Origin: Priestia megaterium
GTDB lineage: Bacteria; Bacillota; Bacilli; Bacillales; Bacillaceae_H
Assembly: GCF_023824195.1 (NCBI RefSeq)
Contig: NZ_CP085442.1
Span: forward strand, 310,001-374,000
DNA: 64,000 nt
Reading direction: 5' to 3'
The translations under genes and the position numbers were made by a program. How positions within the stretch are numbered: position 1 is the first letter of the stretch; each line of letters begins with the position of its first letter. Of the stretch, positions 1 to 64,000 are shown piece after piece. The notes under the pieces were generated by a model that had not been told where the DNA came from, ran no database searches, and saw only the letters and a list, made by a program, of their open reading frames with translations.

Positions 1-2
1 AA

Positions 3-140
3 AAAGAAAGAAATATTCCTCTTATTATTCGCGAATTGATTCAATGCGGCATCGACATTTATCAAGTTCACGTCGAAGAACCTTCTTTAGAGGAAATCTT
101 TTTGCAAAAAAATATTGTGGATCACTCACAGGTGAGTTAA
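3..140 (+). CDS. ABC transporter ATP-binding protein, C-terminal end only (partial)
   Basis: Only the last 45 codons and the stop are in the window; the open frame runs off the left edge. The visible peptide ends in a pattern of the type EEPSLEEIFL, which is the usual C-terminus of ABC exporter ATPases of the CcmA/YhaQ/YtrB type (knowledge of the family). The Walker motifs lie outside the window, so the substrate cannot be told. It may be followed in transcription by the PAP2 phosphatase, but 146 bases separate them. Confidence 0.6.
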   Translation, partial: KERNIPLIIRELIQCGIDIYQVHVEEPSLEEIFLQKNIVDHSQVS

Positions 141-286
141 TGAGCGAAAGTCCGTTGGTTTACTACTCAGCCTGAATACATTATTTATAAATATCAGTTA
201 GGAAGCTTCTGACAAAAACATGTTTATTTTCTCAAGAAACTGATAAGATAGCTAATGACATTTAAAAATAAGAAAGGATTTCGATT

Positions 287-880
287 ATGTTATCAGCTAT
301 TAATTCAGTAGATTATACCATTTTCCACGCGGTGAATCAGTATGCCTCACACGTAAAGCCTCTAGATTCGCTGATGGTATTCTTTGCAGATTATGCCCAG
401 TATGTACTTATCGTTTTACTCGGCTTGTTTTTACTTATTAATAAAAACGGCAGCCGTGTTGTAGCATTTCAAGCTTTATGTGCTTGTGCCACAGGAGTCA
501 TTATCAATAAAGTGATTAGTTTATTTGCTTATCGAGATCGTCCGTTTATCTCTCACCACGTGAATCAGCTTATTGATCACGCCGCAAATTCTTCATTTCC
601 AAGCGATCATGCTACATCTGCATTAGTTATCACTTTTACCATTTGGCTGCATTTCAAACGTTCAGGGCGCATGTGGGTTGTCATGGGTGCACTCATTGCA
701 TTTTCACGCGTATGGGTTGGCGTTCACTACCCATTCGATGTGTTAACAGGAGCCATTTTAGGCTGCGTGCTGGCGCTGTTTATTCATTATGTTATTTTTA
801 ATACGAAACTGATGAGGGCTATTACCAACCTGTCTATTTTTCGAAAATCAGCTTATGACGAACAGTCTCAATATTATTAA
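287..880 (+). CDS. bcrC: PAP2-family undecaprenyl-diphosphatase (BcrC-like)
   Basis: A 197-residue membrane protein of the type 2 phosphatidic acid phosphatase family. The three phosphatase signatures are visible in order: KVISLFAYRDRP, then PSDHATS, then SRVWVGVHYPFD, which supply the catalytic His pair and the phosphate-binding Arg residues. About five hydrophobic segments surround them. Length and layout match Bacillus BcrC, which recycles undecaprenyl pyrophosphate at the membrane for peptidoglycan synthesis and gives bacitracin resistance. A ribosome site (AAGAAAGG) precedes the ATG. The gene stands alone and ends at an intrinsic terminator. The family is secure; the exact lipid substrate is inferred. 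I saw no convincing ECF sigma promoter. Confidence 0.8.
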   Translation: MLSAINSVDYTIFHAVNQYASHVKPLDSLMVFFADYAQYVLIVLLGLFLLINKNGSRVVAFQALCACATGVIINKVISLFAYRDRPFISHHVNQLIDHAANSSFPSDHATSALVITFTIWLHFKRSGRMWVVMGALIAFSRVWVGVHYPFDVLTGAILGCVLALFIHYVIFNTKLMRAITNLSIFRKSAYDEQSQYY

Positions 881-881
881 G

Positions 882-908
882 AAAAAGCCGCAAATACGCG
901 GCTTTTTT
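882..908 (+). terminator. Intrinsic terminator after bcrC
   Basis: GCCGC/GCGGC stem with a 6-base loop, followed by a T run, immediately after the stop codon. Confidence 0.85.
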
Positions 909-936
909 ATTGGGAAATTTTTAATGTATTTAATAC

Positions 937-974
937 TTGTTTCTTAAAATTAAATTGTGTACAATTAAATTACA
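937..974 (+). promoter_or_regulatory. Sigma-A promoter overlapped by an OhrR-type operator
   Basis: The -35 TTGTTT (937-942) and -10 TACAAT (960-965) are separated by exactly 17 bases. The -10 lies inside TACAATTAAATTACA (960-974), which matches the known B. subtilis OhrR operator TACAATTAAATTGTA at 13 of 15 positions. An overlapping AATTGT-GT-ACAATT palindrome spans 953-966. A repressor bound here would block RNA polymerase. That OhrR is the regulator is inferred from the motif and from the downstream ohr gene; no ohrR gene is in the window. Confidence 0.75.
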
Positions 975-1031
975 GGAACGATAAATGAAAAATTTTTAAT
1001 AAAATTAACGAAAAAGAGGAGAGATTTATAC

Positions 1032-1451
1032 ATGAAAGCTTTATATGAAACAACAGTTGTTAACACAGGTGGAAGAACAGGAGAAGTTCACTCTTTAGAT
1101 AACATCTTTAACTTAGATGTTGCAACACCTCCAGCGCTTGGCGGAGAAGCAACAACAGCAACAAACCCAGAGCAGCTATTTGCAGCTGGATACAGTGCTT
1201 GTTTCAACAGCGCGTTAGAATTTATGCTGAAAAAACATAACGTAGAAATCAAAAGCAGTGAAGTAAAAGCTACTGTTCAGCTGCTTCCTGATAAAGCTGA
1301 TCAAGGAGTGAAAATTGGAGTAGCGCTTGAAGCTCATATCGAAGGCTTAGATTTAGAAACAGCTAAAAAATATGTAGACCTAGCTCATTCATACTGCCCG
1401 TATTCAAAAGCAATCAGCGGCAACGTAGACGTAACGGTAGAAGTAGTTTAA
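1032..1451 (+). CDS. ohrA: Organic hydroperoxide resistance protein (Ohr/OsmC family)
   Basis: A 139-residue cytosolic thiol peroxidase of the Ohr subgroup, which reduces organic and fatty-acid hydroperoxides. The two reactive cysteines are visible in GYSACFNSAL and YCPYSKAISGNV, and the catalytic Arg lies in the N-terminal GGRTGEV segment, all typical of Ohr rather than OsmC. The length is normal. A GAGGAGAG ribosome site precedes the ATG. The promoter just upstream carries an OhrR-like operator, so peroxide-inducible expression is likely. In B. subtilis ohrA sits next to ohrR; here ohrR is not adjacent. The gene is monocistronic, ending at a strong terminator. Confidence 0.92.
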   Translation: MKALYETTVVNTGGRTGEVHSLDNIFNLDVATPPALGGEATTATNPEQLFAAGYSACFNSALEFMLKKHNVEIKSSEVKATVQLLPDKADQGVKIGVALEAHIEGLDLETAKKYVDLAHSYCPYSKAISGNVDVTVEVV

Positions 1452-1460
1452 TTGCTTTAA

Positions 1461-1500
1461 AAAGCCCTGCTAAGCATGTAAAGCTTAGCAGGGCTTTTTT
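1461..1500 (+). terminator. Intrinsic terminator after ohrA
   Basis: Near-perfect 15-base stem (AAGCCCTGCTAAGC and its complement) followed by six T residues. Confidence 0.9.
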
Positions 1501-1566
1501 ATTTGAATTTTCTCTATTCATTTGTAAGCAGTACTAGTATAATGAGGAGGAAAATGGAATCATTCG

Positions 1567-1738
1567 CACAGTTTAGGTGCTCTTACATAGCGTAAGAGGT
1601 AACAGGGAATCGAGTGCAAGTCTCGAGCGGTCCAGCCACTGTAAGCAGGGAGTTTTCTATCATATCGTCACTCAAAATGGGGAAGGCGGTAGAAAATGAT
1701 GATCTCAAGCCAGGAGACCTACCTATTCTGTACACTTG
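1567..1738 (+). ncRNA. Cobalamin (B12) riboswitch
   Basis: The conserved core of the cobalamin aptamer is plain: AGGGAATCGAGTGCAAGTC, then GCGGTCCAGCCACTGTAA, and near the 3' side GCCAGGAGACCTACC (the B12-box), spaced as in AdoCbl-type elements. An intrinsic terminator at 1813-1842 lies between the aptamer and the downstream transporter start, so control is probably by transcription termination when cobalamin is abundant (inference from layout). The leader is about 300 bases. Confidence 0.95.
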
Positions 1739-1812
1739 ACTCTTCTAGGAAAGAGGCGGTGTATCAAGGTACGCAGTGAGCAATTGCTGTTTATTTTCAT
1801 ATGCCGACACAT

Positions 1813-1842
1813 CCTCAATTTCTATAGAATTGAGGCTTTTTT
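1813..1842 (+). terminator. Riboswitch-controlled terminator in the NiCoT leader
   Basis: CCTCAATT-7 bases-AATTGAGG followed by CTTTTTT, between the cobalamin aptamer and the gene. It is the likely expression platform. Confidence 0.8.
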
Positions 1843-1873
1843 ACATTTTATTTTAAAAAAAGGAGTGTAGGAA

Positions 1874-2671
1874 ATGGAAGGTTTATCAGTTTTTTTACTT
1901 GTCTTTTTATTAGGAATCAGGCACGGATTGGATGCAGATCACTTAGCTTTTATTGATGGCCAGACCCGATATAATTGGCGAATGGGGAGCCGTTTTGCCC
2001 CGTGGATCGGAACGCTGTTTTCACTAGGTCACGGAGGAATGGTGGCCGTCACGGCTGGGGTGCTGGGCGTGGTGATGAAGAATTTTACGTTTCCATCATA
2101 TTTCGATAATTTTGCGTCTTGGGTATCCATTATCTCTCTCTTTCTGATTGGGACATTAAACACATATCATTTGCTTCGAACTAAAAATAAAGAAGAAGAT
2201 TTTCAGCTGAGCGGATTAAAAGGGAAGTTTATCCCGAAAATCGCAAAAGGAACAACTAATCCTTTTTTAATTATTCTTGTAGGGGCGCTGTTTGCTTTAG
2301 CAGCTGAAACGGTCAGTCAAACGGCCGTGTGGTCTCTAGCTGTAGGAAACGCAGGAAAGTATACGCCGCTTTTATTAGGACTAGTGTTTATGTTTGGCAT
2401 GATGCTCACAGATACAATCGATTCAATGATTGTACATAAAATGGTGAATGAATCGAGTAAATTTGGACAATCTGCTTCCCGCTTGATGGGCTGGGTTATT
2501 GTTGTCCTCGCGTATGGTGTGTCATTCTATTTAGCATTCACTTTCTTTAACCCATGGGCCGAAGTAAACTTTGAAATGGTTGGCGTTATTCTGTTTATTT
2601 TTTTAGTGTCTATGTTTGTTTTTGTGAGTGCGAAGTCAAAAGGGAAAAATATTAAAATAAATGTCAATTAG
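1874..2671 (+). CDS. NiCoT-family nickel/cobalt permease
   Basis: A 265-residue inner-membrane transporter with about seven hydrophobic segments. The family signature for metal recognition, HX4DH, is present as HGLDADHLAF near residues 18-27, and a second signature region carries GHGGMVAV. NiCoT proteins import Ni2+ or Co2+ with high affinity. The cobalamin riboswitch in its leader argues for cobalt as the physiological substrate, since cobalt uptake feeds B12 synthesis and is shut off when B12 is plentiful (inference from regulation). It is single-gene, with an AAAGGAGTG ribosome site and its own terminator. Slightly shorter than the HoxN-type members. Confidence 0.88.
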   Translation: MEGLSVFLLVFLLGIRHGLDADHLAFIDGQTRYNWRMGSRFAPWIGTLFSLGHGGMVAVTAGVLGVVMKNFTFPSYFDNFASWVSIISLFLIGTLNTYHLLRTKNKEEDFQLSGLKGKFIPKIAKGTTNPFLIILVGALFALAAETVSQTAVWSLAVGNAGKYTPLLLGLVFMFGMMLTDTIDSMIVHKMVNESSKFGQSASRLMGWVIVVLAYGVSFYLAFTFFNPWAEVNFEMVGVILFIFLVSMFVFVSAKSKGKNIKINVN

Positions 2672-2678
2672 TCAAACG

Positions 2679-2712
2679 AAAGCTTTAATCTGTTGAAGAT
2701 TGAAGCTTTTTT
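2679..2712 (+). terminator. Intrinsic terminator after the NiCoT gene
   Basis: AAAGCTTTAATC stem, short loop, GATTGAAGCTTTTTT; one G-T wobble in the stem. Confidence 0.75.
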
Positions 2713-2921
2713 GTATGAATTTGTTGAAGTTTATGGCTATTTTCGGTCGGTTACGAATAAGTTAAAGTATTATCTGTATTTAAAGGATGGAAAATTGTCT
2801 GAAAACCATTATAATTAAGGATAATTTAAGGTCATTATGTGAAACGTAGAACATAGTTATACGTACGATAAATAAAAGCATTTAATGCAAGCAGCAGGGG
2901 TTGTTTGGAGGAGGAATTGAT

Positions 2922-4064
2922 TTGAGTCAGGTAATGGTAGAACAAAGTGTATTTAGTTATTTAAAAGAACATGAACAAGAGATGCTTGAAGATTTAGTTG
3001 GATTTGTGAAAAAAGAATCACCGTCCTACAGTAAAGAGTTAGTAGATCAGTGTGGAATGTATTTAACGCAGCTGTTTCAAAAGCGTTTAGGGGTAGGGTA
3101 CGAAATCATAGAAGAAAAAGAAGTAGGAAACCACTTGAAATTTACGATTGGAGAAGGAGAAAAGCAGCTTTTAATCATCGGTCACTTTGACACGGTATGG
3201 GAAAAGGGAAGGCTGAGTCTAAGAACAGAGGGAAACAAGCTGTACGGTCCGGGAATTTTAGATATGAAAGGCGGCATTGTACAATCTATATGGGCGATTA
3301 AAGCGATTCAAGAGCTTGGCTTAGCTTTGGATAAAAAGATTGTATTTTTCTGCAATTCAGATGAAGAGATTGGGTCAATTTCTTCTAAAAAATATATAGA
3401 AGAAGAAGCACAAAGAAGTGAAGCAGTGCTAGTGGCAGAACCTGCTGTGGCGGGTTCAGGCGCGTTAAAAACGTCGCGCAAAGGAGCCGGAATTTTCACC
3501 ATAAAAGTGTGGGGACGAGCAGCACACGCAGGGAATCACCACAAAGAAGGAATCAATGCTATTGAAGAGCTGGCGCGCCAAGTGATTTTCTTGCAGGGCT
3601 TAACAGATTATGAAAAAGGTACAACGGTGAACGTTGGGACGTTTACGGGAGGCAGCGGTACAAATGTAGTGCCGGAATATGCAGAAGCGCACGTGGATTT
3701 ACGTGTTTCTACAGAAGAAGAAGCGAAACGCATGACGGATATTATTTTGAATTTAACACCCATTTTAAAAGGGATTAAGCTAGAAGTAACGGGAGGCATG
3801 AACCGACCTCCGATGGTCAAGTCTAAACAAACGGAAGAGCTATTTGAATGCGCTCAGTCAATCGCGGCCAAACTGGGAATGAAACTAGAGGAAGCAGCTG
3901 TTGGCGGCGGAAGCGATGGCAATTTTACAGCGGCCATTGGCGTTCCCACGTTGGATGGGTTAGGAGCATGCGGAAAAGGAATACATGCGGAATATGAACA
4001 TATCCAAATTGATACGTTGTCCGAGCGTTCTTCTTTATTTGCGAATTTGCTGCTGCAAATATAA
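2922..4064 (+). CDS. M20-family metallopeptidase (carboxypeptidase G2/glutamate carboxypeptidase-like)
   Basis: A 380-residue two-zinc hydrolase. Metal-site motifs appear in order: GHFDTVWEKG (His and Asp), GPGILDMKGG (bridging Asp), NSDEEIGS (catalytic Glu), and a C-terminal AEYEHIQID segment supplying the last His. The lid/dimerisation domain lies near residues 175-285. Family members remove C-terminal glutamate or other amino acids from peptides or folate-like compounds; the actual substrate is unknown. Start chosen at TTG 2922 because GGAGGAGG lies 7 bases upstream; an earlier in-frame codon at 2901 has no ribosome site. No signal peptide is seen, so it is probably cytosolic. Confidence 0.85.
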   Translation: MSQVMVEQSVFSYLKEHEQEMLEDLVGFVKKESPSYSKELVDQCGMYLTQLFQKRLGVGYEIIEEKEVGNHLKFTIGEGEKQLLIIGHFDTVWEKGRLSLRTEGNKLYGPGILDMKGGIVQSIWAIKAIQELGLALDKKIVFFCNSDEEIGSISSKKYIEEEAQRSEAVLVAEPAVAGSGALKTSRKGAGIFTIKVWGRAAHAGNHHKEGINAIEELARQVIFLQGLTDYEKGTTVNVGTFTGGSGTNVVPEYAEAHVDLRVSTEEEAKRMTDIILNLTPILKGIKLEVTGGMNRPPMVKSKQTEELFECAQSIAAKLGMKLEEAAVGGGSDGNFTAAIGVPTLDGLGACGKGIHAEYEHIQIDTLSERSSLFANLLLQI

Positions 4065-4088
4065 AAAAAGCCCGCCTCAAACGGCGGG
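4063..4088 (-). terminator. Minus-strand terminator serving the doxX gene
   Basis: Read on the minus strand: CCCGCC-6 bases-GGCGGG followed by a run of seven T. It overlaps the very end of the convergent M20 gene. Confidence 0.65.
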
Positions 4089-4102
4089 GCGGGGACTAAC
4101 CT

Positions 4103-4140
4103 GAAAGCTTATATTGGGAGAGTATAAGCTTTCTTTTTTT
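4103..4140 (+). terminator. Intrinsic terminator after the M20 gene
   Basis: Perfect 11-base arms GAAAGCTTATA/TATAAGCTTTC followed by seven T. Confidence 0.85.
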
Positions 4141-4561
4141 ATTTACTGCTTTCTTCTTGAAGAGAAAAGGCAGTTTCTTTCTTTTTGAATACCACTCCAT
4201 CAAGAGCAAGGAACTGGCTTCCTGCAAGGAACAAGTGAGCAGACATGGCAATTAAGGCGATATCAAACTCAAATCCACCTACAAATCCGCTTTTAAGCTT
4301 GGCTGTAAAAATAGCCCCAAGCATAACGGCCACAAATAAAGCAGCTACGACTCTTGTTGCTAGACCAAGAATAATAAGAACCCCACCTACAAGTTCAATC
4401 GTTGCAACAATATATGCCATAAAACCAGGGATTCCTAAGCTATCAAAGAACCCTACTGTATTTTCAATCCCGCCTTGCCATTTTTGAAAGCCGTGTACTA
4501 AAAATGTAAAACCTAATACTAAACGAATAATAAGTGAACCAATTTCGACGTTTTTATTCAC
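4139..4561 (-). CDS. DoxX-family membrane protein (CatD/MhqP-like)
   Basis: A 140-residue protein with four predicted membrane segments and the DoxX pattern RLVLGFTFLVHGFQKW at the N-terminus. In B. subtilis, DoxX proteins such as CatD and MhqP are encoded with quinone or catechol detoxification enzymes and are induced by electrophiles. The GTG start at 4561 is chosen because AAAGGAGG lies just upstream. It is transcribed divergently from the PfpI-like gene; the shared intergenic region carries two matching palindromes, which suggests control by one repressor such as a MarR or DUF24/HxlR-family sensor (inference). The biochemical function of DoxX proteins is poorly defined. Confidence 0.8.
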   Translation of the reverse strand: MNKNVEIGSLIIRLVLGFTFLVHGFQKWQGGIENTVGFFDSLGIPGFMAYIVATIELVGGVLIILGLATRVVAALFVAVMLGAIFTAKLKSGFVGGFEFDIALIAMSAHLFLAGSQFLALDGVVFKKKETAFSLQEESSK

Positions 4562-4591
4562 TTTACTTCCTCCTTTAAGTGTATTTGAAAA

Positions 4592-4610
4592 ACACTACGT
4601 TATGTAGTGT
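4592..4610. promoter_or_regulatory. Palindromic operator, copy 1 (ACACTAC-N5-GTAGTGT)
   Basis: Perfect 7-base inverted repeat separated by GTTAT, just upstream of the doxX start. The same core recurs at 4690-4708. The repeat of an identical core and spacer in one intergenic region points to dimeric-repressor binding sites. The regulator is unknown. Confidence 0.65.
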
Positions 4611-4685
4611 AAAAGCCCGAAAAAAGAAATATAGCAATTAAATCAGAAAGCCTTTCTTGTTTGGATAATTTTACAACATTATGGA

Positions 4686-4712
4686 CATCACACTACACAT
4701 TGTAGTGTGATG
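4686..4712. promoter_or_regulatory. Palindromic operator, copy 2 (CATCACACTAC-N5-GTAGTGTGATG)
   Basis: Perfect 11-base arms around a 5-base spacer, containing the same ACACTAC-N5-GTAGTGT core as copy 1. The cores are 98 bases apart. There is no T run beside it, so it is not a terminator. Confidence 0.65.
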
Positions 4713-4866
4713 TTTGTCCCCAGTCAAGTAAAAATATGAAATTAGACCATTTGGCATACAAAAGTTTTCTGAAGGACACTTGAAAAATCCTTTAATTATG
4801 TACAAGTTAGTCCCTTATTTTCAATCTTATTCTCCAGCATGCTATACTGGTGGCGGAGGTGTTACG

Positions 4867-5391
4867 ATGCGCTTAGAAAATAAAAGAGTTATTGCGCTTG
4901 TTAGTGCAGACTTTGAAGATCTAGAACTATGGTATCCAGTGATGCGTCTTCGAGAAGAAGGAGCAGAAGTACATTTAGTTGGAGAAAAAGCAAACGAAAC
5001 GTACATGGGGAAATACGGTGTTCCAGCCGTATCGGACTATGCGTTTAAAGATGTTGATCCAGCTGAATATGACGCTATTTTAGTACCTGGAGGCTGGGCG
5101 CCGGATAAACTGCGCCGCTACCCTGAAGTAATTGAAATGGTTCGTCATATGGATGAACAGCAAAAGCCAATCGGCCAAATCTGCCATGCAGGATGGGTAT
5201 TAATCTCTGCAAAAATCTTAGATGGCCGAAACGTAACAAGTACGCCAGGAATCAAAGATGATATGGAAAATGCGGGAGCTATTTGGCATGATGAAGCAGT
5301 CGTAATCGACGGCCACATCATCTCAAGCCGCCGTCCGCCAGACCTTCCTCCTTATGCAAAAGCATTTGCTGATGTACTAGCAGAGCAATAA
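4867..5391 (+). CDS. DJ-1/PfpI-family protein (YraA-like)
   Basis: A 174-residue protein of the class I glutamine amidotransferase-like superfamily. The nucleophile elbow ICHAGW holds the catalytic Cys, and VPGG in the preceding strand and the SSRRPPDLP segment near the end match the PfpI/deglycase group. Members are linked to repair or clearance of proteins damaged by aldehydes and other electrophiles; whether this one is a protease or a deglycase cannot be told. Start set at ATG 4867 because GGAGGT lies 6 bases upstream; the frame extends upstream without a ribosome site. It is divergent from doxX across twin palindromes, consistent with electrophile-responsive co-regulation. Confidence 0.85.
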   Translation: MRLENKRVIALVSADFEDLELWYPVMRLREEGAEVHLVGEKANETYMGKYGVPAVSDYAFKDVDPAEYDAILVPGGWAPDKLRRYPEVIEMVRHMDEQQKPIGQICHAGWVLISAKILDGRNVTSTPGIKDDMENAGAIWHDEAVVIDGHIISSRRPPDLPPYAKAFADVLAEQ

Positions 5392-5393
5392 GA

Positions 5394-5427
5394 AAAAAGC
5401 CGAAACCACATTGGTTTCGGCTTTTTT
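5394..5427 (+). terminator. Intrinsic terminator after the PfpI-like gene
   Basis: AAGCCGAAACC stem, short loop, GGTTTCGGCTTTTTT. Confidence 0.9.
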
Positions 5428-5480
5428 CGGAAGGTCCGCTAAAAAAAGAAATGATAAAGCAAATAAAAAATTATCATTAA

Positions 5481-5510
5481 AAAAGCGAGCAGATGCATCT
5501 GCTCGCTTTT
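5481..5510. terminator. Perfect 30-base palindrome, likely bidirectional terminator
   Basis: AAAAGCGAGCAGATG followed directly by its reverse complement. It has A and T tracts at both ends, so it could stop transcription from either side; on the minus strand it would end any transcript of the element at 5525-5880. Confidence 0.6.
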
Positions 5511-5524
5511 GTTCGTGTTTCTTA

Positions 5525-5880
5525 TCAGTAACTTGCTTTTTGCAAGTGTAAAAACAAAATGATTACTTTCTTTATAAAATCCATGATTACGGTTTTTGTA
5601 TGTTTCGTTGTTGTTAGGGCACAATTAGCATTGATTGTGCTTGCATGGATTTCATCCATTGCCGCGGTTTGTTTTTCCACATGATCGATTAACCTAAACG
5701 ACGCAAGCCCTACCTCTCTTGCATCCTTACGGCTCCGAAGCCGATCCAGTGTGAATAAGTTTTGTTCAAAGACATGTGTCGAATGCCAGTATTTTTACCT
5801 TGCATTGTACGATACATCCTTTCAAGTTACTTTCACTATGTCCAGCTCTTAAAGAAAAGCCAGAAATCTAAATATAACAC
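5525..5880 (-). other. Unassigned 350-base stretch with broken coding traces (possible degenerate repeat)
   Basis: This gap between genes holds no intact gene. On the minus strand, two overlapping frames look weakly protein-like. One starts at an ATG near 5819 behind AAAGG and runs about 35 codons with aromatic-rich text such as NKTYSHWIGFGAV. The other is open from 5794 to a stop at 5525 and reads RLIDHVEKQTAAMDEIH in its middle. The two frames overlap as if one gene had shifted frame. Base composition is more GC-rich than the surroundings. I do not recognise a family. It may be a remnant of a mobile or dispersed element, or a structured RNA; both are guesses. Confidence 0.3.
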
Positions 5881-6027
5881 CTCAGTTGATCTATGTCAAA
5901 TAGAAAATATGATTTTTTTCACGTGAAACAATTGTAGCTAAAACATGGTTAAGTAAAGGGATATCCTTTTTATATAGAACAGTTTTTTGATACGATAAGC
6001 TAGAGGAATCCTAGAGGGGGATTAAAT

Positions 6028-6516
6028 ATGAATAAAAATGAACAGTTTCGAAATGACGTATTGAGCAGTGTGGAATCATTATCATATGAACAATTAAATC
6101 AACAGCCAGCATCTAATACATGGAGCGTTATGCAAGTATTAAAACATTTATATTTGATGGAGCGCATGATTGTTTCACGTGTAAAAGATCAATTAGAAAA
6201 CGGTGTAGATCAGCCGACTGAAGATAAGCCGTTTCATTTAGCAGTAGATCGTTCACGAAAAGTAGATGCACCAGCACAGGTCACACCTTCTAATGAAAAG
6301 CAGACATTAGAAGAAATGAAGAGTAAGCTGGCAGAATCAAGAGCGGCTTTAGTGGAATTAGAAGAGGCAGCCAGTGAAGATAAGCTAAAGAAAAAATCGT
6401 TTCCGCACCCTGTGTTTGGGTTAATGGATTTAAAGCAGTGGATTGATTTTATTGGCTATCATGAAAAGCGTCATCAAGAACAAATAGAAGAACTCAAAAC
6501 AGCAATTGGTGCATAA
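6028..6516 (+). CDS. DinB-superfamily protein
   Basis: A 162-residue four-helix-bundle protein of the DinB/YfiT type. The expected metal-ligand histidines are visible as HLYLMER near residue 39 and the C-terminal GYHEKRHQEQ pair. Members of this superfamily in Bacillus are small cytosolic, often metal-dependent thiol-transferases (bacillithiol S-transferases such as BstA are in this fold) and many have no assigned substrate. A transferase role is therefore only a possibility here. The ribosome site is AGAGGGG, and a bidirectional terminator separates it from the convergent lipase. Middle residues 105-125 are strongly charged and helical. Confidence 0.75.
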   Translation: MNKNEQFRNDVLSSVESLSYEQLNQQPASNTWSVMQVLKHLYLMERMIVSRVKDQLENGVDQPTEDKPFHLAVDRSRKVDAPAQVTPSNEKQTLEEMKSKLAESRAALVELEEAASEDKLKKKSFPHPVFGLMDLKQWIDFIGYHEKRHQEQIEELKTAIGA

Positions 6517-6543
6517 AAAAACAGGCAGTCCGCCTGTTTTTTT
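6515..6543. terminator. Bidirectional terminator between the dinB-like and lipase genes
   Basis: AAAAACAGGC-5 bases-GCCTGTTTTTTT; T runs on both strands between convergent genes. Confidence 0.85.
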
Positions 6544-7294
6544 ATTTTTGGACCAAAATAGGATAGTCCGACATCATCCAAATACCAACACTGTATGTTT
6601 GGGGATTATGGTTTCCAACAGTAGAACCTGTTTGAATCGTAAACGAGAGTTGCAGAGGGTCTTGATCGTAATAAATCGTTTGCTTGGTGGAAGGGGAATA
6701 GATCCGCTTCGGAGGGATTTTAGGAACCGTATCCGTCGTGTTAACAAAACAGCGGCTATTTGAAACAAGATTTGTGTATGTTTGAACGAATTGAGGATTG
6801 CCTACTCTAGGAGCTCCGTAGTTGTACATTGTAACTTCCGGAAGAGATGCGTTTGTGGCTACGTCTAAGGCGTGAAGAGTAGCAAGTGCGCCACCTAGGC
6901 TATGCCCTGTTATATAAATGGGCTTGGTGGGAAGCGATTTATATGCTTCAAAAATTTCATCGCGGCATGATTCGTAAACGGCTAAAAAACCTTCATGAAC
7001 GAGCCCGGCTTGTTGATTGTATGGATAAGGGCGCTGTCTAATGCGAGCATCAGTAATCCAGTCTGCCTCGGATTGAGTTCCTCGAAAGGCAATCACAATG
7101 GCTTCATCGGATTCTAAAATAAAACCAAACCACTCTTGCACCCCTACGGCAGAAGCTTTAAACGATTTAATAAGCCTGTAGTCTTCAGGTACATCAAATG
7201 TGCCTCCCTGTGCATATTGCTTATAAGCTAAGACGCACGCATAAAGAAGGTTTAAAGCTAAGGGTCGATCAAATAAAGGCTCTATTCTCATCAT
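6542..7294 (-). CDS. Class 3 lipase-like alpha/beta hydrolase
   Basis: A 250-residue protein of the fungal lipase-like (Lipase_3) family. The nucleophile elbow GHSLGGALA carries the catalytic Ser; upstream FRGTQSEADWITD is the typical oxyanion-hole region, and the downstream Asp (TDTVPKIPP) and C-terminal His (NHNPQTYSVGIW) complete the triad. No signal peptide or membrane segment is seen, so it may act inside the cell or leave by another route. It probably hydrolyses acyl esters; the natural substrate is unknown. Two adjacent ATGs occur at the start (7294 and 7291) behind a GAAGGTG ribosome site. Confidence 0.85.
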   Translation of the reverse strand: MMRIEPLFDRPLALNLLYACVLAYKQYAQGGTFDVPEDYRLIKSFKASAVGVQEWFGFILESDEAIVIAFRGTQSEADWITDARIRQRPYPYNQQAGLVHEGFLAVYESCRDEIFEAYKSLPTKPIYITGHSLGGALATLHALDVATNASLPEVTMYNYGAPRVGNPQFVQTYTNLVSNSRCFVNTTDTVPKIPPKRIYSPSTKQTIYYDQDPLQLSFTIQTGSTVGNHNPQTYSVGIWMMSDYPILVQK

Positions 7295-7482
7295 TGTTTT
7301 TCACACCTTCTAATAGAAAATAACTCCTATAGCCTATGTATTCCTGAGAAGAAAGGTGCAGATATCTCTTTTTTGAACACGATAATTATGGAATGTAATC
7401 GGTTTATCGTTGGATGTTTTTGAAGGTTTTGTAACCGTTTTTGTGTATTTTAACTAAAAAATAAGTTTAACAAAGAGTTTTA

Positions 7483-7511
7483 TTGTTAAATTTTACAAAA
7501 TAACTTATAAT
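7483..7511 (+). promoter_or_regulatory. Sigma-A promoter for the AGCS symporter gene
   Basis: TTGTTA (7483-7488), 17-base spacer, TATAAT (7506-7511), about 40 bases before the TTG start. Confidence 0.7.
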
Positions 7512-7549
7512 TTAAAATAGTCTGAATGAAAAAACAAGGGGGTTATCGT

Positions 7550-9004
7550 TTGGAGCAATTTGTATCGAGTTTGAATAATGTACTATGGAGCACACCTGTT
7601 ATTTATGGGTGTCTTGCGATTGGCCTGTTTTTCTCAATTTTAACGAGGTTTTTGCAGGTGAGGCACTTAAAAGACATGGTCATGCTGATGTTTCAAGGTA
7701 AAAGCTCAGAAGCAGGAGTTTCTTCCTTCCAAGCATTGTCTTTAGCACTATCGGGACGAGTTGGAACAGGAAACATCGCTGGAGTTGCGACAGCTATCGC
7801 TTTTGGAGGTCCAGGGGCTGTATTTTGGATGTGGGCAGTTGCCTTTATTGGTGCTTCTAGTGCATTCATCGAATCAACACTTGCTCAAATTTATAAAGTT
7901 AAGCAAGATGGTCAATATCGAGGTGGTCCAGCGTACTACATTGAAAAAGGAACAGGTATGAAATGGTATGGCATTTTATTTGCTCTTGCAGCACTGGTTG
8001 CGATGAGTATTTTAATGCCCGGTGTTCAATCTAACTCCATTGCGCTTGGCATCGACAATGCATTTGGCGTTAGTCCAACGGTTACAGCAGTAGGATTAGT
8101 TATTATTCTTGCTTTTATTATTTTTGGAGGCGTTAAGCGTATTGCAGGTGTGGCTCAATTCGTTGTCCCTTTTATGGCACTTGGGTATATTATTTTAGCT
8201 CTTATCATTATTGCCATGAATATTTCAGAGTTGCCGGGAGTTATCGCTCTTATTTTTAAAAGTGCTTTTGCATTAGATTCTGCTTTTGGAGGAATTGTTG
8301 GTTTAGCTGTTTCTTGGGGAGTTAAGCGCGGTATTTATTCAAACGAAGCAGGACAAGGAACAGGTGCGCACGCAGCAGCTGCAGCAGAAGTTTCACATCC
8401 AGTGAAACAAGGCCTTGTACAAGCTTTTTCGGTTTATATCGATACATTGTTCGTTTGTTCAGCGACAGCGTTTATGATTTTATTTACAGGCATGTACAAT
8501 ACGGAAGGACCAGGCGGTTCATTTATTATTTCAAATTTACCGGGTGTAGAAGCAGGACCTGGATTTACACAAGCTGCTATTGAAACAGTGTTGCCAGGGT
8601 TCGGAGCTGGCTTCGTGGCAGTTGCGCTCTTCTTCTTCGCATTTACAACGATTATGGCTTATTATTACATAGCCGAAACAAATATTGCTTATCTAACTCG
8701 CGGAAAGAACGGAAAGTGGGCTATGTTTGCATTAAAGCTTGTCCTTCTCGGAGCTACGTTCTACGGGTCAGTTAAACAAGCATCACTAGCTTGGGCGCTA
8801 GGTGATGTGGGGCTTGGTATAATGGTATGGCTAAATTTAATTGCTATCTTAATTTTAGCTAAGCCTGCATTAGTCGCATTAAAAGACTATGAAGCTCAGA
8901 AAAAACAAGGAGTAGATCCTGTATTTGATCCTGTTAAACTGGGAATTAAAAATGCAGACTACTGGGAGAAAGAATATAAGAAAGATGAGTCACAGGTTTC
9001 GTAA
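7550..9004 (+). CDS. Sodium:alanine/glycine symporter (AGCS family, AlsT-like)
   Basis: A 484-residue membrane transporter with about ten hydrophobic segments. The AGCS signature around residues 265-290 is clear: GIYSNEAGQGTGAHAAAAAE. Members import alanine, glycine or glutamine with Na+; the exact amino acid cannot be read from sequence. Start set at TTG 7550, 6 bases after AAGGGGG; an in-frame ATG at 7526 lacks a ribosome site. A well-formed sigma-A promoter lies just upstream and a perfect hairpin terminator downstream, so it is a single-gene unit. Confidence 0.9.
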   Translation: MEQFVSSLNNVLWSTPVIYGCLAIGLFFSILTRFLQVRHLKDMVMLMFQGKSSEAGVSSFQALSLALSGRVGTGNIAGVATAIAFGGPGAVFWMWAVAFIGASSAFIESTLAQIYKVKQDGQYRGGPAYYIEKGTGMKWYGILFALAALVAMSILMPGVQSNSIALGIDNAFGVSPTVTAVGLVIILAFIIFGGVKRIAGVAQFVVPFMALGYIILALIIIAMNISELPGVIALIFKSAFALDSAFGGIVGLAVSWGVKRGIYSNEAGQGTGAHAAAAAEVSHPVKQGLVQAFSVYIDTLFVCSATAFMILFTGMYNTEGPGGSFIISNLPGVEAGPGFTQAAIETVLPGFGAGFVAVALFFFAFTTIMAYYYIAETNIAYLTRGKNGKWAMFALKLVLLGATFYGSVKQASLAWALGDVGLGIMVWLNLIAILILAKPALVALKDYEAQKKQGVDPVFDPVKLGIKNADYWEKEYKKDESQVS

Positions 9005-9006
9005 AC

Positions 9007-9038
9007 AAGAAAATCCTCACATATGTGAGGATTTTCTT
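9007..9038. terminator. Bidirectional terminator
   Basis: Perfect 16-base arms AAGAAAATCCTCACAT and complement with T runs on both strands, between convergent genes. Confidence 0.9.
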
Positions 9039-10081
9039 ATGAAGAAAGCGAGACAGGCGAATTGTTTAAGTTATAGCGCTCCTTCAAATGATGAATACGT
9101 TGTAGCTCTTCAAGCAGATGGTGAATTGCAAGCAGTTCGTACAGCATTGTCGTCTCTGTTGAAAAAGGCTGATCCACTTTGTTTTCTTCGTACTTATGTG
9201 ACCAAAACCTTTGTTTTAAAGCTAAAATAAGCGTTTGATGCTGAAAAGAGCTTTTATATTGTTCACTTTGTAAGGCGTTATGAAAGGAAGTGAATGTATC
9301 CCAGATTACTTGATGCTTTGCACTTTGGAGCTGATGAGCAGGCAAATAAATCAAATTACCAATATGGTAGACAAGCTGCCTCATAAGAGAAAGTTTCTTA
9401 TATTCATAGTGGAATTTTCTCATAGCTGTACGCGTGAAATGATGAAACTTCCATTCTTTTCGCTGATACTCACAAAGCTTCAATTTCAGCGGAAAGCTGC
9501 TGAAATTGAAGCTTTGTTTGTTTATGACAAGCATGTACTTGGGAAAGTTCGCTTCCTCTTTGCTGTAAAACGCTGCTCATTTGTTTTGAGAGATTTTGAA
9601 TTTTCCTCGTAATAATCGGTGTATAATTAGGAGGAAGAACGATGATGTTCACAAGTGAAGAAGTAAGCAGTCCAATACTCGTGGTCGCTAGGCGAATTAA
9701 AAACGATATGAAATAATGGTCGTGCACAATCGTCAGCATAGCCACTCCTGTTAGCGTGGCAACGAGTGTTCCTGCATGTAAACGCAGTTTATAACAGGAT
9801 ATAATGGTAGAAACAGCAACAAGCATATAGGTAAGCGGCGTTACGCCTAAAAGAAATGTGTAAAGCATAGCAAAAGCAGCTCCGATTGCTGAAGCAGGAA
9901 AGCGGATGAACGCTTTTTTGATAGAATCGGCAGCGGTTGGTTCAATCGTAACAATAGCTGTAATAACAGCGAGCATATACGGCCAGCCAATAGAATGGCA
10001 AATGAGTGCAGTCAAAAAAACGGCAATGCCTGTTTTAATAATACGACCGCCTAAAAAATTAAATTTTTTTATGTAAATCAT
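9037..10081 (-). pseudogene. Aromatic acid exporter family (YgaE-like), frameshifted
   Basis: The N-terminal part (10081 down to about 9475) encodes about 200 residues with an initial run of hydrophobic segments typical of ArAE/FUSC-type exporters, ending in SAEIEAL and a stop. The C-terminal soluble half continues in another frame (KLCEYQRKEWKFHHF onward) down to 9037. Together they give the usual length of about 345 residues, so the gene is split by a one-base shift near 9475. The shift falls exactly at the end of a perfect 18-base inverted repeat (9473-9516). Either the gene is broken, or the sequence has an error at a difficult hairpin. The start ATG at 10081 has a GAAGG ribosome site. 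Confidence 0.75.
9473..9516. repeat. Perfect 18-base inverted repeat at the frameshift site
   Basis: CAAAGCTTCAATTTCAGC and its exact reverse complement are separated by 8 bases, inside a coding region. The point where the exporter frame is lost lies at one foot of the hairpin. Confidence 0.9.
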
Positions 10082-10225
10082 TATGCATACCTTCTTTAAA
10101 ACAGTTAGTAGTTTAATTATAAGGCATATTAAGGTGATAGGAAAACACGTCTTAAAAACTAGCTTTTAAAAAAACGAATAAATATACTATAATTTGTTTA
10201 AATATTTAAAAGGGGAGTACAACTA

Positions 10226-11392
10226 ATGAAACAATTAATAAATGAAACAATTAATAAATTACAGGATACATTTTATGATGTAAGCAAATATATTGGACAA
10301 AACCCTGAGCTTGGTCACGAAGAATTCAAAGCGTGCAAAGCATTAACGGATGTTTTAAAAGAACAAGGGTTCACGGTTGAAATTGGTACATGCAACTTGC
10401 CAACGGCTTTTACCGCTGTTTACGACAGTCAAAAGCCAGGTCCATCGATTGGATTTATGGCTGAGTACGATGCTCTGCCGGATCTCGGACATGCATGCGG
10501 ACATAACTTAATTGGCACCATGTCGATCGCAGCTGGTATTGGTCTTAGTAAAGCAGTCGCAGAAACAGGCGGTAAAATATACGTATACGGCACGCCTGCA
10601 GAGGAAACACGAGGCGGCAAAGTAACGATGGCTGAACAAGGCATTTTTAATGATTTAGACGTAGCTATGATGGTACATCCTTATTACTGTCACCAAAAAA
10701 GCGGGCGTTCTCTTGCGATGGATGCCATTCAGTTTGAGTTCTTCGGAAAATCCGCGCACGCAGCCGCTGCCCCTCATGAAGGAATCAATGCGTTAGACGG
10801 CGTATTACAAACTTTCAACAGCATTAATGCGCTTCGTCAGCATGTGAAGCCGGATGTCCGCATTCATGGAGTGATTACAGAGGGAGGCAAGGCGGCCAAC
10901 GTTGTGCCTGATTATGCAGTAGCACAATTTTATGTCCGCGCTTCAACTCGTGCATATGTAGATGAAGTGACAGATAAGGTGAAGGCATGTGCAAACGGCG
11001 CTGCTCTAGCAACTGGAGCAAAATTAAAAATCTCAAACTATGAATTTTCTTATGATGATATGCAAACGAATCAAACATTATCCGACGTCTATACAAAAAA
11101 TCTAATCTCATTAGGAGTGAGCGAGCAAAGCATTACAGAAGACCAAGGCGATCATGGATCTCTAGATATGGGGAATGTAAGCCAGGTTGTCCCGGCTATT
11201 CATCCGTATATTCAAATTTGTGATGATTATTTTGTTTGTCATACGCACGAATTTAGAGAAGCAGCTTTAAGTGAGCAAGGAAGAGAAGCAATGATACTCG
11301 GGGCACAAACAATGGCATTAACAGGGTATGACGTATTAACAAATCAAACGTTGCTCCAAAAAATCAAAGAAGAATTTAATGCTACAAAGTAA
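10226..11392 (+). CDS. M20D-family amidohydrolase (AbgB/aminoacylase-like)
   Basis: A 388-residue metallohydrolase of the M20D group. Visible motifs are NPELGHEEFKA at the N-terminus, EYDALPDLGHACGHN (metal ligands including the CGHN His characteristic of M20D), a TPAEE catalytic Glu region, and the lid domain GKSAHAAAAPHEG. These enzymes remove acyl or aryl groups from amino acids or cleave p-aminobenzoyl-glutamate-like amides; the substrate here is not known. The ATG follows AAAAGGGGAG. It differs from the other M20 gene at 2922 in subfamily. The transcript probably ends in the long hairpin at 11408-11455. Confidence 0.87.
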   Translation: MKQLINETINKLQDTFYDVSKYIGQNPELGHEEFKACKALTDVLKEQGFTVEIGTCNLPTAFTAVYDSQKPGPSIGFMAEYDALPDLGHACGHNLIGTMSIAAGIGLSKAVAETGGKIYVYGTPAEETRGGKVTMAEQGIFNDLDVAMMVHPYYCHQKSGRSLAMDAIQFEFFGKSAHAAAAPHEGINALDGVLQTFNSINALRQHVKPDVRIHGVITEGGKAANVVPDYAVAQFYVRASTRAYVDEVTDKVKACANGAALATGAKLKISNYEFSYDDMQTNQTLSDVYTKNLISLGVSEQSITEDQGDHGSLDMGNVSQVVPAIHPYIQICDDYFVCHTHEFREAALSEQGREAMILGAQTMALTGYDVLTNQTLLQKIKEEFNATK

Positions 11393-11407
11393 GAGATAAT
11401 GATAAAA

Positions 11408-11455
11408 CCATACTAAATAATACGCTTGCAGTCGCAAGCGTATTATTTAGTATGG
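11408..11455. repeat. Perfect 22-base inverted repeat between convergent genes
   Basis: CCATACTAAATAATACGCTTGC and its exact complement flank a 4-base loop (AGTC). No T run follows on either strand. It includes the stop codon and last codons of the ferritin-like gene at 11447. It probably acts as a terminator or mRNA 3'-end stabiliser, but it is longer than the usual terminator. Confidence 0.85.
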
Positions 11456-11902
11456 GGAGTGAGACTGAATGGTTCGAAAAATTTGACCGTGGCGCTGTTC
11501 ATCGCTCGCAGCTCGAACAATGCGGCTTTGAATCCGAGCATTTGTGATTCTTCTAGCGATTGATTGATAAAATGGAACGGTTTCTACTTCATCTTTAATG
11601 GATTCAGAGACCCCTTCTTGAAAAGTATTTGGCAGTTTTATGTTTAATGAAATTTGTGGGTAGCTGCCTGATAAATCATAATAGGCTTTAGAAAACCAGT
11701 CAAAGTGTTTAATTTCATCCTGCCGAATACCTAATATAGCTTGTTGAAATTGATTATTAGGAGCCAGCTCTGCTAGGCGTGTATAGTAGTGAATAGCGGA
11801 AAACTCATCGTTTACGGCTTTGTTTATATCTCTTAGAACCTGTTCGTCTAGTCTTGTATCATCTTCCCAATATTCTTCATGCCGGGAGTAAAATTCATAC
11901 AT
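11447..11902 (-). CDS. Ferritin-like domain protein (YhjR-like)
   Basis: A 151-residue all-helical protein. Diiron-type ligand motifs are visible: NDEFSAIHYYTRLA (Glu then His region), RQDEIKHFDWF (E..H), a second Glu in KDEVETVPFYQ, and ASDEQRHGQIF (E..H). This is the pattern of ferritin-like/rubrerythrin-fold proteins that use a carboxylate-bridged diiron centre. Its role may be peroxide reduction or iron handling, which cannot be settled. The start at 11902 is chosen because AGGAGG lies 9 bases upstream; an in-frame ATG at 11920 would place that site inside the gene. Divergent from corA. Confidence 0.75.
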   Translation of the reverse strand: MYEFYSRHEEYWEDDTRLDEQVLRDINKAVNDEFSAIHYYTRLAELAPNNQFQQAILGIRQDEIKHFDWFSKAYYDLSGSYPQISLNIKLPNTFQEGVSESIKDEVETVPFYQSIARRITNARIQSRIVRAASDEQRHGQIFRTIQSHSPY

Positions 11903-12053
11903 ATGGATATACCTCCTCACCGTTTTGTTCTCTTGTCATCACCATCATCGTATGTATAAACAAGAAAAGGCGTACATTAAAAGAAAAAAGTTTAACAAAA
12001 TAGTAAAAAGGGTATGTGCAGAGAATAGTATCAAAAAAGACAGAGGTTATCTT

Positions 12054-13019
12054 ATGATTAAAATTGTAGCTAAAACCAAAGAAGGAGCTATTAAAGAAAT
12101 AGAAATGAATGAGATTCGTTCAAGCCATGACTTTCAATGGTATTGGGTTGATTTTTACAATCCCACCGAGGAAGAAAAAAAGCAGCTTGAACAATTCAAT
12201 TTTCATCCCTTAGCAGTTGAGGACTGTTTAAATCAAGGTCAGCGGGCTAAATTTGAGTTGTATGATGAGCATTATTTTTTAGTCTATTATGCACTTCATA
12301 AAGAAGAGCTTGAGCACTTAGAAGTATCTGCGTTTGTAGGGGATAACTTTTTAGTCACTTACCATATGGATAAGCTAACGAGCGTGGCTAGGGTGTGGGA
12401 GCTTATCAAAAAAGACCCTGAGGCTACCGAAGATGGAACATGGGATATCATGTATGAACTCTTAGATCATACCGTTGATGAATATTTCCCTGTGCTTTAT
12501 AAATTTGAAGATCACATAGACGACATTGAAGACAATGCAAAAGACGAACCTATGGATGAATTAATGAGGCAGCTTTATGATATCCGAAGTGATTTGTCAC
12601 GAATGCGCCGCATTTTAAACCCCATGAGAGATTTAATGTATCGTATTATGTCAACTAATGCGTTAAAAGCAAAAGAGCAGGTTCGCTATTTTAATGATAT
12701 TTATGACCATTTATTAAATATGATTGAAATTATGCAAGCAAGCAGGGATTTGTCAAATGACATCCGAGAAAGTTTTATGTCCATTAACTCGGATCGTATG
12801 AATTCAATTATGTTTACGCTAACGCTTATGTCAGCTATTTTCTTACCGTTGACGTTTATTGCTGGCCTCTATGGCATGAACTTTTCATATATGCCGGAAC
12901 TGACGGGGAAATATAATTATTTTATTGTACTGGGCATTATGATTGGGCTTGTAGGCGTAATGGTCTTTGCCTTTTATAAAATGGGATGGTTCAAATACCG
13001 AAAAGGACCTAAACTATAA
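12054..13019 (+). CDS. corA: CorA-family magnesium/divalent cation channel
   Basis: A 321-residue protein: a cytosolic N-terminal domain, a long helix, and two membrane segments at the C-terminus. The diagnostic GMN triad is present as LYGMNF near residue 273 at the end of the first membrane segment. It forms a pentameric Mg2+ channel in the family, gated by Mg2+ bound to the acidic cytosolic domain. The start ATG 12054 follows AGAGGT and gives the usual family length; the frame upstream encodes unlikely basic residues. It is close in size to B. subtilis YfjQ. Single-gene unit ending at a good terminator. Confidence 0.92.
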   Translation: MIKIVAKTKEGAIKEIEMNEIRSSHDFQWYWVDFYNPTEEEKKQLEQFNFHPLAVEDCLNQGQRAKFELYDEHYFLVYYALHKEELEHLEVSAFVGDNFLVTYHMDKLTSVARVWELIKKDPEATEDGTWDIMYELLDHTVDEYFPVLYKFEDHIDDIEDNAKDEPMDELMRQLYDIRSDLSRMRRILNPMRDLMYRIMSTNALKAKEQVRYFNDIYDHLLNMIEIMQASRDLSNDIRESFMSINSDRMNSIMFTLTLMSAIFLPLTFIAGLYGMNFSYMPELTGKYNYFIVLGIMIGLVGVMVFAFYKMGWFKYRKGPKL

Positions 13020-13083
13020 AGTAGATTGTTAACCTTCCTGTATAAATGTTAATCAACTCAGTAAAAATGAAATTAAATAAGCG

Positions 13084-13115
13084 AAGATCTTATCTGGCTC
13101 TAGATAAGATCTTTT
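13084..13115 (+). terminator. Intrinsic terminator after corA
   Basis: AAGATCTTATCT-6 bases-AGATAAGATCTTTTT. Confidence 0.85.
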
Positions 13116-13158
13116 TCTTGTGCTATAAACAAGAAAAGCAGGGAAGCGAGGGAAGAAT

Positions 13159-14760
13159 GTGAAACACGGAAGAATGGGGCTGCGAAGCATCACGGTGCTG
13201 CTTGTATGCATGGTGGTGATTCTATCACTATTGTTAACTGATTTATTAGTTAGCAGTTCAATTGGAAAAAATATTCGAGATCAACAGGCTGAAAAAGCTC
13301 GGACTATTGCTACGATTATTTCAGAATCAACGAACGTGAAAGAAGGACTAGAGACAAAAACACCTCAGTCAATTCAAGAATTTACTAAACGAATTCGTGA
13401 AAAATCAAGCGTCTTGTTTATCGTTGTTATGGATATGAATGGAATTCGCCAATCTCATCCAGATCCTAAAAAGATAGGAAAGAGGTTTGCCGGAGGCGAT
13501 GAGCAAAAATCATTGCACGGGAAATCTTATGTATCTGTATCAAAAGGAACGCTTGATAAATCTCTGCGCGCTTTTGCACCTATTTATAATGAAAAAAATC
13601 AACAAATTGGCGCAGTAGCTGTGGGGATTTCTTTGAATAATGTAAATGAAGCAATTAGAGATGGGCATCGTCGAATTGTTTTAGGTTCATTAATTGGTTT
13701 ACTTGTAGGCGTTCTTGGTGCTATTTTATTAGCGAATTACATAAAGAAAATTTTATTTGGCTTGGAACCTTCTGAAATTGCTAAAATTCTAGAAGAGAGA
13801 AGCACCATGCTGCAGTCGGTTCGTGAAGGAGTGATAGCTGTTGATAAAGAAGGTAATATTACACTTGCTAATCGCTCTGCACGTCGATTATTTGTTAAAG
13901 CAGGATTAGCACCAGAGCCAATCGGTTTGTCTATTCGAGAATATATGCCCACCTCCAGGTTGGACGACGTTTTGTCTACGGGGGAATCTCATTATGATGA
14001 AGAGCAAGTCATAAATGGAGTAGCCATTGTGGTTAATAGGGTTCCGCTAGTAGTAAACGAAGAGATTGTAGGGGCACTTTCTACGTTTCGGGATAAAACA
14101 GAAGTTAATATCTTAGCAGAACAGCTAACAGGTGTTAAAATGTATGTGGAAGCGCTTCGAGCACAATCGCATGAATTTATGAATAAACTTCATGTGATTT
14201 TAGGAATGGTGCAGATGAATTATTATGATGAGCTAAAAACGTATATTCATCAGCTTGTTAATCACCGTGTCGATGAATCTAGTTCAGTGACTAAATCTAT
14301 TAAAGATCATGCGTTGGCAGGGTTTCTCATGGGTAAAATGAGTTATGCTAGAGAGGAAAGCGTAGAACTGACGTTTTCCGCTGATGAAGTTATTCCAGAA
14401 CCTTCAGATCCACACGTTACTCATCATCTCATTACCATTATTGGAAATTTAATTGATAATGCAATTGATTCAGTTTGTCATCAAGCCGCTAAAAAAGTGT
14501 CTGTTATGCTTGTGTATAAAAACAATAAACTTACGATTCAAGTCACGGATACAGGCTGCGGCATTCCTTCCGATACAATGAATCAGATTTTCAAGAAAGG
14601 CTTTTCTACAAAAGGAACGAGCAGAGGGTTTGGGCTGCATTTAGTGAAGCAAACGATTGATGAACTAGGTGGCCAAATCGTCATTGACTCATTTATAAAT
14701 AGCGGTACCACATTCTATATTGATATTCCGTACGAAACAAGGAGAGATCAAGTTGATTAA
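13159..14760 (+). CDS. CitA/DcuS-family sensor histidine kinase
   Basis: A 533-residue membrane kinase. Order seen: N-terminal membrane segment (about 10-30), extracytoplasmic sensor domain (about 35-170) of the single-Cache type found in citrate/C4-dicarboxylate sensors, second membrane segment (about 175-195), a PAS domain, the SPOB-like phosphoacceptor helix with ALRAQSHEFMNKLHV, and a HATPase domain with NLIDNAIDS and DTGCGI motifs. Length equals that of B. subtilis MaeK (YufL), a malate sensor, but DctS and CitS are close relatives and the ligand is unclear. GTG start after GAGGGAAG. It overlaps its response regulator by 8 bases. No carboxylate transporter gene is adjacent, unlike usual loci. 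Confidence 0.88.
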   Translation: MKHGRMGLRSITVLLVCMVVILSLLLTDLLVSSSIGKNIRDQQAEKARTIATIISESTNVKEGLETKTPQSIQEFTKRIREKSSVLFIVVMDMNGIRQSHPDPKKIGKRFAGGDEQKSLHGKSYVSVSKGTLDKSLRAFAPIYNEKNQQIGAVAVGISLNNVNEAIRDGHRRIVLGSLIGLLVGVLGAILLANYIKKILFGLEPSEIAKILEERSTMLQSVREGVIAVDKEGNITLANRSARRLFVKAGLAPEPIGLSIREYMPTSRLDDVLSTGESHYDEEQVINGVAIVVNRVPLVVNEEIVGALSTFRDKTEVNILAEQLTGVKMYVEALRAQSHEFMNKLHVILGMVQMNYYDELKTYIHQLVNHRVDESSSVTKSIKDHALAGFLMGKMSYAREESVELTFSADEVIPEPSDPHVTHHLITIIGNLIDNAIDSVCHQAAKKVSVMLVYKNNKLTIQVTDTGCGIPSDTMNQIFKKGFSTKGTSRGFGLHLVKQTIDELGGQIVIDSFINSGTTFYIDIPYETRRDQVD

Positions 14761-15478
14761 AGTATTAATTGTTGAAGATGACCCAATGGTTGCTCAGTTT
14801 AATCAAAAGTACATTGAAGAGATAGAGGGGTTTACAGTGGTCGCTGTTGCTCATTCGGGTCATGAAGCCTTGGTGAAGGTAAATGAATATCAAGTTGATT
14901 TAGTGCTGCTTGATATCTTTATGCCTGGGCAAAATGGTTTGAGAGTTTTACAAGAGATTCGAACAAAACAAGAGGAAATAGATGTCATTTTTATCACCGC
15001 TGCTTCGGATGCCCAAACAATTCAGCAAGCTTTACGCTACGGAGCGATTGATTATTTGATTAAGCCTTTTACATTTGAACGCTTTTATCAAGCACTTTCA
15101 GCTTATAAACAAACATTTCGTACGTTAAAACAGCAACCTCAGCTTAATCAACAGGAATTAGACGGGCTGCTGTCTAATAAAAAAATAAAAGAAGCTCCGA
15201 TAGAGCCGTTGCCTAAGGGTTTAACGACAGGAACATTAGAAGTTATCGTAGAAGCCATTGAGCATCTTAAAGATCACCCTTTTTCGACCGATGATGTCGC
15301 TGAAAAAACGGGAATTTCAAGAGTGTCTATTCGAAAATATTTAAAATTTCTAACAGATATAGGTCTTCTTGGGGAAAGAATGACTTACGGCACAATAGGA
15401 CGTCCTGTGTATGCGTACTTATACAATGAACAAAACCGTCACTTGCTGCATCACTACCTCGTTGACTTTGAAAAATAA
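14753..15478 (+). CDS. CitB/DcuR-family response regulator
   Basis: A 241-residue regulator. The receiver domain (1-125) has the acidic pocket EDD, the phosphoacceptor Asp in LVLLDIFMPG, the switch Thr (FITAAS) and Lys (LIKPF). The C-terminal half contains a helix-turn-helix (FSTDDVAEKTGISRVSIRKY), the type used by CitT/MaeR/DctR regulators. TTG 14753 is chosen as start: GGAGAG lies 6 bases upstream and the codon overlaps the kinase stop, giving translational coupling. It would activate dicarboxylate or citrate uptake genes located elsewhere (inference from family). Confidence 0.88.
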   Translation: MIKVLIVEDDPMVAQFNQKYIEEIEGFTVVAVAHSGHEALVKVNEYQVDLVLLDIFMPGQNGLRVLQEIRTKQEEIDVIFITAASDAQTIQQALRYGAIDYLIKPFTFERFYQALSAYKQTFRTLKQQPQLNQQELDGLLSNKKIKEAPIEPLPKGLTTGTLEVIVEAIEHLKDHPFSTDDVAEKTGISRVSIRKYLKFLTDIGLLGERMTYGTIGRPVYAYLYNEQNRHLLHHYLVDFEK

Positions 15479-15619
15479 AGAGATTGACCTGTCAGAGACG
15501 TCCGGTGCTATTTTGTCGGTGTGAGAATATTTTACTGTAGAGTGCCGGTGAGTTAAGTGGTATGGTTGATAATAACAAAGGAAAAAAACAAGTCATTTGA
15601 CTGAAAAAGAGGTGGTTTC

Positions 15620-16279
15620 TTGATTGAAAGCATAGAACGCTTGACTGAATTACTGTTATCAGGGAATCAAGATGAAGCTTGGAATATTGTGTGGGAAAAA
15701 AGACAGCAGGGTTTCGATACATTTTATATTTTTCAGCAATTCATTTCAGTGTCAATGGCTCAAATCGGTATGATGTGGGAAGAAGATGAAATCTCAGTGG
15801 CTGATGAACATTTAGCTACTACTACCTGTGACTATGTTTTGTCACGCTATCAATTGTGTATAAAACAAGAAGTTATTAAAAATGAAAAAAAAGGTCTGTT
15901 TTTGTGTATAGAAAATGAACAGCATTTTTTAGGTTTAAAAATGATTTCCATTCTCTTTGAAGAGCACGGATGGCAGACGAAACTTTTAGGAGCAGATTCT
16001 CCGCTTTTACATGCAACGCACGCTGTTGAACAATGGAAACCTGATTTAGTAGGAATCTCGTTCAGTTTAACTCATCATATAGAAAAAGCAAACGAATATA
16101 TAGAAGGATTACAAAAGACAAAACATCAGCCGCTTATTTTAGTTGGAGGCCGAGTAGTTTCAAACTATAAGTTTCCTCTTGTTCAAACAAATCAAGTTCG
16201 ATTTATTGCACAGTTAGAGGAGTTGAAAGAGTTTCTTCATTATCAATCAATTAGGGGGATTAAGGTTGTCGACTATTAA
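15620..16279 (+). CDS. Stand-alone cobalamin-binding protein with CarH-type photosensor motifs
   Basis: A 219-residue soluble protein with two parts: a helical cap domain (about 1-85) and a Rossmann-like B12-binding domain (about 90-205). The cap carries W53-x9-E63-H64 (MWEEDEISVADEH), and the B12 domain carries E100-x-H102-x-x-G105 (EQHFLG), with a later GG turn (VGGRVV). These are the two signatures used to recognise CarH-type adenosylcobalamin photoreceptor modules (established knowledge); H102 would be the lower cobalt ligand. There is no MerR DNA-binding domain, so it would act through a partner. TTG start after GAGGTGG. It overlaps the PAS-STAS gene by 14 bases. Light sensing is inferred, not shown. 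Confidence 0.82.
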   Translation: MIESIERLTELLLSGNQDEAWNIVWEKRQQGFDTFYIFQQFISVSMAQIGMMWEEDEISVADEHLATTTCDYVLSRYQLCIKQEVIKNEKKGLFLCIENEQHFLGLKMISILFEEHGWQTKLLGADSPLLHATHAVEQWKPDLVGISFSLTHHIEKANEYIEGLQKTKHQPLILVGGRVVSNYKFPLVQTNQVRFIAQLEELKEFLHYQSIRGIKVVDY

Positions 16280-17018
16280 ATATGCTCCGCTTCCTGTTTT
16301 TATTATGGATGAGGAAATGAATATTCTAGCGCAATCTGATGAAGCAGCCGCTTTATTCGGAGAGGTTCAACATTTTTTAGAAATTGTTGACGAAGATAGT
16401 CAGAACAAAGCTAGAAAACGATTAGGGCAGAAGAAAAAAATAAAAACAGAATTAGTCATGCATTCGCGCAAAGCTAAGATGTCTCTTTATACCGTGAATT
16501 GCAAATGGGAGCAAGATAAGGCGCATGTAATATGTGTAGAGGAAGATTCTCAAATTAGAATTCTTTCAGAAAAAATCGAACAACATACAGCGCGTTTATC
16601 TGAAACAGACTTAGAACTGCTGCTGCAAAAAGAACGATTAGAAAAAGCAATGAACCGAGTTATAGAACTGTCGGGACCGTTTATTCATTTATCGAACAAC
16701 ATGGTGCTTATACCTCTGTTTGGTGATTTATTTGAGGAAGTCATCATGAAAAATGAACATCGGCTGCTCAGACAAATAGATGAGGAAACGGTTGATCGAG
16801 TTATCATTGACTTTAATGGAATAGGTCAAATTGATGAACGAGGTGTTGCAGCCCTAGAACATTTAATATGGGAATTTCAGCTAATGGGTGTACAGATTTA
16901 TTTAACAGGTGTGACACCCGATCATAGTCAATGGCTTCACCAGTATCATTTTCAAGCAAATGTAAAATCTATTAGTAACTTAGGTCAGGCCATTCATCAA
17001 TTTTTTACAACGGCATGA
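16266..17018 (+). CDS. PAS-STAS protein, RsbR-like
   Basis: A 250-residue soluble protein. Residues 1-90 look like a small PAS domain (FIMDEEMNILAQSDEAA), then a charged helical linker (95-130), then a STAS domain (about 135-250) starting with the RsbR-type segment SGPFIHLSNNMVLIPLFGDL. In B. subtilis, RsbR paralogues build the stressosome and are phosphorylated on two threonines. Here the first Thr position (DT) is IDE and the second (AQT) is SQW, so both acceptors are absent. TTG 16266 follows AGGGGG and lies inside the end of the B12-protein gene, so the two are translated together and probably interact. Confidence 0.78.
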   Translation: MSTIKYAPLPVFIMDEEMNILAQSDEAAALFGEVQHFLEIVDEDSQNKARKRLGQKKKIKTELVMHSRKAKMSLYTVNCKWEQDKAHVICVEEDSQIRILSEKIEQHTARLSETDLELLLQKERLEKAMNRVIELSGPFIHLSNNMVLIPLFGDLFEEVIMKNEHRLLRQIDEETVDRVIIDFNGIGQIDERGVAALEHLIWEFQLMGVQIYLTGVTPDHSQWLHQYHFQANVKSISNLGQAIHQFFTTA

Positions 17019-17095
17019 AATGGCTACAAAAAGTGAACACTTCATATAAAGACAATAAGACAGGGGATCAATACTGATAAACAGGTGATTAAAAT

Positions 17096-18406
17096 TTGGT
17101 GAAACACGCGCGTAAAGTAGCTTTAAGAATTTCAATTATATATATCATTATTGGCGCTGTATGGATCTTGATATCTGATAATATATCTAGAACATTAGCG
17201 CAAGGTCGTTTTGAAGTATATATTTTTTTTCAACAATACAAAGGTTGGTTTTTTATTTTAGCTACGGGGATTATTTTGTATGGGTTAGTATATAGGAGAG
17301 CTTATAAACTAGTGGAGTCCCAGCAAGAGCTCGTAGTGAAAGAACACGAACTTCAAACGAGCAATCAGCACTATCAATCTTTATTCAAACATAATCCCGA
17401 TGGCGTTTTTGAAATAAGTAAAACGGGTGAAGTTCTTCTTGCTAATCCAGAAGGTGAAGCAATCGTTGGATACTCCAGTGAAGAATTGCAAAAGATGAAA
17501 CCTTCAGCTCTTATCGCAGCTGAAGAGTTTGATATGTGTAAAGAGTATTTTAAAGAAGTGCTGAATGGAAAAGGTGCTAAGTTCGAAATGAATGTGATCA
17601 ATAGAAAGCGAGAAAGACGGGTGCTTAGGTGTTCTTTGCTTCCCATCATCGTTCATAAGCAGGTAGTAGGCGTATTTATGATTGCACGCGATATTACTAC
17701 ATACCGTCAAGATGAAGAGCTTATGATAACCTCGGAAAAAATGTCGGTTATTGGACAAATGGCAGGTGCCGTAGCACATGAAATTAGAAACCCGCTTACT
17801 TCTTTAAAAGGTTTTGTACAGGTTATGCAAGCCTCTAAGGAAACAAATGACACATATTTAGATATTATGATGTCTGAAATCGACCGCATCAACTTAATCT
17901 CCAGTGAAATGCTCATTCTTGGAAAAAAGCAGCATGTATCTTTTGAAAAGACCAATTTATGCGAGATTTTAAAACAAGTTATTACCCTAATGGAAGCGCA
18001 GGCCAATTTAAATAATGTTTCTATTTTATTGAAAGAAACAGCCAAAAGGCCTATTTATGTTTCAGCTGATGCAAATCAGTTGAAACAAGTGTTCATCAAT
18101 GTGATTAAAAATGGTGTAGAAGCTATTATGGAGAAAGGTCATATTACAATAACAGTTGAAGAAAAAGATACACGAGCATTGATTCACTTTGAAGACAATG
18201 GAATCGGAATGAGTCAAGAGAGGATTGAACAAGTAGGAACGCCGTTTTATTCTACAAAAGAAGCTGGCACTGGCTTAGGGCTGGCCGTGTGTTACAAAAT
18301 CATGGAGCGTCATCAAGGTACCATGCATTTTAAAAGCGGTAAAGGAAAAGGGACAACGGTTACTATTGATATGCCAATTATAGAACGAAACAGCCGCCTC
18401 TCGTAG
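17096..18406 (+). CDS. PAS-domain sensor histidine kinase (sporulation-kinase type)
   Basis: A 436-residue membrane kinase. Two membrane segments lie near residues 12-28 and 45-65 with almost no external loop. A PAS domain follows (about 85-205; NPDGVFEISKTGEVLLANPEG), then the HisKA H-box AGAVAHEIRNPLTSLKG and the HATPase domain with NVIKNGVEAI, DNGIGM and GTGLGLAVCYKI. This layout matches the KinB/KinE-like orphan kinases that feed the sporulation phosphorelay, but no partner regulator is adjacent. It lies 77 bases after the PAS-STAS gene with no terminator between, so it is likely in the same operon. TTG 17096 or GTG 17099 could start it; AGGTGA lies 7-10 bases upstream. Confidence 0.85.
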   Translation: MVKHARKVALRISIIYIIIGAVWILISDNISRTLAQGRFEVYIFFQQYKGWFFILATGIILYGLVYRRAYKLVESQQELVVKEHELQTSNQHYQSLFKHNPDGVFEISKTGEVLLANPEGEAIVGYSSEELQKMKPSALIAAEEFDMCKEYFKEVLNGKGAKFEMNVINRKRERRVLRCSLLPIIVHKQVVGVFMIARDITTYRQDEELMITSEKMSVIGQMAGAVAHEIRNPLTSLKGFVQVMQASKETNDTYLDIMMSEIDRINLISSEMLILGKKQHVSFEKTNLCEILKQVITLMEAQANLNNVSILLKETAKRPIYVSADANQLKQVFINVIKNGVEAIMEKGHITITVEEKDTRALIHFEDNGIGMSQERIEQVGTPFYSTKEAGTGLGLAVCYKIMERHQGTMHFKSGKGKGTTVTIDMPIIERNSRLS

Positions 18407-18426
18407 TTCAGAGAGGCGGCTGTTTT
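18389..18426 (+). terminator. Intrinsic terminator overlapping the kinase stop
   Basis: ACAGCCGCCTCTC-8 bases-GAGAGGCGGCTGTTTT. The left arm is part of the coding sequence. Confidence 0.85.
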
Positions 18427-18776
18427 CTTGAAAAAGAGGCAGTAAGCAGATGAGCCCTTTGCGTCTGGATCCATATAGGACATAAAACCTCCTTCTTATA
18501 CAAGTTTTCGTTCATAATAAAGAGGATCATATTGTTTTCTATAGAAGCAATAGTGTATCATAGTTGAAGCTATGTTTATTGATGTAGAAAAGTTAAGGCA
18601 ACAACCGATTTTTCTACTGAAGGATTGACAGGGTCCCTTGGGATAAGGAAGGTTTATTTATAAATAGAAATTAAGGTCAGTATTAACGCACATCACATGG
18701 CGACTGATACATTCGTTTAATTGAAATGAAAAAAATCGTTTATAATATCGAGAAAAGCATGGAAAAGGAGATAGAT
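18427..18776. other. Intergenic gap without recognisable features
   Basis: About 350 bases between the kinase terminator and yfmL. I see no gene, clear aptamer or long hairpin. B. subtilis cold-induced helicase genes can have long leaders, so a regulatory leader is possible, but nothing specific supports it. Confidence 0.4.
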
Positions 18777-19982
18777 ATGAGTCAGTTTATAGAGACTTTA
18801 CAGCCTTTTTTACAAGAGGCGTGGAAAAAAGCAGGGTTCAATGAGCCTACTGCTATTCAAACGAAAGCTATTTCAGAGATTTTAGCTAATAAAGATGTAA
18901 TAGGAGAATCCCCAACGGGAACAGGAAAGACGCTGGCATATTTGTTGCCTGTCTTACATCGCATTCAGCCGGGACCATCTCATATTCAAGCAGTTATTTT
19001 AGCATCTTCCCATGAATTAGTTATGCAAATTCACGGTGAAATTCAAACTTGGTCGCAGGGAAGCGGTATTTCAAGTGCTGCGTTTATTGGCGGAGCAAAT
19101 ATGAAACGACAATTAGAAAAACTCAAAAAACGTCCTAATATCATTGTTGGTACCCCAGGACGTTTGAACGAGCTAATTAAAATGAAGAAATTAAAAATGC
19201 ACGAAGTCAAAACAATTGTGATTGATGAGGCGGATCAATTGTTTGTACCTGAGCATTTTCAAACGGTTCAACAGATTGTAAAAATGGCGTTAAGTGATCG
19301 TCAAATCCTAGTCTTCTCAGCTACTGTATCAGAACGTACTAAATCGCTAGCGAAAGATATGATGAACCATCCTCTTGAAATAGAGGTAGGAAGAGACGAA
19401 CTTCCAGCTTCGAAGGTAGGGCATGTATACATCAAAAGTGAAGCTAGAGATAAAGTGGACGTGCTTAGAAAACTAGTTCGTCAAGAACAAATGAAAGCTT
19501 TAGCCTTTTTTAAAGGGATTGATACTCTCATCGAGTTTGAAGAGAAATTAACATTTAAGCGTGTAGAAGCAGGCTCTTTACACAGTGAAACGAAAAAAGA
19601 AGATCGTGCTACGACGATTAAAGGGTTTCGAAAAGGAGATTTCCCTGTCTTATTAGCAACGGATGTCGCAGCTAGAGGATTAGATATTAAGGGATTGACG
19701 CATGTAATTCACATCGATGTTCCTCAAGATGCAGATCAATACGTACATCGCTCAGGTAGAACAGGCAGATCGGGAGCAGAAGGTACAGTCATTTCTCTTG
19801 TGACTGAACGTGAAGAACGAAATTTAAAACAAATCGCACGTGAACTTCAACTTTCATTAGTGAAAAAAGAACTTTATATGGGTGAAATCGTGGATGACGG
19901 AACAAAAGAGCAGTCCCGTACAGCTAAAAAACCTTCAAAAAAGCCATTTAACAAGAAAAAGAAACAAAAAGGTCGAATGTAA
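18777..19982 (+). CDS. yfmL: DEAD-box RNA helicase (YfmL type)
   Basis: A 401-residue ATP-dependent RNA helicase with the two RecA-like domains. Motifs in order: Q-motif region NEPTAIQTKA, Walker A ESPTGTGKT, VGTPGRLNEL, IDEADQ (DEAD), SAT (FSATVSE), and HRSGRTGRSG in domain 2. The C-terminus is a short lysine-rich tail. The sequence resembles B. subtilis YfmL, whose loss causes cold sensitivity and a 50S assembly defect. The start at 18777 follows AAAGGAGAT; the frame extends 17 codons further upstream without a ribosome site. It stands alone. Confidence 0.88.
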   Translation: MSQFIETLQPFLQEAWKKAGFNEPTAIQTKAISEILANKDVIGESPTGTGKTLAYLLPVLHRIQPGPSHIQAVILASSHELVMQIHGEIQTWSQGSGISSAAFIGGANMKRQLEKLKKRPNIIVGTPGRLNELIKMKKLKMHEVKTIVIDEADQLFVPEHFQTVQQIVKMALSDRQILVFSATVSERTKSLAKDMMNHPLEIEVGRDELPASKVGHVYIKSEARDKVDVLRKLVRQEQMKALAFFKGIDTLIEFEEKLTFKRVEAGSLHSETKKEDRATTIKGFRKGDFPVLLATDVAARGLDIKGLTHVIHIDVPQDADQYVHRSGRTGRSGAEGTVISLVTEREERNLKQIARELQLSLVKKELYMGEIVDDGTKEQSRTAKKPSKKPFNKKKKQKGRM

Positions 19983-20017
19983 ACTAGGTATTATTCCTTT
20001 TTATAACAGCAGTGTCA

Positions 20018-20070
20018 CAACCTAAAAAGCAACGTCTACTGCTTTATTACAGCAGCCTGGCGTTGTTTAT
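20018..20070 (+). terminator. Probable terminator after yfmL
   Basis: Imperfect stem pairing AGCAACG with CGTTGTTT around an inner CTGC/GCAG helix; the T tract is modest. Confidence 0.45.
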
Positions 20071-20234
20071 TTTCTCTATTTTACCTGTATAAATAAGTAA
20101 AAAAAGAGAAATGTAGATATTTTTTCCTAGGTATGAAAATAGTTTGAATGATGGATTTTGTTTTTTGTAACCTTATTTTAACATTACTTTAAGAGACTTC
20201 TAATAAAAGAGGAAGAAGGACGTGGGGACATTTT

Positions 20235-20552
20235 ATGGATGCAATTGATGATCTCTTTGACGACATAGAGCGAAGAAGAAAAAGTAAAGAATATAGTCGA
20301 GATGCAGATCAATTAGAATCATATTTACATGAAGTTCAACGTATCATGGAATTTCTTGAAGAGGGTATCTATCTGTTTCAAAATTCGCACCAACAATATG
20401 CGTCAGATTGGTCAGGGCGTTCTAAGAGCTCATATGAGGATATTTATAATGATATTACGCAATCTACTTTTCATCTGTACGACGTAAGGGATGAATTGTT
20501 TCAAACTTTACGCTTAGAAATTTCACGATTAAGAGAGTTAGCATCGGCGTAA
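20235..20552 (+). CDS. Small helical protein, probable type VII secretion substrate or chaperone
   Basis: A 105-residue, very acidic, all-helical protein with a central SDWSGRS turn between two long helices, which is the helical hairpin shape of WXG100-like proteins with a WSG in place of WXG. No signal peptide. It lies 1.9 kb before yukE and just before an LXG/WXG-like gene, so I place it with the type VII secretion system as a substrate, or as the small partner found upstream of LXG toxins (compare B. subtilis YwqH/YwqI). I do not recognise a named family with confidence. ATG 20235 follows a weak GTGGGG site. Confidence 0.6.
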   Translation: MDAIDDLFDDIERRRKSKEYSRDADQLESYLHEVQRIMEFLEEGIYLFQNSHQQYASDWSGRSKSSYEDIYNDITQSTFHLYDVRDELFQTLRLEISRLRELASA

Positions 20553-20661
20553 TAAATAACATTATCGACTCACTCCTTTAGAAAGTGAGTCTTTCCGTAT
20601 AGGCTTAAAAAATGTTTGGATGATGACTGAAGGCTTACAAGAGATAGGGGGACGGACATAC

Positions 20662-21261
20662 ATGGAGATAAAAGTAAATCCAGAGGTGCTGCAGACATTT
20701 GCAGAGCGAATTCAGCAGTCTCATTCACAGACGGCTGATGCACTTCAAAAACTAAGCTGGGAAGCTACAAATCTACATTTCTTGTCTGTTGCAGATATTG
20801 ATAAAGTGCTGGACTTGCAGGAAGAGTTACAGCATATGATTCGCAAACTTGATTCGCTAACGGAAAACGCACATTTATTAGTAAAAGACACTGCAGAACA
20901 AATGAGAAAAGCAGATGGAGAGCTAGAAGGCTCTTCAGGCTGGACGGAGTTTTGGTCGAGCGTGTGGAGCGATGGGAGCACCCATTCACAAGATACGTGG
21001 AATGACATAAAGAACTTAAAAGAATGGAATACGTATGACAATATGCATAGAACGATTGAAAAACCTTTAGGTACTCTTAATGTTATGTGGAATTCGCTTT
21101 CTATGTCTTGGGAAGAAAAAGTAGTGAATGGTTCTACATGCAGTCGAACGGAATTTTTTACTTATGGCGTTATTCAAATGGGGTTGGGCATTTTAAGTCA
21201 GGAAATGAATCCTTCAAACATTATGTTTAGTGACAGCACAGAGGAAGTGAAGAGAGAATGA
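20662..21261 (+). CDS. WXG/LXG-like secretion protein lacking a toxin domain
   Basis: A 199-residue protein. The first 100 residues form a WXG100-like helical hairpin beginning MEIKVNPEVLQTF. The next part (about 105-185; TWNDIKN, then SWEEKVVNGST, then FFTYGVIQMGLGIL) resembles the linker or pretoxin region that precedes the C-terminal toxin in LXG-type polymorphic toxins. The protein stops there, so no toxin is present. ATG 20662 is preferred: GGGGG lies 10 bases upstream. Its stop overlaps the start of a 22-codon ORF as ATGA. It could be a truncated effector, a decoy or an adaptor; the homology is by pattern only. Confidence 0.6.
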   Translation: MEIKVNPEVLQTFAERIQQSHSQTADALQKLSWEATNLHFLSVADIDKVLDLQEELQHMIRKLDSLTENAHLLVKDTAEQMRKADGELEGSSGWTEFWSSVWSDGSTHSQDTWNDIKNLKEWNTYDNMHRTIEKPLGTLNVMWNSLSMSWEEKVVNGSTCSRTEFFTYGVIQMGLGILSQEMNPSNIMFSDSTEEVKRE

Positions 21262-21326
21262 ATGAAGTATATGATGGCGCTGGAAGTGAAATGGTACAGT
21301 TCCTTACAGGGTTGTCTCGGCAATGA
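21258..21326 (+). CDS. 22-residue micro-ORF coupled to genes on both sides
   Basis: ATG 21258 overlaps the upstream gene's TGA as ATGA, and its own TGA (21324-21326) overlaps the next gene's ATG (21323) as ATGA. The peptide starts MNEVYDGAGSEM and ends GLSRQ. The double stop-start overlap suggests translational coupling across three reading frames. It may be a real small protein, a re-initiation relay, or the remnant of a longer gene that lost its frame. No similarity is recognised. Confidence 0.4.
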   Translation: MNEVYDGAGSEMVQFLTGLSRQ

Positions 21327-21715
21327 AATATACATTTAACTTATTAGAAAAATCATTAATTGAAGCAATGAAAGATAATAAGAAAATTGCTCAATTTTAT
21401 AAAACTTTAATGAATAGCAATTTATGGCTAGTTGTTAGTTCAGAGCATGGAGCATCAGATATATTAATTGCAGAGCACTACGTTCAGACGATGAAAAGCG
21501 CAGCGTACCGATATTTACCTGTTTTTTCGTCAAAATATCCGATTGAACAGATGCTGAAAGATGAAAAGACCGTATGCGTATCATTTAAGGATATGCTGCC
21601 TGTATTAAATGAAGAAATAGCGATATTACTTAACCCTGACACGCCTCTCTCAAAATTATTCATCCCCGAAGAAATAAGGATGTTAAAAGAAGATCAAAAT
21701 TATTTTAAGCAGTAG
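21323..21715 (+). CDS. SseB-like domain protein
   Basis: A 130-residue soluble protein resembling the SseB N-terminal domain: the pattern LNPDTPLSKLFIPEEIRML near the end and the preceding FKDMLPVLNEEI match how those proteins close. SseB-like proteins have no agreed biochemical role. Genes of this type are seen near type VII secretion and polymorphic toxin loci, so an accessory or immunity-like function is possible (inference). Start ATG 21323 has no strong ribosome site of its own and overlaps the preceding micro-ORF stop, so it probably depends on translational coupling. Confidence 0.6.
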   Translation: MKYTFNLLEKSLIEAMKDNKKIAQFYKTLMNSNLWLVVSSEHGASDILIAEHYVQTMKSAAYRYLPVFSSKYPIEQMLKDEKTVCVSFKDMLPVLNEEIAILLNPDTPLSKLFIPEEIRMLKEDQNYFKQ

Positions 21716-22053
21716 CCAAAAAATAAAAAGCGCATGTGCTTTTTCAAAACATGTCTGAATCTTAAATAAATAGAAGATATATAAAGAGGCAGGGCCTTAA
21801 ATAGGCTGCTGCTTTTTTATTACTAGTAAATAGTTCTATAGATAATGAACAAAAATGTAATTTAATAGTCTTATAGTTTTTATTTTCCTTTAAATAGGTA
21901 CCTATAGATCAGATGGAAAAGGTTTAAATGAGAACAAAATCTTGGTTATTTAGGTTTTATTTGCATTTTTTAGGGGTATTTGTAGATACATATTCTCATT
22001 TTTGGAGGCTTTTGCAAGTAACCTTTGACCTTAACACTAGAGTTTCTTACAAT
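21716..22053 (+). promoter_or_regulatory. Gap before yukE with a sigma-A promoter at 22025-22053
   Basis: Most of this AT-rich stretch holds no gene. Near its end, TTGACC (22025-22030), a 17-base spacer and TACAAT (22048-22053) form a strong sigma-A promoter 35 bases before yukE. Short weak hairpins near 21730 and 21790-21820 may end the upstream operon. Confidence 0.7.
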
Positions 22054-22087
22054 AATAGTAAATATATAAACCGAAGGAGAGATATGT

Positions 22088-22381
22088 ATGTCAGGGATTA
22101 TTCGCGTAACACCAGCAGAGCTTCGCGACATGGCAGGTCGTTATACTAACGAAAGCGGTCAAGTTCAAGAATTAGTAAGCCGTCTTGATACAATGAAAAA
22201 TCAACTTCAAGACATGTGGGAAGGTGCTTCAAGCGAAGCGTTTGCTGCTCAATACGAAGAATTAAAGCCTTCTTTCGTTGAAATGTCTAACCTACTTACA
22301 AAGATTGCTAAGCAATTAGATGACTCTGCAAATGTTCTTGAAGATACAGATAACCAAATCGCTAGCCAAATCCGCGGTTAA
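22088..22381 (+). CDS. yukE: WXG100 protein, type VII secretion substrate
   Basis: A 97-residue helical hairpin protein with the hallmark WEG turn (LQDMWEGASSEAF) at residues 43-45. YukE/EsxA is the main exported substrate of the Bacillus Yuk (Ess) system and is recognised by the last ATPase domain of EssC as a dimer. The C-terminal export signal YxxxD/E form is not obvious, as is usual for EsxA-type proteins. A strong ribosome site (GAAGGAGAG) and promoter precede it. A hairpin with a T run follows it, so the mRNA for yukE is probably made in excess over the downstream machinery genes. Confidence 0.93.
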   Translation: MSGIIRVTPAELRDMAGRYTNESGQVQELVSRLDTMKNQLQDMWEGASSEAFAAQYEELKPSFVEMSNLLTKIAKQLDDSANVLEDTDNQIASQIRG

Positions 22382-22415
22382 CTTCATCTAATAATCTAAG
22401 TGAAGTAATAAAAGG

Positions 22416-22449
22416 AGCGCCCTATTCTCAAAAGATGAAGGCGCTTTTT
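22416..22449 (+). terminator. Attenuating terminator between yukE and yukD
   Basis: AGCGCC-18 bases-GGCGCT followed by five T. It has a short stem, so read-through into yukD is likely. Confidence 0.6.
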
Positions 22450-22474
22450 CTATGTTTTGAGGTGATGAAACCCT

Positions 22475-22714
22475 ATGTATATAGAAGTAACAGTAGACTT
22501 AAAGCACTATACAGGTGATCGGTTCGATTTGCGACTATCAAACTATCATTCACTCAAAAAAGTAGTCGAGATCGTTTGGCAAGCTAAAAAGATTACTCAG
22601 TCACCAAAGGACGGTGCGTGGATACGTGTTTCAAATAAAAATCTTATTTTCTCGGGAAATGAGACGATGATTAACTGCGGAATTACCACAGGTGATTGTA
22701 TCGAAATTCTCTAA
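22475..22714 (+). CDS. yukD: Ubiquitin-like YukD protein of the type VII secretion system
   Basis: A 79-residue protein with the beta-grasp pattern of YukD/EsaB: an initial strand pair (MYIEVTVDLKHY), a helix (SLKKVVEIVWQAKK), and a closing ITTGDCIEIL strand. It has no C-terminal diglycine, as expected because YukD is not conjugated. It is a cytosolic component needed for YukE export in B. subtilis. It is followed 14 bases later by yukC, with an AAAGGAG ribosome site overlapping its stop. Confidence 0.88.
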   Translation: MYIEVTVDLKHYTGDRFDLRLSNYHSLKKVVEIVWQAKKITQSPKDGAWIRVSNKNLIFSGNETMINCGITTGDCIEIL

Positions 22715-22728
22715 AGGAGTCTATTAGA

Positions 22729-24033
22729 ATGTCAGAGAAGAAACCGACTTACTTAGAAGAACAGCTCGAAGCTGTAATGACACGTCATAATAATGAATAT
22801 ACATTTATTTTTCAAAAAGAAAAAATTCGACTTAATCGTTCTGTTGAGATTGAAATGTTAAAGGATGTAAACACGGCTTTTCAAAAAGAAATCATGATGA
22901 GCGATGATGAACTTAAAATAACAATTAAGCCTACTTCTGAATTTCAACCTTTTACAGCATTAAGAGGAAAAGAAGAACAGCAAAAATGGCTGTTTGCAGA
23001 TCAGCTTATCAAACAGGTAAAGCAGCATTCTTTTTCAAGGCTGCATTTGTTGATTTGTCCAGAAAATATCATTTTTGATAAAAGTTTAAGTCCGGCTTTT
23101 TTACATTATGGAGTCAAAGAAAGTTTACCTCCTTATGAGTCTAACGAGGAACAAAGCTTTCAAGAGTTAAAGGCTACGATAGCAGCGGCCGTTGACTCAT
23201 CGCATACATTTGAACAGTATTTTAAGTTATATGAGACCTTGCAATTAAAAGAAGACGCTAAAAAAATAATGCATATCAGCAATGAGGAAGAGTTGAGTCA
23301 ATTTGTTCAGCATAAGCTAACCCAAATTGAAAAGCATCAAAAGACACTCGTTCAACTTCCTCAAAAACGCTGGACTATTTTTAAGTTTTCATCTGTGGGT
23401 ATACTTGTCTTATTAATTCCAGCTCTTATTTATACTTTTTACTCTTACTTTTTTGCTCAGCCGAAACAAGAAGCATTTGTAGAAAGCAACGAATACTTTC
23501 TTGAAAAAAACTACAGCAAAGTAGTCGACACACTTGAAGATTATGACATTGAAAGCATGCCTAAAATTGTGCAATACGAAATAGCAACTTCCTATCTTGT
23601 TAATGAAAAGTTAGGGGAGGAGCAAAAAGCAAATGCTTTAAAGACTATTACGCTTCAGTCAGATCCTCAGTATTTTGCCTATTGGTTTTACATTGGCCGA
23701 GGAGACAACAAAAAAGCGCTAGAAGTCAGCAGGTTGTTAGAAGAACGTTCATTAATTATCTATGCACTAATGAAATACGAAGGTCAGCTAAAGACAGACA
23801 ACGATTTAGCGGCTGATAAAAAGCAAGAGGAGCTTGATAAAGTAGCGAACGAACTTGAAGAATTTAAGAAAGAAAATGATCAGCAAGAAGCGGAAGCAGC
23901 CAAGCAGCAAGAAGAGAAACAAGCTGAGGAGGCACAGGCGGCCAAGCAGCAGGAAGAAGATCAGAAAGCTGCAGAAGCCGAGAAAAAGAAACAAGAAGAG
24001 CAGAAAAAACAGCAGGAAGACCAATCGAAGTAG
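22729..24033 (+). CDS. yukC: YukC/EssB membrane component of type VII secretion
   Basis: A 434-residue bitopic membrane protein. The cytosolic N-terminal half (about 1-210) has the pseudokinase fold of EssB; one membrane segment spans about 218-242 (FKFSSVGILVLLIPALIY); the external part starts with helical residues (about 250-350) and ends in a roughly 75-residue highly charged Glu/Lys/Gln-rich coiled-coil tail. EssB links the EssC ATPase to the membrane channel. ATG 22729 follows AAAGGAG. The charged tail is long and repetitive in DNA, so its length may vary between strains. Confidence 0.9.
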   Translation: MSEKKPTYLEEQLEAVMTRHNNEYTFIFQKEKIRLNRSVEIEMLKDVNTAFQKEIMMSDDELKITIKPTSEFQPFTALRGKEEQQKWLFADQLIKQVKQHSFSRLHLLICPENIIFDKSLSPAFLHYGVKESLPPYESNEEQSFQELKATIAAAVDSSHTFEQYFKLYETLQLKEDAKKIMHISNEEELSQFVQHKLTQIEKHQKTLVQLPQKRWTIFKFSSVGILVLLIPALIYTFYSYFFAQPKQEAFVESNEYFLEKNYSKVVDTLEDYDIESMPKIVQYEIATSYLVNEKLGEEQKANALKTITLQSDPQYFAYWFYIGRGDNKKALEVSRLLEERSLIIYALMKYEGQLKTDNDLAADKKQEELDKVANELEEFKKENDQQEAEAAKQQEEKQAEEAQAAKQQEEDQKAAEAEKKKQEEQKKQQEDQSK

Positions 24034-24045
24034 GGAGGTAGTTGT

Positions 24046-27000
24046 ATGAATATGCTTTGGGTAGTTAGTGGGCAAACGTATCAGCAGCTGCCTGTAGATT
24101 TTAAAACCTTTCGCCAAGCAACGGTTGGAAACACTCAGCATCAAACTTTTACGTTTTCCTATCCGTTTGAGAAAGGGCAAATGACGCTGTCATCTGAAAA
24201 GAACGGCCGGCTCTTAATTTCCTACGGAGAAGAAAGGATAGCAGAGCTATCTGTTTCTGAGTCGTTTGTATGGCGAGAACAAGGACATGCTTTAACCTTT
24301 GTCCTTACAGAGACGGCTGTTAAAGAAGCTGTCTATTATATTGATTACGGATCAGAAGTTTCGTTTTCCACAAGTGATGAAGCAGCTGATGTGTATCAGC
24401 AGAAACAAAAGTGTGTAGTAGAGCCAAAAGAAGGATTTTACTTATCAAAGATAAACGGGAAGTGGAAGGTCTTTTATAACCAAGAACCGCTTTATCTTAA
24501 CGGACACCGACTAGAAGAGAATACGAACCTTCAGCCCGGAGATCTTATTTTATGGTCTTCTATGACGATTCAATTGATCGAAAAAGATTTGCTGAAGATT
24601 CAAAGCTACTACGATTATGCATCTAAGCTTCCAGCTACGGCACAGCCTATTTCTGAAATGAAAAAGAAGTACCCGGTTTATAGACGGACACCGCGCATGA
24701 TATATGATTTGCCTAATGATAAGGTAAGCTTGTCCTTTCCGTCTCAGGACAATGATGAAAATAACCGAAGCTTATGGCTTACTATTTTACCGCCATTAGT
24801 CATGCTTTTAGTCATGGGTACGGTCTCGATTATTCAGCCTAGGGGAATTTTTATTATTATATCTGTCATGATGTTTACGACTACGCTGATTGTATCTACC
24901 GTTCAATACTTCAAAGATAAAAAACAGCGCAAGAAGCGGCAGGAGCGTCGTCGTCGAATTTATACAAAGTATTTAGAAAACAAGCGCGAGGAATTACAAG
25001 AACTAGTATCAGTTCAACGAGATGTATTATCTTATCATTTTCCGACGTTTGAACGAATGAAATATTTAACAGAACAGATTTCTGATCGAATTTGGGAACG
25101 AACTGTAGAAAGCAGTGATTTTTTACAGGTGCGCCTTGGAACAGGAACAGTTCCGGGAAGCTACCAAATTTCTTTGAATAGCGGAGATATGGCTAATCGA
25201 GAAATTGATGATTTGCTTGAGCAGTCTCAGCACATGGAAAAGGTCTATCGAGAAGTGAAAAATGCCCCTGTTACCGCTCATTTAGGTTTAGGCTCTATCG
25301 GTCTGGTAGGAAAGATGAAAACGGTGAAGAATGAACTGCATCAGCTTGTAGGACAGCTGGCATTTTCCCACAGTTATCATGACCTAAGATTCGTATTCAT
25401 TTTTGATGAAGAAGAATATAAAGAGTGGGAATGGATGAAATGGCTTCCTCATTTTCAGCTTCCGCATTCTTTTGCGAAAGGTTTCATCTATAATGAACAA
25501 ACGAGAGATCAGCTTTTATCTTCTATTTATGAAATGCTGAGAGAACGCGATTTAGATGAAGCAAAAGGAGAAGGGGTTTTCTTGCCTCACTTTGTTTTTA
25601 TTATTACGAATCAGCAGTTAATTGCAGATCACGTTATCTTAGAGTATTTAGAAGGATATCACCCTCACCTTGGGTTCTCTGCGATATTTGCGGCAGAGAC
25701 AAAGGAAAGCTTAACGGAGCATGTTCATACACTCGTCCGTTATATTAACGAATCCGAGGGGGATATATTAATTCAAAAGCAAAAAGCTGTGAATATTCTA
25801 TTTCAGCTTGATAAACACACGCTTGATTATAATGAAAGATTTGCAAGGATGCTGCGAACATTGGATCACCAAGTCGGCATGACCAACTCAATTCCAAATA
25901 GCGTTTCATTCTTAGAATTATTTAAAGCAAGAGAAATTGGTGAGTTGGATATCGTGCAAAGGTGGCAAAGCAATGAATCAGCTAAGTCGCTAGCAGTTCC
26001 CATTGGTTTAAAAGGAAAAGAAGATATTGTTGAACTAAATCTTCATGAAAAAGCTCACGGCCCTCATGGATTACTTGCAGGTACGACGGGGTCAGGAAAA
26101 AGTGAATTCTTACAAACGTACATTCTTTCTCTAGCGGTGAATTTCCACCCCCATGAAGTTGCGTTTTTATTGATTGACTATAAGGGCGGAGGAATGGCTC
26201 AGCCGTTTAAAAACATGCCTCATCTGCTTGGAACCATTACAAACATTGAAGGAAGTAAGAATTTTAGTACAAGAGCCCTAGCTTCTATTAAAAGTGAATT
26301 AAAACGGCGCCAGCGCTTGTTTGATAGATATGAAGTCAATCACATTAATGATTATACAGATTTATATAAGCAAGGTATGGCAGAAGAACCTCTGCCTCAT
26401 TTATTCTTAATCTCGGATGAATTTGCCGAGTTAAAAAGTGAAGAACCAGAGTTCATTCGGGAATTAGTCAGCGCGGCGCGCATTGGACGTAGTCTGGGCG
26501 TTCATTTAATTTTAGCGACGCAAAAGCCAGGCGGTGTTATTGACGATCAAATTTGGAGTAACGCGCGCTTTAAAGTAGCTTTAAAAGTCCAAGATGCCGC
26601 TGACAGTAAAGAAATTTTAAAAAATGCGGACGCTGCTTCTATTACGGTGACGGGTCGAGGCTATCTGCAGGTTGGAAATAATGAAGTGTATGAACTGTTT
26701 CAGTCAGCTTGGAGCGGCGCGCCGTACATGGAAGATACGTATGGGGCTGAAGATGAAGTCGCCATTGTCACAGATCTCGGGTTGATTCCTTTATCTGATG
26801 TATCTACTCAGCAGACGTCATCTAAACAAGCGGAAGCAGAAATTGATGTTGTGGTGCAAAAAATTGAAAAAACGCAGCAGGAACTAGCTATCAAAAAATT
26901 AAATAGTCCATGGCTGCCGCCTCTTAAAGAAAGATTGCTTCGCAGTGAGTACAAAGAGAAGCGAGACGGCGTATTCCCAATTGGCTTGATTGATGAACCG

Positions 27001-28524
27001 GAAAAGCAAAGCCAAACGGTATATAACTATCAGCTGATGGACGATGGAAACATTGGTATATTTGGTTCGTCAGGATACGGTAAATCGTTTACAGTCATGA
27101 TGTTGCTTCTTAGTCTAGCTGAAAGACAGAGCCCGGAGCAGCTTCATTATTACATTTTTGACTTTGGAAACGGCACGCTGCTGCCGCTTCGTCAGCTGCC
27201 TCATACGGCGGATTATTTCTTAATGGATCAAATGCGTAAAATTGAAAAATTCATGACGATTATCAAACAAGAAATCGCAAGGCGAAAGCAGTTATTTCAA
27301 CAGCGGGAAGTTAGCAATATCAAAATGTATAATGCTCTAAGTTCAGAAGAGCTTCCTCTAATTTTTATCACGATTGATAATTTTGATCTTGTCAAAGAAG
27401 AAATGCAAGATCTAGAAATGCAGTTCACACAGCTCGTGCGTGACGGTCAGTCTTTAGGAATTTATATGATCTTTACCGCGACGCGCGTGAATTCTATTCG
27501 TCAGTCGCTTATGAATAACTTGAAAACAAAAGTTGTTCATTATTTAATGGATCATTCAGAAGCGTATTCTATTTTAGGACGTACGCCGTATGCGCTAGAG
27601 TCTATTCCAGGCCGGGCTATTATCAAAACGGATCAACCTTATTTTGCGCAGCTGTTTTTACCTGCGGAAGGAAAAGATGATTTTGAAATCTTTGATGCAG
27701 TTAAGCTGCACATTCAACGATTAAAGAATCAATATGCTGATGCTACTGTTCCGGAGCCTGTACCAATGCTGTCATCGAAACTTGTACTTGCCGAGTTTAT
27801 GACGGACAGAAGGGTTATTCGGGAAAAAGGAGTCATTCCTCTTGGATTAGATGAAGAGTTTGTTCGACCGGTGCATATGAACTTTACGAAAAATAAGCAT
27901 TGCATCGTCATGGGGCAGACGCAAAAAGGAAAGACAAATGTAGTGAAGGTCATACTGCAAACAGCGCTTGAACAAGGCGTGAAGCAAATCGGACTATTTG
28001 ATTCGGTTGACCGCGGTTTATCAAGCTATGCAGCTGAAGAGCAAGTTGTTTACATGGAAACAAAAGAACAGATTATCGACTGGCTTGATTTAACTGAAGA
28101 ACGATTGCAGCGACGTGAAAATAAGTATTTGGAAGCAGTGCAGGAAGGAACGGTACACAGTCTTTCATTTGCCCCGATCATGCTTGTAGTAGACGGATTT
28201 GTACGATTCCAGCAAAACTTAGACAGCGTCCTGCAGGATCGTATTACAAAATTGATGAAAAATTATAGTCACCTGGGCTTTAACTTGATTGTTGCAGGGA
28301 ACAACAATGAGTTTTCAAAAGGATTTGACGCGTTAACAACAGAAGTGAAGCAAATTAGCCAAGCCGTGTTGCTGATGAAGAAAACAGAGCAAAGCTTATT
28401 TACACTTCCTTATGACCGAAAAGAAGCCGATGTTAACCCTGGCTTCGGTTATTATATTAAAAGTGGAAAAGAAACAAGAATTCAAATCCCGCTATGTGTA
28501 AGTGAAAGGAAGATCTTAACATGA
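24046..28524 (+). CDS. essC: YukBA/EssC FtsK/SpoIIIE ATPase of type VII secretion
   Basis: A 1492-residue motor protein, a single gene as in B. subtilis yukBA. Two FHA-like domains fill about 1-190, followed by two membrane segments (about 240-290) and three FtsK-type ATPase domains. Walker A motifs are GTTGSGKSEF near 680, GSSGYGKSFT near 1007 and GQTQKGKTNV near 1290. The first domain retains the acidic Walker B (LISDEFAEL); in the second the corresponding strand is IFITIDNFD. It drives export and its last domain binds substrate. It begins 12 bases after yukC behind GGGAGG and overlaps yueB by ATGA. Confidence 0.95.
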   Translation: MNMLWVVSGQTYQQLPVDFKTFRQATVGNTQHQTFTFSYPFEKGQMTLSSEKNGRLLISYGEERIAELSVSESFVWREQGHALTFVLTETAVKEAVYYIDYGSEVSFSTSDEAADVYQQKQKCVVEPKEGFYLSKINGKWKVFYNQEPLYLNGHRLEENTNLQPGDLILWSSMTIQLIEKDLLKIQSYYDYASKLPATAQPISEMKKKYPVYRRTPRMIYDLPNDKVSLSFPSQDNDENNRSLWLTILPPLVMLLVMGTVSIIQPRGIFIIISVMMFTTTLIVSTVQYFKDKKQRKKRQERRRRIYTKYLENKREELQELVSVQRDVLSYHFPTFERMKYLTEQISDRIWERTVESSDFLQVRLGTGTVPGSYQISLNSGDMANREIDDLLEQSQHMEKVYREVKNAPVTAHLGLGSIGLVGKMKTVKNELHQLVGQLAFSHSYHDLRFVFIFDEEEYKEWEWMKWLPHFQLPHSFAKGFIYNEQTRDQLLSSIYEMLRERDLDEAKGEGVFLPHFVFIITNQQLIADHVILEYLEGYHPHLGFSAIFAAETKESLTEHVHTLVRYINESEGDILIQKQKAVNILFQLDKHTLDYNERFARMLRTLDHQVGMTNSIPNSVSFLELFKAREIGELDIVQRWQSNESAKSLAVPIGLKGKEDIVELNLHEKAHGPHGLLAGTTGSGKSEFLQTYILSLAVNFHPHEVAFLLIDYKGGGMAQPFKNMPHLLGTITNIEGSKNFSTRALASIKSELKRRQRLFDRYEVNHINDYTDLYKQGMAEEPLPHLFLISDEFAELKSEEPEFIRELVSAARIGRSLGVHLILATQKPGGVIDDQIWSNARFKVALKVQDAADSKEILKNADAASITVTGRGYLQVGNNEVYELFQSAWSGAPYMEDTYGAEDEVAIVTDLGLIPLSDVSTQQTSSKQAEAEIDVVVQKIEKTQQELAIKKLNSPWLPPLKERLLRSEYKEKRDGVFPIGLIDEPEKQSQTVYNYQLMDDGNIGIFGSSGYGKSFTVMMLLLSLAERQSPEQLHYYIFDFGNGTLLPLRQLPHTADYFLMDQMRKIEKFMTIIKQEIARRKQLFQQREVSNIKMYNALSSEELPLIFITIDNFDLVKEEMQDLEMQFTQLVRDGQSLGIYMIFTATRVNSIRQSLMNNLKTKVVHYLMDHSEAYSILGRTPYALESIPGRAIIKTDQPYFAQLFLPAEGKDDFEIFDAVKLHIQRLKNQYADATVPEPVPMLSSKLVLAEFMTDRRVIREKGVIPLGLDEEFVRPVHMNFTKNKHCIVMGQTQKGKTNVVKVILQTALEQGVKQIGLFDSVDRGLSSYAAEEQVVYMETKEQIIDWLDLTEERLQRRENKYLEAVQEGTVHSLSFAPIMLVVDGFVRFQQNLDSVLQDRITKLMKNYSHLGFNLIVAGNNNEFSKGFDALTTEVKQISQAVLLMKKTEQSLFTLPYDRKEADVNPGFGYYIKSGKETRIQIPLCVSERKILT

Positions 28525-31500
28525 CCGAACAGCGTAAGTATACACTTAAAGTCATATTAGCTGTTGTTTTAATTTTGGCTCTTCCTTCTTTCTTTTTCCA
28601 GTATATTGGAGACAACCCGCTGCAAGTCACAGAAAACTCAACAAGAACGATTGCGGTTGTTAACGAAGATAATGGAGTAAAAGAAAATAGTGAAAAAGCG
28701 ATAGAATTTGGAGAAAAAGTGACTCCTCTTTTACAGGAGGGGTCGGATTATCAATGGACCGTGCTTGGACGAAGCGCAGCTACAAGCGGTTTACAGAATG
28801 GGAAATATGATGCGGTTATCTATATTCCCTCGACCTTCTCACAAAATATTTTATCGTATCAGGAAAAAAAGCCAGAAAAAGCTACTTTGGAATACAAAGT
28901 TCAAAGTCAGCTTAACGCAGTTAATAAGGAAAAAGTAGTAGGGGAATTAGAAGATGCTACTACAAAGGTTAATAATGAAATGTCCTCTTTGTACTGGAGT
29001 TATGTATCACAGGAAGTGGATAAGGTACGTGGACAGTTCGATAAAATTCTAAATAAAGAAATCGCCTTTCAAAAAACAATGGTCGCTTTTTATAAACCGA
29101 ATTCAAAAGATTTAGCGGGTGAATTAAATGATCAAAAGAAAATTCTTCAGCAAATCCAAGATAATGTAAATAAAGCAGAAAAAGGTTCTAGTGACAGACA
29201 AGGCGACGTAGAACAGGTTGAAAAGAATTTAAACAGCTTCATTGAATATGTGAATCAATATCAAACATATCAAGAAACACAGAAGCAAATGCTTGAAAAA
29301 ACGCAGGCTCAAAGCGTCGCTGCGATTCAAGAAGGGTTGTCTTCTCTTGAATCTAATCAGCCAAGATCCAAGCAAAATTTTAATGAGCAGGCCAATCAAG
29401 TATTCAGCGGATTGTCTTCCATTCAACAGCAGCTGGATGAAAATCAAAAAGCCGTTGGAGAACTTGGAGATCAACAAGCGGATAACGTCAGTGAACAAGA
29501 AAAAGCTCTGCAAGACTTGAATGGCCAAATAGTCAATTCATACAAACAGCAGTCTGAGCAAACAACGCTAAATCAAATTGAAAATAAGCTAAAGCCGCTT
29601 CGTGCGCAGCTAGAGACAGCTTCATCAAGTGATGGTGGCGGAGGCTCAACGGATCCAGGAGAAGACGACGGAACTCAGCCAGATCCAAATCAAGGCGGAG
29701 AGACGCCAGCGGATCCAGGGGAAGATAACGGAACTCAGCCAGATCCAAATCAAGGCGGAGAAACGCCCACGGATCCTGGAGAAAATGATGGAACTCAGCC
29801 AGATTCCGGTCAAGGCGAAGGAACGTCAGAACCAATTAAAGTGGATTTATCTCAGCAAACAGCAAAGCTTGATGATATATCAAAAGGGCTTGAAGACTTA
29901 GAACAGCAGCTCCAAGGAATGGTGAACGAAACACCTGAAGCGCCTGAAGCACCTGAGACATCTGAGGGAACGGAAACGCCTGAAACACCGGACACATCGG
30001 ATGCATCAGGTACATCCAATGCTGTGAAAAGTGCGCTTGAAAAAGTGGCTAATCTGAAAACACAGGTACAAGCAGTCAAAGATGAGCTGCAAAATGTAAC
30101 CGTTCAGCCGGAAGCTTCAGGAGAAAATACGGATGCGCTGAAGCAGAAAATTGCAAGTTTGGAAGCAGACGTTAAGTCTTTGACAGCACAGAAAAACAAA
30201 GCAGAGAAAGACTTAGAAGAAGCAACCAAGTCGTCGAGCAGTCAAATTGCTAAGCTTCAAGAAGAAAATGAACGATTAAAAAAAGAGAATGAAAAGTTGA
30301 AAGAAGACGGCAAAAAGCCTTCTAAAGGTAGTGTGAATGTAGACAATCTCATTACGATGATTAAAAACAAAGAAGATAAAATCTTATCTTCTCCAAACCT
30401 TTCAGCTTCTCGCAAGGAAAAGCTGAGCAATACATTCTCAGGTAAGATTAAAAGCAGCAGTGCAGAAGATATGCTAAAGTACTACGGTGATTTATCGCAG
30501 TATGATTTGACTTTAGCTCAAGTAGGAAATACAGACATACAGAACAGCGTCCTTAACAATGACTCTATTAAAGGAAGTTTGCAGCAGGCGTTAGCTGGCA
30601 CCGTCTCTTCTCAAGACGCGCGTAAGCAAATCCAACAAAACCTGTCTCTAACAAAAGAAGAGTTAGCACAGTTCCAAAGTTCAGTGCAAGATTTTGCGGA
30701 TCAATATGGACAAACAGTTGATGCTGAACAAGCATCTATTATGGAAGAGCTATCAGCTATTCAAGAAAAAGCAAATGCAATGAATCAAGAGCTTCAATCT
30801 AGCGCAGGTGAAGATCAAGCATTAGAAAAGAAAGAAGCTCCGGACGTAACGGGCTTAATGACGCTACAGCAAAGCATGGGTCAAGAGTTGAAGGGAATGA
30901 ACGAACTCATTTCATCTTTAGGTGAAAGACAAGCTAATGTTGTCACATACACAGATGAATTGCAGAAGCGTGTAAATGAAGTCCAGGATAAAGCTGACAC
31001 GCTTAACAGCAAGTGGGCCCAAAACGTGGATTCAACGAAGTTGGTTCGCGGCCAGGTATACCGTTTGTTAAATAATACATTAGTAGATGGACAGAATAAT
31101 GATTACGTTTATCATTATTTAGCGAATCCTCTTCAAGTAAGCGGTGAAGTGCCGGCTGAAAAAGTAAAAGAGGTTCCACCGGTTGTCATTCTGGTTATTA
31201 TCTTAATCAGCAGCTTACTAATTGGCTATTTCAGTCAATACTACCGACATGCACCTATGCTTGTAAAAGGTACGCTGTTTGGGTTATTGAATTTGATTGT
31301 AGGGTTAATGGTAAGTATCTTTAGCCTTAATATTTATTCGTTATCGGGAGACCGGGCAATGGAATGGTCAATCTTTACGATCGTCTTATTGCTTGCTTCA
31401 TCTACACTCGTACGTATTGCTTTCTTATTAGGAAGCTTCGCTGGATGGGTGACGACAGTAGGGTTGATTTTATTTTATATTACCCCGCTTCTTAACTTAT

Positions 31501-31694
31501 CTATGCCAAACTTTAATTACGAAGATCCAGTATCTAAAGTATATATGTCAATTCAATATGATATGCAGTCTCTGTTTGGACAGGCGCTTATTGTATTACT
31601 GGGAATGACTGCTGTTTTAAGTGTTCTGCCATCTATTATTCGTGCTTTAAAGACGACTAAAGAGGTTGAAAATGATGAAACCTATAGTGCTTAA
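28521..31694 (+). CDS. yueB: YueB/EsaA polytopic component of type VII secretion
   Basis: A 1057-residue protein: one N-terminal membrane segment (about 8-27), a very long extracellular region of coiled coil (about 190-870), and about five membrane segments in the last 170 residues, the layout of YueB/EsaA. In B. subtilis YueB is the receptor for phage SPP1. The external region holds three 20-residue acidic Pro/Gly repeats of the type DPGEDDGTQPDPNQGGETPA near 375-435, then a Glu-Thr-Pro-rich stretch (about 470-495). It overlaps essC by 4 bases and essA by about 20 bases. Confidence 0.93.
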   Translation: MTEQRKYTLKVILAVVLILALPSFFFQYIGDNPLQVTENSTRTIAVVNEDNGVKENSEKAIEFGEKVTPLLQEGSDYQWTVLGRSAATSGLQNGKYDAVIYIPSTFSQNILSYQEKKPEKATLEYKVQSQLNAVNKEKVVGELEDATTKVNNEMSSLYWSYVSQEVDKVRGQFDKILNKEIAFQKTMVAFYKPNSKDLAGELNDQKKILQQIQDNVNKAEKGSSDRQGDVEQVEKNLNSFIEYVNQYQTYQETQKQMLEKTQAQSVAAIQEGLSSLESNQPRSKQNFNEQANQVFSGLSSIQQQLDENQKAVGELGDQQADNVSEQEKALQDLNGQIVNSYKQQSEQTTLNQIENKLKPLRAQLETASSSDGGGGSTDPGEDDGTQPDPNQGGETPADPGEDNGTQPDPNQGGETPTDPGENDGTQPDSGQGEGTSEPIKVDLSQQTAKLDDISKGLEDLEQQLQGMVNETPEAPEAPETSEGTETPETPDTSDASGTSNAVKSALEKVANLKTQVQAVKDELQNVTVQPEASGENTDALKQKIASLEADVKSLTAQKNKAEKDLEEATKSSSSQIAKLQEENERLKKENEKLKEDGKKPSKGSVNVDNLITMIKNKEDKILSSPNLSASRKEKLSNTFSGKIKSSSAEDMLKYYGDLSQYDLTLAQVGNTDIQNSVLNNDSIKGSLQQALAGTVSSQDARKQIQQNLSLTKEELAQFQSSVQDFADQYGQTVDAEQASIMEELSAIQEKANAMNQELQSSAGEDQALEKKEAPDVTGLMTLQQSMGQELKGMNELISSLGERQANVVTYTDELQKRVNEVQDKADTLNSKWAQNVDSTKLVRGQVYRLLNNTLVDGQNNDYVYHYLANPLQVSGEVPAEKVKEVPPVVILVIILISSLLIGYFSQYYRHAPMLVKGTLFGLLNLIVGLMVSIFSLNIYSLSGDRAMEWSIFTIVLLLASSTLVRIAFLLGSFAGWVTTVGLILFYITPLLNLSMPNFNYEDPVSKVYMSIQYDMQSLFGQALIVLLGMTAVLSVLPSIIRALKTTKEVENDETYSA
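29651..29830 (+). repeat. Three tandem 60-bp repeats inside yueB
   Basis: Three consecutive 60-base units, in frame, encode the acidic Pro/Gly-rich repeats. The first two are closely alike and the third has diverged more. The number of units could change by slippage. Confidence 0.9.
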
Positions 31695-32169
31695 TAAGAA
31701 GATTGGAAGTATTGTTCTTATTTTTTCACTTCTTTGTTTCCCTATAGCAGCAGCGGCTGAAGCTGATGACGGAAACGTTGAAGAGATTAAACCAAATGTA
31801 TATAAGGATGATCCGATTAACTTGGACCCCGAATCTTTGCTAGAAAATAAAAAAGAAGTAGGAAATATTCCGGAGGAAATAAAGGATCTTACATTTGAAA
31901 AAGAGGAAGATGCAGAGAAAGAGAGCTTAAAAGAAAGTCTTTTTGCGAACGCATCAGCTGAAGATAATACGATTTCTGCGAAAGCAAAAGAATATAACTT
32001 GTTTTCTTCTAAAAACACTTCCTACAAGAAAGATCGAACAGAACAAACTGCTTCTGAAAAGTCATCAGACCTACAATGGTTTTATTTATTATTGATTGGT
32101 GTGGGGGTTGTTGTATTATTTGCGGTTTTAATACCGCGCATTAGCCCTCAGTCTTCTGTAAAAAAATGA
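31672..32169 (+). CDS. essA: EssA-family type VII secretion protein
   Basis: A 165-residue membrane protein with an N-terminal hydrophobic signal or anchor (IGSIVLIFSLLCFPIAAAA), an acidic extracellular middle region, and a C-terminal membrane segment (WFYLLLIGVGVVVLFAVL) ending in a short basic tail. This is the topology of EssA/YueC, an essential but poorly understood secretion component. ATG 31672 is chosen because AGAGG lies 6 bases upstream; it lies within the end of yueB. It is the last gene of the operon and is followed by a perfect terminator. Confidence 0.85.
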   Translation: MMKPIVLNKKIGSIVLIFSLLCFPIAAAAEADDGNVEEIKPNVYKDDPINLDPESLLENKKEVGNIPEEIKDLTFEKEEDAEKESLKESLFANASAEDNTISAKAKEYNLFSSKNTSYKKDRTEQTASEKSSDLQWFYLLLIGVGVVVLFAVLIPRISPQSSVKK

Positions 32170-32204
32170 AAAAACCTCGCTGTTAATCAACAGCGAGGTT
32201 TTTT
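32169..32204. terminator. Bidirectional terminator after essA
   Basis: Perfect 16-base arms AAAAAACCTCGCTGTT and complement, 4-base loop, with A and T tracts. Confidence 0.92.
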
Positions 32205-32219
32205 CGTATAGACGCAAGC

Positions 32220-32696
32220 TTATAGGCGGCGGAAGCCTTCTTCAAACAAATAATCTTCTGCTTCTTCGTAAGATAGAAATGCTGCCTCTAAATTCAAGCC
32301 AGAATAAATATTCCACAGGTCATCTTCATGAACAAGTAAAAGCGTTGCATTGTCTGGGCCGTTCCAGCGCTGTTCATTTCCATTCCCTACAATAGCTTCT
32401 TCTCTAGCTGTATCAGGAAGGGTAGACAAAGATTCAATAGAAGCTTCAATAATTGAGCGAAGCTCTTCTTCAGTATAATCACGGATATTCACAAGACCTT
32501 TGTCATTTGTTTCATATCCTTTTAAAAACCCTGCATATACAAATCCATTTCCGTTAGGATGCAGATGATGCACAACAACCGTTTTATCGTACACGCTTTC
32601 TTCATAATGAAAATTCACGCGTCCTAAAGATACATCTTTTCGATGCAGCTCTGGAAACGATGAAATAATAGCTAATTTTTCGTCAAAACTAAGCAT
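32220..32696 (-). CDS. Conserved hypothetical protein
   Basis: A 158-residue acidic soluble protein. I do not recognise the family. It has no signal peptide, membrane segment or metal motif. The central part (HHLHPNGNGFVYAGFLKGYE) looks like a beta hairpin, and the C-terminal third is rich in Glu, Leu and Tyr (LNLEAAFLSYEEAEDYL). ATG 32696 is preferred because GAGGA lies 6 bases upstream; a TTG two codons earlier has no spacing. Convergent with the type VII operon, so not part of it. Confidence 0.7.
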   Translation of the reverse strand: MLSFDEKLAIISSFPELHRKDVSLGRVNFHYEESVYDKTVVVHHLHPNGNGFVYAGFLKGYETNDKGLVNIRDYTEEELRSIIEASIESLSTLPDTAREEAIVGNGNEQRWNGPDNATLLLVHEDDLWNIYSGLNLEAAFLSYEEAEDYLFEEGFRRL

Positions 32697-32983
32697 AGAC
32701 AATCCTCATTTCTATTTAAATCATTTCATTTTCTGAAATGGTATAAGCTCTTTTACGATTCGGTTGATTATACCATATATAAAGAAAGACACATAATGCT
32801 TTTTCCAATGTAGACTTTTAAAAATATAACCCTTCGCATAAAGTGGCCGTCACTGTAAAGAAGAATACAGCTTTTTCACTATAAAACTTAACAAAAAAGA
32901 GGCAGGGAATTCACAGTGAAAAAATAATATAAAGAGGTGGAAGAAAACTAGTTTTCAAACTTATCATAAGGAGGAATAAAAAA

Positions 32984-34138
32984 GTGAAATTATACGCTCT
33001 GTGTAAAAAAACATGGGCAATGTCCCTGCTTGTTTTTGCTCTTTTAGTGAGCTTAACTCCTGTTAGTCAAGCAGCCGCATTTTTATCTGTTGCACAAGCT
33101 CTTGAGAATCAAAACAACAGTGTACAAACGGTTAAAGGATATGTAGTAGGTCAACCTACAGGCACATCTACAGTTATTACGAGCAATTACCCAAACGATT
33201 ATGCATTTGCTCTTGCTGACAGTTCAAATGAAACCAATACAGACAAGATGGTGTACGTTCAAATTCCTTCAAATTTGCGAAGTACATTTGGACTTCAAAG
33301 TCACTCGGAGTTAAAAGGGAAAAGTCTTACTGTTACGGGCACACTCACTCCTTATTTTTCACACCCAGGAATAAAATCAGTTACTTCTATCAGTAAAGAA
33401 ACAGGAGGAACTGATCCGACTCCAGATCCCACAGAGCCAACCGTTCCAGTAGAAGACTATTATCGTACCGCAGCTGGAAAAACAGGAAACAGCTTAAAGG
33501 CAGAGCTTCATAACATTATTGATCATCACACAGAAGTGTCGTATTCAGCCGTATGGGAAGCTTTAAAGAAAATGGATGAAGATCCAGCTAACGCAAATAA
33601 CGTTATTTTGCTCTACACGGGGCGTTCACAGGCTAAGAGTACAAATGGAGGCGGAGTGGACGATTGGAATCGTGAGCACGTTTGGGCAAAGTCTCACGGG
33701 GATTTTGGAACAGCTATGGGACCTGGAACAGATCTTCATCACTTACGTCCAACCGATGTGTCTGTAAACAGTACGAGAGGAAACTTAGATTTTGATAACG
33801 GAGGGACGGAACATAGCGAAGCACTCGGAAATTATTTTGACAGTGATTCATGGGAACCTCGAGATGAAGTAAAAGGCGACGTGGCTCGTATGTTGTTTTA
33901 TATGGCCGTGCGCTATGAAGGCGATGTAAGTGATGAGCCTGACTTAGAACTTAATAACACAGTGAATAATGGCACTGCTCCTTATCACGGGAAATTATCT
34001 GTGCTTCTTCAATGGAACGCCAAAGACCCAGTAGATGATCGAGAACGACGTAGAAATGACATTATTTATTCAGACTATCAGCATAACCGCAATCCGTTTA
34101 TTGACCATCCTGAATGGGTGAATGAGATTTGGAACTAA
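32984..34138 (+). CDS. Secreted endonuclease I family nuclease
   Basis: A 384-residue exported nuclease. The signal peptide ends near residue 30 (LTPVSQAAA). A small OB-fold-like domain follows (about 35-135), then a Pro/Asp/Thr linker, then the endonuclease I domain. The catalytic region is clear: DDWNREHVWAKSHGDF with the active His, and DLHHLRPTDVSVNSTRGN. Related Bacillus enzymes (Bsn, YurI) digest DNA and RNA outside the cell for nutrient use. GTG 32984 follows AAGGAGG. A weak terminator separates it from the beta-amylase gene, which is also secreted. Confidence 0.9.
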   Translation: MKLYALCKKTWAMSLLVFALLVSLTPVSQAAAFLSVAQALENQNNSVQTVKGYVVGQPTGTSTVITSNYPNDYAFALADSSNETNTDKMVYVQIPSNLRSTFGLQSHSELKGKSLTVTGTLTPYFSHPGIKSVTSISKETGGTDPTPDPTEPTVPVEDYYRTAAGKTGNSLKAELHNIIDHHTEVSYSAVWEALKKMDEDPANANNVILLYTGRSQAKSTNGGGVDDWNREHVWAKSHGDFGTAMGPGTDLHHLRPTDVSVNSTRGNLDFDNGGTEHSEALGNYFDSDSWEPRDEVKGDVARMLFYMAVRYEGDVSDEPDLELNNTVNNGTAPYHGKLSVLLQWNAKDPVDDRERRRNDIIYSDYQHNRNPFIDHPEWVNEIWN

Positions 34139-34140
34139 TG

Positions 34141-34172
34141 AAGAAGGCGTCCTTGCAGGGCGTCTTTTTTTT
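34141..34172 (+). terminator. Terminator after the endonuclease gene
   Basis: AAGGCGTCC-5 bases-GGGCGTCTT stem with two G-T wobbles, then eight T. Confidence 0.7.
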
Positions 34173-34243
34173 ATAAAAGAAAAAGGAAAAAACCAAAATC
34201 CGCCGAATACCTATAGGTGATTTTGAAAAAATGGAGGGAAGAT

Positions 34244-35881
34244 ATGAAACAGCTATGTAAAAAAGGATTGGCTTTCGTTTTGATGTTCATTTTTGTTAAC
34301 GTTTTCATTTTGAATCCAATTAACGGAGCGGCTGCCGTAGATGGAAAATCAATGAATTCAGGTTACAAAACCTATTTAATGGCGCCTTTAAAAAAGGTAA
34401 CAGACTATACAACATGGGAAGCATTTGAGAACGATCTACGCAAAGCGAAACAAAATGGATTTTATGCAGTGACAGTAGACTTCTGGTGGGGAGATATGGA
34501 GAAAAACGGCGATCAGCAGTTCGATTTTTCCTATGCGCAGCGCTTTGCTCAAGCTGCTCGTAATGCAGGTATAAAGATCGTTCCTATTATTTCTACTCAT
34601 CAGTGCGGAGGCAATGTAGGAGATGATTGTAACGTTCCGCTTCCATCTTGGGTATGGAACTTAAAAAGTGATGACAGCCTTTACTTTAAATCTGAAACGG
34701 GAACGATAAATAAAGAAACGCTAAGCCCGCTTGCAACAGACGTTATTTCTAAGCAATACGGTGAGCTCTACACGGCATTTGCGCAAGCGTTAGCACCTTA
34801 TAAAGACGTGGTTGCTAAAATCTATTTATCAGGAGGCCCTGCAGGTGAAATTCGTTATCCGTCCTATACAGCAGCAGACGGAACCGGCTATCCGTCTAGA
34901 GGGAAATTTCAAGTGTATACGAACTTCGCCAAAAGCAAGTTTCAATCATATGCTTTGACTAAATACGGTTCACTCGCCGGCGTTAATCAAGCGTGGGGAA
35001 CCAATTTAACGTCTGCATCGCAAATTTTACCGCCATCAGATGGCTATCAGTTCTTAAAAGATGGTTATTCAACAGCTTATGGAAAAGATTTCTTAGCATG
35101 GTATCAAGGAGCTTTGGAAGATCACACAAAACGTATTGGACAGTTAGCTCATCAGGCTTTTGCTTCCACCTTTAACGTACCAATCGGTGCAAAAGTGGCG
35201 GGAATCCACTGGCAGTACAATAATCCGACTATTCCTCATGCTGCAGAAAAACCAGCTGGATACAATGATTACAATGCGCTTTTGGATGCATTTAAAACAG
35301 CTAAATTAGATATCACCTTTACATGCTTAGAAATGACGGACAGCGGAAATTATCCGGAATATTCTATGCCAAAGATGCTTGTACGCCAAGTAGCAGGTAT
35401 TGCGAATACAAAAGGAGTTGTTTTAAATGGGGAAAATGCTTTAACTATAGGCAGTGAAGATCAATATAAAAAAGCAGCTGAAATGGCCTTTAACTATAAT
35501 TTTGCAGGATTTACTTTGCTTCGTTTCTACGATGTTATTAACAATGATACGCTTATGGGGCAATTTAAAAATACGTTGGGCGTTACACCACTTGTGCAAA
35601 CGGTTGTAGTAAAAAATGCGCCAACTGCATTAGGAGAAACGGTTTATATTGTTGGAGACAGAGCTGAGCTAGGTCAGTGGGATACGTCCATTTATCCAAT
35701 TAAATTAACATATAATTCATCTACAGCTGATTGGAGAGGCACCGTCTATTTTCCTGCGAGTCAAAATGTTCAATTTAAAGCAATTGTGAAGAGAGCTGAT
35801 GGATCGTTAAAAGCATGGCAGCCTGCGCAGCAATATTGGAGCGTGCCGTCAACAACAACGACTTATACAGATAATTGGTAA
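34244..35881 (+). CDS. Secreted beta-amylase (GH14) with CBM20 starch-binding domain
   Basis: A 545-residue extracellular enzyme releasing maltose from the non-reducing ends of starch. The signal peptide covers about the first 33 residues. GH14 motifs are visible: VTVDFWWGDMEKNG, STHQCGGNVGDDC, the catalytic acid Glu in GGPAGEIRYPSY, and the catalytic base Glu in NGENAL. The last roughly 95 residues form a CBM20 domain (GETVYIVGDRAELGQWD). Length equals that reported for the B. megaterium enzyme. ATG 34244 follows GGAGGGA. It is single-gene with a perfect bidirectional terminator. The call is secure. Confidence 0.95.
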   Translation: MKQLCKKGLAFVLMFIFVNVFILNPINGAAAVDGKSMNSGYKTYLMAPLKKVTDYTTWEAFENDLRKAKQNGFYAVTVDFWWGDMEKNGDQQFDFSYAQRFAQAARNAGIKIVPIISTHQCGGNVGDDCNVPLPSWVWNLKSDDSLYFKSETGTINKETLSPLATDVISKQYGELYTAFAQALAPYKDVVAKIYLSGGPAGEIRYPSYTAADGTGYPSRGKFQVYTNFAKSKFQSYALTKYGSLAGVNQAWGTNLTSASQILPPSDGYQFLKDGYSTAYGKDFLAWYQGALEDHTKRIGQLAHQAFASTFNVPIGAKVAGIHWQYNNPTIPHAAEKPAGYNDYNALLDAFKTAKLDITFTCLEMTDSGNYPEYSMPKMLVRQVAGIANTKGVVLNGENALTIGSEDQYKKAAEMAFNYNFAGFTLLRFYDVINNDTLMGQFKNTLGVTPLVQTVVVKNAPTALGETVYIVGDRAELGQWDTSIYPIKLTYNSSTADWRGTVYFPASQNVQFKAIVKRADGSLKAWQPAQQYWSVPSTTTTYTDNW

Positions 35882-35917
35882 AATAAAGCCGCATAGCAAA
35901 CGCTATGCGGCTTTATT
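35882..35917. terminator. Bidirectional terminator between beta-amylase and msrA
   Basis: AATAAAGCCGCATAGC-4 bases-GCTATGCGGCTTTATT, perfect 16-base arms. Confidence 0.9.
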
Positions 35918-35930
35918 TTGAACACAAGAA

Positions 35931-36446
35931 TTATTTCCAGTTCGCTTGAATAAATTCATCTCGACCAGACTTAGCGCGGTCTTCTTTATAATGCTTTGGA
36001 TTTTTCTTGTGAAAATCTTGGTGATACTCTTCGGCTTCATAAAACGTAGAGGCAGGAAGAATGCTTGTCACGATTGGTTTTTTAAAACGTCCACTTTCTG
36101 CGACCTCTATCTTCGTCTCTTCAGCTGCTTGTTTTTGGTTGTTGTTATGGTAAAAAATTGCTGTTCGATATTGCGAGCCGCGATCTTGGAATTGACCTCC
36201 GTCATCTGTTGGATCAATTTGTGGCCAATAAAGATCTAATAAACGTTTATAGGGAAACACTTCAGGGTCAAATGTGATTTGAACCACTTCGTAGTAACCG
36301 CTTGTTCCAGATTTTACTTGCTCATAAGTAGGGTTATCCACAGTTCCCCCCATATATCCTGATACAATGCCGTGAATACCTTCTAGCTCTTCAAAAGGTG
36401 TAACCATACACCAGAAACATCCACCTGCAAATGTAGCTTTTTCCAT
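35931..36446 (-). CDS. msrA: Peptide methionine-(S)-S-oxide reductase
   Basis: A 171-residue repair enzyme that reduces methionine-S-sulfoxide in proteins. The catalytic motif GCFWC is at residues 9-13 with the nucleophile Cys10; GYMGG and the YEEYHQD-like segment AEEYHQDFHKKNP are also present. There is no C-terminal resolving Cys pair, so recycling must use Cys13 or an external thiol. No MsrB gene is fused or adjacent. The start follows GAGGGA. The gene stands alone. Confidence 0.93.
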   Translation of the reverse strand: MEKATFAGGCFWCMVTPFEELEGIHGIVSGYMGGTVDNPTYEQVKSGTSGYYEVVQITFDPEVFPYKRLLDLYWPQIDPTDDGGQFQDRGSQYRTAIFYHNNNQKQAAEETKIEVAESGRFKKPIVTSILPASTFYEAEEYHQDFHKKNPKHYKEDRAKSGRDEFIQANWK

Positions 36447-36528
36447 ACGTAATCCCTCACTTAATCCGTTGTTATGAAGGGTATTATAACAAATTTATAT
36501 TGAAACAGCTAGAAAAGGGTTTGTAGTC

Positions 36529-36574
36529 TGTGTAAAAGCTGTGGATATTTATCTTTATCCACAGCTTTTACACA
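36529..36574. repeat. 19-base perfect inverted repeat holding DnaA-box sequences
   Basis: TGTGTAAAAGCTGTGGATA and its exact complement are separated by 8 bases. The right arm contains TTATCCACA (36555-36563), the consensus DnaA box; the left arm contains the inverted near-match TGTGGATAT. There is no T run, so it is not a standard terminator. Confidence 0.8.
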
Positions 36575-36642
36575 ATAAACTCGACTGTTTTGAAGATTGA
36601 AAAATGAAGGAGAGAATAAAGAAAAAATGATAGAATAGATAA

Positions 36643-36786
36643 GATGTATATATCGATTTAGAAGAAATTGCACAACAGAAGTACAATCTACGGACTGGAC
36701 TTTGGGGTGCTGATGGTATCTAGATAGATAAAGTTAGTACGTTAGTAACAAGAGTTAAGAAACAGCATATTCGCGCTGTTAAATAA
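36643..36786 (+). pseudogene. Possible short coding remnant with one in-frame stop
   Basis: A frame reading DLEEIAQQKYNLRTGLWGAD, then a TAG at 36721, then IDKVSTLVTRVKKQ to a TAA at 36784 looks more protein-like than the surrounding sequence. There is no start codon or ribosome site in frame. It may be the tail of a lost gene; I recognise no family. Low confidence. Confidence 0.22.
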
Positions 36787-36814
36787 ATATACAAAGATAA
36801 TAGGAGAGTTGAAT

Positions 36815-38152
36815 ATGTTACAAGATAATCTCATCCTAGAGCACTATGGATTAAACGAGTTAAATTTTGATACGATCAAAAGCTACCGGGATCGGTTTGC
36901 TGAAGTAAAACCAGCTCATCCTTGGAATGCGCTTGAAACAAAGGAGTTTTTATACAAAGTAGGAGCTTGGGGAAAGGTTAGAGATACCCATAAAGAAGGA
37001 GTCACACTCGCAGGCCTGCTTTTATTCAGTGAAGAACGGATTATCACAGAAGTTTTACCACAATACTTTTTAGAATACCGGGAAAGTAAAGGAAATGAAG
37101 AATGGACAGAGCGCTTTACCTCTCAAGACGGGACGTGGTCAGGAAATATTTTTGATTTTTATTTCCATATCCATGAAATTGTTCGTAATAGCGAACCCCA
37201 GCCGTCAATCGCTTCCTCTTTAACAGAAGTTTTGATTAATATGCTTATTCATGCAGATTATAATGGCGAGGGCGGCGTTATTTTAGAAAAGCAACCTTCT
37301 CATTACGTTTTTTCTAATCCAGGTCTTTTGTTAGTACCTACAGATTCAGTTTTTAGCAATACCGTTAGTCAGCTTCGAAACCCAAATATCGTTAAGCTAT
37401 TCAGTTTACTAGGGCTATGTGAACGTTCGGGCTCTGGTTTGAAAAAAGTAAAGCAAAATTGGAGCTTGCATCATTATAAAACGCCGGCTATTGATCAAGA
37501 TGTTTCTATGCATCGTACAGTGGTCATGTTATCTCTGTCCACTCAAGAAAGACAGGTAAGTTCTTCTGAAAAAGACACTTACAATACGTCCATAACCGGT
37601 TTGGGAAATAATTTTAAAGATGTCGAAAAATATCAAAATACACCTGAAAACGATGTCGAAATTGACTCCTATAATAAAAAAAGAAACTCCTATAATAAAT
37701 ATTCAATAGAGGAGTTAAAGTCATACAATAACGATGTTAACTCCTATAATAAGGAAGATAACTACTGTAATAGCGAGATTAACTTATATAATAACGATGT
37801 TAACTCCTATAATAATAATTATAACTCCTATAATAAGGAACAAGAAGAGGATTCTTCTAATTCGGTGAATGTGGAGGATATTGATACGAAGCTATGGGAT
37901 ATTGCAGCGCTGGCTCGTGAAAAAAAACGGCTTTCGCCTAATCAGATGGAACATATTATTCTTGAGTTATGCAAAGAAAAACCGCTCATGCTTAAAGAGT
38001 TTGCTTATTTACTAGAAAGAACGCCGGATGGAGTACGTAATAATTATTTAACAAAGCTATTACGAAAAGGACAATTACAGTTGAAATATCCAAATCAGCC
38101 AAACCATCCAAAACAGGCATATTTATTTAATAAGAAAGATATAGAGAAATAA
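36815..38152 (+). CDS. HATPase-fold/winged-helix protein (COG2865-like) with Asn/Tyr repeat tract
   Basis: A 445-residue protein. Residues 1-250 resemble the C-terminal portion of RecG-like/Schlafen-associated regulators: GVTLAGLLLF, then SSLTEVLINMLIHADYNGEGG (the ATPase-like N-box) and LRNPNIVKLFSLLGLCERSGSGLKKV. The usual N-terminal AlbA_2 domain is missing. Residues about 280-345 are an Asn/Tyr/Ser-rich low-complexity tract built from repeats of NSYNN/NSYNK. The C-terminus (about 375-440) looks like a winged helix (KEFAYLLERTPDGVRNNYLTKLLRKGQL). It may be a DNA-binding regulator; the function is unknown. ATG 36815 follows AGGAGAG. Confidence 0.7.
   Translation: MLQDNLILEHYGLNELNFDTIKSYRDRFAEVKPAHPWNALETKEFLYKVGAWGKVRDTHKEGVTLAGLLLFSEERIITEVLPQYFLEYRESKGNEEWTERFTSQDGTWSGNIFDFYFHIHEIVRNSEPQPSIASSLTEVLINMLIHADYNGEGGVILEKQPSHYVFSNPGLLLVPTDSVFSNTVSQLRNPNIVKLFSLLGLCERSGSGLKKVKQNWSLHHYKTPAIDQDVSMHRTVVMLSLSTQERQVSSSEKDTYNTSITGLGNNFKDVEKYQNTPENDVEIDSYNKKRNSYNKYSIEELKSYNNDVNSYNKEDNYCNSEINLYNNDVNSYNNNYNSYNKEQEEDSSNSVNVEDIDTKLWDIAALAREKKRLSPNQMEHIILELCKEKPLMLKEFAYLLERTPDGVRNNYLTKLLRKGQLQLKYPNQPNHPKQAYLFNKKDIEK
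37665..37836 (+). repeat. Five copies of ACTCCTATAATAA within the coding tract
   Basis: Exact 13-base copies start at 37665, 37686, 37740, 37803 and 37824, all in the same codon frame, with further degenerate copies between them. Each contains TATAAT. They encode the NSYNN/NSYNK (or DSYNK) units. Confidence 0.9.
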
Positions 38153-38315
38153 ATCAAGCAACCGATAGAACATATAGAGATTAAGCTGCAAAAAATTGAT
38201 AAGGAGGAGTTTGCTAAAAGCTACAGATTTAAGGGGGAAATTCACCATAAAGTTGTGCCAAGCTGTCAGACTCTCTTTATATGAGTTCTGGCTCGTATAA
38301 AGGAGGAAAAAGAGT

Positions 38316-39212
38316 GTGAAAAGCAAGTGCGTTCTTATTTTTCTGGTGGTTGTATGGCTGTTTAATATCGGGAAAGGAATAGGATGTGGATCAAAGGTGA
38401 ATGCAGAGATGAATATACCGCTGTCTACGTGGGTGTGGGATACAAAAAAATGGATGTTGAATCAAGAAGCTATCCTCGAAAAGCTTCAAGAAAAAAAGGT
38501 GACAAAGGTTTATTTACAAATTGATACTCACCTTTCATTCTCCGTATATAAGCATTTTATTGAACAAGCGCAAGTCCAGGGGATAAGTGTTTACGCACTT
38601 GACGGCGCTCCTTATTGGATAGGCACTTCCGGTGTAGAAAAACAAGACGCATTTTTTAATTGGATAACAGCTTACCAAGCAGAAGCGGAAGAACAACAGC
38701 AATTTTCAGGGGTTCATTTGGATGTAGAGCCTTATTTGTATAAAAGTTGGGAAAATAATCGAGCGAAAAGTATTCTGCAGTATCAATATGTCATTTCTCA
38801 AGCCGCTGTACAGTCTCATCAGTTACACTTGCCGCTTGCTGTAGATATACCGTTTTGGTTTGACGAAGTTCCATTCAAAAATAGCAACGGTTCTGGTTCG
38901 CTGGGGCGGTGGGTTATTCAATACGCTGATGAAGTCACAATTATGGCGTACCGAAACCACGCAGATAAAGAAAACGGCATTGCTGAAATAACAGAAAATG
39001 AACGCAAGTGGGGACGTGTGCTATCCACTCCGATTGAAATAGGGGTAGAAACGATGGCCTCAGATGAAGGAGAATACATTTCTTTTTCTGCTAAAGGAGA
39101 AGAAAAGATGATGCAAGAGCTGGGTATGTTGCTTACGAAGTGTCAAGCTGAAAATCCTCCAAGCAGTATAGCTGTTCATCATTTTGATAGCTGGCTACAG
39201 ATGAAGCCATGA
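38316..39212 (+). CDS. Exported protein of unknown function, TIM-barrel-like
   Basis: A 298-residue protein with an N-terminal hydrophobic segment (VLIFLVVVWLFNIGKGIG) followed by a Cys, so it is exported or membrane-anchored; it lacks a clean lipobox. The body shows features of glycoside-hydrolase-like barrels: KVYLQIDTHLSF, SGVHLDVEPYL (a DxE pair at a strand end), DIPFWFD and DEVTIMAYRN. This suggests carbohydrate binding or hydrolysis, but I cannot assign a family. GTG 38316 follows AAAGGAGG. It is followed by a terminator. Confidence 0.65.
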   Translation: MKSKCVLIFLVVVWLFNIGKGIGCGSKVNAEMNIPLSTWVWDTKKWMLNQEAILEKLQEKKVTKVYLQIDTHLSFSVYKHFIEQAQVQGISVYALDGAPYWIGTSGVEKQDAFFNWITAYQAEAEEQQQFSGVHLDVEPYLYKSWENNRAKSILQYQYVISQAAVQSHQLHLPLAVDIPFWFDEVPFKNSNGSGSLGRWVIQYADEVTIMAYRNHADKENGIAEITENERKWGRVLSTPIEIGVETMASDEGEYISFSAKGEEKMMQELGMLLTKCQAENPPSSIAVHHFDSWLQMKP

Positions 39213-39217
39213 CAACG

Positions 39218-39250
39218 AAAAGACCGCTGCATCGCTGTAGCGGCCTTTTT
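39218..39250 (+). terminator. Intrinsic terminator
   Basis: AGACCGCT-10 bases-AGCGGCCTTTTT with one mismatch. Confidence 0.7.
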
Positions 39251-39406
39251 GGGTTTAGGGAGTATAGATACAATATAGCCATTTTATTAAAGGACTATAT
39301 ATAAAAAAAGTAACCATTTAAAAAATGGCTACTCACACAAAGGGGGGGAACTTAATCTTATCATTCCCACTTTTTCTAAAAGATATGCCTCTTTTAACCT
39401 GTTTTT

Positions 39407-40963
39407 TTAAAATAATTTAGTCGTCCAAGATTCGCAGTTCCACACGTCTGTGACAACATCTTGATAAAATTCAGGTTCGTGACAGATAATTAAGATACTT
39501 CCTTTGTATTCTTTTAAAGCTCGTTTTAATTCATCTTTCGCATCTACATCTAAGTGGTTTGTAGGCTCATCGAGTACAAGAATGTTGGTTTCATTGTTAA
39601 TCAGCTTACATAGACGAACTTTTGCTTTTTCTCCACCGCTTAGAACTTCTACTTTACTTTCAATGTGTTTTGTTGTTAAGCCGCATTTAGCTAGAGCTGC
39701 ACGAATCTCATATTGGGTAAAGTGAGGAAACTCATTCCATACTTCTTCAATACACGTATTGTAATTAGCCGTTTTGATTTCTTGTTCAAAATAGCCAATA
39801 TGCTGGTAATCTCCTTTTTCTACAGAGCCTGAAATCGGTTTGATTTCTCCTAAAATACTTTTTAAAAGAGTTGTTTTCCCGATTCCATTTGCTCCTACAA
39901 GGGCAATCTTTTGACCTCGCTCCATTTTTAAATTCAGTGGCTTAGAAAGTGGCTCTTCGTATCCAATGACTAAATCAGATGTTTCAAAAATTAATTTGCT
40001 TGAAGTACGAGCACTCTTAAAGTTAAACTCTGGTTTTGGACGCTCTTGAGCTAGTTCAATTACTTCCATTTTATCGAGCTTTTTTTGACGGGACATGGCC
40101 ATATTTCGTGTCGACACACGGGCTTTGTTTCTCGCTACGAAATCTTTTAAATCTGCCATTTCTTGCTGTTGTTTTTTATAAGCTGCTTCAAGCTGCTGTT
40201 TTTTCATCTCATATACTTTCATAAAATCGTCGTAGTCTCCTACATAGCGATTTAACTCTTGGTTTTCCATATGATAAATTAAATTGATCACGCTATTTAA
40301 AAATGGAAGATCGTGAGAAATTAAAATAAAGGCATTTTCATATTCTTGCAAGTAGCGTCGTAGCCACTCAATATGCTGTTCATCCAAGTAGTTTGTAGGC
40401 TCATCAAGTAGGAGAATTTCTGGTTTTTCAAGCAGCAGTTTGGCTAATAATACTTTCGTACGCTGTCCGCCGCTTAAATCCTGTACATCGCGATCTAAGC
40501 CGATATCTTCTAATCCTAATCCGCGTGCAATTTCTTCGACTTTTGCATCGATAACGTAAAAGTCATTGTTTGTTAAGAGGTCTTGAAGCGTACCGACTTC
40601 TTCTAATAGTTTTTCGAGTTCTTCTGGTGATACATCCGCCATTTTCTCATAGAGGCCATTCATTTGAGCTTCTAAATCAAATAGGTATTGAAAAGCACTT
40701 TTTAGTACATCACGAATAGAAAGACCGCGCTCTAACGCCGTGTGCTGATCTAAATAGCCGACGCGCACTTTTTTAGACCATTCTACTTTTCCAGCATCCG
40801 GTTCTAGCTTGCCTGTAATGATGTTCATAAATGTTGATTTACCTTCGCCGTTTGCTCCAATTAAGCCGACGTGTTCACCTTTTAACAATCGAAATGATAC
40901 ATCGTTAAAAATCGCACGGTCACCAAAACCATGGCTTAGATTTTTTACGTTTAATACACTCAT
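39407..40963 (-). CDS. yfmM: ABC-F family ATPase (YfmM)
   Basis: A 518-residue soluble protein with two ATP-binding cassettes and no membrane domain. Walker A motifs are GANGEGKST (about 36-44) and GANGIGKTT; signatures are LSGGQRTKV and LSGGEKAKV; Walker B is LLLDEPTNYLD and LVLDEPTNHLD. The P-site tRNA interaction linker between the cassettes is long and basic (YKKQQQEMADLKDF, then ARVSTRNMAMSRQ). ABC-F proteins act on the ribosome. Sequence and length match B. subtilis YfmM. RBS AAAGGTGTG precedes the ATG. Monocistronic. Confidence 0.92.
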   Translation of the reverse strand: MSVLNVKNLSHGFGDRAIFNDVSFRLLKGEHVGLIGANGEGKSTFMNIITGKLEPDAGKVEWSKKVRVGYLDQHTALERGLSIRDVLKSAFQYLFDLEAQMNGLYEKMADVSPEELEKLLEEVGTLQDLLTNNDFYVIDAKVEEIARGLGLEDIGLDRDVQDLSGGQRTKVLLAKLLLEKPEILLLDEPTNYLDEQHIEWLRRYLQEYENAFILISHDLPFLNSVINLIYHMENQELNRYVGDYDDFMKVYEMKKQQLEAAYKKQQQEMADLKDFVARNKARVSTRNMAMSRQKKLDKMEVIELAQERPKPEFNFKSARTSSKLIFETSDLVIGYEEPLSKPLNLKMERGQKIALVGANGIGKTTLLKSILGEIKPISGSVEKGDYQHIGYFEQEIKTANYNTCIEEVWNEFPHFTQYEIRAALAKCGLTTKHIESKVEVLSGGEKAKVRLCKLINNETNILVLDEPTNHLDVDAKDELKRALKEYKGSILIICHEPEFYQDVVTDVWNCESWTTKLF

Positions 40964-41227
40964 GCTGACACACCTTTTCTTTTAAAATATCTATCGTATA
41001 TTTCGTTATAAACAAATTGATTCATAACGATTATAGCGAACTTATATACATAAATCCATATGAGTTTTCCAGCCTTGAAAGTCATATAAAATTCACTCGC
41101 GTCTTTCTTTCACTTCATTCATACTATATATATCAATGTAGAAAATCCGGCATGACGAAGGAACGGCCATACCGAATTATTCAAATAGAGTATATTGAAA
41201 AAGAATAAAAAGACAGGGGGAGAAGAA

Positions 41228-42160
41228 ATGAACATTCATACGATACTAGTGGCAGGAAGAATGCATAAAGAGCTGCAGGAGATAATCAACCAAAAGCAGC
41301 TGTCTCAGACGTTTCGATTTATGGAAGAGCAAGACGTTACAATTGAAGATTTAAACTGGGCTGACGCGCTTTTATCCTTCGGTCCAACGAATTGCTTTGA
41401 AGATCATAGCTTTAAATGGATTCATTCTCTCGGCGCAGGAGTCGATCGGTTCTTTGAAAGTGGTAATTGGAAAAAGAGTGTGATGTTAACACGTACGGTT
41501 TGTTCATTCGGTCAGCGAATCAGTGAATATTGTCTTAGCTATATGCTAGCTGAACTTCAGCACCACGCACAGTTTCAGCATCAGCAAAAACAAAAGCAGT
41601 GGAAAGTGGTAGAGCCTAAGCAGCTTTCTACTCAAACGGTCATAATTTATGGAACAGGTGAAATCGGCGGTCGTCTTGCAGCCGTTTTAAAATCTTTTGG
41701 TGTACGAGTACTTGGTGTATCTAAAAGTGGAAATGAAAAGCCGTTATTTGATCAAGTGGTCTCGATTTCGAAGGAAAAAGAATTGCTAAAAGAAGCCGAT
41801 TGGATTATTAGTACAATGCCGCTAACACATGAAACAAAAAGCTACTTTGATCAAAAATGGATGAATTTAGTTGAAAATGCATACTTTATAAATGTTGGAC
41901 GAGGAGCAACTGTAAATGAAGATGCGTTAGTAGGAGCCATTCAACAAAAGCGTATTCGAAAAGCATACATAGACGTGTTTGAACATGAACCGTTAACGAA
42001 AGAATCTTTTTGGTGGAATCATTCACATATCATCATAACACCTCATATTTCAGCGTTGACTACGCCTGAAGAAGCCGTCGAGTGCTTTGTTGAAACGCTG
42101 CAAAAAGTTGAGCAAGGCGAATTGCCTTCTAACTTGGTTAATATTGAAAGAGGCTATTAA
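41228..42160 (+). CDS. D-isomer-specific 2-hydroxyacid dehydrogenase
   Basis: A 310-residue NAD(P)-dependent oxidoreductase. The nucleotide-binding motif is GTGEIGGRLA (about 146-155). Substrate and catalytic residues are visible in INVGRGATV (Arg), DVFEHEPL (Glu) and HIIITPHISALT (His). Related enzymes act on glyoxylate, hydroxypyruvate or other 2-keto acids; specificity is not evident. ATG 41228 follows GGGGGAGAAG. It lies 99 bases before nos with no terminator seen between, so co-transcription is possible. Confidence 0.88.
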   Translation: MNIHTILVAGRMHKELQEIINQKQLSQTFRFMEEQDVTIEDLNWADALLSFGPTNCFEDHSFKWIHSLGAGVDRFFESGNWKKSVMLTRTVCSFGQRISEYCLSYMLAELQHHAQFQHQQKQKQWKVVEPKQLSTQTVIIYGTGEIGGRLAAVLKSFGVRVLGVSKSGNEKPLFDQVVSISKEKELLKEADWIISTMPLTHETKSYFDQKWMNLVENAYFINVGRGATVNEDALVGAIQQKRIRKAYIDVFEHEPLTKESFWWNHSHIIITPHISALTTPEEAVECFVETLQKVEQGELPSNLVNIERGY

Positions 42161-42259
42161 AGCATTATGATGCGCGTTTCCGCTATGAGAATGGTATACT
42201 GAAACTTGCTTTTCTTGAACGAAAAGAATGAAATCTGTTCTTCTAGGGGGGAACAAACG

Positions 42260-43345
42260 TTGAAGCAAGAAGAATTATTTGAACAAGCACGTGTATTTAT
42301 AGAAACATGTTACGCTGAACTTGAAAAAAGCGAAGCGGACAAAAACAAGCGGTTAAAAGAAATTCATCAGCAAATTATGTCACTCGGACATTATGATCAT
42401 ACATTTGAAGAGTTAGAGCACGGAGCTCGTATGGCTTGGAGAAACAGCAATAAATGTATCGGACGGCTATTTTGGCACTCGCTCAATGTATTTGATAAGC
42501 GAGGGGTAAGCACAGTTGAAGAGGTAAGAGACGCCCTTTTCCACCATATTGAATATGCAACAAATGACGGGAAAATCCGGCCTACTATTACGGTGTTTAA
42601 ACCGAAAATGAAAGCAAAAGAGCCGGTTAGAATATGGAATCATCAGCTAATCCGCTATGCTGGATATGAGACGGAATATGGTATGGTAGGAGATCCTGAT
42701 TCTGTTGCGTTCACGGAAGTTTGCCGAAATTTGGGGTGGGAAGGTAAGAAAACGCATTTTGATATCCTTCCTCTTGTCCTGCAAGTTAATGAAGAGTCGC
42801 CTCGATATTTTGAGATTCCAAAACATTTAGTGAAAGAAGTAGCTATTACGCATCCAGAACTTCCTGAATTTGAAGACTTACAGTTAAAATGGTACGCTGT
42901 CCCGATGATTTCAGATATGAAGCTAGAAATTGGAGGGATTGATTACGTCGCAGCACCGTTTAATGGATGGTACATGGGGACTGAGATTGGGGCGCGAAAT
43001 TTAGCGGATGCGTATCGCTATAATCAACTTCCAAAAATAGCTTCTATGATGGGATTGAACATGGATTACAACGCGACGCTTTGGAAGGACAAAGCTCTTG
43101 TTGAATTAAACGTTGCAGTGCTTTCTTCTTTTAAACGAGAAGGCGTTAGCATCGTAGACCATCACACCGCTGCTCAGCAATTTCACTTGTTTGAAGAAAG
43201 AGAGCAAAAAAATGGCCGGGAAGTGACTGGGAACTGGACGTGGTTGATTCCACCGGTTTCGCCAGCGACCACGCATATTTTTCATAAGCCTTATAAAAAT
43301 AAAGTATTATCACCAAATTATTTTTATCAAGACGCTGCTTATTAA
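42260..43345 (+). CDS. nos: Bacterial nitric oxide synthase oxygenase
   Basis: A 361-residue heme-thiolate enzyme that makes NO from arginine. The axial heme Cys is Cys66 in [13 protein letters not shown]; the substrate-binding Glu region ([12 protein letters not shown]) and the pterin site (C-terminal [10 protein letters not shown]) are all present. It lacks a fused reductase, as in all Bacillus NOS, and uses flavodoxin-type partners. TTG 42260 is chosen: a GGGGGG-AA site lies just upstream and gives the usual length; the frame extends 18 codons further upstream. It sits beside yflJ, nsrR and hmp, a NO production and detoxification block. Confidence 0.95.
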
Positions 43346-43354
43346 AGAACAAAA

Positions 43355-43380
43355 AAGAGAGTACGCATTTGTACTCTCTT
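43355..43380 (-). terminator. Terminator between nos and yflJ
   Basis: AAGAGAGTAC-6 bases-GTACTCTCTT, perfect arms. The T run is on the minus strand, serving yflJ; it may also stop nos. Confidence 0.8.
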
Positions 43381-43391
43381 ATTACATGTTA

Positions 43392-43523
43392 TTAATTTTT
43401 GTGTTTATCAAGCAAGTTAGCAAGTACATATGTTTTGTACTTTTCCACTTTGCGGCCTTCGTGGTTGCGAACTCCTCGTTTTTTAAGTTCCTCAACATAC
43501 CAGCCTTTGCTTCCTACGTGCAT
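43392..43523 (-). CDS. yflJ: YflJ-like small protein (DUF2639)
   Basis: A 43-residue basic protein reading GSKGWYVEELKKRGV near its start and YKTYVLANLL near its end, matching the small B. subtilis protein YflJ, which also lies close to the NO synthase gene (yflM). Function unknown. The ATG at 43523 gives the expected length and has AAAGGG upstream; the open frame continues to 43619, with an alternative ATG seven codons earlier. Confidence 0.75.
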   Translation of the reverse strand: MHVGSKGWYVEELKKRGVRNHEGRKVEKYKTYVLANLLDKHKN

Positions 43524-43695
43524 ACTCAAACACCCTTTCGTCATTTTTTTAGGATGAACAGAATGAGGTTCATTGTCTGCTCGAATGGAGACATCTTGTC
43601 TTTCCAATACGTGCCTCATTGTAACATCTTTTATTTTATGATGAAAGGGAAAAGGGTGAAAAAACGAAAATGATTTCAGGTGAAATTTAGTTTCT

Positions 43696-44145
43696 TCATT
43701 CCTCGTTTTTTTGAGATAGAAGGAGGAGGTTTAATTCATCTTTATTTTGGATTAAATCTTCCAATGTATATTGATCTAACACCTTAATAAAAGCTTGCAT
43801 AGCTTCATGCAAAACACTTTTTAACTTACAGACGGGGCTAATAATGCAGAAGTTTCCTTCACGGTCAAAACATTCAACGATATGAAAATCTTCTTCTGTT
43901 TGACGTACCACTTTGCCAATATTAATGTCTTTTGGCAGCTGAGCTAAACGAATACCGCCGTTTCGTCCTCGTATCGTTTCGATTAAGCCAAGTTTTCCAA
44001 GCTCGTGAATGATTTTCATAAGATGGTTTTTAGAAATATTATACGCTTCAGCAATTTCTTTTATATTGCTTAGTTTATTATTATCGCGAACGCCTAAATA
44101 TAATAAAACTCGCAGTGAGTAATCTGTATATTGTGTGAGCCTCAT
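43696..44145 (-). CDS. nsrR: NsrR, Rrf2-family NO-sensing repressor
   Basis: A 149-residue iron-sulfur transcription factor. The winged helix is at the N-terminus (MRLTQYTDYSLRVLLYLG, NISKNHLMKIIHELGKLGLI). Three cysteines (ECF, NFC, PVC, about residues 92-106) form the cluster site with typical NsrR spacing. NO destroys the cluster and lifts repression of hmp and other genes. It is divergent from hmp across about 200 bases containing NsrR-like inverted repeats, so it probably controls hmp and perhaps itself. Confidence 0.93.
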   Translation of the reverse strand: MRLTQYTDYSLRVLLYLGVRDNNKLSNIKEIAEAYNISKNHLMKIIHELGKLGLIETIRGRNGGIRLAQLPKDINIGKVVRQTEEDFHIVECFDREGNFCIISPVCKLKSVLHEAMQAFIKVLDQYTLEDLIQNKDELNLLLLSQKNEE

Positions 44146-44262
44146 CTCTTTACCTCTTCTCTTACCAGCAGCTTATATATCTATAATAGCATGTCTATAT
44201 CTAAGAAATACAGAAAGAATGCTTTCATTTTTGAAGTAGCGAATTTGTGAACATTTCTTTAA

Positions 44263-44332
44263 ATATGTATATAAAATATATCTTTTTAAGTCGGATATGA
44301 GTATTATAAAGATGTATTAAAAATATATCTTT
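44263..44332 (+). promoter_or_regulatory. Candidate NsrR operators upstream of hmp
   Basis: AAAGATGTATT-AAA-AATATATCTTT (44308-44332) is a near-perfect inverted repeat (10 of 11 paired). A related ATGTAT-N5-ATATAT element lies at 44265-44281. Both resemble the AT-rich NsrR half-site (ATRTATYT). They lie between nsrR and hmp, near the hmp start. Confidence 0.6.
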
Positions 44333-44361
44333 TAAAAATGAATCTTTCGGAGGCGAAAGTT

Positions 44362-45543
44362 ATGAAACAAACAACTATTTCTATTGTAAAAAGTACAGTT
44401 CCTGTTTTAGAAAAGCATGGTCAAGCAATCACAACTCGTTTTTATGAAATGCTTTTTGAACAGTATCCTTCTTTAAAAAATGTATTCAACCAAACAAATC
44501 AAAAAACAGGACGTCAGCAAATGGCGTTAGCTAATACAGTTTATGCCGCTGCACAGTACATCGATCAGCTTGAAACGCTGCTTCCAGTTGTGAAGCAAAT
44601 CGCCCATAAACATCGCAGTATCGGCGTGAAAGCAGAGCACTATCCAATTGTCGGCGAGTTCTTATTAAAGGCAATTAAAGATGTTTTAAAAGAAGCTGCG
44701 ACAGATGAGATTATGGAAGCTTGGAAAGAAGCTTACGGTGCCATTGCGGACGTATTCATAAGTGTTGAGCAAAAATTATATGAAGAAGCCGAAGAAAAAG
44801 GATGGAAAGATTATAAAAAACTAATGGTTCATAAAAAAGTAAAAGAAGCAGAAGACGTGTACTCGTTTTATTTAGTATCACCTGATCAAAAAGCGCTGCC
44901 TGCTTTTCTGCCAGGTCAGTATGTGAGTGTACGAATTCCTGGTGACGAGTATTTATCCATTCGTCAGTACAGCTTATCTGGCTATCCAAGTCAACCATAC
45001 TATAAAATTACGGTGAAAAAAGAAAAGCAAATGGAAGACGGGGTCGTGTCAACTTATTTACATGACCAATTGAAAGAAGGAGACTTGCTTGAAGTCAGCG
45101 TTCCAGCAGGAGATTTTGTCTTAAAAGAAAATAGTAAATCAGTATTTATCAGCGGAGGTGTAGGAATTACTCCAATGATGTCAATGCTTCATCAAGCATT
45201 GGAAAACAATCAAGAAGTAACATTTATTCACAGTGCTAAAAATGAGCAGTTTCATGCAATGAAACGAGAGCTTCAATCGTTGTCAGAGAAATATACGTTT
45301 GAACAACACGTTTTCTATAGTCAAGCGCAAACAGATCAGCATGATGAACATATAACGTATGGTCGCTTAACTAAAAAAGAGCTAGCTAAATACGCCGGCG
45401 ATAAACAGGCATATTATTATGTCTGTGGATCTTCTTCATTTACGCAAATGGTGTTAGAAGGCCTAGCTGAAATGGGTATTTCTCAAGAAAATATCATGTA
45501 TGAATCGTTTGGCCCGAAAATGAGTATGACTCCTTCCGCATAA
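44362..45543 (+). CDS. hmp: Flavohemoglobin (nitric oxide dioxygenase)
   Basis: A 393-residue cytosolic enzyme converting NO plus O2 to nitrate with NAD(P)H. The globin domain (1-140) has the proximal His region VKQIAHKHRSIGVKAEHY and the distal pocket Tyr/Gln pattern. The FAD domain has RQYSLSG and the NAD domain GGVGITPMMSML. Length is normal. ATG 44362 follows GGAGG by 9 bases; an upstream in-frame ATG at 44338 lacks a site and would place that ribosome site inside the gene. It is regulated by NsrR (inferred from neighbour and operators). Confidence 0.95.
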   Translation: MKQTTISIVKSTVPVLEKHGQAITTRFYEMLFEQYPSLKNVFNQTNQKTGRQQMALANTVYAAAQYIDQLETLLPVVKQIAHKHRSIGVKAEHYPIVGEFLLKAIKDVLKEAATDEIMEAWKEAYGAIADVFISVEQKLYEEAEEKGWKDYKKLMVHKKVKEAEDVYSFYLVSPDQKALPAFLPGQYVSVRIPGDEYLSIRQYSLSGYPSQPYYKITVKKEKQMEDGVVSTYLHDQLKEGDLLEVSVPAGDFVLKENSKSVFISGGVGITPMMSMLHQALENNQEVTFIHSAKNEQFHAMKRELQSLSEKYTFEQHVFYSQAQTDQHDEHITYGRLTKKELAKYAGDKQAYYYVCGSSSFTQMVLEGLAEMGISQENIMYESFGPKMSMTPSA

Positions 45544-45560
45544 ATGTATGGAAAAAGGGT

Positions 45561-45597
45561 AAAAAGCTAACAGTAGACAATACTGTTAGCTTTTTTT
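45561..45597 (+). terminator. Intrinsic terminator after hmp
   Basis: AAAAAGCTAACAGTA-5 bases-TACTGTTAGCTTTTTTT. Confidence 0.93.
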
Positions 45598-45615
45598 ATG
45601 AAAGGGAGTTTAAAG

Positions 45616-46905
45616 ATGACAAATAAGCAGTATGACATGGTGGGAATAGGAATAGGACCTTTTAATTTAGGCTTAGCGGCCCTTGCTGAGCCTCTTGATG
45701 AAATTGATGCTGTCTTCTTTGATAAAGAAGCGAAATTTGAATGGCATCCGGGAATGTTAATTGACGGCACGGACTTGCAGATTCCGTTTCTAGCAGACTT
45801 AGTTACATTTGCGGATCCAACAAGCCCCTATTCTTTTCTAAATTATATTCACAAGCAAAAACGCTTGTATCCGTTCTTTTTCTTTAATCGTTTTGACATT
45901 CCGCGTCAAGAATACAACGAGTACGCAAAATGGGTAGCGGAGCAGCTATCTTCCTGCCACTTTTCTTCAAAAGTTGTAGACGTGATACCGAAAAATGAAG
46001 AAGAGTATTATGAAGTAAAGGTAGAAACACCTGAGGGAATTCAAACAGTAAATGCTAAACACGTTGTAATGGGAACAGGAAGCATTCCACTTGTGCCTCC
46101 GGCTTTTGAAGAAAAGCTCAATGAGCATATTTTACACAGCAGCGGCTATTTACATAAAAAAGAAGAGATTCAAAAAGGAAAGCATGTAACGATCGTTGGT
46201 TCAGGGCAAAGTGCTGCAGAGATTTTTCTTGATTTACTAGAAGAACAGACTGAACATCATTACCACCTTACATGGTTTACAAGATCCTCTAATTTTTTTC
46301 AGCTTGATCAATCCAAGCTTGCTCAAGAGTTATTTTCGCCAAACTATGTAGATTACTTTCATTCGCTGCCTTTTGAGGAACGTACAAGTACGGTGGAAGA
46401 TTTAAATCCTTTACGTCACGGAATTGAATCTTCTACCTTAACGAAAATCTATGATTTACTTTATCATCGTTCACTTAAAGGAAAAGTACCCGTTACGATT
46501 CAAGCTTCGACTGAAGTAAGTGATATTCATAAAAAAGGAAATGGATATGAGCTGGAGTGCAAACAATTAAAGGCTGAACGCTCTTTTCAATACGAAGCGG
46601 ATCGTTTGATATTGTCCACGGGCTATAAGCCAAAAATTTCGCCGTTCATCGAACGAATAAAAGATGATATTGAATGGGAAGATGACAAGCGTTTCAAAGT
46701 TACAAAAGATTACCGGCTTGTCTTTAAACAACCCCGTAACCACCACTTTTTTACTTTAACCAATATCGAACATTCACATGGATCTGGCGCAACAAATCTT
46801 GGTTTATCCGTTCAGCGCAATCAGCGTATTCTGAACGTGATTGCAGGGAGAGATGTGTACCCAGTTCCAGAAGAGACGACGTTTCAGACATTTAATTTGT
46901 TTTGA
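45616..46905 (+). CDS. L-lysine/L-ornithine N-monooxygenase (IucD/PvdA/SidA family)
   Basis: A 429-residue flavoprotein. FAD motif GIGIGPFNLGLAALAE is at the N-terminus; the NADPH motif is VGSGQSAAEIF (about 195-205); the C-terminal FATGY-like element is LSTGYKP. The family hydroxylates the side-chain amine of lysine or ornithine as the first step of hydroxamate siderophores (schizokinen in B. megaterium uses a diamine). No siderophore synthetase (iucA/iucC type) is adjacent, so it is a lone gene here. ATG 45616 follows AAAGGGAG. Its start is only 19 bases after the hmp terminator. Confidence 0.87.
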   Translation: MTNKQYDMVGIGIGPFNLGLAALAEPLDEIDAVFFDKEAKFEWHPGMLIDGTDLQIPFLADLVTFADPTSPYSFLNYIHKQKRLYPFFFFNRFDIPRQEYNEYAKWVAEQLSSCHFSSKVVDVIPKNEEEYYEVKVETPEGIQTVNAKHVVMGTGSIPLVPPAFEEKLNEHILHSSGYLHKKEEIQKGKHVTIVGSGQSAAEIFLDLLEEQTEHHYHLTWFTRSSNFFQLDQSKLAQELFSPNYVDYFHSLPFEERTSTVEDLNPLRHGIESSTLTKIYDLLYHRSLKGKVPVTIQASTEVSDIHKKGNGYELECKQLKAERSFQYEADRLILSTGYKPKISPFIERIKDDIEWEDDKRFKVTKDYRLVFKQPRNHHFFTLTNIEHSHGSGATNLGLSVQRNQRILNVIAGRDVYPVPEETTFQTFNLF

Positions 46906-46975
46906 ATTTCTGCTTTATAAAAATCTTCAATGTGTTTTTTGATTATTGTAGAAAAGTTTTTTACTCATAAAGCAT

Positions 46976-47000
46976 GTTTAAAAGAATAGTGTACGGGTAT
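46976..47000 (+). promoter_or_regulatory. Sigma-B promoter of yfkM
   Basis: GTTTAA (46976-46981), 13-base spacer, GGGTAT (46995-47000) equals the sigma-B consensus GTTTAA-N12-14-GGGWAW. yfkM is a sigma-B gene in B. subtilis. Confidence 0.85.
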
Positions 47001-47048
47001 TTTATTTATAGAACATTAGTACACAAATCAATTAAGGAGTTGCTTAGA

Positions 47049-47561
47049 ATGAGTAAGAAAATTGCAGTATTAGTAACAGATTTATTTGAAGATGTGGAAT
47101 ATACAGATCCAGCCAAAGCCTTTGAAGAAGAAGGCCATACGCTAACAAAAATCGATGTTAAAACAGGTGAAGTAACAGGTAAACAAGGCGAAACAACATT
47201 AACAATTGATAAAGCAATTGCGGATGTAAAGCCAGAAGATTTTGACGCATTGTTTTTACCGGGAGGTTTCTCACCAGATATCTTGCGTGCGGACGATCAA
47301 GTCGTAGCTTTCACAAAATCATTTATGGATGAAGGCAAACCGGTTATGGCTATTTGTCACGGACCACAGCTGCTAATCAATGCTGAAACATTAAAAGGAC
47401 GTGACGTAACTGGTTTCAAATCAATTGCTATTGATTTGAAAAATGCAGGCGCAAACTTCCATGATAAAGAAGTGGTGGTATGCGGTAATCAACTAGTTAC
47501 AAGCCGTACACCAGACGATATGGAAGCATTCGTACGTGAATCAGTAAATGTCTTAAAATAA
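47049..47561 (+). CDS. yfkM: General stress protein 18, DJ-1/PfpI family (YfkM)
   Basis: A 170-residue protein of the PfpI family. The nucleophile elbow is AICHGPQLL, with LPGG earlier in the fold and a conserved C-terminal TSRTPDD. B. subtilis YfkM is a general stress protein with likely deglycase or methylglyoxal-repair activity. ATG 47049 follows AAGGAG; the open frame extends upstream through the sigma-B promoter, which rules out a longer start. It is a second PfpI gene in the window, more distant from the one at 4867. Confidence 0.92.
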   Translation: MSKKIAVLVTDLFEDVEYTDPAKAFEEEGHTLTKIDVKTGEVTGKQGETTLTIDKAIADVKPEDFDALFLPGGFSPDILRADDQVVAFTKSFMDEGKPVMAICHGPQLLINAETLKGRDVTGFKSIAIDLKNAGANFHDKEVVVCGNQLVTSRTPDDMEAFVRESVNVLK

Positions 47562-47588
47562 GTAAATAATATTAGTAAAACTTTCTGT

Positions 47589-47635
47589 AAAAGGCGATAA
47601 CAGGGTGGTTTACCACTGTGCTGTCGCCTTTTTTG
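47589..47635 (+). terminator. Intrinsic terminator after yfkM
   Basis: AAAGGCGA and CAG pair with CTG and TCGCCTTTTTT around an inner GTGG/CCAC hairpin. The following 285 bases to the next start hold nothing I can recognise. Confidence 0.75.
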
Positions 47636-47920
47636 TATGTAACGATTTTGACGAGGAATTTACAGTTATATTACTGCATTGGATGAAGCGGTTTCTAAAA
47701 TAATATGAAAACCTTTTACTATCAATAGATAGAAGCCACGTAATACAATAGAAATATTTTTTACATAAATGAAAGTATAATTTTGGTAGCTTAAAAGACG
47801 TTGCGAGTTTCATAGTTTTCATGCAACAATGAGGGTGCATCACGAGATTGGCTTGCTACAAGCTTAGATGCGTTGCGGTTTTACAAAAAAACTTTATTAA
47901 CACATAGGAGGATTTCAAAC

Positions 47921-48667
47921 ATGAAGAAAAGGTTTCGTATTGCCACTGTCGCAGGTGCCGTATCATTAGGATTACTAACAGCAGGACAAGCAAATGCAGC
48001 AGCTCCTGATTGCAACACTCCAAAACAAATTACCATTAAAGATGCTCAAGCAGCACAAAATATAAATGTAGATGAGCTATTAAAGAAATTTAACGCTCAA
48101 GGACAATCTGCTCAAGCAGCAGCTCCGCAGCAAGAAACACAAGCACCAGAGCAAGCTGAAGCAGCTCCACAGGAACAAGCACAAGCACCAAAGCAAAGTG
48201 AAGAAGCAAAAGCTCCAGAGCAAACACAGCAAAACACAAAAGCTCAACAATCAGAAAATACTGATAAAGCAGAACAAACAAAAGATGCTAGTCAATTCGA
48301 ACAAAAGGTCGTAGATTTAGTGAACCAAGAGCGTGAAAAACAAGGTTTAAAACCTCTAACACTTAACAAAAAATTAAGTGACGTTGCACGCACTAAATCA
48401 AAAGATATGATGGACAAAGGGTATTTTGACCATAATTCACCAACATATGGTTCACCATTTGATATGATGAAACAATTCGGCATTGAATATACAACTGCAG
48501 GTGAAAACATTGCAAAAGGTCAGCAATCACCTGAAGATGTAATGAATGCTTGGATGAATAGTGACGGTCACCGCAAAAACATTCTAAACCCTGATTTCAC
48601 TGAAATTGGTGTTGGATACGTAAAAGGTGATACTACGTACTGGACTCAACAATTTATCGGTAAGTGA
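47921..48667 (+). CDS. ykwD: Secreted CAP/SCP-domain protein (YkwD-like)
   Basis: A 248-residue exported protein. The signal peptide ends around residue 28 (AGQANAAAP). A low-complexity Ala/Gln/Pro/Glu-rich linker covers about 60-130. The CAP domain (about 135-248) has NQEREKQGLKPL, HNSPTYGSPFDMMK, AGENIAKG and HRKNILNPDFTEIGVGY, the classical CAP motifs. YkwD-like proteins occur on Bacillus cells and spores; the enzymatic role is unclear. ATG 47921 follows AGGAGG. Single-gene with a terminator. Confidence 0.9.
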   Translation: MKKRFRIATVAGAVSLGLLTAGQANAAAPDCNTPKQITIKDAQAAQNINVDELLKKFNAQGQSAQAAAPQQETQAPEQAEAAPQEQAQAPKQSEEAKAPEQTQQNTKAQQSENTDKAEQTKDASQFEQKVVDLVNQEREKQGLKPLTLNKKLSDVARTKSKDMMDKGYFDHNSPTYGSPFDMMKQFGIEYTTAGENIAKGQQSPEDVMNAWMNSDGHRKNILNPDFTEIGVGYVKGDTTYWTQQFIGK

Positions 48668-48670
48668 TAC

Positions 48671-48700
48671 AAAAAGAGCAGGATATACCTGCTCTTTTTT
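48671..48700 (+). terminator. Intrinsic terminator after ykwD
   Basis: AAAAAGAGCAGG-5 bases-CCTGCTCTTTTTT. Confidence 0.9.
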
Positions 48701-48761
48701 GCGTTTTTAGCTGTCCAATTTGGGTATAGTAAAGTAAGAACACGTAAAGGAGTGCCTTAAA

Positions 48762-48878
48762 TTGGGACGTATATTTAAAAAAATTCTAGTCGCTGTTTTT
48801 CCTATCCTTTTAAAAGAAGGATATCGTCATTATAAAAATCGTAAAACTCGAACTGCGCCGTCTAAAGGGTATAAATAA
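48762..48878 (+). CDS. Small basic protein of 38 residues
   Basis: TTG 48762 lies 12 bases after AAAGGAG and starts a 38-codon frame: a hydrophobic first half (ILVAVFPILL) and a basic Tyr/Arg/Lys tail (YRHYKNRKTR). It ends at a strong bidirectional hairpin terminator, which supports a real transcript. It is probably a small membrane-associated peptide of unknown function. Confidence 0.6.
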   Translation: MGRIFKKILVAVFPILLKEGYRHYKNRKTRTAPSKGYK

Positions 48879-48902
48879 AAAGGACTCGAAAGAGTCCTTT
48901 TT
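48877..48902. terminator. Bidirectional terminator
   Basis: AAAAAGGACTC-4 bases-GAGTCCTTTTT between convergent genes. Confidence 0.88.
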
Positions 48903-48905
48903 GTT

Positions 48906-50642
48906 TTATGCTTGAACGGTGATATGCTTGAATTCTTTTACATTAAATAATCCTTTGTCGGTTAATTTTAGACATGGGATAACAGGCAAGCTTAAGAAAG
49001 ATAATGTCAGCAGCGGGTTGAATTTCTGTGAAATATCAAGCTCATGAAGAGCCCCGTGAAGCTGCTTAAGTAAGCTGTTTACTTCATTGTAAGGGTGAGG
49101 TGACATTAATCCTCCGATGGAAAGAGGAAGGGAGCCAATCACTTCATTGCCTTTTACAATAACAATACCTCCGCCGATTTCTTCAATTGCCGCAATTGCT
49201 TTTGCTAAATCTTCATCATTTGTTCCTACGGCTACGATATTATGTGAATCGTGAGCAATCGTGGTAGCAATCGCTCCGTCTTTTAACTGAAAACCTTTTA
49301 CAATCCCAAGACCAATATTCCCTGTTAGATGATGACGCTCAACAACAGCCATTTTCAGCTGATCGTTTTCTACAGAAGACTGAAATTCGTTTTGCTTCAC
49401 TTGAACTTCTTCTACAATATGATTTGTAAGCAGGCTGTTTGGATTAATTTCAATAATATTAGCGCGATTATGCTGAAGTGGTATCGTAAGTTTTTTAATG
49501 GAAAACTCTTTCAGATGAACAGAATTCATTAGTTCTGTTGGAAGATCAATTTGTTCTTCTTGAACAGAAAGCATCTCTCCATTTTCAGCAATAAGCTCTC
49601 CGTTTTGATAGACATGTGCTGCAGATATATCGGTTAAGTCGTCTAATAGAATAAAATCAGCTTTGTAACCAGGAGCAACCGCACCTCTATCTTTTAACCC
49701 GTAGCATTCAGCGGCATTTAATGAAGCCATTTGAATCGCAATTAACGGATCCAGCCCGAGTTCAATAGCAAAACGAACATTGTAATCAATAGAACCTTCC
49801 GTTAATAAATCATCTAGGTGTTTGTCATCGGTACAGAATAAAAATCTGCGCGCGTTACGTTCATTTACAGCAGGTAATAATTGTTTCAAATCTTTAGCGA
49901 CAGAACCTTGGCGGATCAGAACATACATCCCGCGCTGAATACGTTCAATTGCTTCTTCTGCTGTTACGCATTCATGATCTGTTGAAATGTTAGCGGTACG
50001 ATAAATATTAACGCCCGTAGCATCTAGCCCTGAGCCGTGCCCATCAATTACGCCGTTTGCATCGTTAGCTGCTTGTAATTTATCGAGCATATCGTCATCT
50101 CCATCTCGCACAGCAGGGAAATCCATCACTTCTGCTAATCCAAGCACGCGAGGGTGAGAGAAAAATGGCGCTAAGTCAGCTGCTTTTAAGACGGCTCCAG
50201 AGCTTTCAAAAGGAGTTGCTGGCACGCTTGAAGGTAAATTCACAAATACGTCTAAAGGAATGGAATCCGAGTTTTGAAGCATAAACTCAATGCCAGATTT
50301 CCCTGAAACATTCGCAATTTCATGAGGGTCCGTTACGACAGTTGTGACGCCTCTAGGTACAAGAAGTTTTGAGAACTCTTTAGGTGTAACCATTGATGAT
50401 TCAATGTGAACGTGTCCATCAATGAACGTAGGAGAAATGTATTTTCCTTTTGCATCAACGACGTTATTCCCATCGTATTGACCTATTCCAACAATCACTC
50501 CATCAGCAATCGCAATATCGGCTTCAATGATGGAAAGCGTAAAGACATCGATAATTTTCCCGTTTTTCACTACAAGATCTGCAGGTATTTTTTTATTGGC
50601 AACAGCAAGCTGTTTTCTTAAGGTTGTTTTTGTATTTGACAT
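48906..50642 (-). CDS. adeC: Adenine deaminase
   Basis: A 578-residue metallohydrolase converting adenine to hypoxanthine. Amidohydrolase motifs are visible: FIDGHVHIESSM (metal His pair), VVTDPHEIANV, and DGHGSGLD further on; the C-terminal domain has IAHDSHNIVAVG. Length matches B. subtilis AdeC (577). ATG 50642 follows GAGGAGT; the frame extends 12 codons upstream without support. The leader contains a guanine-type purine riboswitch, so expression should respond to guanine or hypoxanthine, the product of the reaction. Confidence 0.94.
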   Translation of the reverse strand: MSNTKTTLRKQLAVANKKIPADLVVKNGKIIDVFTLSIIEADIAIADGVIVGIGQYDGNNVVDAKGKYISPTFIDGHVHIESSMVTPKEFSKLLVPRGVTTVVTDPHEIANVSGKSGIEFMLQNSDSIPLDVFVNLPSSVPATPFESSGAVLKAADLAPFFSHPRVLGLAEVMDFPAVRDGDDDMLDKLQAANDANGVIDGHGSGLDATGVNIYRTANISTDHECVTAEEAIERIQRGMYVLIRQGSVAKDLKQLLPAVNERNARRFLFCTDDKHLDDLLTEGSIDYNVRFAIELGLDPLIAIQMASLNAAECYGLKDRGAVAPGYKADFILLDDLTDISAAHVYQNGELIAENGEMLSVQEEQIDLPTELMNSVHLKEFSIKKLTIPLQHNRANIIEINPNSLLTNHIVEEVQVKQNEFQSSVENDQLKMAVVERHHLTGNIGLGIVKGFQLKDGAIATTIAHDSHNIVAVGTNDEDLAKAIAAIEEIGGGIVIVKGNEVIGSLPLSIGGLMSPHPYNEVNSLLKQLHGALHELDISQKFNPLLTLSFLSLPVIPCLKLTDKGLFNVKEFKHITVQA

Positions 50643-50741
50643 GAATGTGACTCCTCTCATTGTATAACTGAATAACAATGAAGGACTATGTAAGGGAGAA
50701 CATAAAGAAGAATAAAAATGCAGTATGAATGATGTTCAACC

Positions 50742-50808
50742 CTCGTAGTCCAACTATTTACGGTAGTTCGGTAGAAACTCTTGGACCCTATTTCCAAGAC
50801 TATACGAG
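50742..50808 (-). ncRNA. Purine riboswitch, guanine type, upstream of adeC
   Basis: Read on the minus strand: P1 strands CTCGTATAGTC and GACTACGAG enclose the aptamer; P2 uses CTTGG/CCAAG, followed by the invariant GTTTCTACC and the P3 loop CCGTAAAT. The specificity base just before the 3' P1 strand is C (GACTACGAG), as in guanine/hypoxanthine aptamers; adenine types have T. No clear terminator is visible between it and adeC, so the expression platform is unresolved. Confidence 0.93.
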
Positions 50809-50966
50809 CTTTAGGTATTTCGATACATTCTATAGACAAATAATAAAAACGTCAATTCCTAATGAAAAAGAAAGATTTTTGGGAATATTTCATCTATGCG
50901 TATGTAAACGATTTAACTCTTATTTGCTCGCTAAAAGGTGCAGCATTCATGTATAGAAAAAAATGT

Positions 50967-51001
50967 AGAAAAAACCGTCAATGGCTATTAGTCATTGACG
51001 G
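50967..51001 (-). terminator. Terminator after yfkK
   Basis: On the minus strand CCGTCAATG-9 bases-CATTGACGG followed by a T run. Confidence 0.8.
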
Positions 51002-51009
51002 AGTTGTCA

Positions 51010-51246
51010 TTAAGCTTGTTTACGCAGTGTACCTAATTCTTCCGCGATCGCTTGCATTTCACTTGGGCTAAAAGAATCTTTTCTCATTACCATATCGTAT
51101 AAGTACTTTAAGTCTTCATACATTTCTTCGTCAAAAGCTTCAGCTTTAATTGCTCCGATATTTAGCATGCGCAGTTTTTCACTAATGCTATCGACCATAT
51201 GTTTAATATTCTCTGGAGATTTTACTGATAAATCCACTTTGTTCAT
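51010..51246 (-). CDS. yfkK: YfkK (UPF0435)
   Basis: A 78-residue acidic, helical protein with the UPF0435 pattern: [18 protein letters not shown] at the start, [20 protein letters not shown] in the middle and an EELGTLRK end. Function unknown. It is divergent from yfkJ, as in B. subtilis, and close to the family length of about 71-78. Confidence 0.88.
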
Positions 51247-51413
51247 CCTTCCAGTTGCGTTTTTTTTATTGTAACATGTTTTTATCGTGTGAACACTTTT
51301 ATGTCAGGTTCTTATCCACAGAAGAGTGGAAACGATATAAATAAAAGAAAACTATTTTTTAGTTTAAAAATGATTGTATATAATGTTTGTAATAAGGGAA
51401 AGGAGTCGAGACT

Positions 51414-51887
51414 ATGATTAACGTATTATTCGTTTGTTTGGGAAATATTTGTCGTTCACCCATGGCAGAAGCGGTCTTTAAAGATATGGTGAAGAAAAAA
51501 GGGCTAGAAGGACAAATTTACGTAGATTCTGCAGGCACAGGAGGCTGGCACAAAGGAAATCCTCCTCATGAAGGGACGCAATCTATTTTAACGAAAAACA
51601 ACATTGATTTTAAAGGGCAAACAGCAAGACAAGTGATTCAAGAGGATGTAGCTAAATTCCATTATATTATTGGAATGGATGTCGAAAATGTAGGAAATCT
51701 GAGAAGGATGGCTGGACATACTAAAACAGGTTATATTGCAAGGCTTTTGGATTTTGTGCCCGATTTACATATTGAAGATGTGCCTGATCCTTATTTCACG
51801 GGAAATTTTGACGAAGTATATGACTTAGTTCAAGAAGGATGCAAGGCTCTTTTAGACGAAATTATAGAGAAGCATTTCTCGGAATAA
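51414..51887 (+). CDS. yfkJ: Low-molecular-weight protein-tyrosine phosphatase
   Basis: A 157-residue cytosolic phosphatase. The P-loop is FVCLGNICRSPMAEA with nucleophile Cys8 and Arg14, and the general acid Asp is in the DVPDPYFTG segment near residue 125. B. subtilis YfkJ is a real tyrosine phosphatase linked to ethanol stress. ATG 51414 follows AAAGGAG. It heads the yfkJ-yfkI-yfkH run, with spacings of 39 and 14 bases. A TTATCCACA sequence (DnaA-box consensus) lies 94 bases upstream at 51312-51320. Confidence 0.93.
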   Translation: MINVLFVCLGNICRSPMAEAVFKDMVKKKGLEGQIYVDSAGTGGWHKGNPPHEGTQSILTKNNIDFKGQTARQVIQEDVAKFHYIIGMDVENVGNLRRMAGHTKTGYIARLLDFVPDLHIEDVPDPYFTGNFDEVYDLVQEGCKALLDEIIEKHFSE

Positions 51888-51926
51888 GCAATACTTAAAA
51901 AATAAAAAACGGAGGAGAAACGACAA

Positions 51927-52265
51927 ATGGGTAAACGAAATAAGCTAGTAGAAGGTATTGTCATTGGAGCAATTATAGGAGGAGCTGTTTCTTTATTTGA
52001 TAAAGAAACAAGAAGCTCTGTCATTCAAGGAAGTAAAAAACTGAAAGCCAAAACAACAACTCTTATTCAGCACCCTGAACTTGTAACGGATACTGTCAAA
52101 GAGAAATATGAAACCATCCGTACGACCATCGAGCAAGTTTCTGAAGATGTATCATTTGTAGCAGGAAAAGTAGAAAAGTTAAAAGAAACAACGCCTCAGG
52201 TGATGGAAATTGTAAACGATACAAAAGAAGCATTTGTGGAGAAGTATGGTGATGAACAAAAATAA
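51927..52265 (+). CDS. yfkI: YfkI-like YtxH-domain protein
   Basis: A 112-residue protein with a short N-terminal hydrophobic, glycine-rich segment (VIGAIIGGAVSLFD) followed by a long charged helix (KETRSSVIQGSKKLKAK onward), as in YtxH-type stress proteins. It probably associates with the membrane; function unknown. GGAGGAG ribosome site. Located between yfkJ and yfkH as in B. subtilis. Confidence 0.82.
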   Translation: MGKRNKLVEGIVIGAIIGGAVSLFDKETRSSVIQGSKKLKAKTTTLIQHPELVTDTVKEKYETIRTTIEQVSEDVSFVAGKVEKLKETTPQVMEIVNDTKEAFVEKYGDEQK

Positions 52266-52279
52266 ATAAGGAGGCACAT

Positions 52280-53119
52280 ATGGCTGGAATGTACATAAAT
52301 AACATCGTAAGGTTTGGCAAAGAACTGATGGGCCGCATTCATCGAGATGAGCTGCCCAGTTTATCAGCTGAATTGGCTTATTATTTGCTGCTCTCGCTAT
52401 TTCCTTTTTTAATTTTCTTAATTACGCTGATTGGATTTTTGCCATTGGAATCAACAGACCTGCTTGATTTGGTCGAAAATGTAGCGCCACAGCAAACGCT
52501 GCACATGATTGAAAGCAACGTTTCCCATATCATTGGTTCTCATAATGAAAAGCTATTGTCCTTTGGTATCATTGCCACGATGTGGTCTGCTTCAAATGGA
52601 ATTAATGCGATCGTAAGAGCATTTAACCGAGCGTATCACGTACAAGAAAATCGGCCTTTTTTAGTGGCGAGAGGTATGGCAGTTCTCCTTACTTTTGCGA
52701 TGATATTTGTCATTATTGTAGCGCTTTTACTTCCTGTTTTCGGTCATATGATTGGACTTTATTTATCGTCTACGTTTGGATTTTCAGAAACTTTTCTCGC
52801 TTTATGGTCTGCTTCCCGTTGGATTATCAGCGGTCTCATTTTGTTTACTGTTTTTACGGGGTTATATTACTTTGCTCCTAATAAAAAGCTGCTGATTCGA
52901 AATGTTGTAAAAGGAGCAGCTTTTGCTACGGTCGGCTGGACAGTGGTATCAATGCTATTTGCGTATTACGTAAATCATTTCAATAACTATACAGCTACAT
53001 ATGGAAGCTTGGGCGGAATTATTATCCTGCTTATTTGGCTGTATCTATCGGGCATGATTATCGTTATTGGAGGAGAAATTAACGCGATTTTCTACGACCG
53101 TCGAGTCAAATCTTCATAG
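52280..53119 (+). CDS. yfkH: YfkH, YihY/BrkB-family membrane protein
   Basis: A 279-residue protein with six hydrophobic segments, including LLLSLFPFLIFLITLIGFLP and GSLGGIIILLIWLYLSGMI. These are the typical YihY motifs once misnamed RNase BN. Function is unknown; transport or envelope roles have been proposed. It follows yfkI by 14 bases with AAGGAGG and is the last gene of the yfkJIH operon. Confidence 0.88.
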   Translation: MAGMYINNIVRFGKELMGRIHRDELPSLSAELAYYLLLSLFPFLIFLITLIGFLPLESTDLLDLVENVAPQQTLHMIESNVSHIIGSHNEKLLSFGIIATMWSASNGINAIVRAFNRAYHVQENRPFLVARGMAVLLTFAMIFVIIVALLLPVFGHMIGLYLSSTFGFSETFLALWSASRWIISGLILFTVFTGLYYFAPNKKLLIRNVVKGAAFATVGWTVVSMLFAYYVNHFNNYTATYGSLGGIIILLIWLYLSGMIIVIGGEINAIFYDRRVKSS

Positions 53120-53188
53120 TCACAAATTGGGATGAAATCATTCGCAAGATATGAGCATACTAACAAAATGAAAGGGAGGTTTTACATC

Positions 53189-53296
53189 ATGACAAAGCAT
53201 ACAAAAAAAGACGGAAGCAATACAAAGCAAAATAAAAAGAGCCAGCCGAAGCATAAAACAAGCAACAGCCAAAATGGACAAAACGGTTACCATTAA
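53189..53296 (+). CDS. 35-residue Lys/Asn/Gln-rich small protein
   Basis: ATG 53189 lies 9 bases after GGGAGG. The peptide is extremely hydrophilic (starts MTKHTKKDGSNTK, ends NGQNGYH), resembling in composition the minor small acid-soluble spore proteins of Bacillus, for example SspP. It is followed by a strong terminator. Both the ribosome site and the terminator support a real gene. Identity as a spore protein is a guess. Confidence 0.6.
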   Translation: MTKHTKKDGSNTKQNKKSQPKHKTSNSQNGQNGYH

Positions 53297-53314
53297 GGCA
53301 TCGATTTCCATAAT

Positions 53315-53345
53315 AAAAAGCCTAACAAATACGTTAGGCTTTTTT
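53315..53345. terminator. Bidirectional terminator
   Basis: AAAAAGCCTAAC-6 bases-GTTAGGCTTTTTT, between the small gene and the convergent P-type ATPase gene. Confidence 0.9.
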
Positions 53346-53348
53346 GCG

Positions 53349-55268
53349 TTAAGATTTTAGCAAGCGAAGGCCGTTTAAGATAACTAAAATGGTGCTGCCT
53401 TCGTGACCTATAACACCAAATGGCATATCAAGCACTTGGAAAAAATTCGAACAAATTAATAAAAAGATGACGGCAATAGAAAAAATAACGTTTTGCTTCA
53501 CAATTGAGTTCATTCGTCTGGAAAGAGCTACTGCATCCGAAATTTTTGATAGATCATTTTTCATTAAAACGATATCCGCTGTTTCAAGTGCCACATCCGT
53601 TCCTTCTCCCATGGCTACTCCAACGTTAGCAGTAGCAAGAGCAGGTGCATCGTTAATGCCATCTCCCACCATTGAAACGGTAGGGAATTTTTCTTTTAAC
53701 GCTTTAATTTTATCTACTTTAGCTTCCGGCAAACATTCTGCAATGTATTCATCGACGGCACATTCTTTTGAAATGGCTTCGGCTGTTTTTTCGCTGTCTC
53801 CTGTAATCATGACGGTATGAATACCCTGCTCTTTAAGAGATTTAACAGCGTCTACAGCTTCTGTTCGTACAACGTCTTTTAGCGCAAGCAATCCCACAAT
53901 ACCATGCTGGTCTTTTGCGTACACAATCGTTTTTCCTTCACTGGCAAGCGTAGATGAAATCCCATTTTCAAATTCAGCTGCATCTTCTTTACCTACAAAA
54001 TCTGCTTTTCCTATCTTCCATGTATCTCCTTGAAGAGACCCAATGACACCATATCCGGGAACGTCTTCAAGTGAATCTGGCTGAACGAGCGTCAATTCCT
54101 GCTTGTTTTTCACAAAGTCAACAATGGATTGAGCAAGCGGATGATTGGACTGACGTTCAATTGATGCTATTTTAATAAGAAATTCCTGCTCGTTCATATC
54201 AGAACGTACAATGACATTTGTCACTTCTGGCTTCCCTTTTGTTAACGTTCCTGTTTTGTCAAAAGCAATTGCGCTTAAATGGCTTAATCTTTCCAAATGC
54301 ACGCCGCCTTTGAACAAAATTCCTTTTTTTGCTCCGTTTGAAATAGCAGACAGCGAAGCAGGGGTGATAGATGCAACCAGGGCGCAAGGAGACGCTACAA
54401 CTAAGAGAATCATTGCACGGTAAAATGTCTCGGTCCAGCTCCATCCAAGCACATAGTGTGGGAGAAATAGCATAACTGCCACAACCGATAGAACAATTTT
54501 TACGTATGTGCCTTCAAATCGTTCAATAAACAATTGAGAAGGAGACTTTTCACTTTGAGCCGTTTGAACAAGTTGAATGATCTTTTGAAACAGCGTCTCA
54601 GCACTTGGCTTTGTCATTTTAATGGTAATGGCGCCTTTCACATTCACCGTGCCCGCGAATACTTCATCATCGAGCTGTTTTAGTACAGGAACAGATTCCC
54701 CCGTAATAGCAGCCTGATCAATCGTTGTTTGACCAGAGACAACAATACCATCGGATGGCACTCGTTCACCCGGCTTAACTAGCAGCAAGTCTCCGATTTG
54801 TAAATCCGAAATGGATACAATTTCTTCTTGATCTCCAATCAGACGCGTTGCTTCTTGCGGCTGTAAATTCATCAAGGCGCTAATTTCTCGGTTGCTTTTA
54901 TTCATGGTGTACGTTTCTAACGCACCGCTTAATGCAAAAATGAAAATAAGCATAGCACCTTCTGTCCAGTAGCCAATTACAGCCGCTCCAATGGCTGCAA
55001 TAATCATTAACATTTCGACATTCAATTCTTTATTTTCAATCGTTTCTTCAATGCCTTCTTTTGCTTTAGCAAATCCGCCTATCACGTAAGCTAATACAAA
55101 GAGCGTAATAGATACAGCAGTATCCTGCTGTTTTGACAGCAGCCAGCCAGCTAAAATCAGCACGCCGCTTAACAGTGCAGCAATGAGTTCACCATGTGTT
55201 TTCAATACGTTGACAGCAGAAGATGTTTGAGGCGTTTGTTCTTGTTTTTTAGGTAACGCATTTTCCAT
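53349..55268 (-). CDS. pfeT: P1B-type metal efflux ATPase (PfeT/ZosA-like)
   Basis: A 639-residue membrane pump. Motifs are TGES (actuator), SPC in the metal-binding membrane helix (VVASPCALVAS), DKTGTLTKG (phosphorylated Asp), and GDGINDAPAL. The C-terminal helix carries HEGSTILVILNGLRLL. The SPC motif and lack of an N-terminal Cys-rich metal domain mark the P1B-4 subgroup, whose Bacillus member exports Fe2+ (earlier called a zinc ATPase). ATG 55268 follows AAGGAGG; the frame extends 15 codons upstream through a metal-box-like sequence. Peroxide- or iron-responsive control is expected from relatives. Confidence 0.9.
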   Translation of the reverse strand: MENALPKKQEQTPQTSSAVNVLKTHGELIAALLSGVLILAGWLLSKQQDTAVSITLFVLAYVIGGFAKAKEGIEETIENKELNVEMLMIIAAIGAAVIGYWTEGAMLIFIFALSGALETYTMNKSNREISALMNLQPQEATRLIGDQEEIVSISDLQIGDLLLVKPGERVPSDGIVVSGQTTIDQAAITGESVPVLKQLDDEVFAGTVNVKGAITIKMTKPSAETLFQKIIQLVQTAQSEKSPSQLFIERFEGTYVKIVLSVVAVMLFLPHYVLGWSWTETFYRAMILLVVASPCALVASITPASLSAISNGAKKGILFKGGVHLERLSHLSAIAFDKTGTLTKGKPEVTNVIVRSDMNEQEFLIKIASIERQSNHPLAQSIVDFVKNKQELTLVQPDSLEDVPGYGVIGSLQGDTWKIGKADFVGKEDAAEFENGISSTLASEGKTIVYAKDQHGIVGLLALKDVVRTEAVDAVKSLKEQGIHTVMITGDSEKTAEAISKECAVDEYIAECLPEAKVDKIKALKEKFPTVSMVGDGINDAPALATANVGVAMGEGTDVALETADIVLMKNDLSKISDAVALSRRMNSIVKQNVIFSIAVIFLLICSNFFQVLDMPFGVIGHEGSTILVILNGLRLLKS

Positions 55269-55298
55269 ACAAATCCTCCTTGAACGATAATTGAGAAG

Positions 55299-55315
55299 AA
55301 TAATCACAATCATTA
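55299..55315 (-). promoter_or_regulatory. Candidate Fur/PerR-like box upstream of pfeT
   Basis: On the minus strand TAATGATTGTGATTATT resembles the 7-1-7 inverted Fur/PerR box TGATAATNATTATCA only in part. B. subtilis pfeT is under PerR and Fur control. Weak call. Confidence 0.4.
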
Positions 55316-55446
55316 CCCCTAAAAAAGCACGAAAGCTGCCATCTCAGCGATAGCAGCACATTTTTTCAGTTCTTCTCTTTTAAATTGGGATATTTAGTAT
55401 AGTATAGCACGGAACAAGCAAGGAGGTAACGACTAACGCTTAAAAA

Positions 55447-55482
55447 ATAAAAACAGAATGCAGCTGGACGTCTGCATTCTGT
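55447..55482 (-). terminator. Terminator after the BH0509-like gene
   Basis: ACAGAATGCAG-8 bases-CTGCATTCTGT, perfect arms; the T tract lies on the minus strand. Confidence 0.8.
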
Positions 55483-55492
55483 AAAAAACGTA

Positions 55493-55642
55493 CTACATAT
55501 CTAAATGCTCTTCATAATATTTATAAGCGGAAGTGTAAATGTGCTCGATATCGGCATCCGTCATGTACATTAAGGTTTCACGGTCAATCCCCTTCATTGT
55601 TTCAATAAATGTAATCATGTTTTTACGTTCTTGTCTGCTCAT
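55493..55642 (-). CDS. BH0509-family small protein
   Basis: A 49-residue acidic protein starting MSRQERKNMITFIE with MTDADIEHIY in the middle, the pattern of the short BH0509-type proteins found in Bacillus. Function unknown. ATG 55642 follows GGAGAGGAG, and a perfect hairpin terminator lies 10 bases after the stop, so it is an independent gene. Confidence 0.7.
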   Translation of the reverse strand: MSRQERKNMITFIETMKGIDRETLMYMTDADIEHIYTSAYKYYEEHLDM

Positions 55643-55801
55643 TTATTATTCTCCTCTCCATCTGTTTTAATACAGTTTATTATATTTAATTGTATTATAT
55701 AACAGAAAAAGTATTTTGTGTGGATTTTTTTTAAAAATAGGCAAAAAAATTTAGAAAGACGTAAATAATTGACTATATAGAAAAAAGTGTTTTATAATTT
55801 A

Positions 55802-55823
55802 TATATGAACATATGCTCATATA
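55802..55823 (+). promoter_or_regulatory. CzrA-type operator
   Basis: TATATGAACATATGCTCATATA is an imperfect 22-base inverted repeat of the ArsR/SmtB type (TGAACAT/TGCTCA halves), 28 bases before the repressor gene. It probably gives autoregulation of the czrA-czcD operon by Zn. Confidence 0.75.
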
Positions 55824-55850
55824 CTTTCATATAATGAACGGAGAGATGTT

Positions 55851-56168
55851 ATGAAAAAAGATGAACATTCGTTTTTATCGCCTCAAACAGTAGAAGAAGC
55901 GTCAAGAATACTAAAAGCTATTTCAGATCCTACGAGAATGAAAATTCTTTATTTACTATTTCAAGAAGAGTGTTCAGTCGGTCATATGGTTGAAGTGCTT
56001 GGTGTTTCACAGTCAGCTATTTCACATCAGTTAACTCACTTGCGTCATTTACGTTTAGTAAAATATCGCCGTGAAGGGAATACGTATTTCTATACGTATG
56101 ATGATGAACACGTAGTTGGAATTTTGCATCAAGTGATTCAGCACGTAGAATGCGCACATAACGAATAA
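55851..56168 (+). CDS. czrA: ArsR/SmtB-family metal-sensing repressor (CzrA-like)
   Basis: A 105-residue winged-helix repressor (ISDPTRMKILYLL, GVSQSAISHQLTHLRHLRLV). The alpha-5 metal site of CzrA, DxHx10Hxx(H/E), is seen as D85-x-H87-x10-H98-V-E-C101: the last ligand position is Cys rather than His or Glu, with His103 two residues later. It should sense Zn2+ or Co2+ and repress czcD. ATG after GGAGAG. It lies 15 bases before czcD. Confidence 0.9.
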   Translation: MKKDEHSFLSPQTVEEASRILKAISDPTRMKILYLLFQEECSVGHMVEVLGVSQSAISHQLTHLRHLRLVKYRREGNTYFYTYDDEHVVGILHQVIQHVECAHNE

Positions 56169-56183
56169 AAGGAGGGGCTTTGC

Positions 56184-57104
56184 ATGAGTCATGATCATCA
56201 TCACCATGGTCACCACCATCATTTTGATACACAGCGTGAAGGTAACAAAAAAGGCCTGCTCATTGCACTAATTATCACAGCAGGTATTATGGTTCTTGAG
56301 TTTGTTGGTGGACTTCTTACAAATAGCTTAGCGTTATTATCTGATAGCGGACATATGCTGTCTGATACAACCTCACTTGCTCTTAGCCTCGTAGCGATAT
56401 GGTTTGCTAACCGAGCTGCATCGGCTAAAAAAACGTACGGTTATTATCGGTTTGAAATATTAGCGGCTCTTTTTAACGGAGTGGCCCTGTTTATAATAGC
56501 AGGATTCATCATATATGAAGCCTATCAGCGCGTATTAGAGCCGCAGTCTGTAGCAAGCGGCAGCATGATGGTGATTGCTGCTGTTGGTTTACTTGCTAAT
56601 TTAATCAGCGCATGGTCACTTATGAGACAAGGCGATGTAAAAGGAAATGTAAATTTACGCAGCGCTTACTTACATGTATTAGGAGACGCTTTAGGGTCAA
56701 TTGGAGCTATTGTAGCGGGACTTCTTATGATGCTGTTTGGATGGTATATTGCTGATCCTATTATTTCTGTAGTTGTGTCAGTATTAATTTTAAAAAGTGC
56801 TTGGGGCGTGCTTGCTCACAGCGTTCATATTTTAATGGAAGGCTCTCCTGAAGGAGTGGATCACAGTGAAATAAAAAAACTTCTTGAAAACATTGAAGGA
56901 GTTAAAGATGTGCATGATTTACACATTTGGACGATCACTTCAGGGCTAGACTCATTGAGTTGTCATATGCGCGTAGAAGATGGAAAAGATTGTCAGTGGA
57001 TTTTGCAAAAAGCTATCGATTTAGTTCACGATCACTGCGGCATTGAGCATACGACGATTCAAATTGAAAAGTCAGCTCTTCAGCACGGGACGCTAAAAGT
57101 TTAA
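56184..57104 (+). CDS. czcD: Cation diffusion facilitator (CzcD-like Zn/Co/Cd exporter)
   Basis: A 306-residue membrane antiporter with six hydrophobic segments and a C-terminal cytosolic domain. It begins with a His cluster (HDHHHHGHHHH). Membrane metal-site motifs are SDSGHMLSD (helix II) and HVLGDALGSIG (helix V), giving the HD-HD site used for Zn. It is co-transcribed with czrA behind AAAGGAGG and controlled by it. The perfect 20-base palindromic terminator after it is shared with the convergent MFS gene. Confidence 0.94.
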   Translation: MSHDHHHHGHHHHFDTQREGNKKGLLIALIITAGIMVLEFVGGLLTNSLALLSDSGHMLSDTTSLALSLVAIWFANRAASAKKTYGYYRFEILAALFNGVALFIIAGFIIYEAYQRVLEPQSVASGSMMVIAAVGLLANLISAWSLMRQGDVKGNVNLRSAYLHVLGDALGSIGAIVAGLLMMLFGWYIADPIISVVVSVLILKSAWGVLAHSVHILMEGSPEGVDHSEIKKLLENIEGVKDVHDLHIWTITSGLDSLSCHMRVEDGKDCQWILQKAIDLVHDHCGIEHTTIQIEKSALQHGTLKV

Positions 57105-57142
57105 AAAACAAGCGAGAACTTATAAGTTCTCGCTTGTTTTTT
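57103..57142. terminator. Bidirectional terminator, perfect 40-base palindrome
   Basis: AAAAAACAAGCGAGAACTTA followed directly by its complement. Confidence 0.93.
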
Positions 57143-58304
57143 GCTGCATAGGAATTTTTTGTCCGAACATAAAAAGAACGATAAAAATAAGGCCAAGCAT
57201 TCCGCTAATAATATTAAAAAAGCTGACATGGTGAAAGAACTGAATAAAAGTACCGCCAATGTAAGGGCCGGCAAGGCTTCCGATACTAAAAGCAATACCG
57301 CATAGTAAATTGCCTGTAGGCAGTAAACGAGTAGGGATTAAATCTGTCATATAGCTAATTCCTAAACTAAACGTAGAACCTACAACCATGCCTGCTATAA
57401 ATAAACAAGCTACTAATGGAATAGCGGTTTCTTCTAATAAACTTGCTGTAAAAAACGTCACGGCTCCAATTGATAAAATCCATCCTAATACTAACTTCCG
57501 TCCGAATTTATCGCTCAGTATCCCAAGAGGAAGCTGAAATACAATAGCTCCAACTGCAAAGGAAGTCAGCAGCAGTGAAATAAACTCTACTTGCAAACCA
57601 ATTCGTAAACCATATACAGGAAAGCTTCCGTTCAGTGATGATTCTAAAAAACCATATCCAAAAGGCGGCAAAAAAGCAATCCAAGCATATTTAGCCGCTT
57701 TAGAAAATCGCTTAGCCGTTTCTTTTAATGAATTAACCTCAATTTCTTGTAGGGGGAATTCATTTTTTATCAAAAATAAAAATACCCACGTTATGAGGCA
57801 TAGAGCTGAAGAAATCATAAAAGGAAGTGCTTGGCTAATTTCAATTAACGGCGTCATTAAAGGACCAACAGCAAAACCAATACCAAAAAACAGCCCGTAC
57901 AATGAAATGTTTCGACCTCGTTTATCAGCAGGGGAAGATGATGTAATCCACGTTTGAGTTCCAAAGTGCAGCGCGTGATCTCCTATTCCAATAAATAAAC
58001 GGAGCACAAACCAAAAAACAACAGATTTCCACAGGGGAAACAAAGCTAAAGATACAATAACTAAAAGTCCGCCTGCTGCGATAATTGGTTTATATCCGTA
58101 TCTGCGAAGCGGCCCTTCCATAAAAGGAGAAATAAATAAAATGCCTAGGTACAATCCAGTTGCGTTTAATCCATTTATAGTAGAAGAAAGACCGTCTTTC
58201 TCAAAAATAATAGCAATTAAAGGCAGCAGCATACCTTGGCTGAATCCAGAAATGGCGACAAGGCTAACTAAAATCCAGAAACGTTGTTGATGAGTAGCAC
58301 TCAT
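57120..58304 (-). CDS. MFS transporter (YfkF-like)
   Basis: A 394-residue major facilitator with twelve hydrophobic segments and the loop 8-9 motif DKFGRKLVLG. The family exports drugs, sugars or metabolites; substrate unknown. It may match B. subtilis YfkF, which lies in the same region near yfkE and yfkD, or be an exporter for phenolic acids given its divergence from padC (inference). ATG 58304 fits the AGAGG site best; an in-frame ATG at 58313 is too close to it. Confidence 0.8.
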   Translation of the reverse strand: MSATHQQRFWILVSLVAISGFSQGMLLPLIAIIFEKDGLSSTINGLNATGLYLGILFISPFMEGPLRRYGYKPIIAAGGLLVIVSLALFPLWKSVVFWFVLRLFIGIGDHALHFGTQTWITSSSPADKRGRNISLYGLFFGIGFAVGPLMTPLIEISQALPFMISSALCLITWVFLFLIKNEFPLQEIEVNSLKETAKRFSKAAKYAWIAFLPPFGYGFLESSLNGSFPVYGLRIGLQVEFISLLLTSFAVGAIVFQLPLGILSDKFGRKLVLGWILSIGAVTFFTASLLEETAIPLVACLFIAGMVVGSTFSLGISYMTDLIPTRLLPTGNLLCGIAFSIGSLAGPYIGGTFIQFFHHVSFFNIISGMLGLIFIVLFMFGQKIPMQQKTSENL

Positions 58305-58405
58305 AGCATTCAACCTCTTTTTATCTATATTTTGTCAATCCAACTGTTTAATCGTACAAGGAAAACGCTTTATTGACAAGGATGTAGACGTGCTGTGCTG
58401 TTAAT

Positions 58406-58434
58406 TTGACATCTTTTTATAAGGGAAGTAGAAT
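58406..58434 (+). promoter_or_regulatory. Sigma-A promoter of the padC operon
   Basis: TTGACA (58406-58411), 17-base spacer, TAGAAT (58429-58434), close to consensus. Confidence 0.85.
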
Positions 58435-58435
58435 A

Positions 58436-58460
58436 AAACATGTAAATAGTTACATGTTTT
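58436..58460 (+). promoter_or_regulatory. PadR-type operator
   Basis: AAAACATGTAA-3 bases-TTACATGTTTT, perfect 11-base arms, containing ATGT-N8-ACAT, the PadR-family recognition form. It overlaps the expected transcription start. No padR gene is in the window. Confidence 0.85.
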
Positions 58461-58476
58461 TATTTACAAATAAAAA

Positions 58477-58659
58477 GTGATCGCTAGGATACAAACAGTG
58501 CTTAAGAAAATAGCGACATTCACAATCAATGTCGGTACAACGATTGTCATTGGTCATACAGGAAGTGCAAAATATAAACGCTTACACGACCGCGTTTTTC
58601 TAGGCGCTGCTGTGAGACGCCCAGACAGCGTTGTGTTAGACATATACGAAGTGTTATAA
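58477..58659 (+). CDS. Possible 60-residue protein at the head of the padC operon
   Basis: GTG 58477 starts a 60-codon frame between the promoter/operator and padC, ending 20 bases before the padC ATG. The text ([37 protein letters not shown]) looks protein-like and codon use fits the neighbours, but there is no good ribosome site before the GTG. It may be a real small gene, a leader peptide, or chance. I do not recognise it. Confidence 0.4.
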
Positions 58660-58679
58660 ATCAAAGGAGCGATATAAAA

Positions 58680-59168
58680 ATGGAAAAATTTATTGGAAAT
58701 CATATGATTTACACATACGAAAACGGATGGGAATATGAAATTTATATCAAAAACGAAAATACAATCGATTACCGTATTCATAGCGGAATGGTGGCAGGAC
58801 GATGGGTTCGCGACCAAAAAGTAGATATTGTGAAATTAACAGAAGGTGTATATAAAGTATCGTGGACTGAACCGACTGGAACAGATGTATCTTTGAACTT
58901 TATGCCTTATGAAAAACGGATGCACGGCATTATTTTCTTCCCGAAATGGGTACATGAACATCCTGAAATTACCGTGTGCTATCAAAATAATCATATTGAT
59001 TTAATGCATGAATCCCGTGAAAAATACGAAACATATCCGAAATACGTTGTACCCGAATTTGCTGACATTACATTTATCAAAAATGTCGGAGCGAACAATG
59101 AGGAAGTTATCGCTCAAGCGCCTTACGAAGGAATGACAAATGATATTCGCGCCGGAAAATTAATTTAA
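58680..59168 (+). CDS. padC: Phenolic acid decarboxylase
   Basis: A 162-residue soluble enzyme that decarboxylates ferulic, p-coumaric and caffeic acid to vinyl phenols, detoxifying plant phenolics. The strongly conserved family text is present: [45 protein letters not shown] and [10 protein letters not shown]. The Tyr and Glu active-site residues lie in these segments. AAAGGAG ribosome site. Substrate induction through PadR is expected from the upstream operator. Confidence 0.96.
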
Positions 59169-59185
59169 CACAGAGTCATAAAAAA

Positions 59186-59273
59186 GGCTGAGACAAAAGT
59201 ATTTTAGTTGAAGGAAGATCCGAACGATGAATCGAGATTCTTGATGGAGAATCAAATTCGTTCGGATTTTTTT
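59186..59273 (+). repeat. Intergenic repeat copy 1, terminator-like
   Basis: GGCTGAGACAAAAGTATTTTAG, then a hairpin ATCCGAACGA...TCGTTCGGAT with a T run. The same unit recurs at 59742-59828 and in short form at 61764-61825. It sits directly after padC and probably serves as its terminator. Confidence 0.85.
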
Positions 59274-59357
59274 ATGGTGACGGTGTAACAAGTATCCATA
59301 TTGAGAGTAGTTGGTTATATAAAAAGCGGTTTATAATGAAGTAAAGGAGTGAAGAAA

Positions 59358-59741
59358 ATGGAATTCAACATGAAAAAAGAGGCGGGGTTTACAACAAATC
59401 TTCCTTATGGAGAGCTACATATCGCCGGAGATGAAGAGTATGGCTTTCGTCCGTATCAGCTAATGGTATCGTCAATTGCTGTTTGCAGCGGAGGCGTGTT
59501 AAGAAAGATTCTAGAGAAAAAAAGAATCGCTTTTTCCGATTTACGCATCCAAGCTGATGTGACACGAAATGATGAAAAAGCGGGGCGAATCGAAAAAATT
59601 CATTTGCACTATATCATCACAGGAGAAGACCTGCCATTAGACAAAATTGAAAAATCAGTTGAGCTAGCACGAAAAAATTGTTCGATGCTACAGTCGGTTG
59701 TGGACAGTATTGAAGTGACAGAAACTTTCGAAATTAAATGA
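59358..59741 (+). CDS. OsmC-family protein
   Basis: A 127-residue protein of the OsmC superfamily, smaller and more distant than Ohr. The two conserved Cys are in VCSGGVLRKIL and RKNCSMLQS, and the RPYQLMVSSIA segment matches OsmC-type core helices. It may reduce hydroperoxides or polysulfides; activity is unknown. ATG 59358 is chosen since AAAGGAG lies 9 bases upstream; a GTG at 59349 is too near that site. It is flanked by two copies of the same intergenic repeat. Confidence 0.8.
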   Translation: MEFNMKKEAGFTTNLPYGELHIAGDEEYGFRPYQLMVSSIAVCSGGVLRKILEKKRIAFSDLRIQADVTRNDEKAGRIEKIHLHYIITGEDLPLDKIEKSVELARKNCSMLQSVVDSIEVTETFEIK

Positions 59742-59828
59742 GGTTGGGACAAAAGTATTTTAGTTGAAGAAGATCCGAACGATGAATCGAGATTCTTGAT
59801 AGAGAATCAAATTCGTTCGGATTTTTTT
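59742..59828 (+). repeat. Intergenic repeat copy 2, terminator-like
   Basis: Nearly identical to copy 1 (few substitutions over about 87 bases). It starts directly after the OsmC stop codon and carries the same hairpin and T run. Confidence 0.88.
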
Positions 59829-59872
59829 AGGGTGATGATGCACGTAGGTTTTATGTATGTAGGTACTGCTAG

Positions 59873-60000
59873 CTGGTGATTGGAGGGCAAGACGAAGACT
59901 CCTGCGGGAAAAGCGCAACAGGTGAGACCGCAGGAGCGGAAGCGACGAGGAGGCTCACCGCCCGCCCGCGGAAAGCGAAGTCTGGCATGGAAATCACCAG
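59873..60000. repeat. GC-rich 128-base structured element with inverted ends
   Basis: Bounded by CTGGTGATT and its complement AATCACCAG. Inside are CTCCTGCGGG pairing with CCGCAGGAG, GGTGAG pairing with CTCACC, and CCGCCCGCCCGCGG. It is far more GC-rich than its surroundings. Similar sequences recur between genes in Bacillus-group genomes (from memory). It resembles a MITE-like or RNA-forming dispersed repeat; no gene is supported here. Confidence 0.7.
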
Positions 60001-60081
60001 TGTTGTCACAAGCGATCCATACGAGCTCCTTGCTCCCATTTGTTCGTCTTTAGATGGAATGGACTTAGCTACGTCTCAATC

Positions 60082-60498
60082 TCATATTTCCTTTGGTTTG
60101 CTTCCGGCTTTATCAAAATAGCGCATGCGTTCAGGAGTCAGCTGAAGAAGCAAATAATGTGGGTCATCTGGACTTTTAATCCACTCTTTTAACTTTTCAT
60201 TCCAAAATTTCTTTTTTAACTCTTCATTTGTTTCTACATTTACTTTGGCTTCTACCTCTACATACGGATCACTCCAACCTTGCCCATCATAGCCTAACAA
60301 AATATGAACGTAAGGGTTTTTTTCTAGTTCTTCGACTTTATGGGTATCTTTATTGGTGGCGGTGTAGAGCACAAGATCTTCATGAAAAAACATCATAAAG
60401 CGTGAATAAGGTTTTCCATCTTGAATTGTAGCTAACGTTCCAATTGTATAGTCATCCAGTACGGATAAAATTTGATTTTTTACATCATTATTGCTCAT
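60082..60498 (-). CDS. Pyridoxamine 5'-phosphate oxidase-like stress protein (YdaG type)
   Basis: A 138-residue split-barrel flavin-binding-type protein. The pattern YTIGTLATIQDGKPYSRFM and YTATNKDTHKVEEL matches general stress protein 26 (YdaG) of B. subtilis, a sigma-B gene, and related PNPOx-like proteins. Its catalytic role is unproven. Ribosome site AAGGAG precedes the ATG. A GGGTAA lies upstream on this strand but no properly spaced GTTTAA accompanies it, so sigma-B control is not supported by sequence. Confidence 0.82.
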   Translation of the reverse strand: MSNNDVKNQILSVLDDYTIGTLATIQDGKPYSRFMMFFHEDLVLYTATNKDTHKVEELEKNPYVHILLGYDGQGWSDPYVEVEAKVNVETNEELKKKFWNEKLKEWIKSPDDPHYLLLQLTPERMRYFDKAGSKPKEI

Positions 60499-60698
60499 TT
60501 TTTCACTCCTTATTATATCTTTTTACCCTTGGTAGTTTGGCTGATTTTTAAATATCTTAATCAAAAATCAATTAAGGGTTTATCATTTATAAAAATAGGT
60601 TAAAAATACTAACATTGACGGTGAGTCTATACAAATTCCATTAATTTGATATGATTGATTTTGTTGTCAAAAAATGAATAAGGTAGGTGTACATATCG

Positions 60699-61754
60699 AT
60701 GATCAATCGGATTTTTCTTATAGCGGTTATTCTTGGGGTGCCGCTATCTGTTATTGGGCACATGATGCACTGGTCAGATGTTCTTATGTTTATTATTTAC
60801 TGTTTAACAATCATTGCCCTCGCAGCTTTTATGGGGAGAGCAACAGAGAGCTTAGCTGTTGTAGCTGGTCCTCGAATAGGCGGTCTATTAAATGCTACGT
60901 TTGGTAACGCTGTAGAATTAATTATTTCTATTTTTGCTCTAAAAGAAGGCCTTACAGCTGTGGTGCTTGCATCGTTAACCGGTTCTGTATTAGGAAATCT
61001 TCTTCTTGTAGGCGGTCTTTCATTCTTCATCGGGGGATTAAAATTTAAGCGTCAAGAATTTAATGTCTATGATGCAAGACATAATTCTGGATTATTGATC
61101 TTTGCCGTTATCGTTGCGTTTGTTATTCCTGAAGTGTTTGCTAGCGAAATGGACGAAGCGAAGACCATGTCCCTGAGTGTTGGAATCTCCATTATTCTCA
61201 TCATCTTGTACTTGGCGGCGTTATTTTTTAAGCTGGTAACGCATCGAGGCGTATATCAGCATAAAAGTGAAGAAGTGGAAGAACATGAGGAGCCAGAGTG
61301 GTCAATGTGGAAAGCGATTGCTGTTCTCTTTTTGTCTACGTTAGCTGTAGCTTACGTATCCGAAAGCTTGGTTAGCACAATCGAAATTGTATCGGAAAGC
61401 TTTGGCTGGAGTGAGCTGTTCATCGGGGTCATCATTGTAGCGATTGTTGGGAACGCGGCAGAGCATGCTTCCGCTATTATTATGGCCGTTAAAAATCGCA
61501 TGGGTGTAGCTGTTGAAATTGCTGTTGGATCAACTTTACAAGTAGCGATGTTTGTAGCACCGATATTAGTGTTAGTTTCTCTATTGTTCGAAAACCAAAT
61601 GTCTCTTGTCTTTACTTGGCCCGAGTTGATCGCGATGGTAACGGCCGTATTTTTAACTATTGCTATTTCTAATGACGGAGATACAAACTGGTTCGAAGGT
61701 GCAACTCTTTTAGGTGCTTATATTATTATGGGAATTGGTTTTTATCTTATTTAA
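60699..61754 (+). CDS. yfkE: Ca2+/H+ exchanger (CAX family, YfkE)
   Basis: A 351-residue membrane antiporter with eleven hydrophobic segments in two inverted halves. The two ion-binding repeats are plain: GNAVELIISIFALKEG in the first half and GNAAEHASAIIMAVKN in the second, separated by an acidic loop (EEVEEHEEPEW). Length equals B. subtilis YfkE, whose structure defines bacterial CAX proteins. It exports Ca2+ from the cytosol. ATG 60699 is preferred to a GTG at 60687 on length grounds. Confidence 0.93.
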   Translation: MINRIFLIAVILGVPLSVIGHMMHWSDVLMFIIYCLTIIALAAFMGRATESLAVVAGPRIGGLLNATFGNAVELIISIFALKEGLTAVVLASLTGSVLGNLLLVGGLSFFIGGLKFKRQEFNVYDARHNSGLLIFAVIVAFVIPEVFASEMDEAKTMSLSVGISIILIILYLAALFFKLVTHRGVYQHKSEEVEEHEEPEWSMWKAIAVLFLSTLAVAYVSESLVSTIEIVSESFGWSELFIGVIIVAIVGNAAEHASAIIMAVKNRMGVAVEIAVGSTLQVAMFVAPILVLVSLLFENQMSLVFTWPELIAMVTAVFLTIAISNDGDTNWFEGATLLGAYIIMGIGFYLI

Positions 61755-61763
61755 AAAAGAAGA

Positions 61764-61825
61764 GGCTGGGACAAAAATGTTTTAGTTGAAAGAAGATCCG
61801 AACGATTAATCGTTCGGATTCTTTT
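61764..61825 (+). repeat. Intergenic repeat copy 3, short form
   Basis: GAGGCTGGGACAAAAATGTTTT as in copies 1 and 2, then ATCCGAACGA-TTAA-TCGTTCGGAT. It lacks the roughly 27-base middle loop of the other copies. It follows yfkE and would end its transcript. Confidence 0.85.
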
Positions 61826-61931
61826 GGTGTAAGCAAATGTAAGAATTTCCCTTTTGGTATTCAGGATAAAACAGGAGATGTTTGAAAAAACTATGGTTGC
61901 ATTCATTAACGATGTTGAAAGGAGTTTCTAG

Positions 61932-62732
61932 ATGTTACGTAAATTGCTTTTATTTGTGTTTACCATCATTATTTCATTTTCATGTTCAACGAAGATCGCC
62001 ATTGCTAAAACAGCTCAGCCTACCATCAACGTGCCTTCTTCAGCTTTAAATATTTCAAAAGAAAATACCTATCCAAATGCTAGTCAAGACACGCCATATT
62101 TGCAGCCGAGTGAGTTTACAAAAGAGCTCATTGAAACATCAAATGTAAAAATTGAAAACCCTGATTTAATTCGTATATTAAATGAATCAAACATTTCTAA
62201 AACTCCATGGGCAATTGGTTTCAGAGCAACCGTCTTTTTAGGACAGTGGCCATTGAATTACGAATCAACAGAAACAAACGTTAACTGGCAGCACCAGCGA
62301 ATCAATACAAATCATTATGACAACAGAGCAGGAAAAACTCAGTACAAAATGATGTACAGTCAGGAAAATCAAAGCCATGTAAAAGGCGGATTAACAGCAA
62401 AAGTGCCTCAGCCTGATCATGTTAAACAAATGATGCTAATTGAAGCAGCTAAAAAAACAAAGCTCACTTTATCATTTCAAACGTTTGTAGGTGCCGGAAC
62501 GAAAAAAGACCAGGTCTATAACGTAGCTCCCAAAAAAGTAGGTTATCTGTATGCGTATACGCCTGCTGTAAGTGAAAAGGGAAAAGTAACATATGGAGAA
62601 GTGTATGTAACGGTAAAAGGCAGCAAGCGTTCAATTGTGGTGAGAAATGTAACGTCTCAAGGAATTGGAGCATGGATTCCAGTACAAGATTATGTTTCCT
62701 TAAGCTTTGGAGCTTATGACCAGCCGAGATAA
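61932..62732 (+). CDS. yfkD: YfkD-family exported protein
   Basis: A 266-residue protein with an N-terminal hydrophobic export segment (LLLFVFTIIISFSCS) and a mostly beta-rich extracellular body (WAIGFRATVFLGQWPLNYES, VGYLYAYTPAVS, GAWIPVQDYVSLSFGAYDQ). It matches B. subtilis YfkD in order and type; function unknown. The Cys near residue 19 is not in a full lipobox. Start ATG 61932 follows AAAGGAG. It lies between yfkE and yfkAB as in B. subtilis. Confidence 0.87.
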   Translation: MLRKLLLFVFTIIISFSCSTKIAIAKTAQPTINVPSSALNISKENTYPNASQDTPYLQPSEFTKELIETSNVKIENPDLIRILNESNISKTPWAIGFRATVFLGQWPLNYESTETNVNWQHQRINTNHYDNRAGKTQYKMMYSQENQSHVKGGLTAKVPQPDHVKQMMLIEAAKKTKLTLSFQTFVGAGTKKDQVYNVAPKKVGYLYAYTPAVSEKGKVTYGEVYVTVKGSKRSIVVRNVTSQGIGAWIPVQDYVSLSFGAYDQPR

Positions 62733-62770
62733 CAAAAAAGAGATTCCCACGATGGAATCTCTTTTTTGTT
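62731..62770. terminator. Bidirectional terminator between yfkD and yfkAB
   Basis: AACAAAAAAGAGATTCC-6 bases-GGAATCTCTTTTTTGTT, perfect 17-base arms. Confidence 0.93.
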
Positions 62771-63887
62771 ATTTTGTAATGCTCGCTTGGAGCTTGCTAA
62801 AATCAGTATCTTGATAATAGCTGTTTTTCACCAAGATATTAGGTCCTAAACAAGACACTGCTGAACAATGACAGCTAAGTTCTTTAGAAATCGTGCTTTG
62901 CTGCCACGTATCAAAAGCGTCTGTAAGCTTTGTATCTTGAATGTTGCCAAGAGGAGGCGTATCACCAAAATCCGTTACAATAATATCTCCGTCAAAAATA
63001 TTTACATTTAGGCGAGAGCGCCCGTCTGGATCGTTTCGGACGGTTACATTTTTACTGCTATATAAGCGCTGTAAGAGCGTTAAGTCTTCCTCATTATTAC
63101 TGCATGCATAAAACGGCAACGTGCCGAATAGCATCCACACATTTTCATCTCGAATATCAAGAAGGTGATGAATAGCTTGACGCATTTCAGGAAGAGATAA
63201 TGTTTCTAGAGTGCTGGCAAAGTCACTTGGATACATAGGGTGTACTTCGTGACGCTGACAAAGCATTTCATCAACAATTTGACGATGAATCTTTTCCATA
63301 TGAGGAAGCGTACGTTTATTTAACATCGTTTCAGCTGATACGGTTACACCTGCTTTTACAAGCGCGCGGCTGTTTTCAATCATACGGTCGAAATATTTGG
63401 CGCGCTGCTCATAAGTAGGCTTTCGCTCCATCATTGCAAAGCCAGCTTCCACAAAATCGTCCATCGTTCCCCAGTTGTGAGAAATATGTAAAACATCTAA
63501 ATAAGGAATGATTTGTTCGTAACGAGCAAGATCTAATGTTAAATTTGAATTAATCTGTGTACGGACACCTCGTTCATGTGCATACTTTAATAAAGGCACC
63601 ACATAATTTTTCACAGAAGATAGAGACATCATAGGCTCTCCGCCCGTAATGCTTAACGCCCGAAGAGTTGGAATTTCATCGAGACGTTTTAAGATTAAAT
63701 CAAGCGGCAGTGCGTTTGGGTCTTTTGGCTGCAGCGTATATCCAACTGCGCAGTGCTCACATCGCATATTACAAAGTGTCGTTGTGGTGAATTCAACGTT
63801 TGTAAGCGTCGGTTTGCCATATTGTTTCATATCTAAATACGCTTCCCACGGATCGAACTCCGGGGTAATTCGTTGTAAAGTGGCCAT
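62769..63887 (-). CDS. yfkAB: Radical SAM protein YfkAB
   Basis: A 372-residue radical S-adenosylmethionine enzyme. The cluster-binding motif CX3CX2C is C39-NMR-C43-EH-C46, followed by the SAM-binding SITGGEPMMS. Two barrel-spanning segments include DVLHISHNWG and TVSAETMLNKR. The C-terminal ELSCHCSAVSCLGPN holds three further Cys that may bind an auxiliary cluster (SPASM-like). The reaction is unknown. ATG 63887 follows AAAGGAG; the frame extends upstream without support. Confidence 0.92.
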   Translation of the reverse strand: MATLQRITPEFDPWEAYLDMKQYGKPTLTNVEFTTTTLCNMRCEHCAVGYTLQPKDPNALPLDLILKRLDEIPTLRALSITGGEPMMSLSSVKNYVVPLLKYAHERGVRTQINSNLTLDLARYEQIIPYLDVLHISHNWGTMDDFVEAGFAMMERKPTYEQRAKYFDRMIENSRALVKAGVTVSAETMLNKRTLPHMEKIHRQIVDEMLCQRHEVHPMYPSDFASTLETLSLPEMRQAIHHLLDIRDENVWMLFGTLPFYACSNNEEDLTLLQRLYSSKNVTVRNDPDGRSRLNVNIFDGDIIVTDFGDTPPLGNIQDTKLTDAFDTWQQSTISKELSCHCSAVSCLGPNILVKNSYYQDTDFSKLQASITK

Positions 63888-64000
63888 AAAAAAACTCCTT
63901 TTATTTTTCCGTAAAGTGAAATGATGATGAAAACATCTCACAGTCCGTCCTGCTAGACTAAATTATACGTCCCATTCAAAACGGACACCAGTGACTATTA

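Follow-up and report, generated by a model that had tools for sequence, protein, structure and literature searches.

The window, a 64,000-nucleotide stretch of the Priestia megaterium genome, carries a gene for a B12-binding protein that has the residues of CarH-type light sensors and lacks a DNA-binding domain. The gene is followed by one for a PAS-STAS protein and another for a membrane histidine kinase, which raises the question of what the protein senses and to which partner it might pass a signal. We consider it reasonably probable (roughly 60%) that the first two genes encode a split light receptor, in which adenosylcobalamin, perhaps together with a bilin, would convey light to the stressosome via a YtvA-like partner.

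The B12 gene (15620..16279, + strand) has a TTG start and codes for 219 amino acids. Pfam identifies a four-helix cap (B12-binding_2, residues 5-74, 15632..15841) followed by a Rossmann B12-binding domain (residues 91-184, 15890..16171). The cap includes W53 (15776-15778) and E63-H64 (15806-15811), whereas the Rossmann domain carries E100-x-H102-xx-G105 and G124-xxx-P128, of which H102 (15923-15925) would be expected to serve as the lower ligand of cobalt. The protein thus has the W-x9-EH and E/DxH residues of CarH-type sensors. Among 73 different family proteins, including that of the window, G50, W53, E63, E100, H102 and G105 are each found in 73, and H64, G124 and P128 each in 72, which indicates that the W53/E63/H64/E100/H102/G105 pattern is not due to chance. 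The published photosensory signature of this class comprises GxxW, EH, GxxH and GxxxP (PMC11796333). The protein has three of these four elements. In GxxH the first position is N99 instead of G, which counts against a photoreceptor reading, and 27 of the 73 family proteins have G there. The Pfam scan, in which two B12 families exceeded the cut-off and one chance match fell short of it, revealed no DNA-binding domain of the MerR or any other type. These results, and a re-reading of the open reading frames, bear out the first-pass annotation with regard to the positions of the three genes, the 14-base overlap of the first two, the six motif residues, and the missing DNA-binding domain.

The AlphaFold2 model of the B12 protein (mean pLDDT 88.6) is predicted to have a cap and Rossmann fold like those of CarH and the photocobilins (8j2x, E 1.1e-13, TMq 0.75). 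Its PDB matches at ranks 1-7 are all photoreceptors, namely the photocobilin SasPcob and CtMerR, followed by methionine synthase (8-12), CarH (from 14), and AerR (33). That methionine synthase chains outrank CarH chains counts against a photoreceptor reading, and the modelled fold by itself cannot separate the protein from methionine synthase (rank 8).

The partner gene (16266..17018, + strand) shares bases 16266-16279 with the B12 gene, has a TTG start, and codes for 250 amino acids. Pfam places a STAS domain at residues 144-241 (16695..16988) and does not call the N-terminal PAS domain. The AlphaFold2 model (mean pLDDT 80.5, pTM 0.45) has a PAS-like N-terminus, and the model and an alignment of partners predict a PAS domain at residues 1-92 (16266..16541) and a long helical linker at residues 95-134 (16548..16667). 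This order of sensor domain, linker, and C-terminal STAS domain is the layout of RsbR and YtvA proteins. The top PDB match of the model is YtvA (2mwg, E 5.4e-12), with a TM of 0.38 and an rmsd of 14 over the full length, which suggests that the domains agree and their arrangement does not. PAS-domain structures and RsbS structures are likewise matched. Thus, the initial description of an RsbR-type PAS-STAS protein is correct with regard to its two domains, but "RsbR type" is a loose term because the STAS sequence is nearest to YtvA. The threonines phosphorylated by RsbT are missing, which speaks against the stressosome reading, as the equivalents of RsbRA T171 and T205 are D and E, and T or S occupies these positions in only 8 and 6, respectively, of 38 STAS-type partners. 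The LOV cysteine motif, which we take to be of the NCRFLQ type, is also absent, since the PAS helices of the partner contain no Cys.

Searches for homologous proteins yielded 26 and 14 relatives, and a scan of genome contigs yielded one Priestia locus. Therefore, we conducted a genome-wide profile search of 397 genomes of the order, of which 186 match the B12 profile. Among the 150 B12 matches listed, which come from 130 genomes, 142 are immediately followed by a homologous partner gene, 122 of which were recognized by coordinates and 20 by inspection. The 28 matches beyond those 122 comprise 16 short partners, four kinase partners, two broken pieces, five without a partner, and one left unexamined. 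A lack of conserved adjacency had been set beforehand as a refuting observation, and the pairing found instead confirms that the B12 gene and its partner constitute a conserved module.

The C-terminal portion of the partner is exchangeable, and can be a STAS domain, a histidine kinase, or a short tail, whereas a single PAS domain is common to all. PAS residues P8, K48 and E62 are present in 65 of 65 partners of all three types, a comparison that excludes L054 (a frameshifted STAS type) and L020 (a fragment). For the helical linker, the agreement is greatest between STAS- and kinase-type partners. Overlap with the B12 gene, judged from longest-ORF starts, is observed for STAS (38/38), kinase (9/9) and short (16/20) types, where the labels for overlap and conservation file L054 and L020 as short and L044 (a STAS type with a longer overlap) as none. 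One count of changes (3 changes) omitted L054 and the rows labelled none, and the per-group counts of that comparison kept both. The kinase type was assigned by length, and for L061 and L062 also by Pfam. By eye, the tail of short partners resembles a kinase dimerisation helix, and genes convergent to short partners were named CheB-CheR.

Photoglobin and ABM genes, two further pairs in the same genome, and interchangeable outputs all go beyond the first-pass annotation. Genes for 101- and 122-amino-acid proteins upstream of some pairs were considered as RsbS and RsbT candidates, which we rejected because they code for an ABM monooxygenase and a photoglobin-like protein. The photoglobin profile matches 160 of the 397 genomes, 154 of which also match the B12 profile. 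A photoglobin is located directly upstream of 77 of the 150 listed B12 matches, and 72 have both this gene and a partner match directly downstream; 73 of 150 listed photoglobin matches are not directly upstream of a listed B12 match. The protein appears to be a phycobiliprotein-related globin with bilin-contact residues, as D39 and W65 are present in 27 of 27 different sequences and align with Asp270 and Trp296, the biliverdin contacts of SasPcob. The best PDB match of profile A8 is the biliverdin domain of SasPcob (E 0.004), followed by phycocyanin (E 0.012). This SasPcob match is weak and depends on A8, a profile that takes in the fused protein P0026; with the first profile, A4, phycocyanin was listed (E 0.035) but SasPcob was absent. 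Given the upstream globin-like gene and the two conserved contact residues, the module resembles a photocobilin whose parts are encoded as separate proteins. At 10 of 18 loci fetched outside the order, photoglobin and B12 domain are fused in one protein. Pfam detects no fused biliverdin-binding globin in the window B12 protein, nor does a photoglobin gene adjoin the window pair. In the ABM protein, Ser replaces the catalytic Asn of IsdG-type enzymes in 26 of 26 sequences, and thus heme cleavage is unsure. Schneider et al. 2022 reportedly associated a photoglobin with B12-binding light-sensor and signal-transduction domains on the basis of architecture and gene neighbourhood.

The kinase gene (17096..18406, + strand; TTG start, 436 amino acids) codes for a membrane protein with PAS, HisKA and HATPase_c domains, as identified by Pfam, and begins after a 77-base gap. 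A simple scan of the + strand detected nothing resembling a terminator between partner and kinase genes, in agreement with the initial description. However, the idea that the kinase is a conserved third member fails, because it lies beside the pair in five genomes of the megaterium group and is missing at all eight other loci examined (L103-L110). We therefore downgraded it from a core member, and it probably does not belong to the conserved module. A DcuS/DcuR-like pair located upstream (13159-15478) was set aside as a separate two-component system. Elsewhere, the same genome carries two more B12/partner pairs, for a total of three, and one globin gene. The photoglobin and ABM genes are unlinked to the pairs in this genome and share an operon with them in many relatives. 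One of the pairs (pair B) and a YtvA-like LOV-STAS gene are divergently oriented, with two RsbR-like genes in the vicinity, and the YtvA-like protein of this genome contains GENCRFLQG.

Evidence for the stressosome as the output comes from genome distribution. STAS-type partners are found in 127 genomes, and RsbS is present in all 127, which is indirect evidence that the partner might join a stressosome. Eight genomes with a B12 match have no RsbS match, and the four examined each carry a kinase partner and share one family code. Because RsbS is common (310 of 397 genomes), the genomes are related, and these kinase cases belong to one family code, the correlation is based on a small number of independent events. 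Under one genus code, a B12 gene with a STAS-type partner is situated about 6.5 kb from rsbR-rsbS (nine loci, eight of them with ABM and photoglobin genes). The proposal that a split B12 sensor is tied to a stressosome-type protein is thus supported by conserved adjacency, photoreceptor fold matches, and the co-occurrence with RsbS.

The split receptor might operate as follows. The B12 protein would bind adenosylcobalamin, with H102 as the lower ligand and W53, E63 and H64 forming the adenosyl pocket, and would be dimeric in the dark. Light is expected to split the Co-C bond, shift the E63-H64 helix, and perturb the dimer. With no DNA-binding domain of its own, the protein presumably passes the signal on by contact with the partner translated alongside it, and the most probable docking surface is the PAS domain together with the linker helix. 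AerR/AppA-type proteins likewise dock on the linker of the PAS regulators CrtJ and PpsR. The partner has the YtvA layout with PAS in place of LOV, and its STAS domain might join RsbR and RsbS in the stressosome, such that light alters RsbT release and sigma-B activity in one direction or the other. The biliverdin-binding photoglobin, encoded with the ABM-type monooxygenase, probably adds sensitivity to red light.

The same receptor could instead have a different output, in which the STAS partner acts elsewhere, for example on the adjacent PAS histidine kinase to feed a phosphorelay such as that for sporulation. Some partners in the family are themselves histidine kinases, short-type partners are convergent to a kinase gene at 7 of 13 loci with visible neighbours, and the window kinase follows closely with no terminator-like site between. 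However, we consider this arrangement unlikely, given that the kinase is a neighbour of the pair in the megaterium group alone, that all STAS-type partners observed come from RsbS genomes and in one genus lie near rsbR-rsbS, and that the partner model matches YtvA and RsbS structures. A lower probability applies to the B12 protein as a sensor of cobalamin status or redox state that reports adenosylcobalamin availability rather than light. Many proteins with no photosensory role bind B12 through the same fold, and a cobalamin riboswitch is located in the window (1558-1740), but the near-invariant adenosyl pocket (W53 and E63 73/73, H64 72/73) argues against such a sensor, and the neighbouring photoglobins with their biliverdin contacts would be left unexplained.

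Quite improbable is the possibility that photoglobin and ABM proteins form a heme- or gas-sensing set, and that the B12 domain uses a heme-derived signal instead of light. ABM proteins resemble the heme-degrading enzymes IsdG and IsdI, and without the catalytic Asn might bind heme without cleavage; moreover, AppA-type SCHIC domains take heme instead of B12, according to the available portion of PMC9144470. Against this stand the conserved B12-ligand histidine and adenosyl pocket, and the globin, in which both named contacts coincide with those in the biliverdin-binding domain of a proven photocobilin when the two are aligned. A corrinoid carrier for a methyltransferase system (MtgC/MtaC/MtbC type) is scarcely credible. 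Although MtgC_2 is the best-scoring NCBIfam model (44.3 bits), this falls far below its cut-off of 370, and the CarH model, with a lower score (34.0 bits), is likewise far below cut-off. The photoreceptor residues are conserved, photoreceptors occupy the first seven places among the fold matches, and the five neighbours scanned comprise two-component, STAS and helicase proteins with no methyltransferase among them, and so we rejected this reading.

If the split light receptor is real, it would give many Bacillales a B12-based, perhaps bilin-based, light input to the sigma-B stressosome, and bacteria carrying the pair may sense light in a manner not yet demonstrated. In B. subtilis, SigB is reported to be activated by red light (PMC3019169). 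More tentatively, at somewhat less than even odds, Bacillales might own a modular split photocobilin, with ABM for bilin supply, photoglobin for red light, the B12 protein for green and blue, and a dedicated PAS adaptor whose output can be exchanged (STAS to the stressosome, a kinase, or a short tail plus a neighbouring kinase). Output type would then track stressosome presence, and the three channels per cell here would provide the general stress response with a full-spectrum light input beside YtvA. Such a design, with one sensor, one PAS adaptor and several outputs, would be useful for optogenetics, and the system makes testable how a B12 photoreceptor signals to a protein instead of DNA.

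Among the matches listed in a literature search, titles and the beginnings of abstracts contain no description of a B12-PAS-STAS pair, and the search found no paper that combines a B12-binding domain with a STAS domain. Several known systems share parts of the design. CarH and LitR have the same B12 domain fold and the W-x9-EH and ExHxxG residues, but also a MerR DNA-binding domain, in place of which a protein partner would here provide the output. The B12 photoreceptors AerR and PpaA also lack DNA binding and are cotranscribed with the PAS partner that they regulate, CrtJ or PpsR, as described in the accessible part of PMC9144470; that partner regulates photosystem genes and has a PAS-HTH architecture, whereas those described here are PAS-STAS, PAS-kinase and PAS-short proteins. 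The BBAG-2 globins of Myxococcales are separate bilin-binding globins associated with a B12-binding protein, but have an RGMC motif and an HO-type oxygenase, and the available text mentions no STAS or kinase partner (PMC10151467). Bacillus YtvA, a LOV-STAS protein, has the same order of sensor domain, helical linker and STAS, and by analogy the pair could supply light input to sigma-B, but the PAS domain of the partner lacks the LOV cysteine motif and the photochemistry is assigned to a second protein. The photocobilins SasPcob and AbDPcob join a CarH-type B12 domain to a biliverdin-binding globin and, in the portion of PMC10979010 available, are standalone proteins that regulate a partner by contact, as might occur here. 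In the same source, STAS and SpoIIE/PP2C proteins are named as predicted interaction partners of SasPcob. In contrast to the photocobilins, the globin and the B12 domain have a gene each here, and a dedicated gene for a PAS-output protein follows, in most cases with an overlap.

The arrangement described in the first-pass annotation was borne out by ORF checking and Pfam: a B12 gene (window 15620-16279, 219 aa) carrying the named B12 motifs overlaps by 14 bases its PAS-linker-STAS partner (16266-17018, 250 aa), and a third ORF follows (17096-18406). Pfam likewise agrees that the B12 protein lacks a DNA-binding domain, since it finds two B12 domains over cut-off and otherwise nothing of note. 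The partner has a STAS domain and the third gene codes for a PAS histidine kinase. The genome (5.98 Mb), which carries the window at C1:310001-374000, belongs to the Priestia megaterium group, judging by a near-identical protein, P0001, from Priestia megaterium and a single contig-scan match, from Priestia aryabhattai.

Several other features lie in the window. The pair is preceded by genes for a DcuS/MalK-type sensor kinase and a DcuR-type regulator (13159-15478), and a type VII (Ess/Yuk) secretion-like locus, judged by eye from ORFs, occupies 20235-28524. A cobalamin riboswitch (1558-1740, plus strand, 109 bits) lies ahead of an ORF for a 265-aa membrane protein (1874-2671, plus strand), which carries an HGLDADH motif and resembles a nickel/cobalt transporter. 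Rfam also matches a BsrC sRNA (5688-5774, plus strand) and a purine riboswitch (50726-50827, minus strand).

The B12 profile (A1) matches 186 of 397 genomes of the order (E <= 1e-20). Neighbour counts rest on the best 150 matches of each of the B12, partner and photoglobin searches. Among the best 150 B12 matches (130 genomes), 122 have a listed partner match directly downstream (same strand, gap -80 to 150), 77 have a listed photoglobin match directly upstream, and 72 have both. The other 28 comprise 16 with short partners, four with kinase partners, two broken pieces and five with none, leaving out G096:C8:483819. Adding the short and kinase partners to the 122 found by coordinates gives a family partner at 142 of the 150. 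Thus, of the three-family adjacency that the first-pass annotation proposed to look for, the sensor-partner part is conserved. The kinase part probably is not: it follows the pair in five genomes (the window, L001, L111, L112 and L113, the last with a broken B12 gene) and is not beside the pair in the neighbourhoods inspected at L103-L110. Conversely, 28 of the best 150 partner matches and 73 of the best 150 photoglobin matches adjoin no listed B12 match, though a number of them may lie beside B12 matches outside the best 150. Of 388 genomes drawn from the phylum, 23 have a match, two of them belonging to the order; a locus from another family of the class, outside the order (L114), has both B12 gene and partner. 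Broken B12 gene copies occur at two loci (L113 2473-3131 and L032) of one Priestia genome (G009), and the STAS partner is frameshifted at L054 in another member of the order (G347).

All partner types share one PAS-type domain. In an alignment of 65 partners, excluding L054 and L020, P8, K48 and E62 are present in 65/65 and the FLxLVD columns are 86-98% kept. The output differs: one type ends in a STAS domain, kinase-type partners carry HisKA and HATPase_c (Pfam; L061, L062), and the short-type tail has no Pfam match over cut-off (L063, L064, L003). Over 73 different B12 proteins, partners were labeled STAS (38), short (20), kinase (9) or none (6), with three labels wrong: frameshifted STAS L054 and fragment L020 as short, and STAS L044 as none. 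Placed on a quick tree of the B12 proteins, the labels change 1 (kinase), 4 (short) and 5 (STAS) times, against shuffled means of 8.7, 17.7 and 24.6, a result helped by near-copies and including one long branch (L062). These few changes suggest that sensor and output travel together. Short-type partners are convergent to a kinase gene in seven of eight loci of one set (L003, L063, L064, L070, L073, L077 and L094; L067 is without) and in none of six in family f11 (L067, L095-L099). This kinase is perhaps their target.

The genome itself has eight PF02310 matches, three of which match A1 and overlap a partner gene. Pair A is the window pair (plus strand). Pair B (L002, minus strand; B12 gene 5686-6351, partner 4875-5699, 14-base overlap) is divergent from a YtvA-like LOV-STAS gene (7120-7899) and near RsbR-like genes (8087-8971 and 11854-12669); stressosome and light-sensor genes thus cluster at L002 4875-8971. 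In pair C, the two L003 genes (4947-5585 and 5582-6202) overlap by 4 bases, and Pfam gives no STAS match for the partner, a protein of 206 aa. An 1186-aa gene convergent with pair C matches the window kinase in its end part; its CheB-CheR part was recognized by eye. The fourth match, identified by eye, is a CarH/LitR-type MerR-B12 protein (L004 5250-6161, minus strand) with W-x9-EH and ExHxxG present and the Pro of GxxxP missing. An ABM gene (monooxygenase-type domain; L082 7022-7327) and a photoglobin gene (6660-7025) lie about 19 kb from pair B, and L005 carries a sigma-B type operon, with rsbR, rsbS, rsbT and the genes after them (names by eye).

An ABM gene (101 aa, or as many as 119 if other starts are taken) and a helical-protein gene (116-126 aa) precede the B12 gene at L022, L044, L074-L076, L083-L085, L087-L093, L107 and L110; neither is within the stretch taken at L086. 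At L101 and L102 (f20), the B12 gene comes first, followed by kinase, ABM and photoglobin genes. The ABM profile hits heme-degrading monooxygenases, but the catalytic Asn of IsdG-type enzymes is replaced in it by Ser (26/26 with a letter); W65 is present in 23/27 and H75 in 27/27. The helical protein is photoglobin-like: its profile A8, which includes fused protein P0026, has the SasPcob biliverdin domain as its best PDB match (8j2x, 8j2w; E 0.004), then phycocyanin (0.012); A4, an earlier profile of five rows, had phycocyanin (0.035) among its matches, with SasPcob absent. SasPcob chain residues W55/H102 are Trp61/His108 of PMC10979010, and this offset of 6 places photoglobin D39 on Asp270 and W65 on Trp296, both named as biliverdin contacts in that paper. 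The two are kept in 27/27 different sequences from the fetched loci. Photoglobin and B12 domain are fused in P0026 and at 10 of 18 loci fetched outside the order, including L123, where an ABM gene lies upstream.

A link to the stressosome is suggested by co-occurrence. RsbS matches are found in 310 of 397 genomes (E <= 1e-15), and full-length STAS-type partners among the best 150 matches come from 127 genomes, every one of which carries RsbS and B12. Eight of the 186 B12 genomes have no RsbS match (G049, G077, G087, G116, G164, G188, G191 and G213); the four inspected, G077, G164, G188 and G213, share a family code and all have kinase-type partners. Within L083-L092, nine loci of one genus code place the B12 gene and STAS-type partner about 6.5 kb from rsbR-rsbS, eight with ABM and photoglobin genes; the tenth, of another genus code, has no rsb gene in the 20-kb stretch taken. 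The partner model matches YtvA first in the PDB (E 5.4e-12), in domains but not in overall arrangement, then RsbS and SpoIIAA. Counting against stressosome membership, the phosphorylation threonines of STAS-type partners are mostly replaced. PMC3944199 reports that a minimal B. subtilis stressosome signals without T171 and S59 phosphorylation, whereas T171A blocks signaling by the complete one. Given this difference, the replaced threonines neither support membership nor rule it out.

According to PMC10979010, the dark state of CarH-type domains has a common dimer core. In light, SasPcob becomes monomeric and moves at its Glu-His helix, whereas AbDPcob opens and stays dimeric; standalone photocobilin domains affect a cyclase through contact with it. 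PMC9144470 describes a PpsR crystal structure in which the helix linking PAS domains carries the AerR-like domain of AppA, and a model of AerR placed likewise on CrtJ. In the AlphaFold2 model of the window partner, a long helix comes after the PAS domain; in the alignment, its conservation is strongest when STAS and kinase partners are compared. In the simplest model, the B12 protein would dock on this PAS domain and linker helix, and docking might be transmitted to the output domain.

Each single part of the module is of a known kind. A split arrangement of this kind, in which the dedicated PAS-output gene is exchangeable, is described in none of the titles and abstract openings listed by the searches. 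The nearest published statement found is the SasPcob-STAS interaction predicted in PMC10979010.
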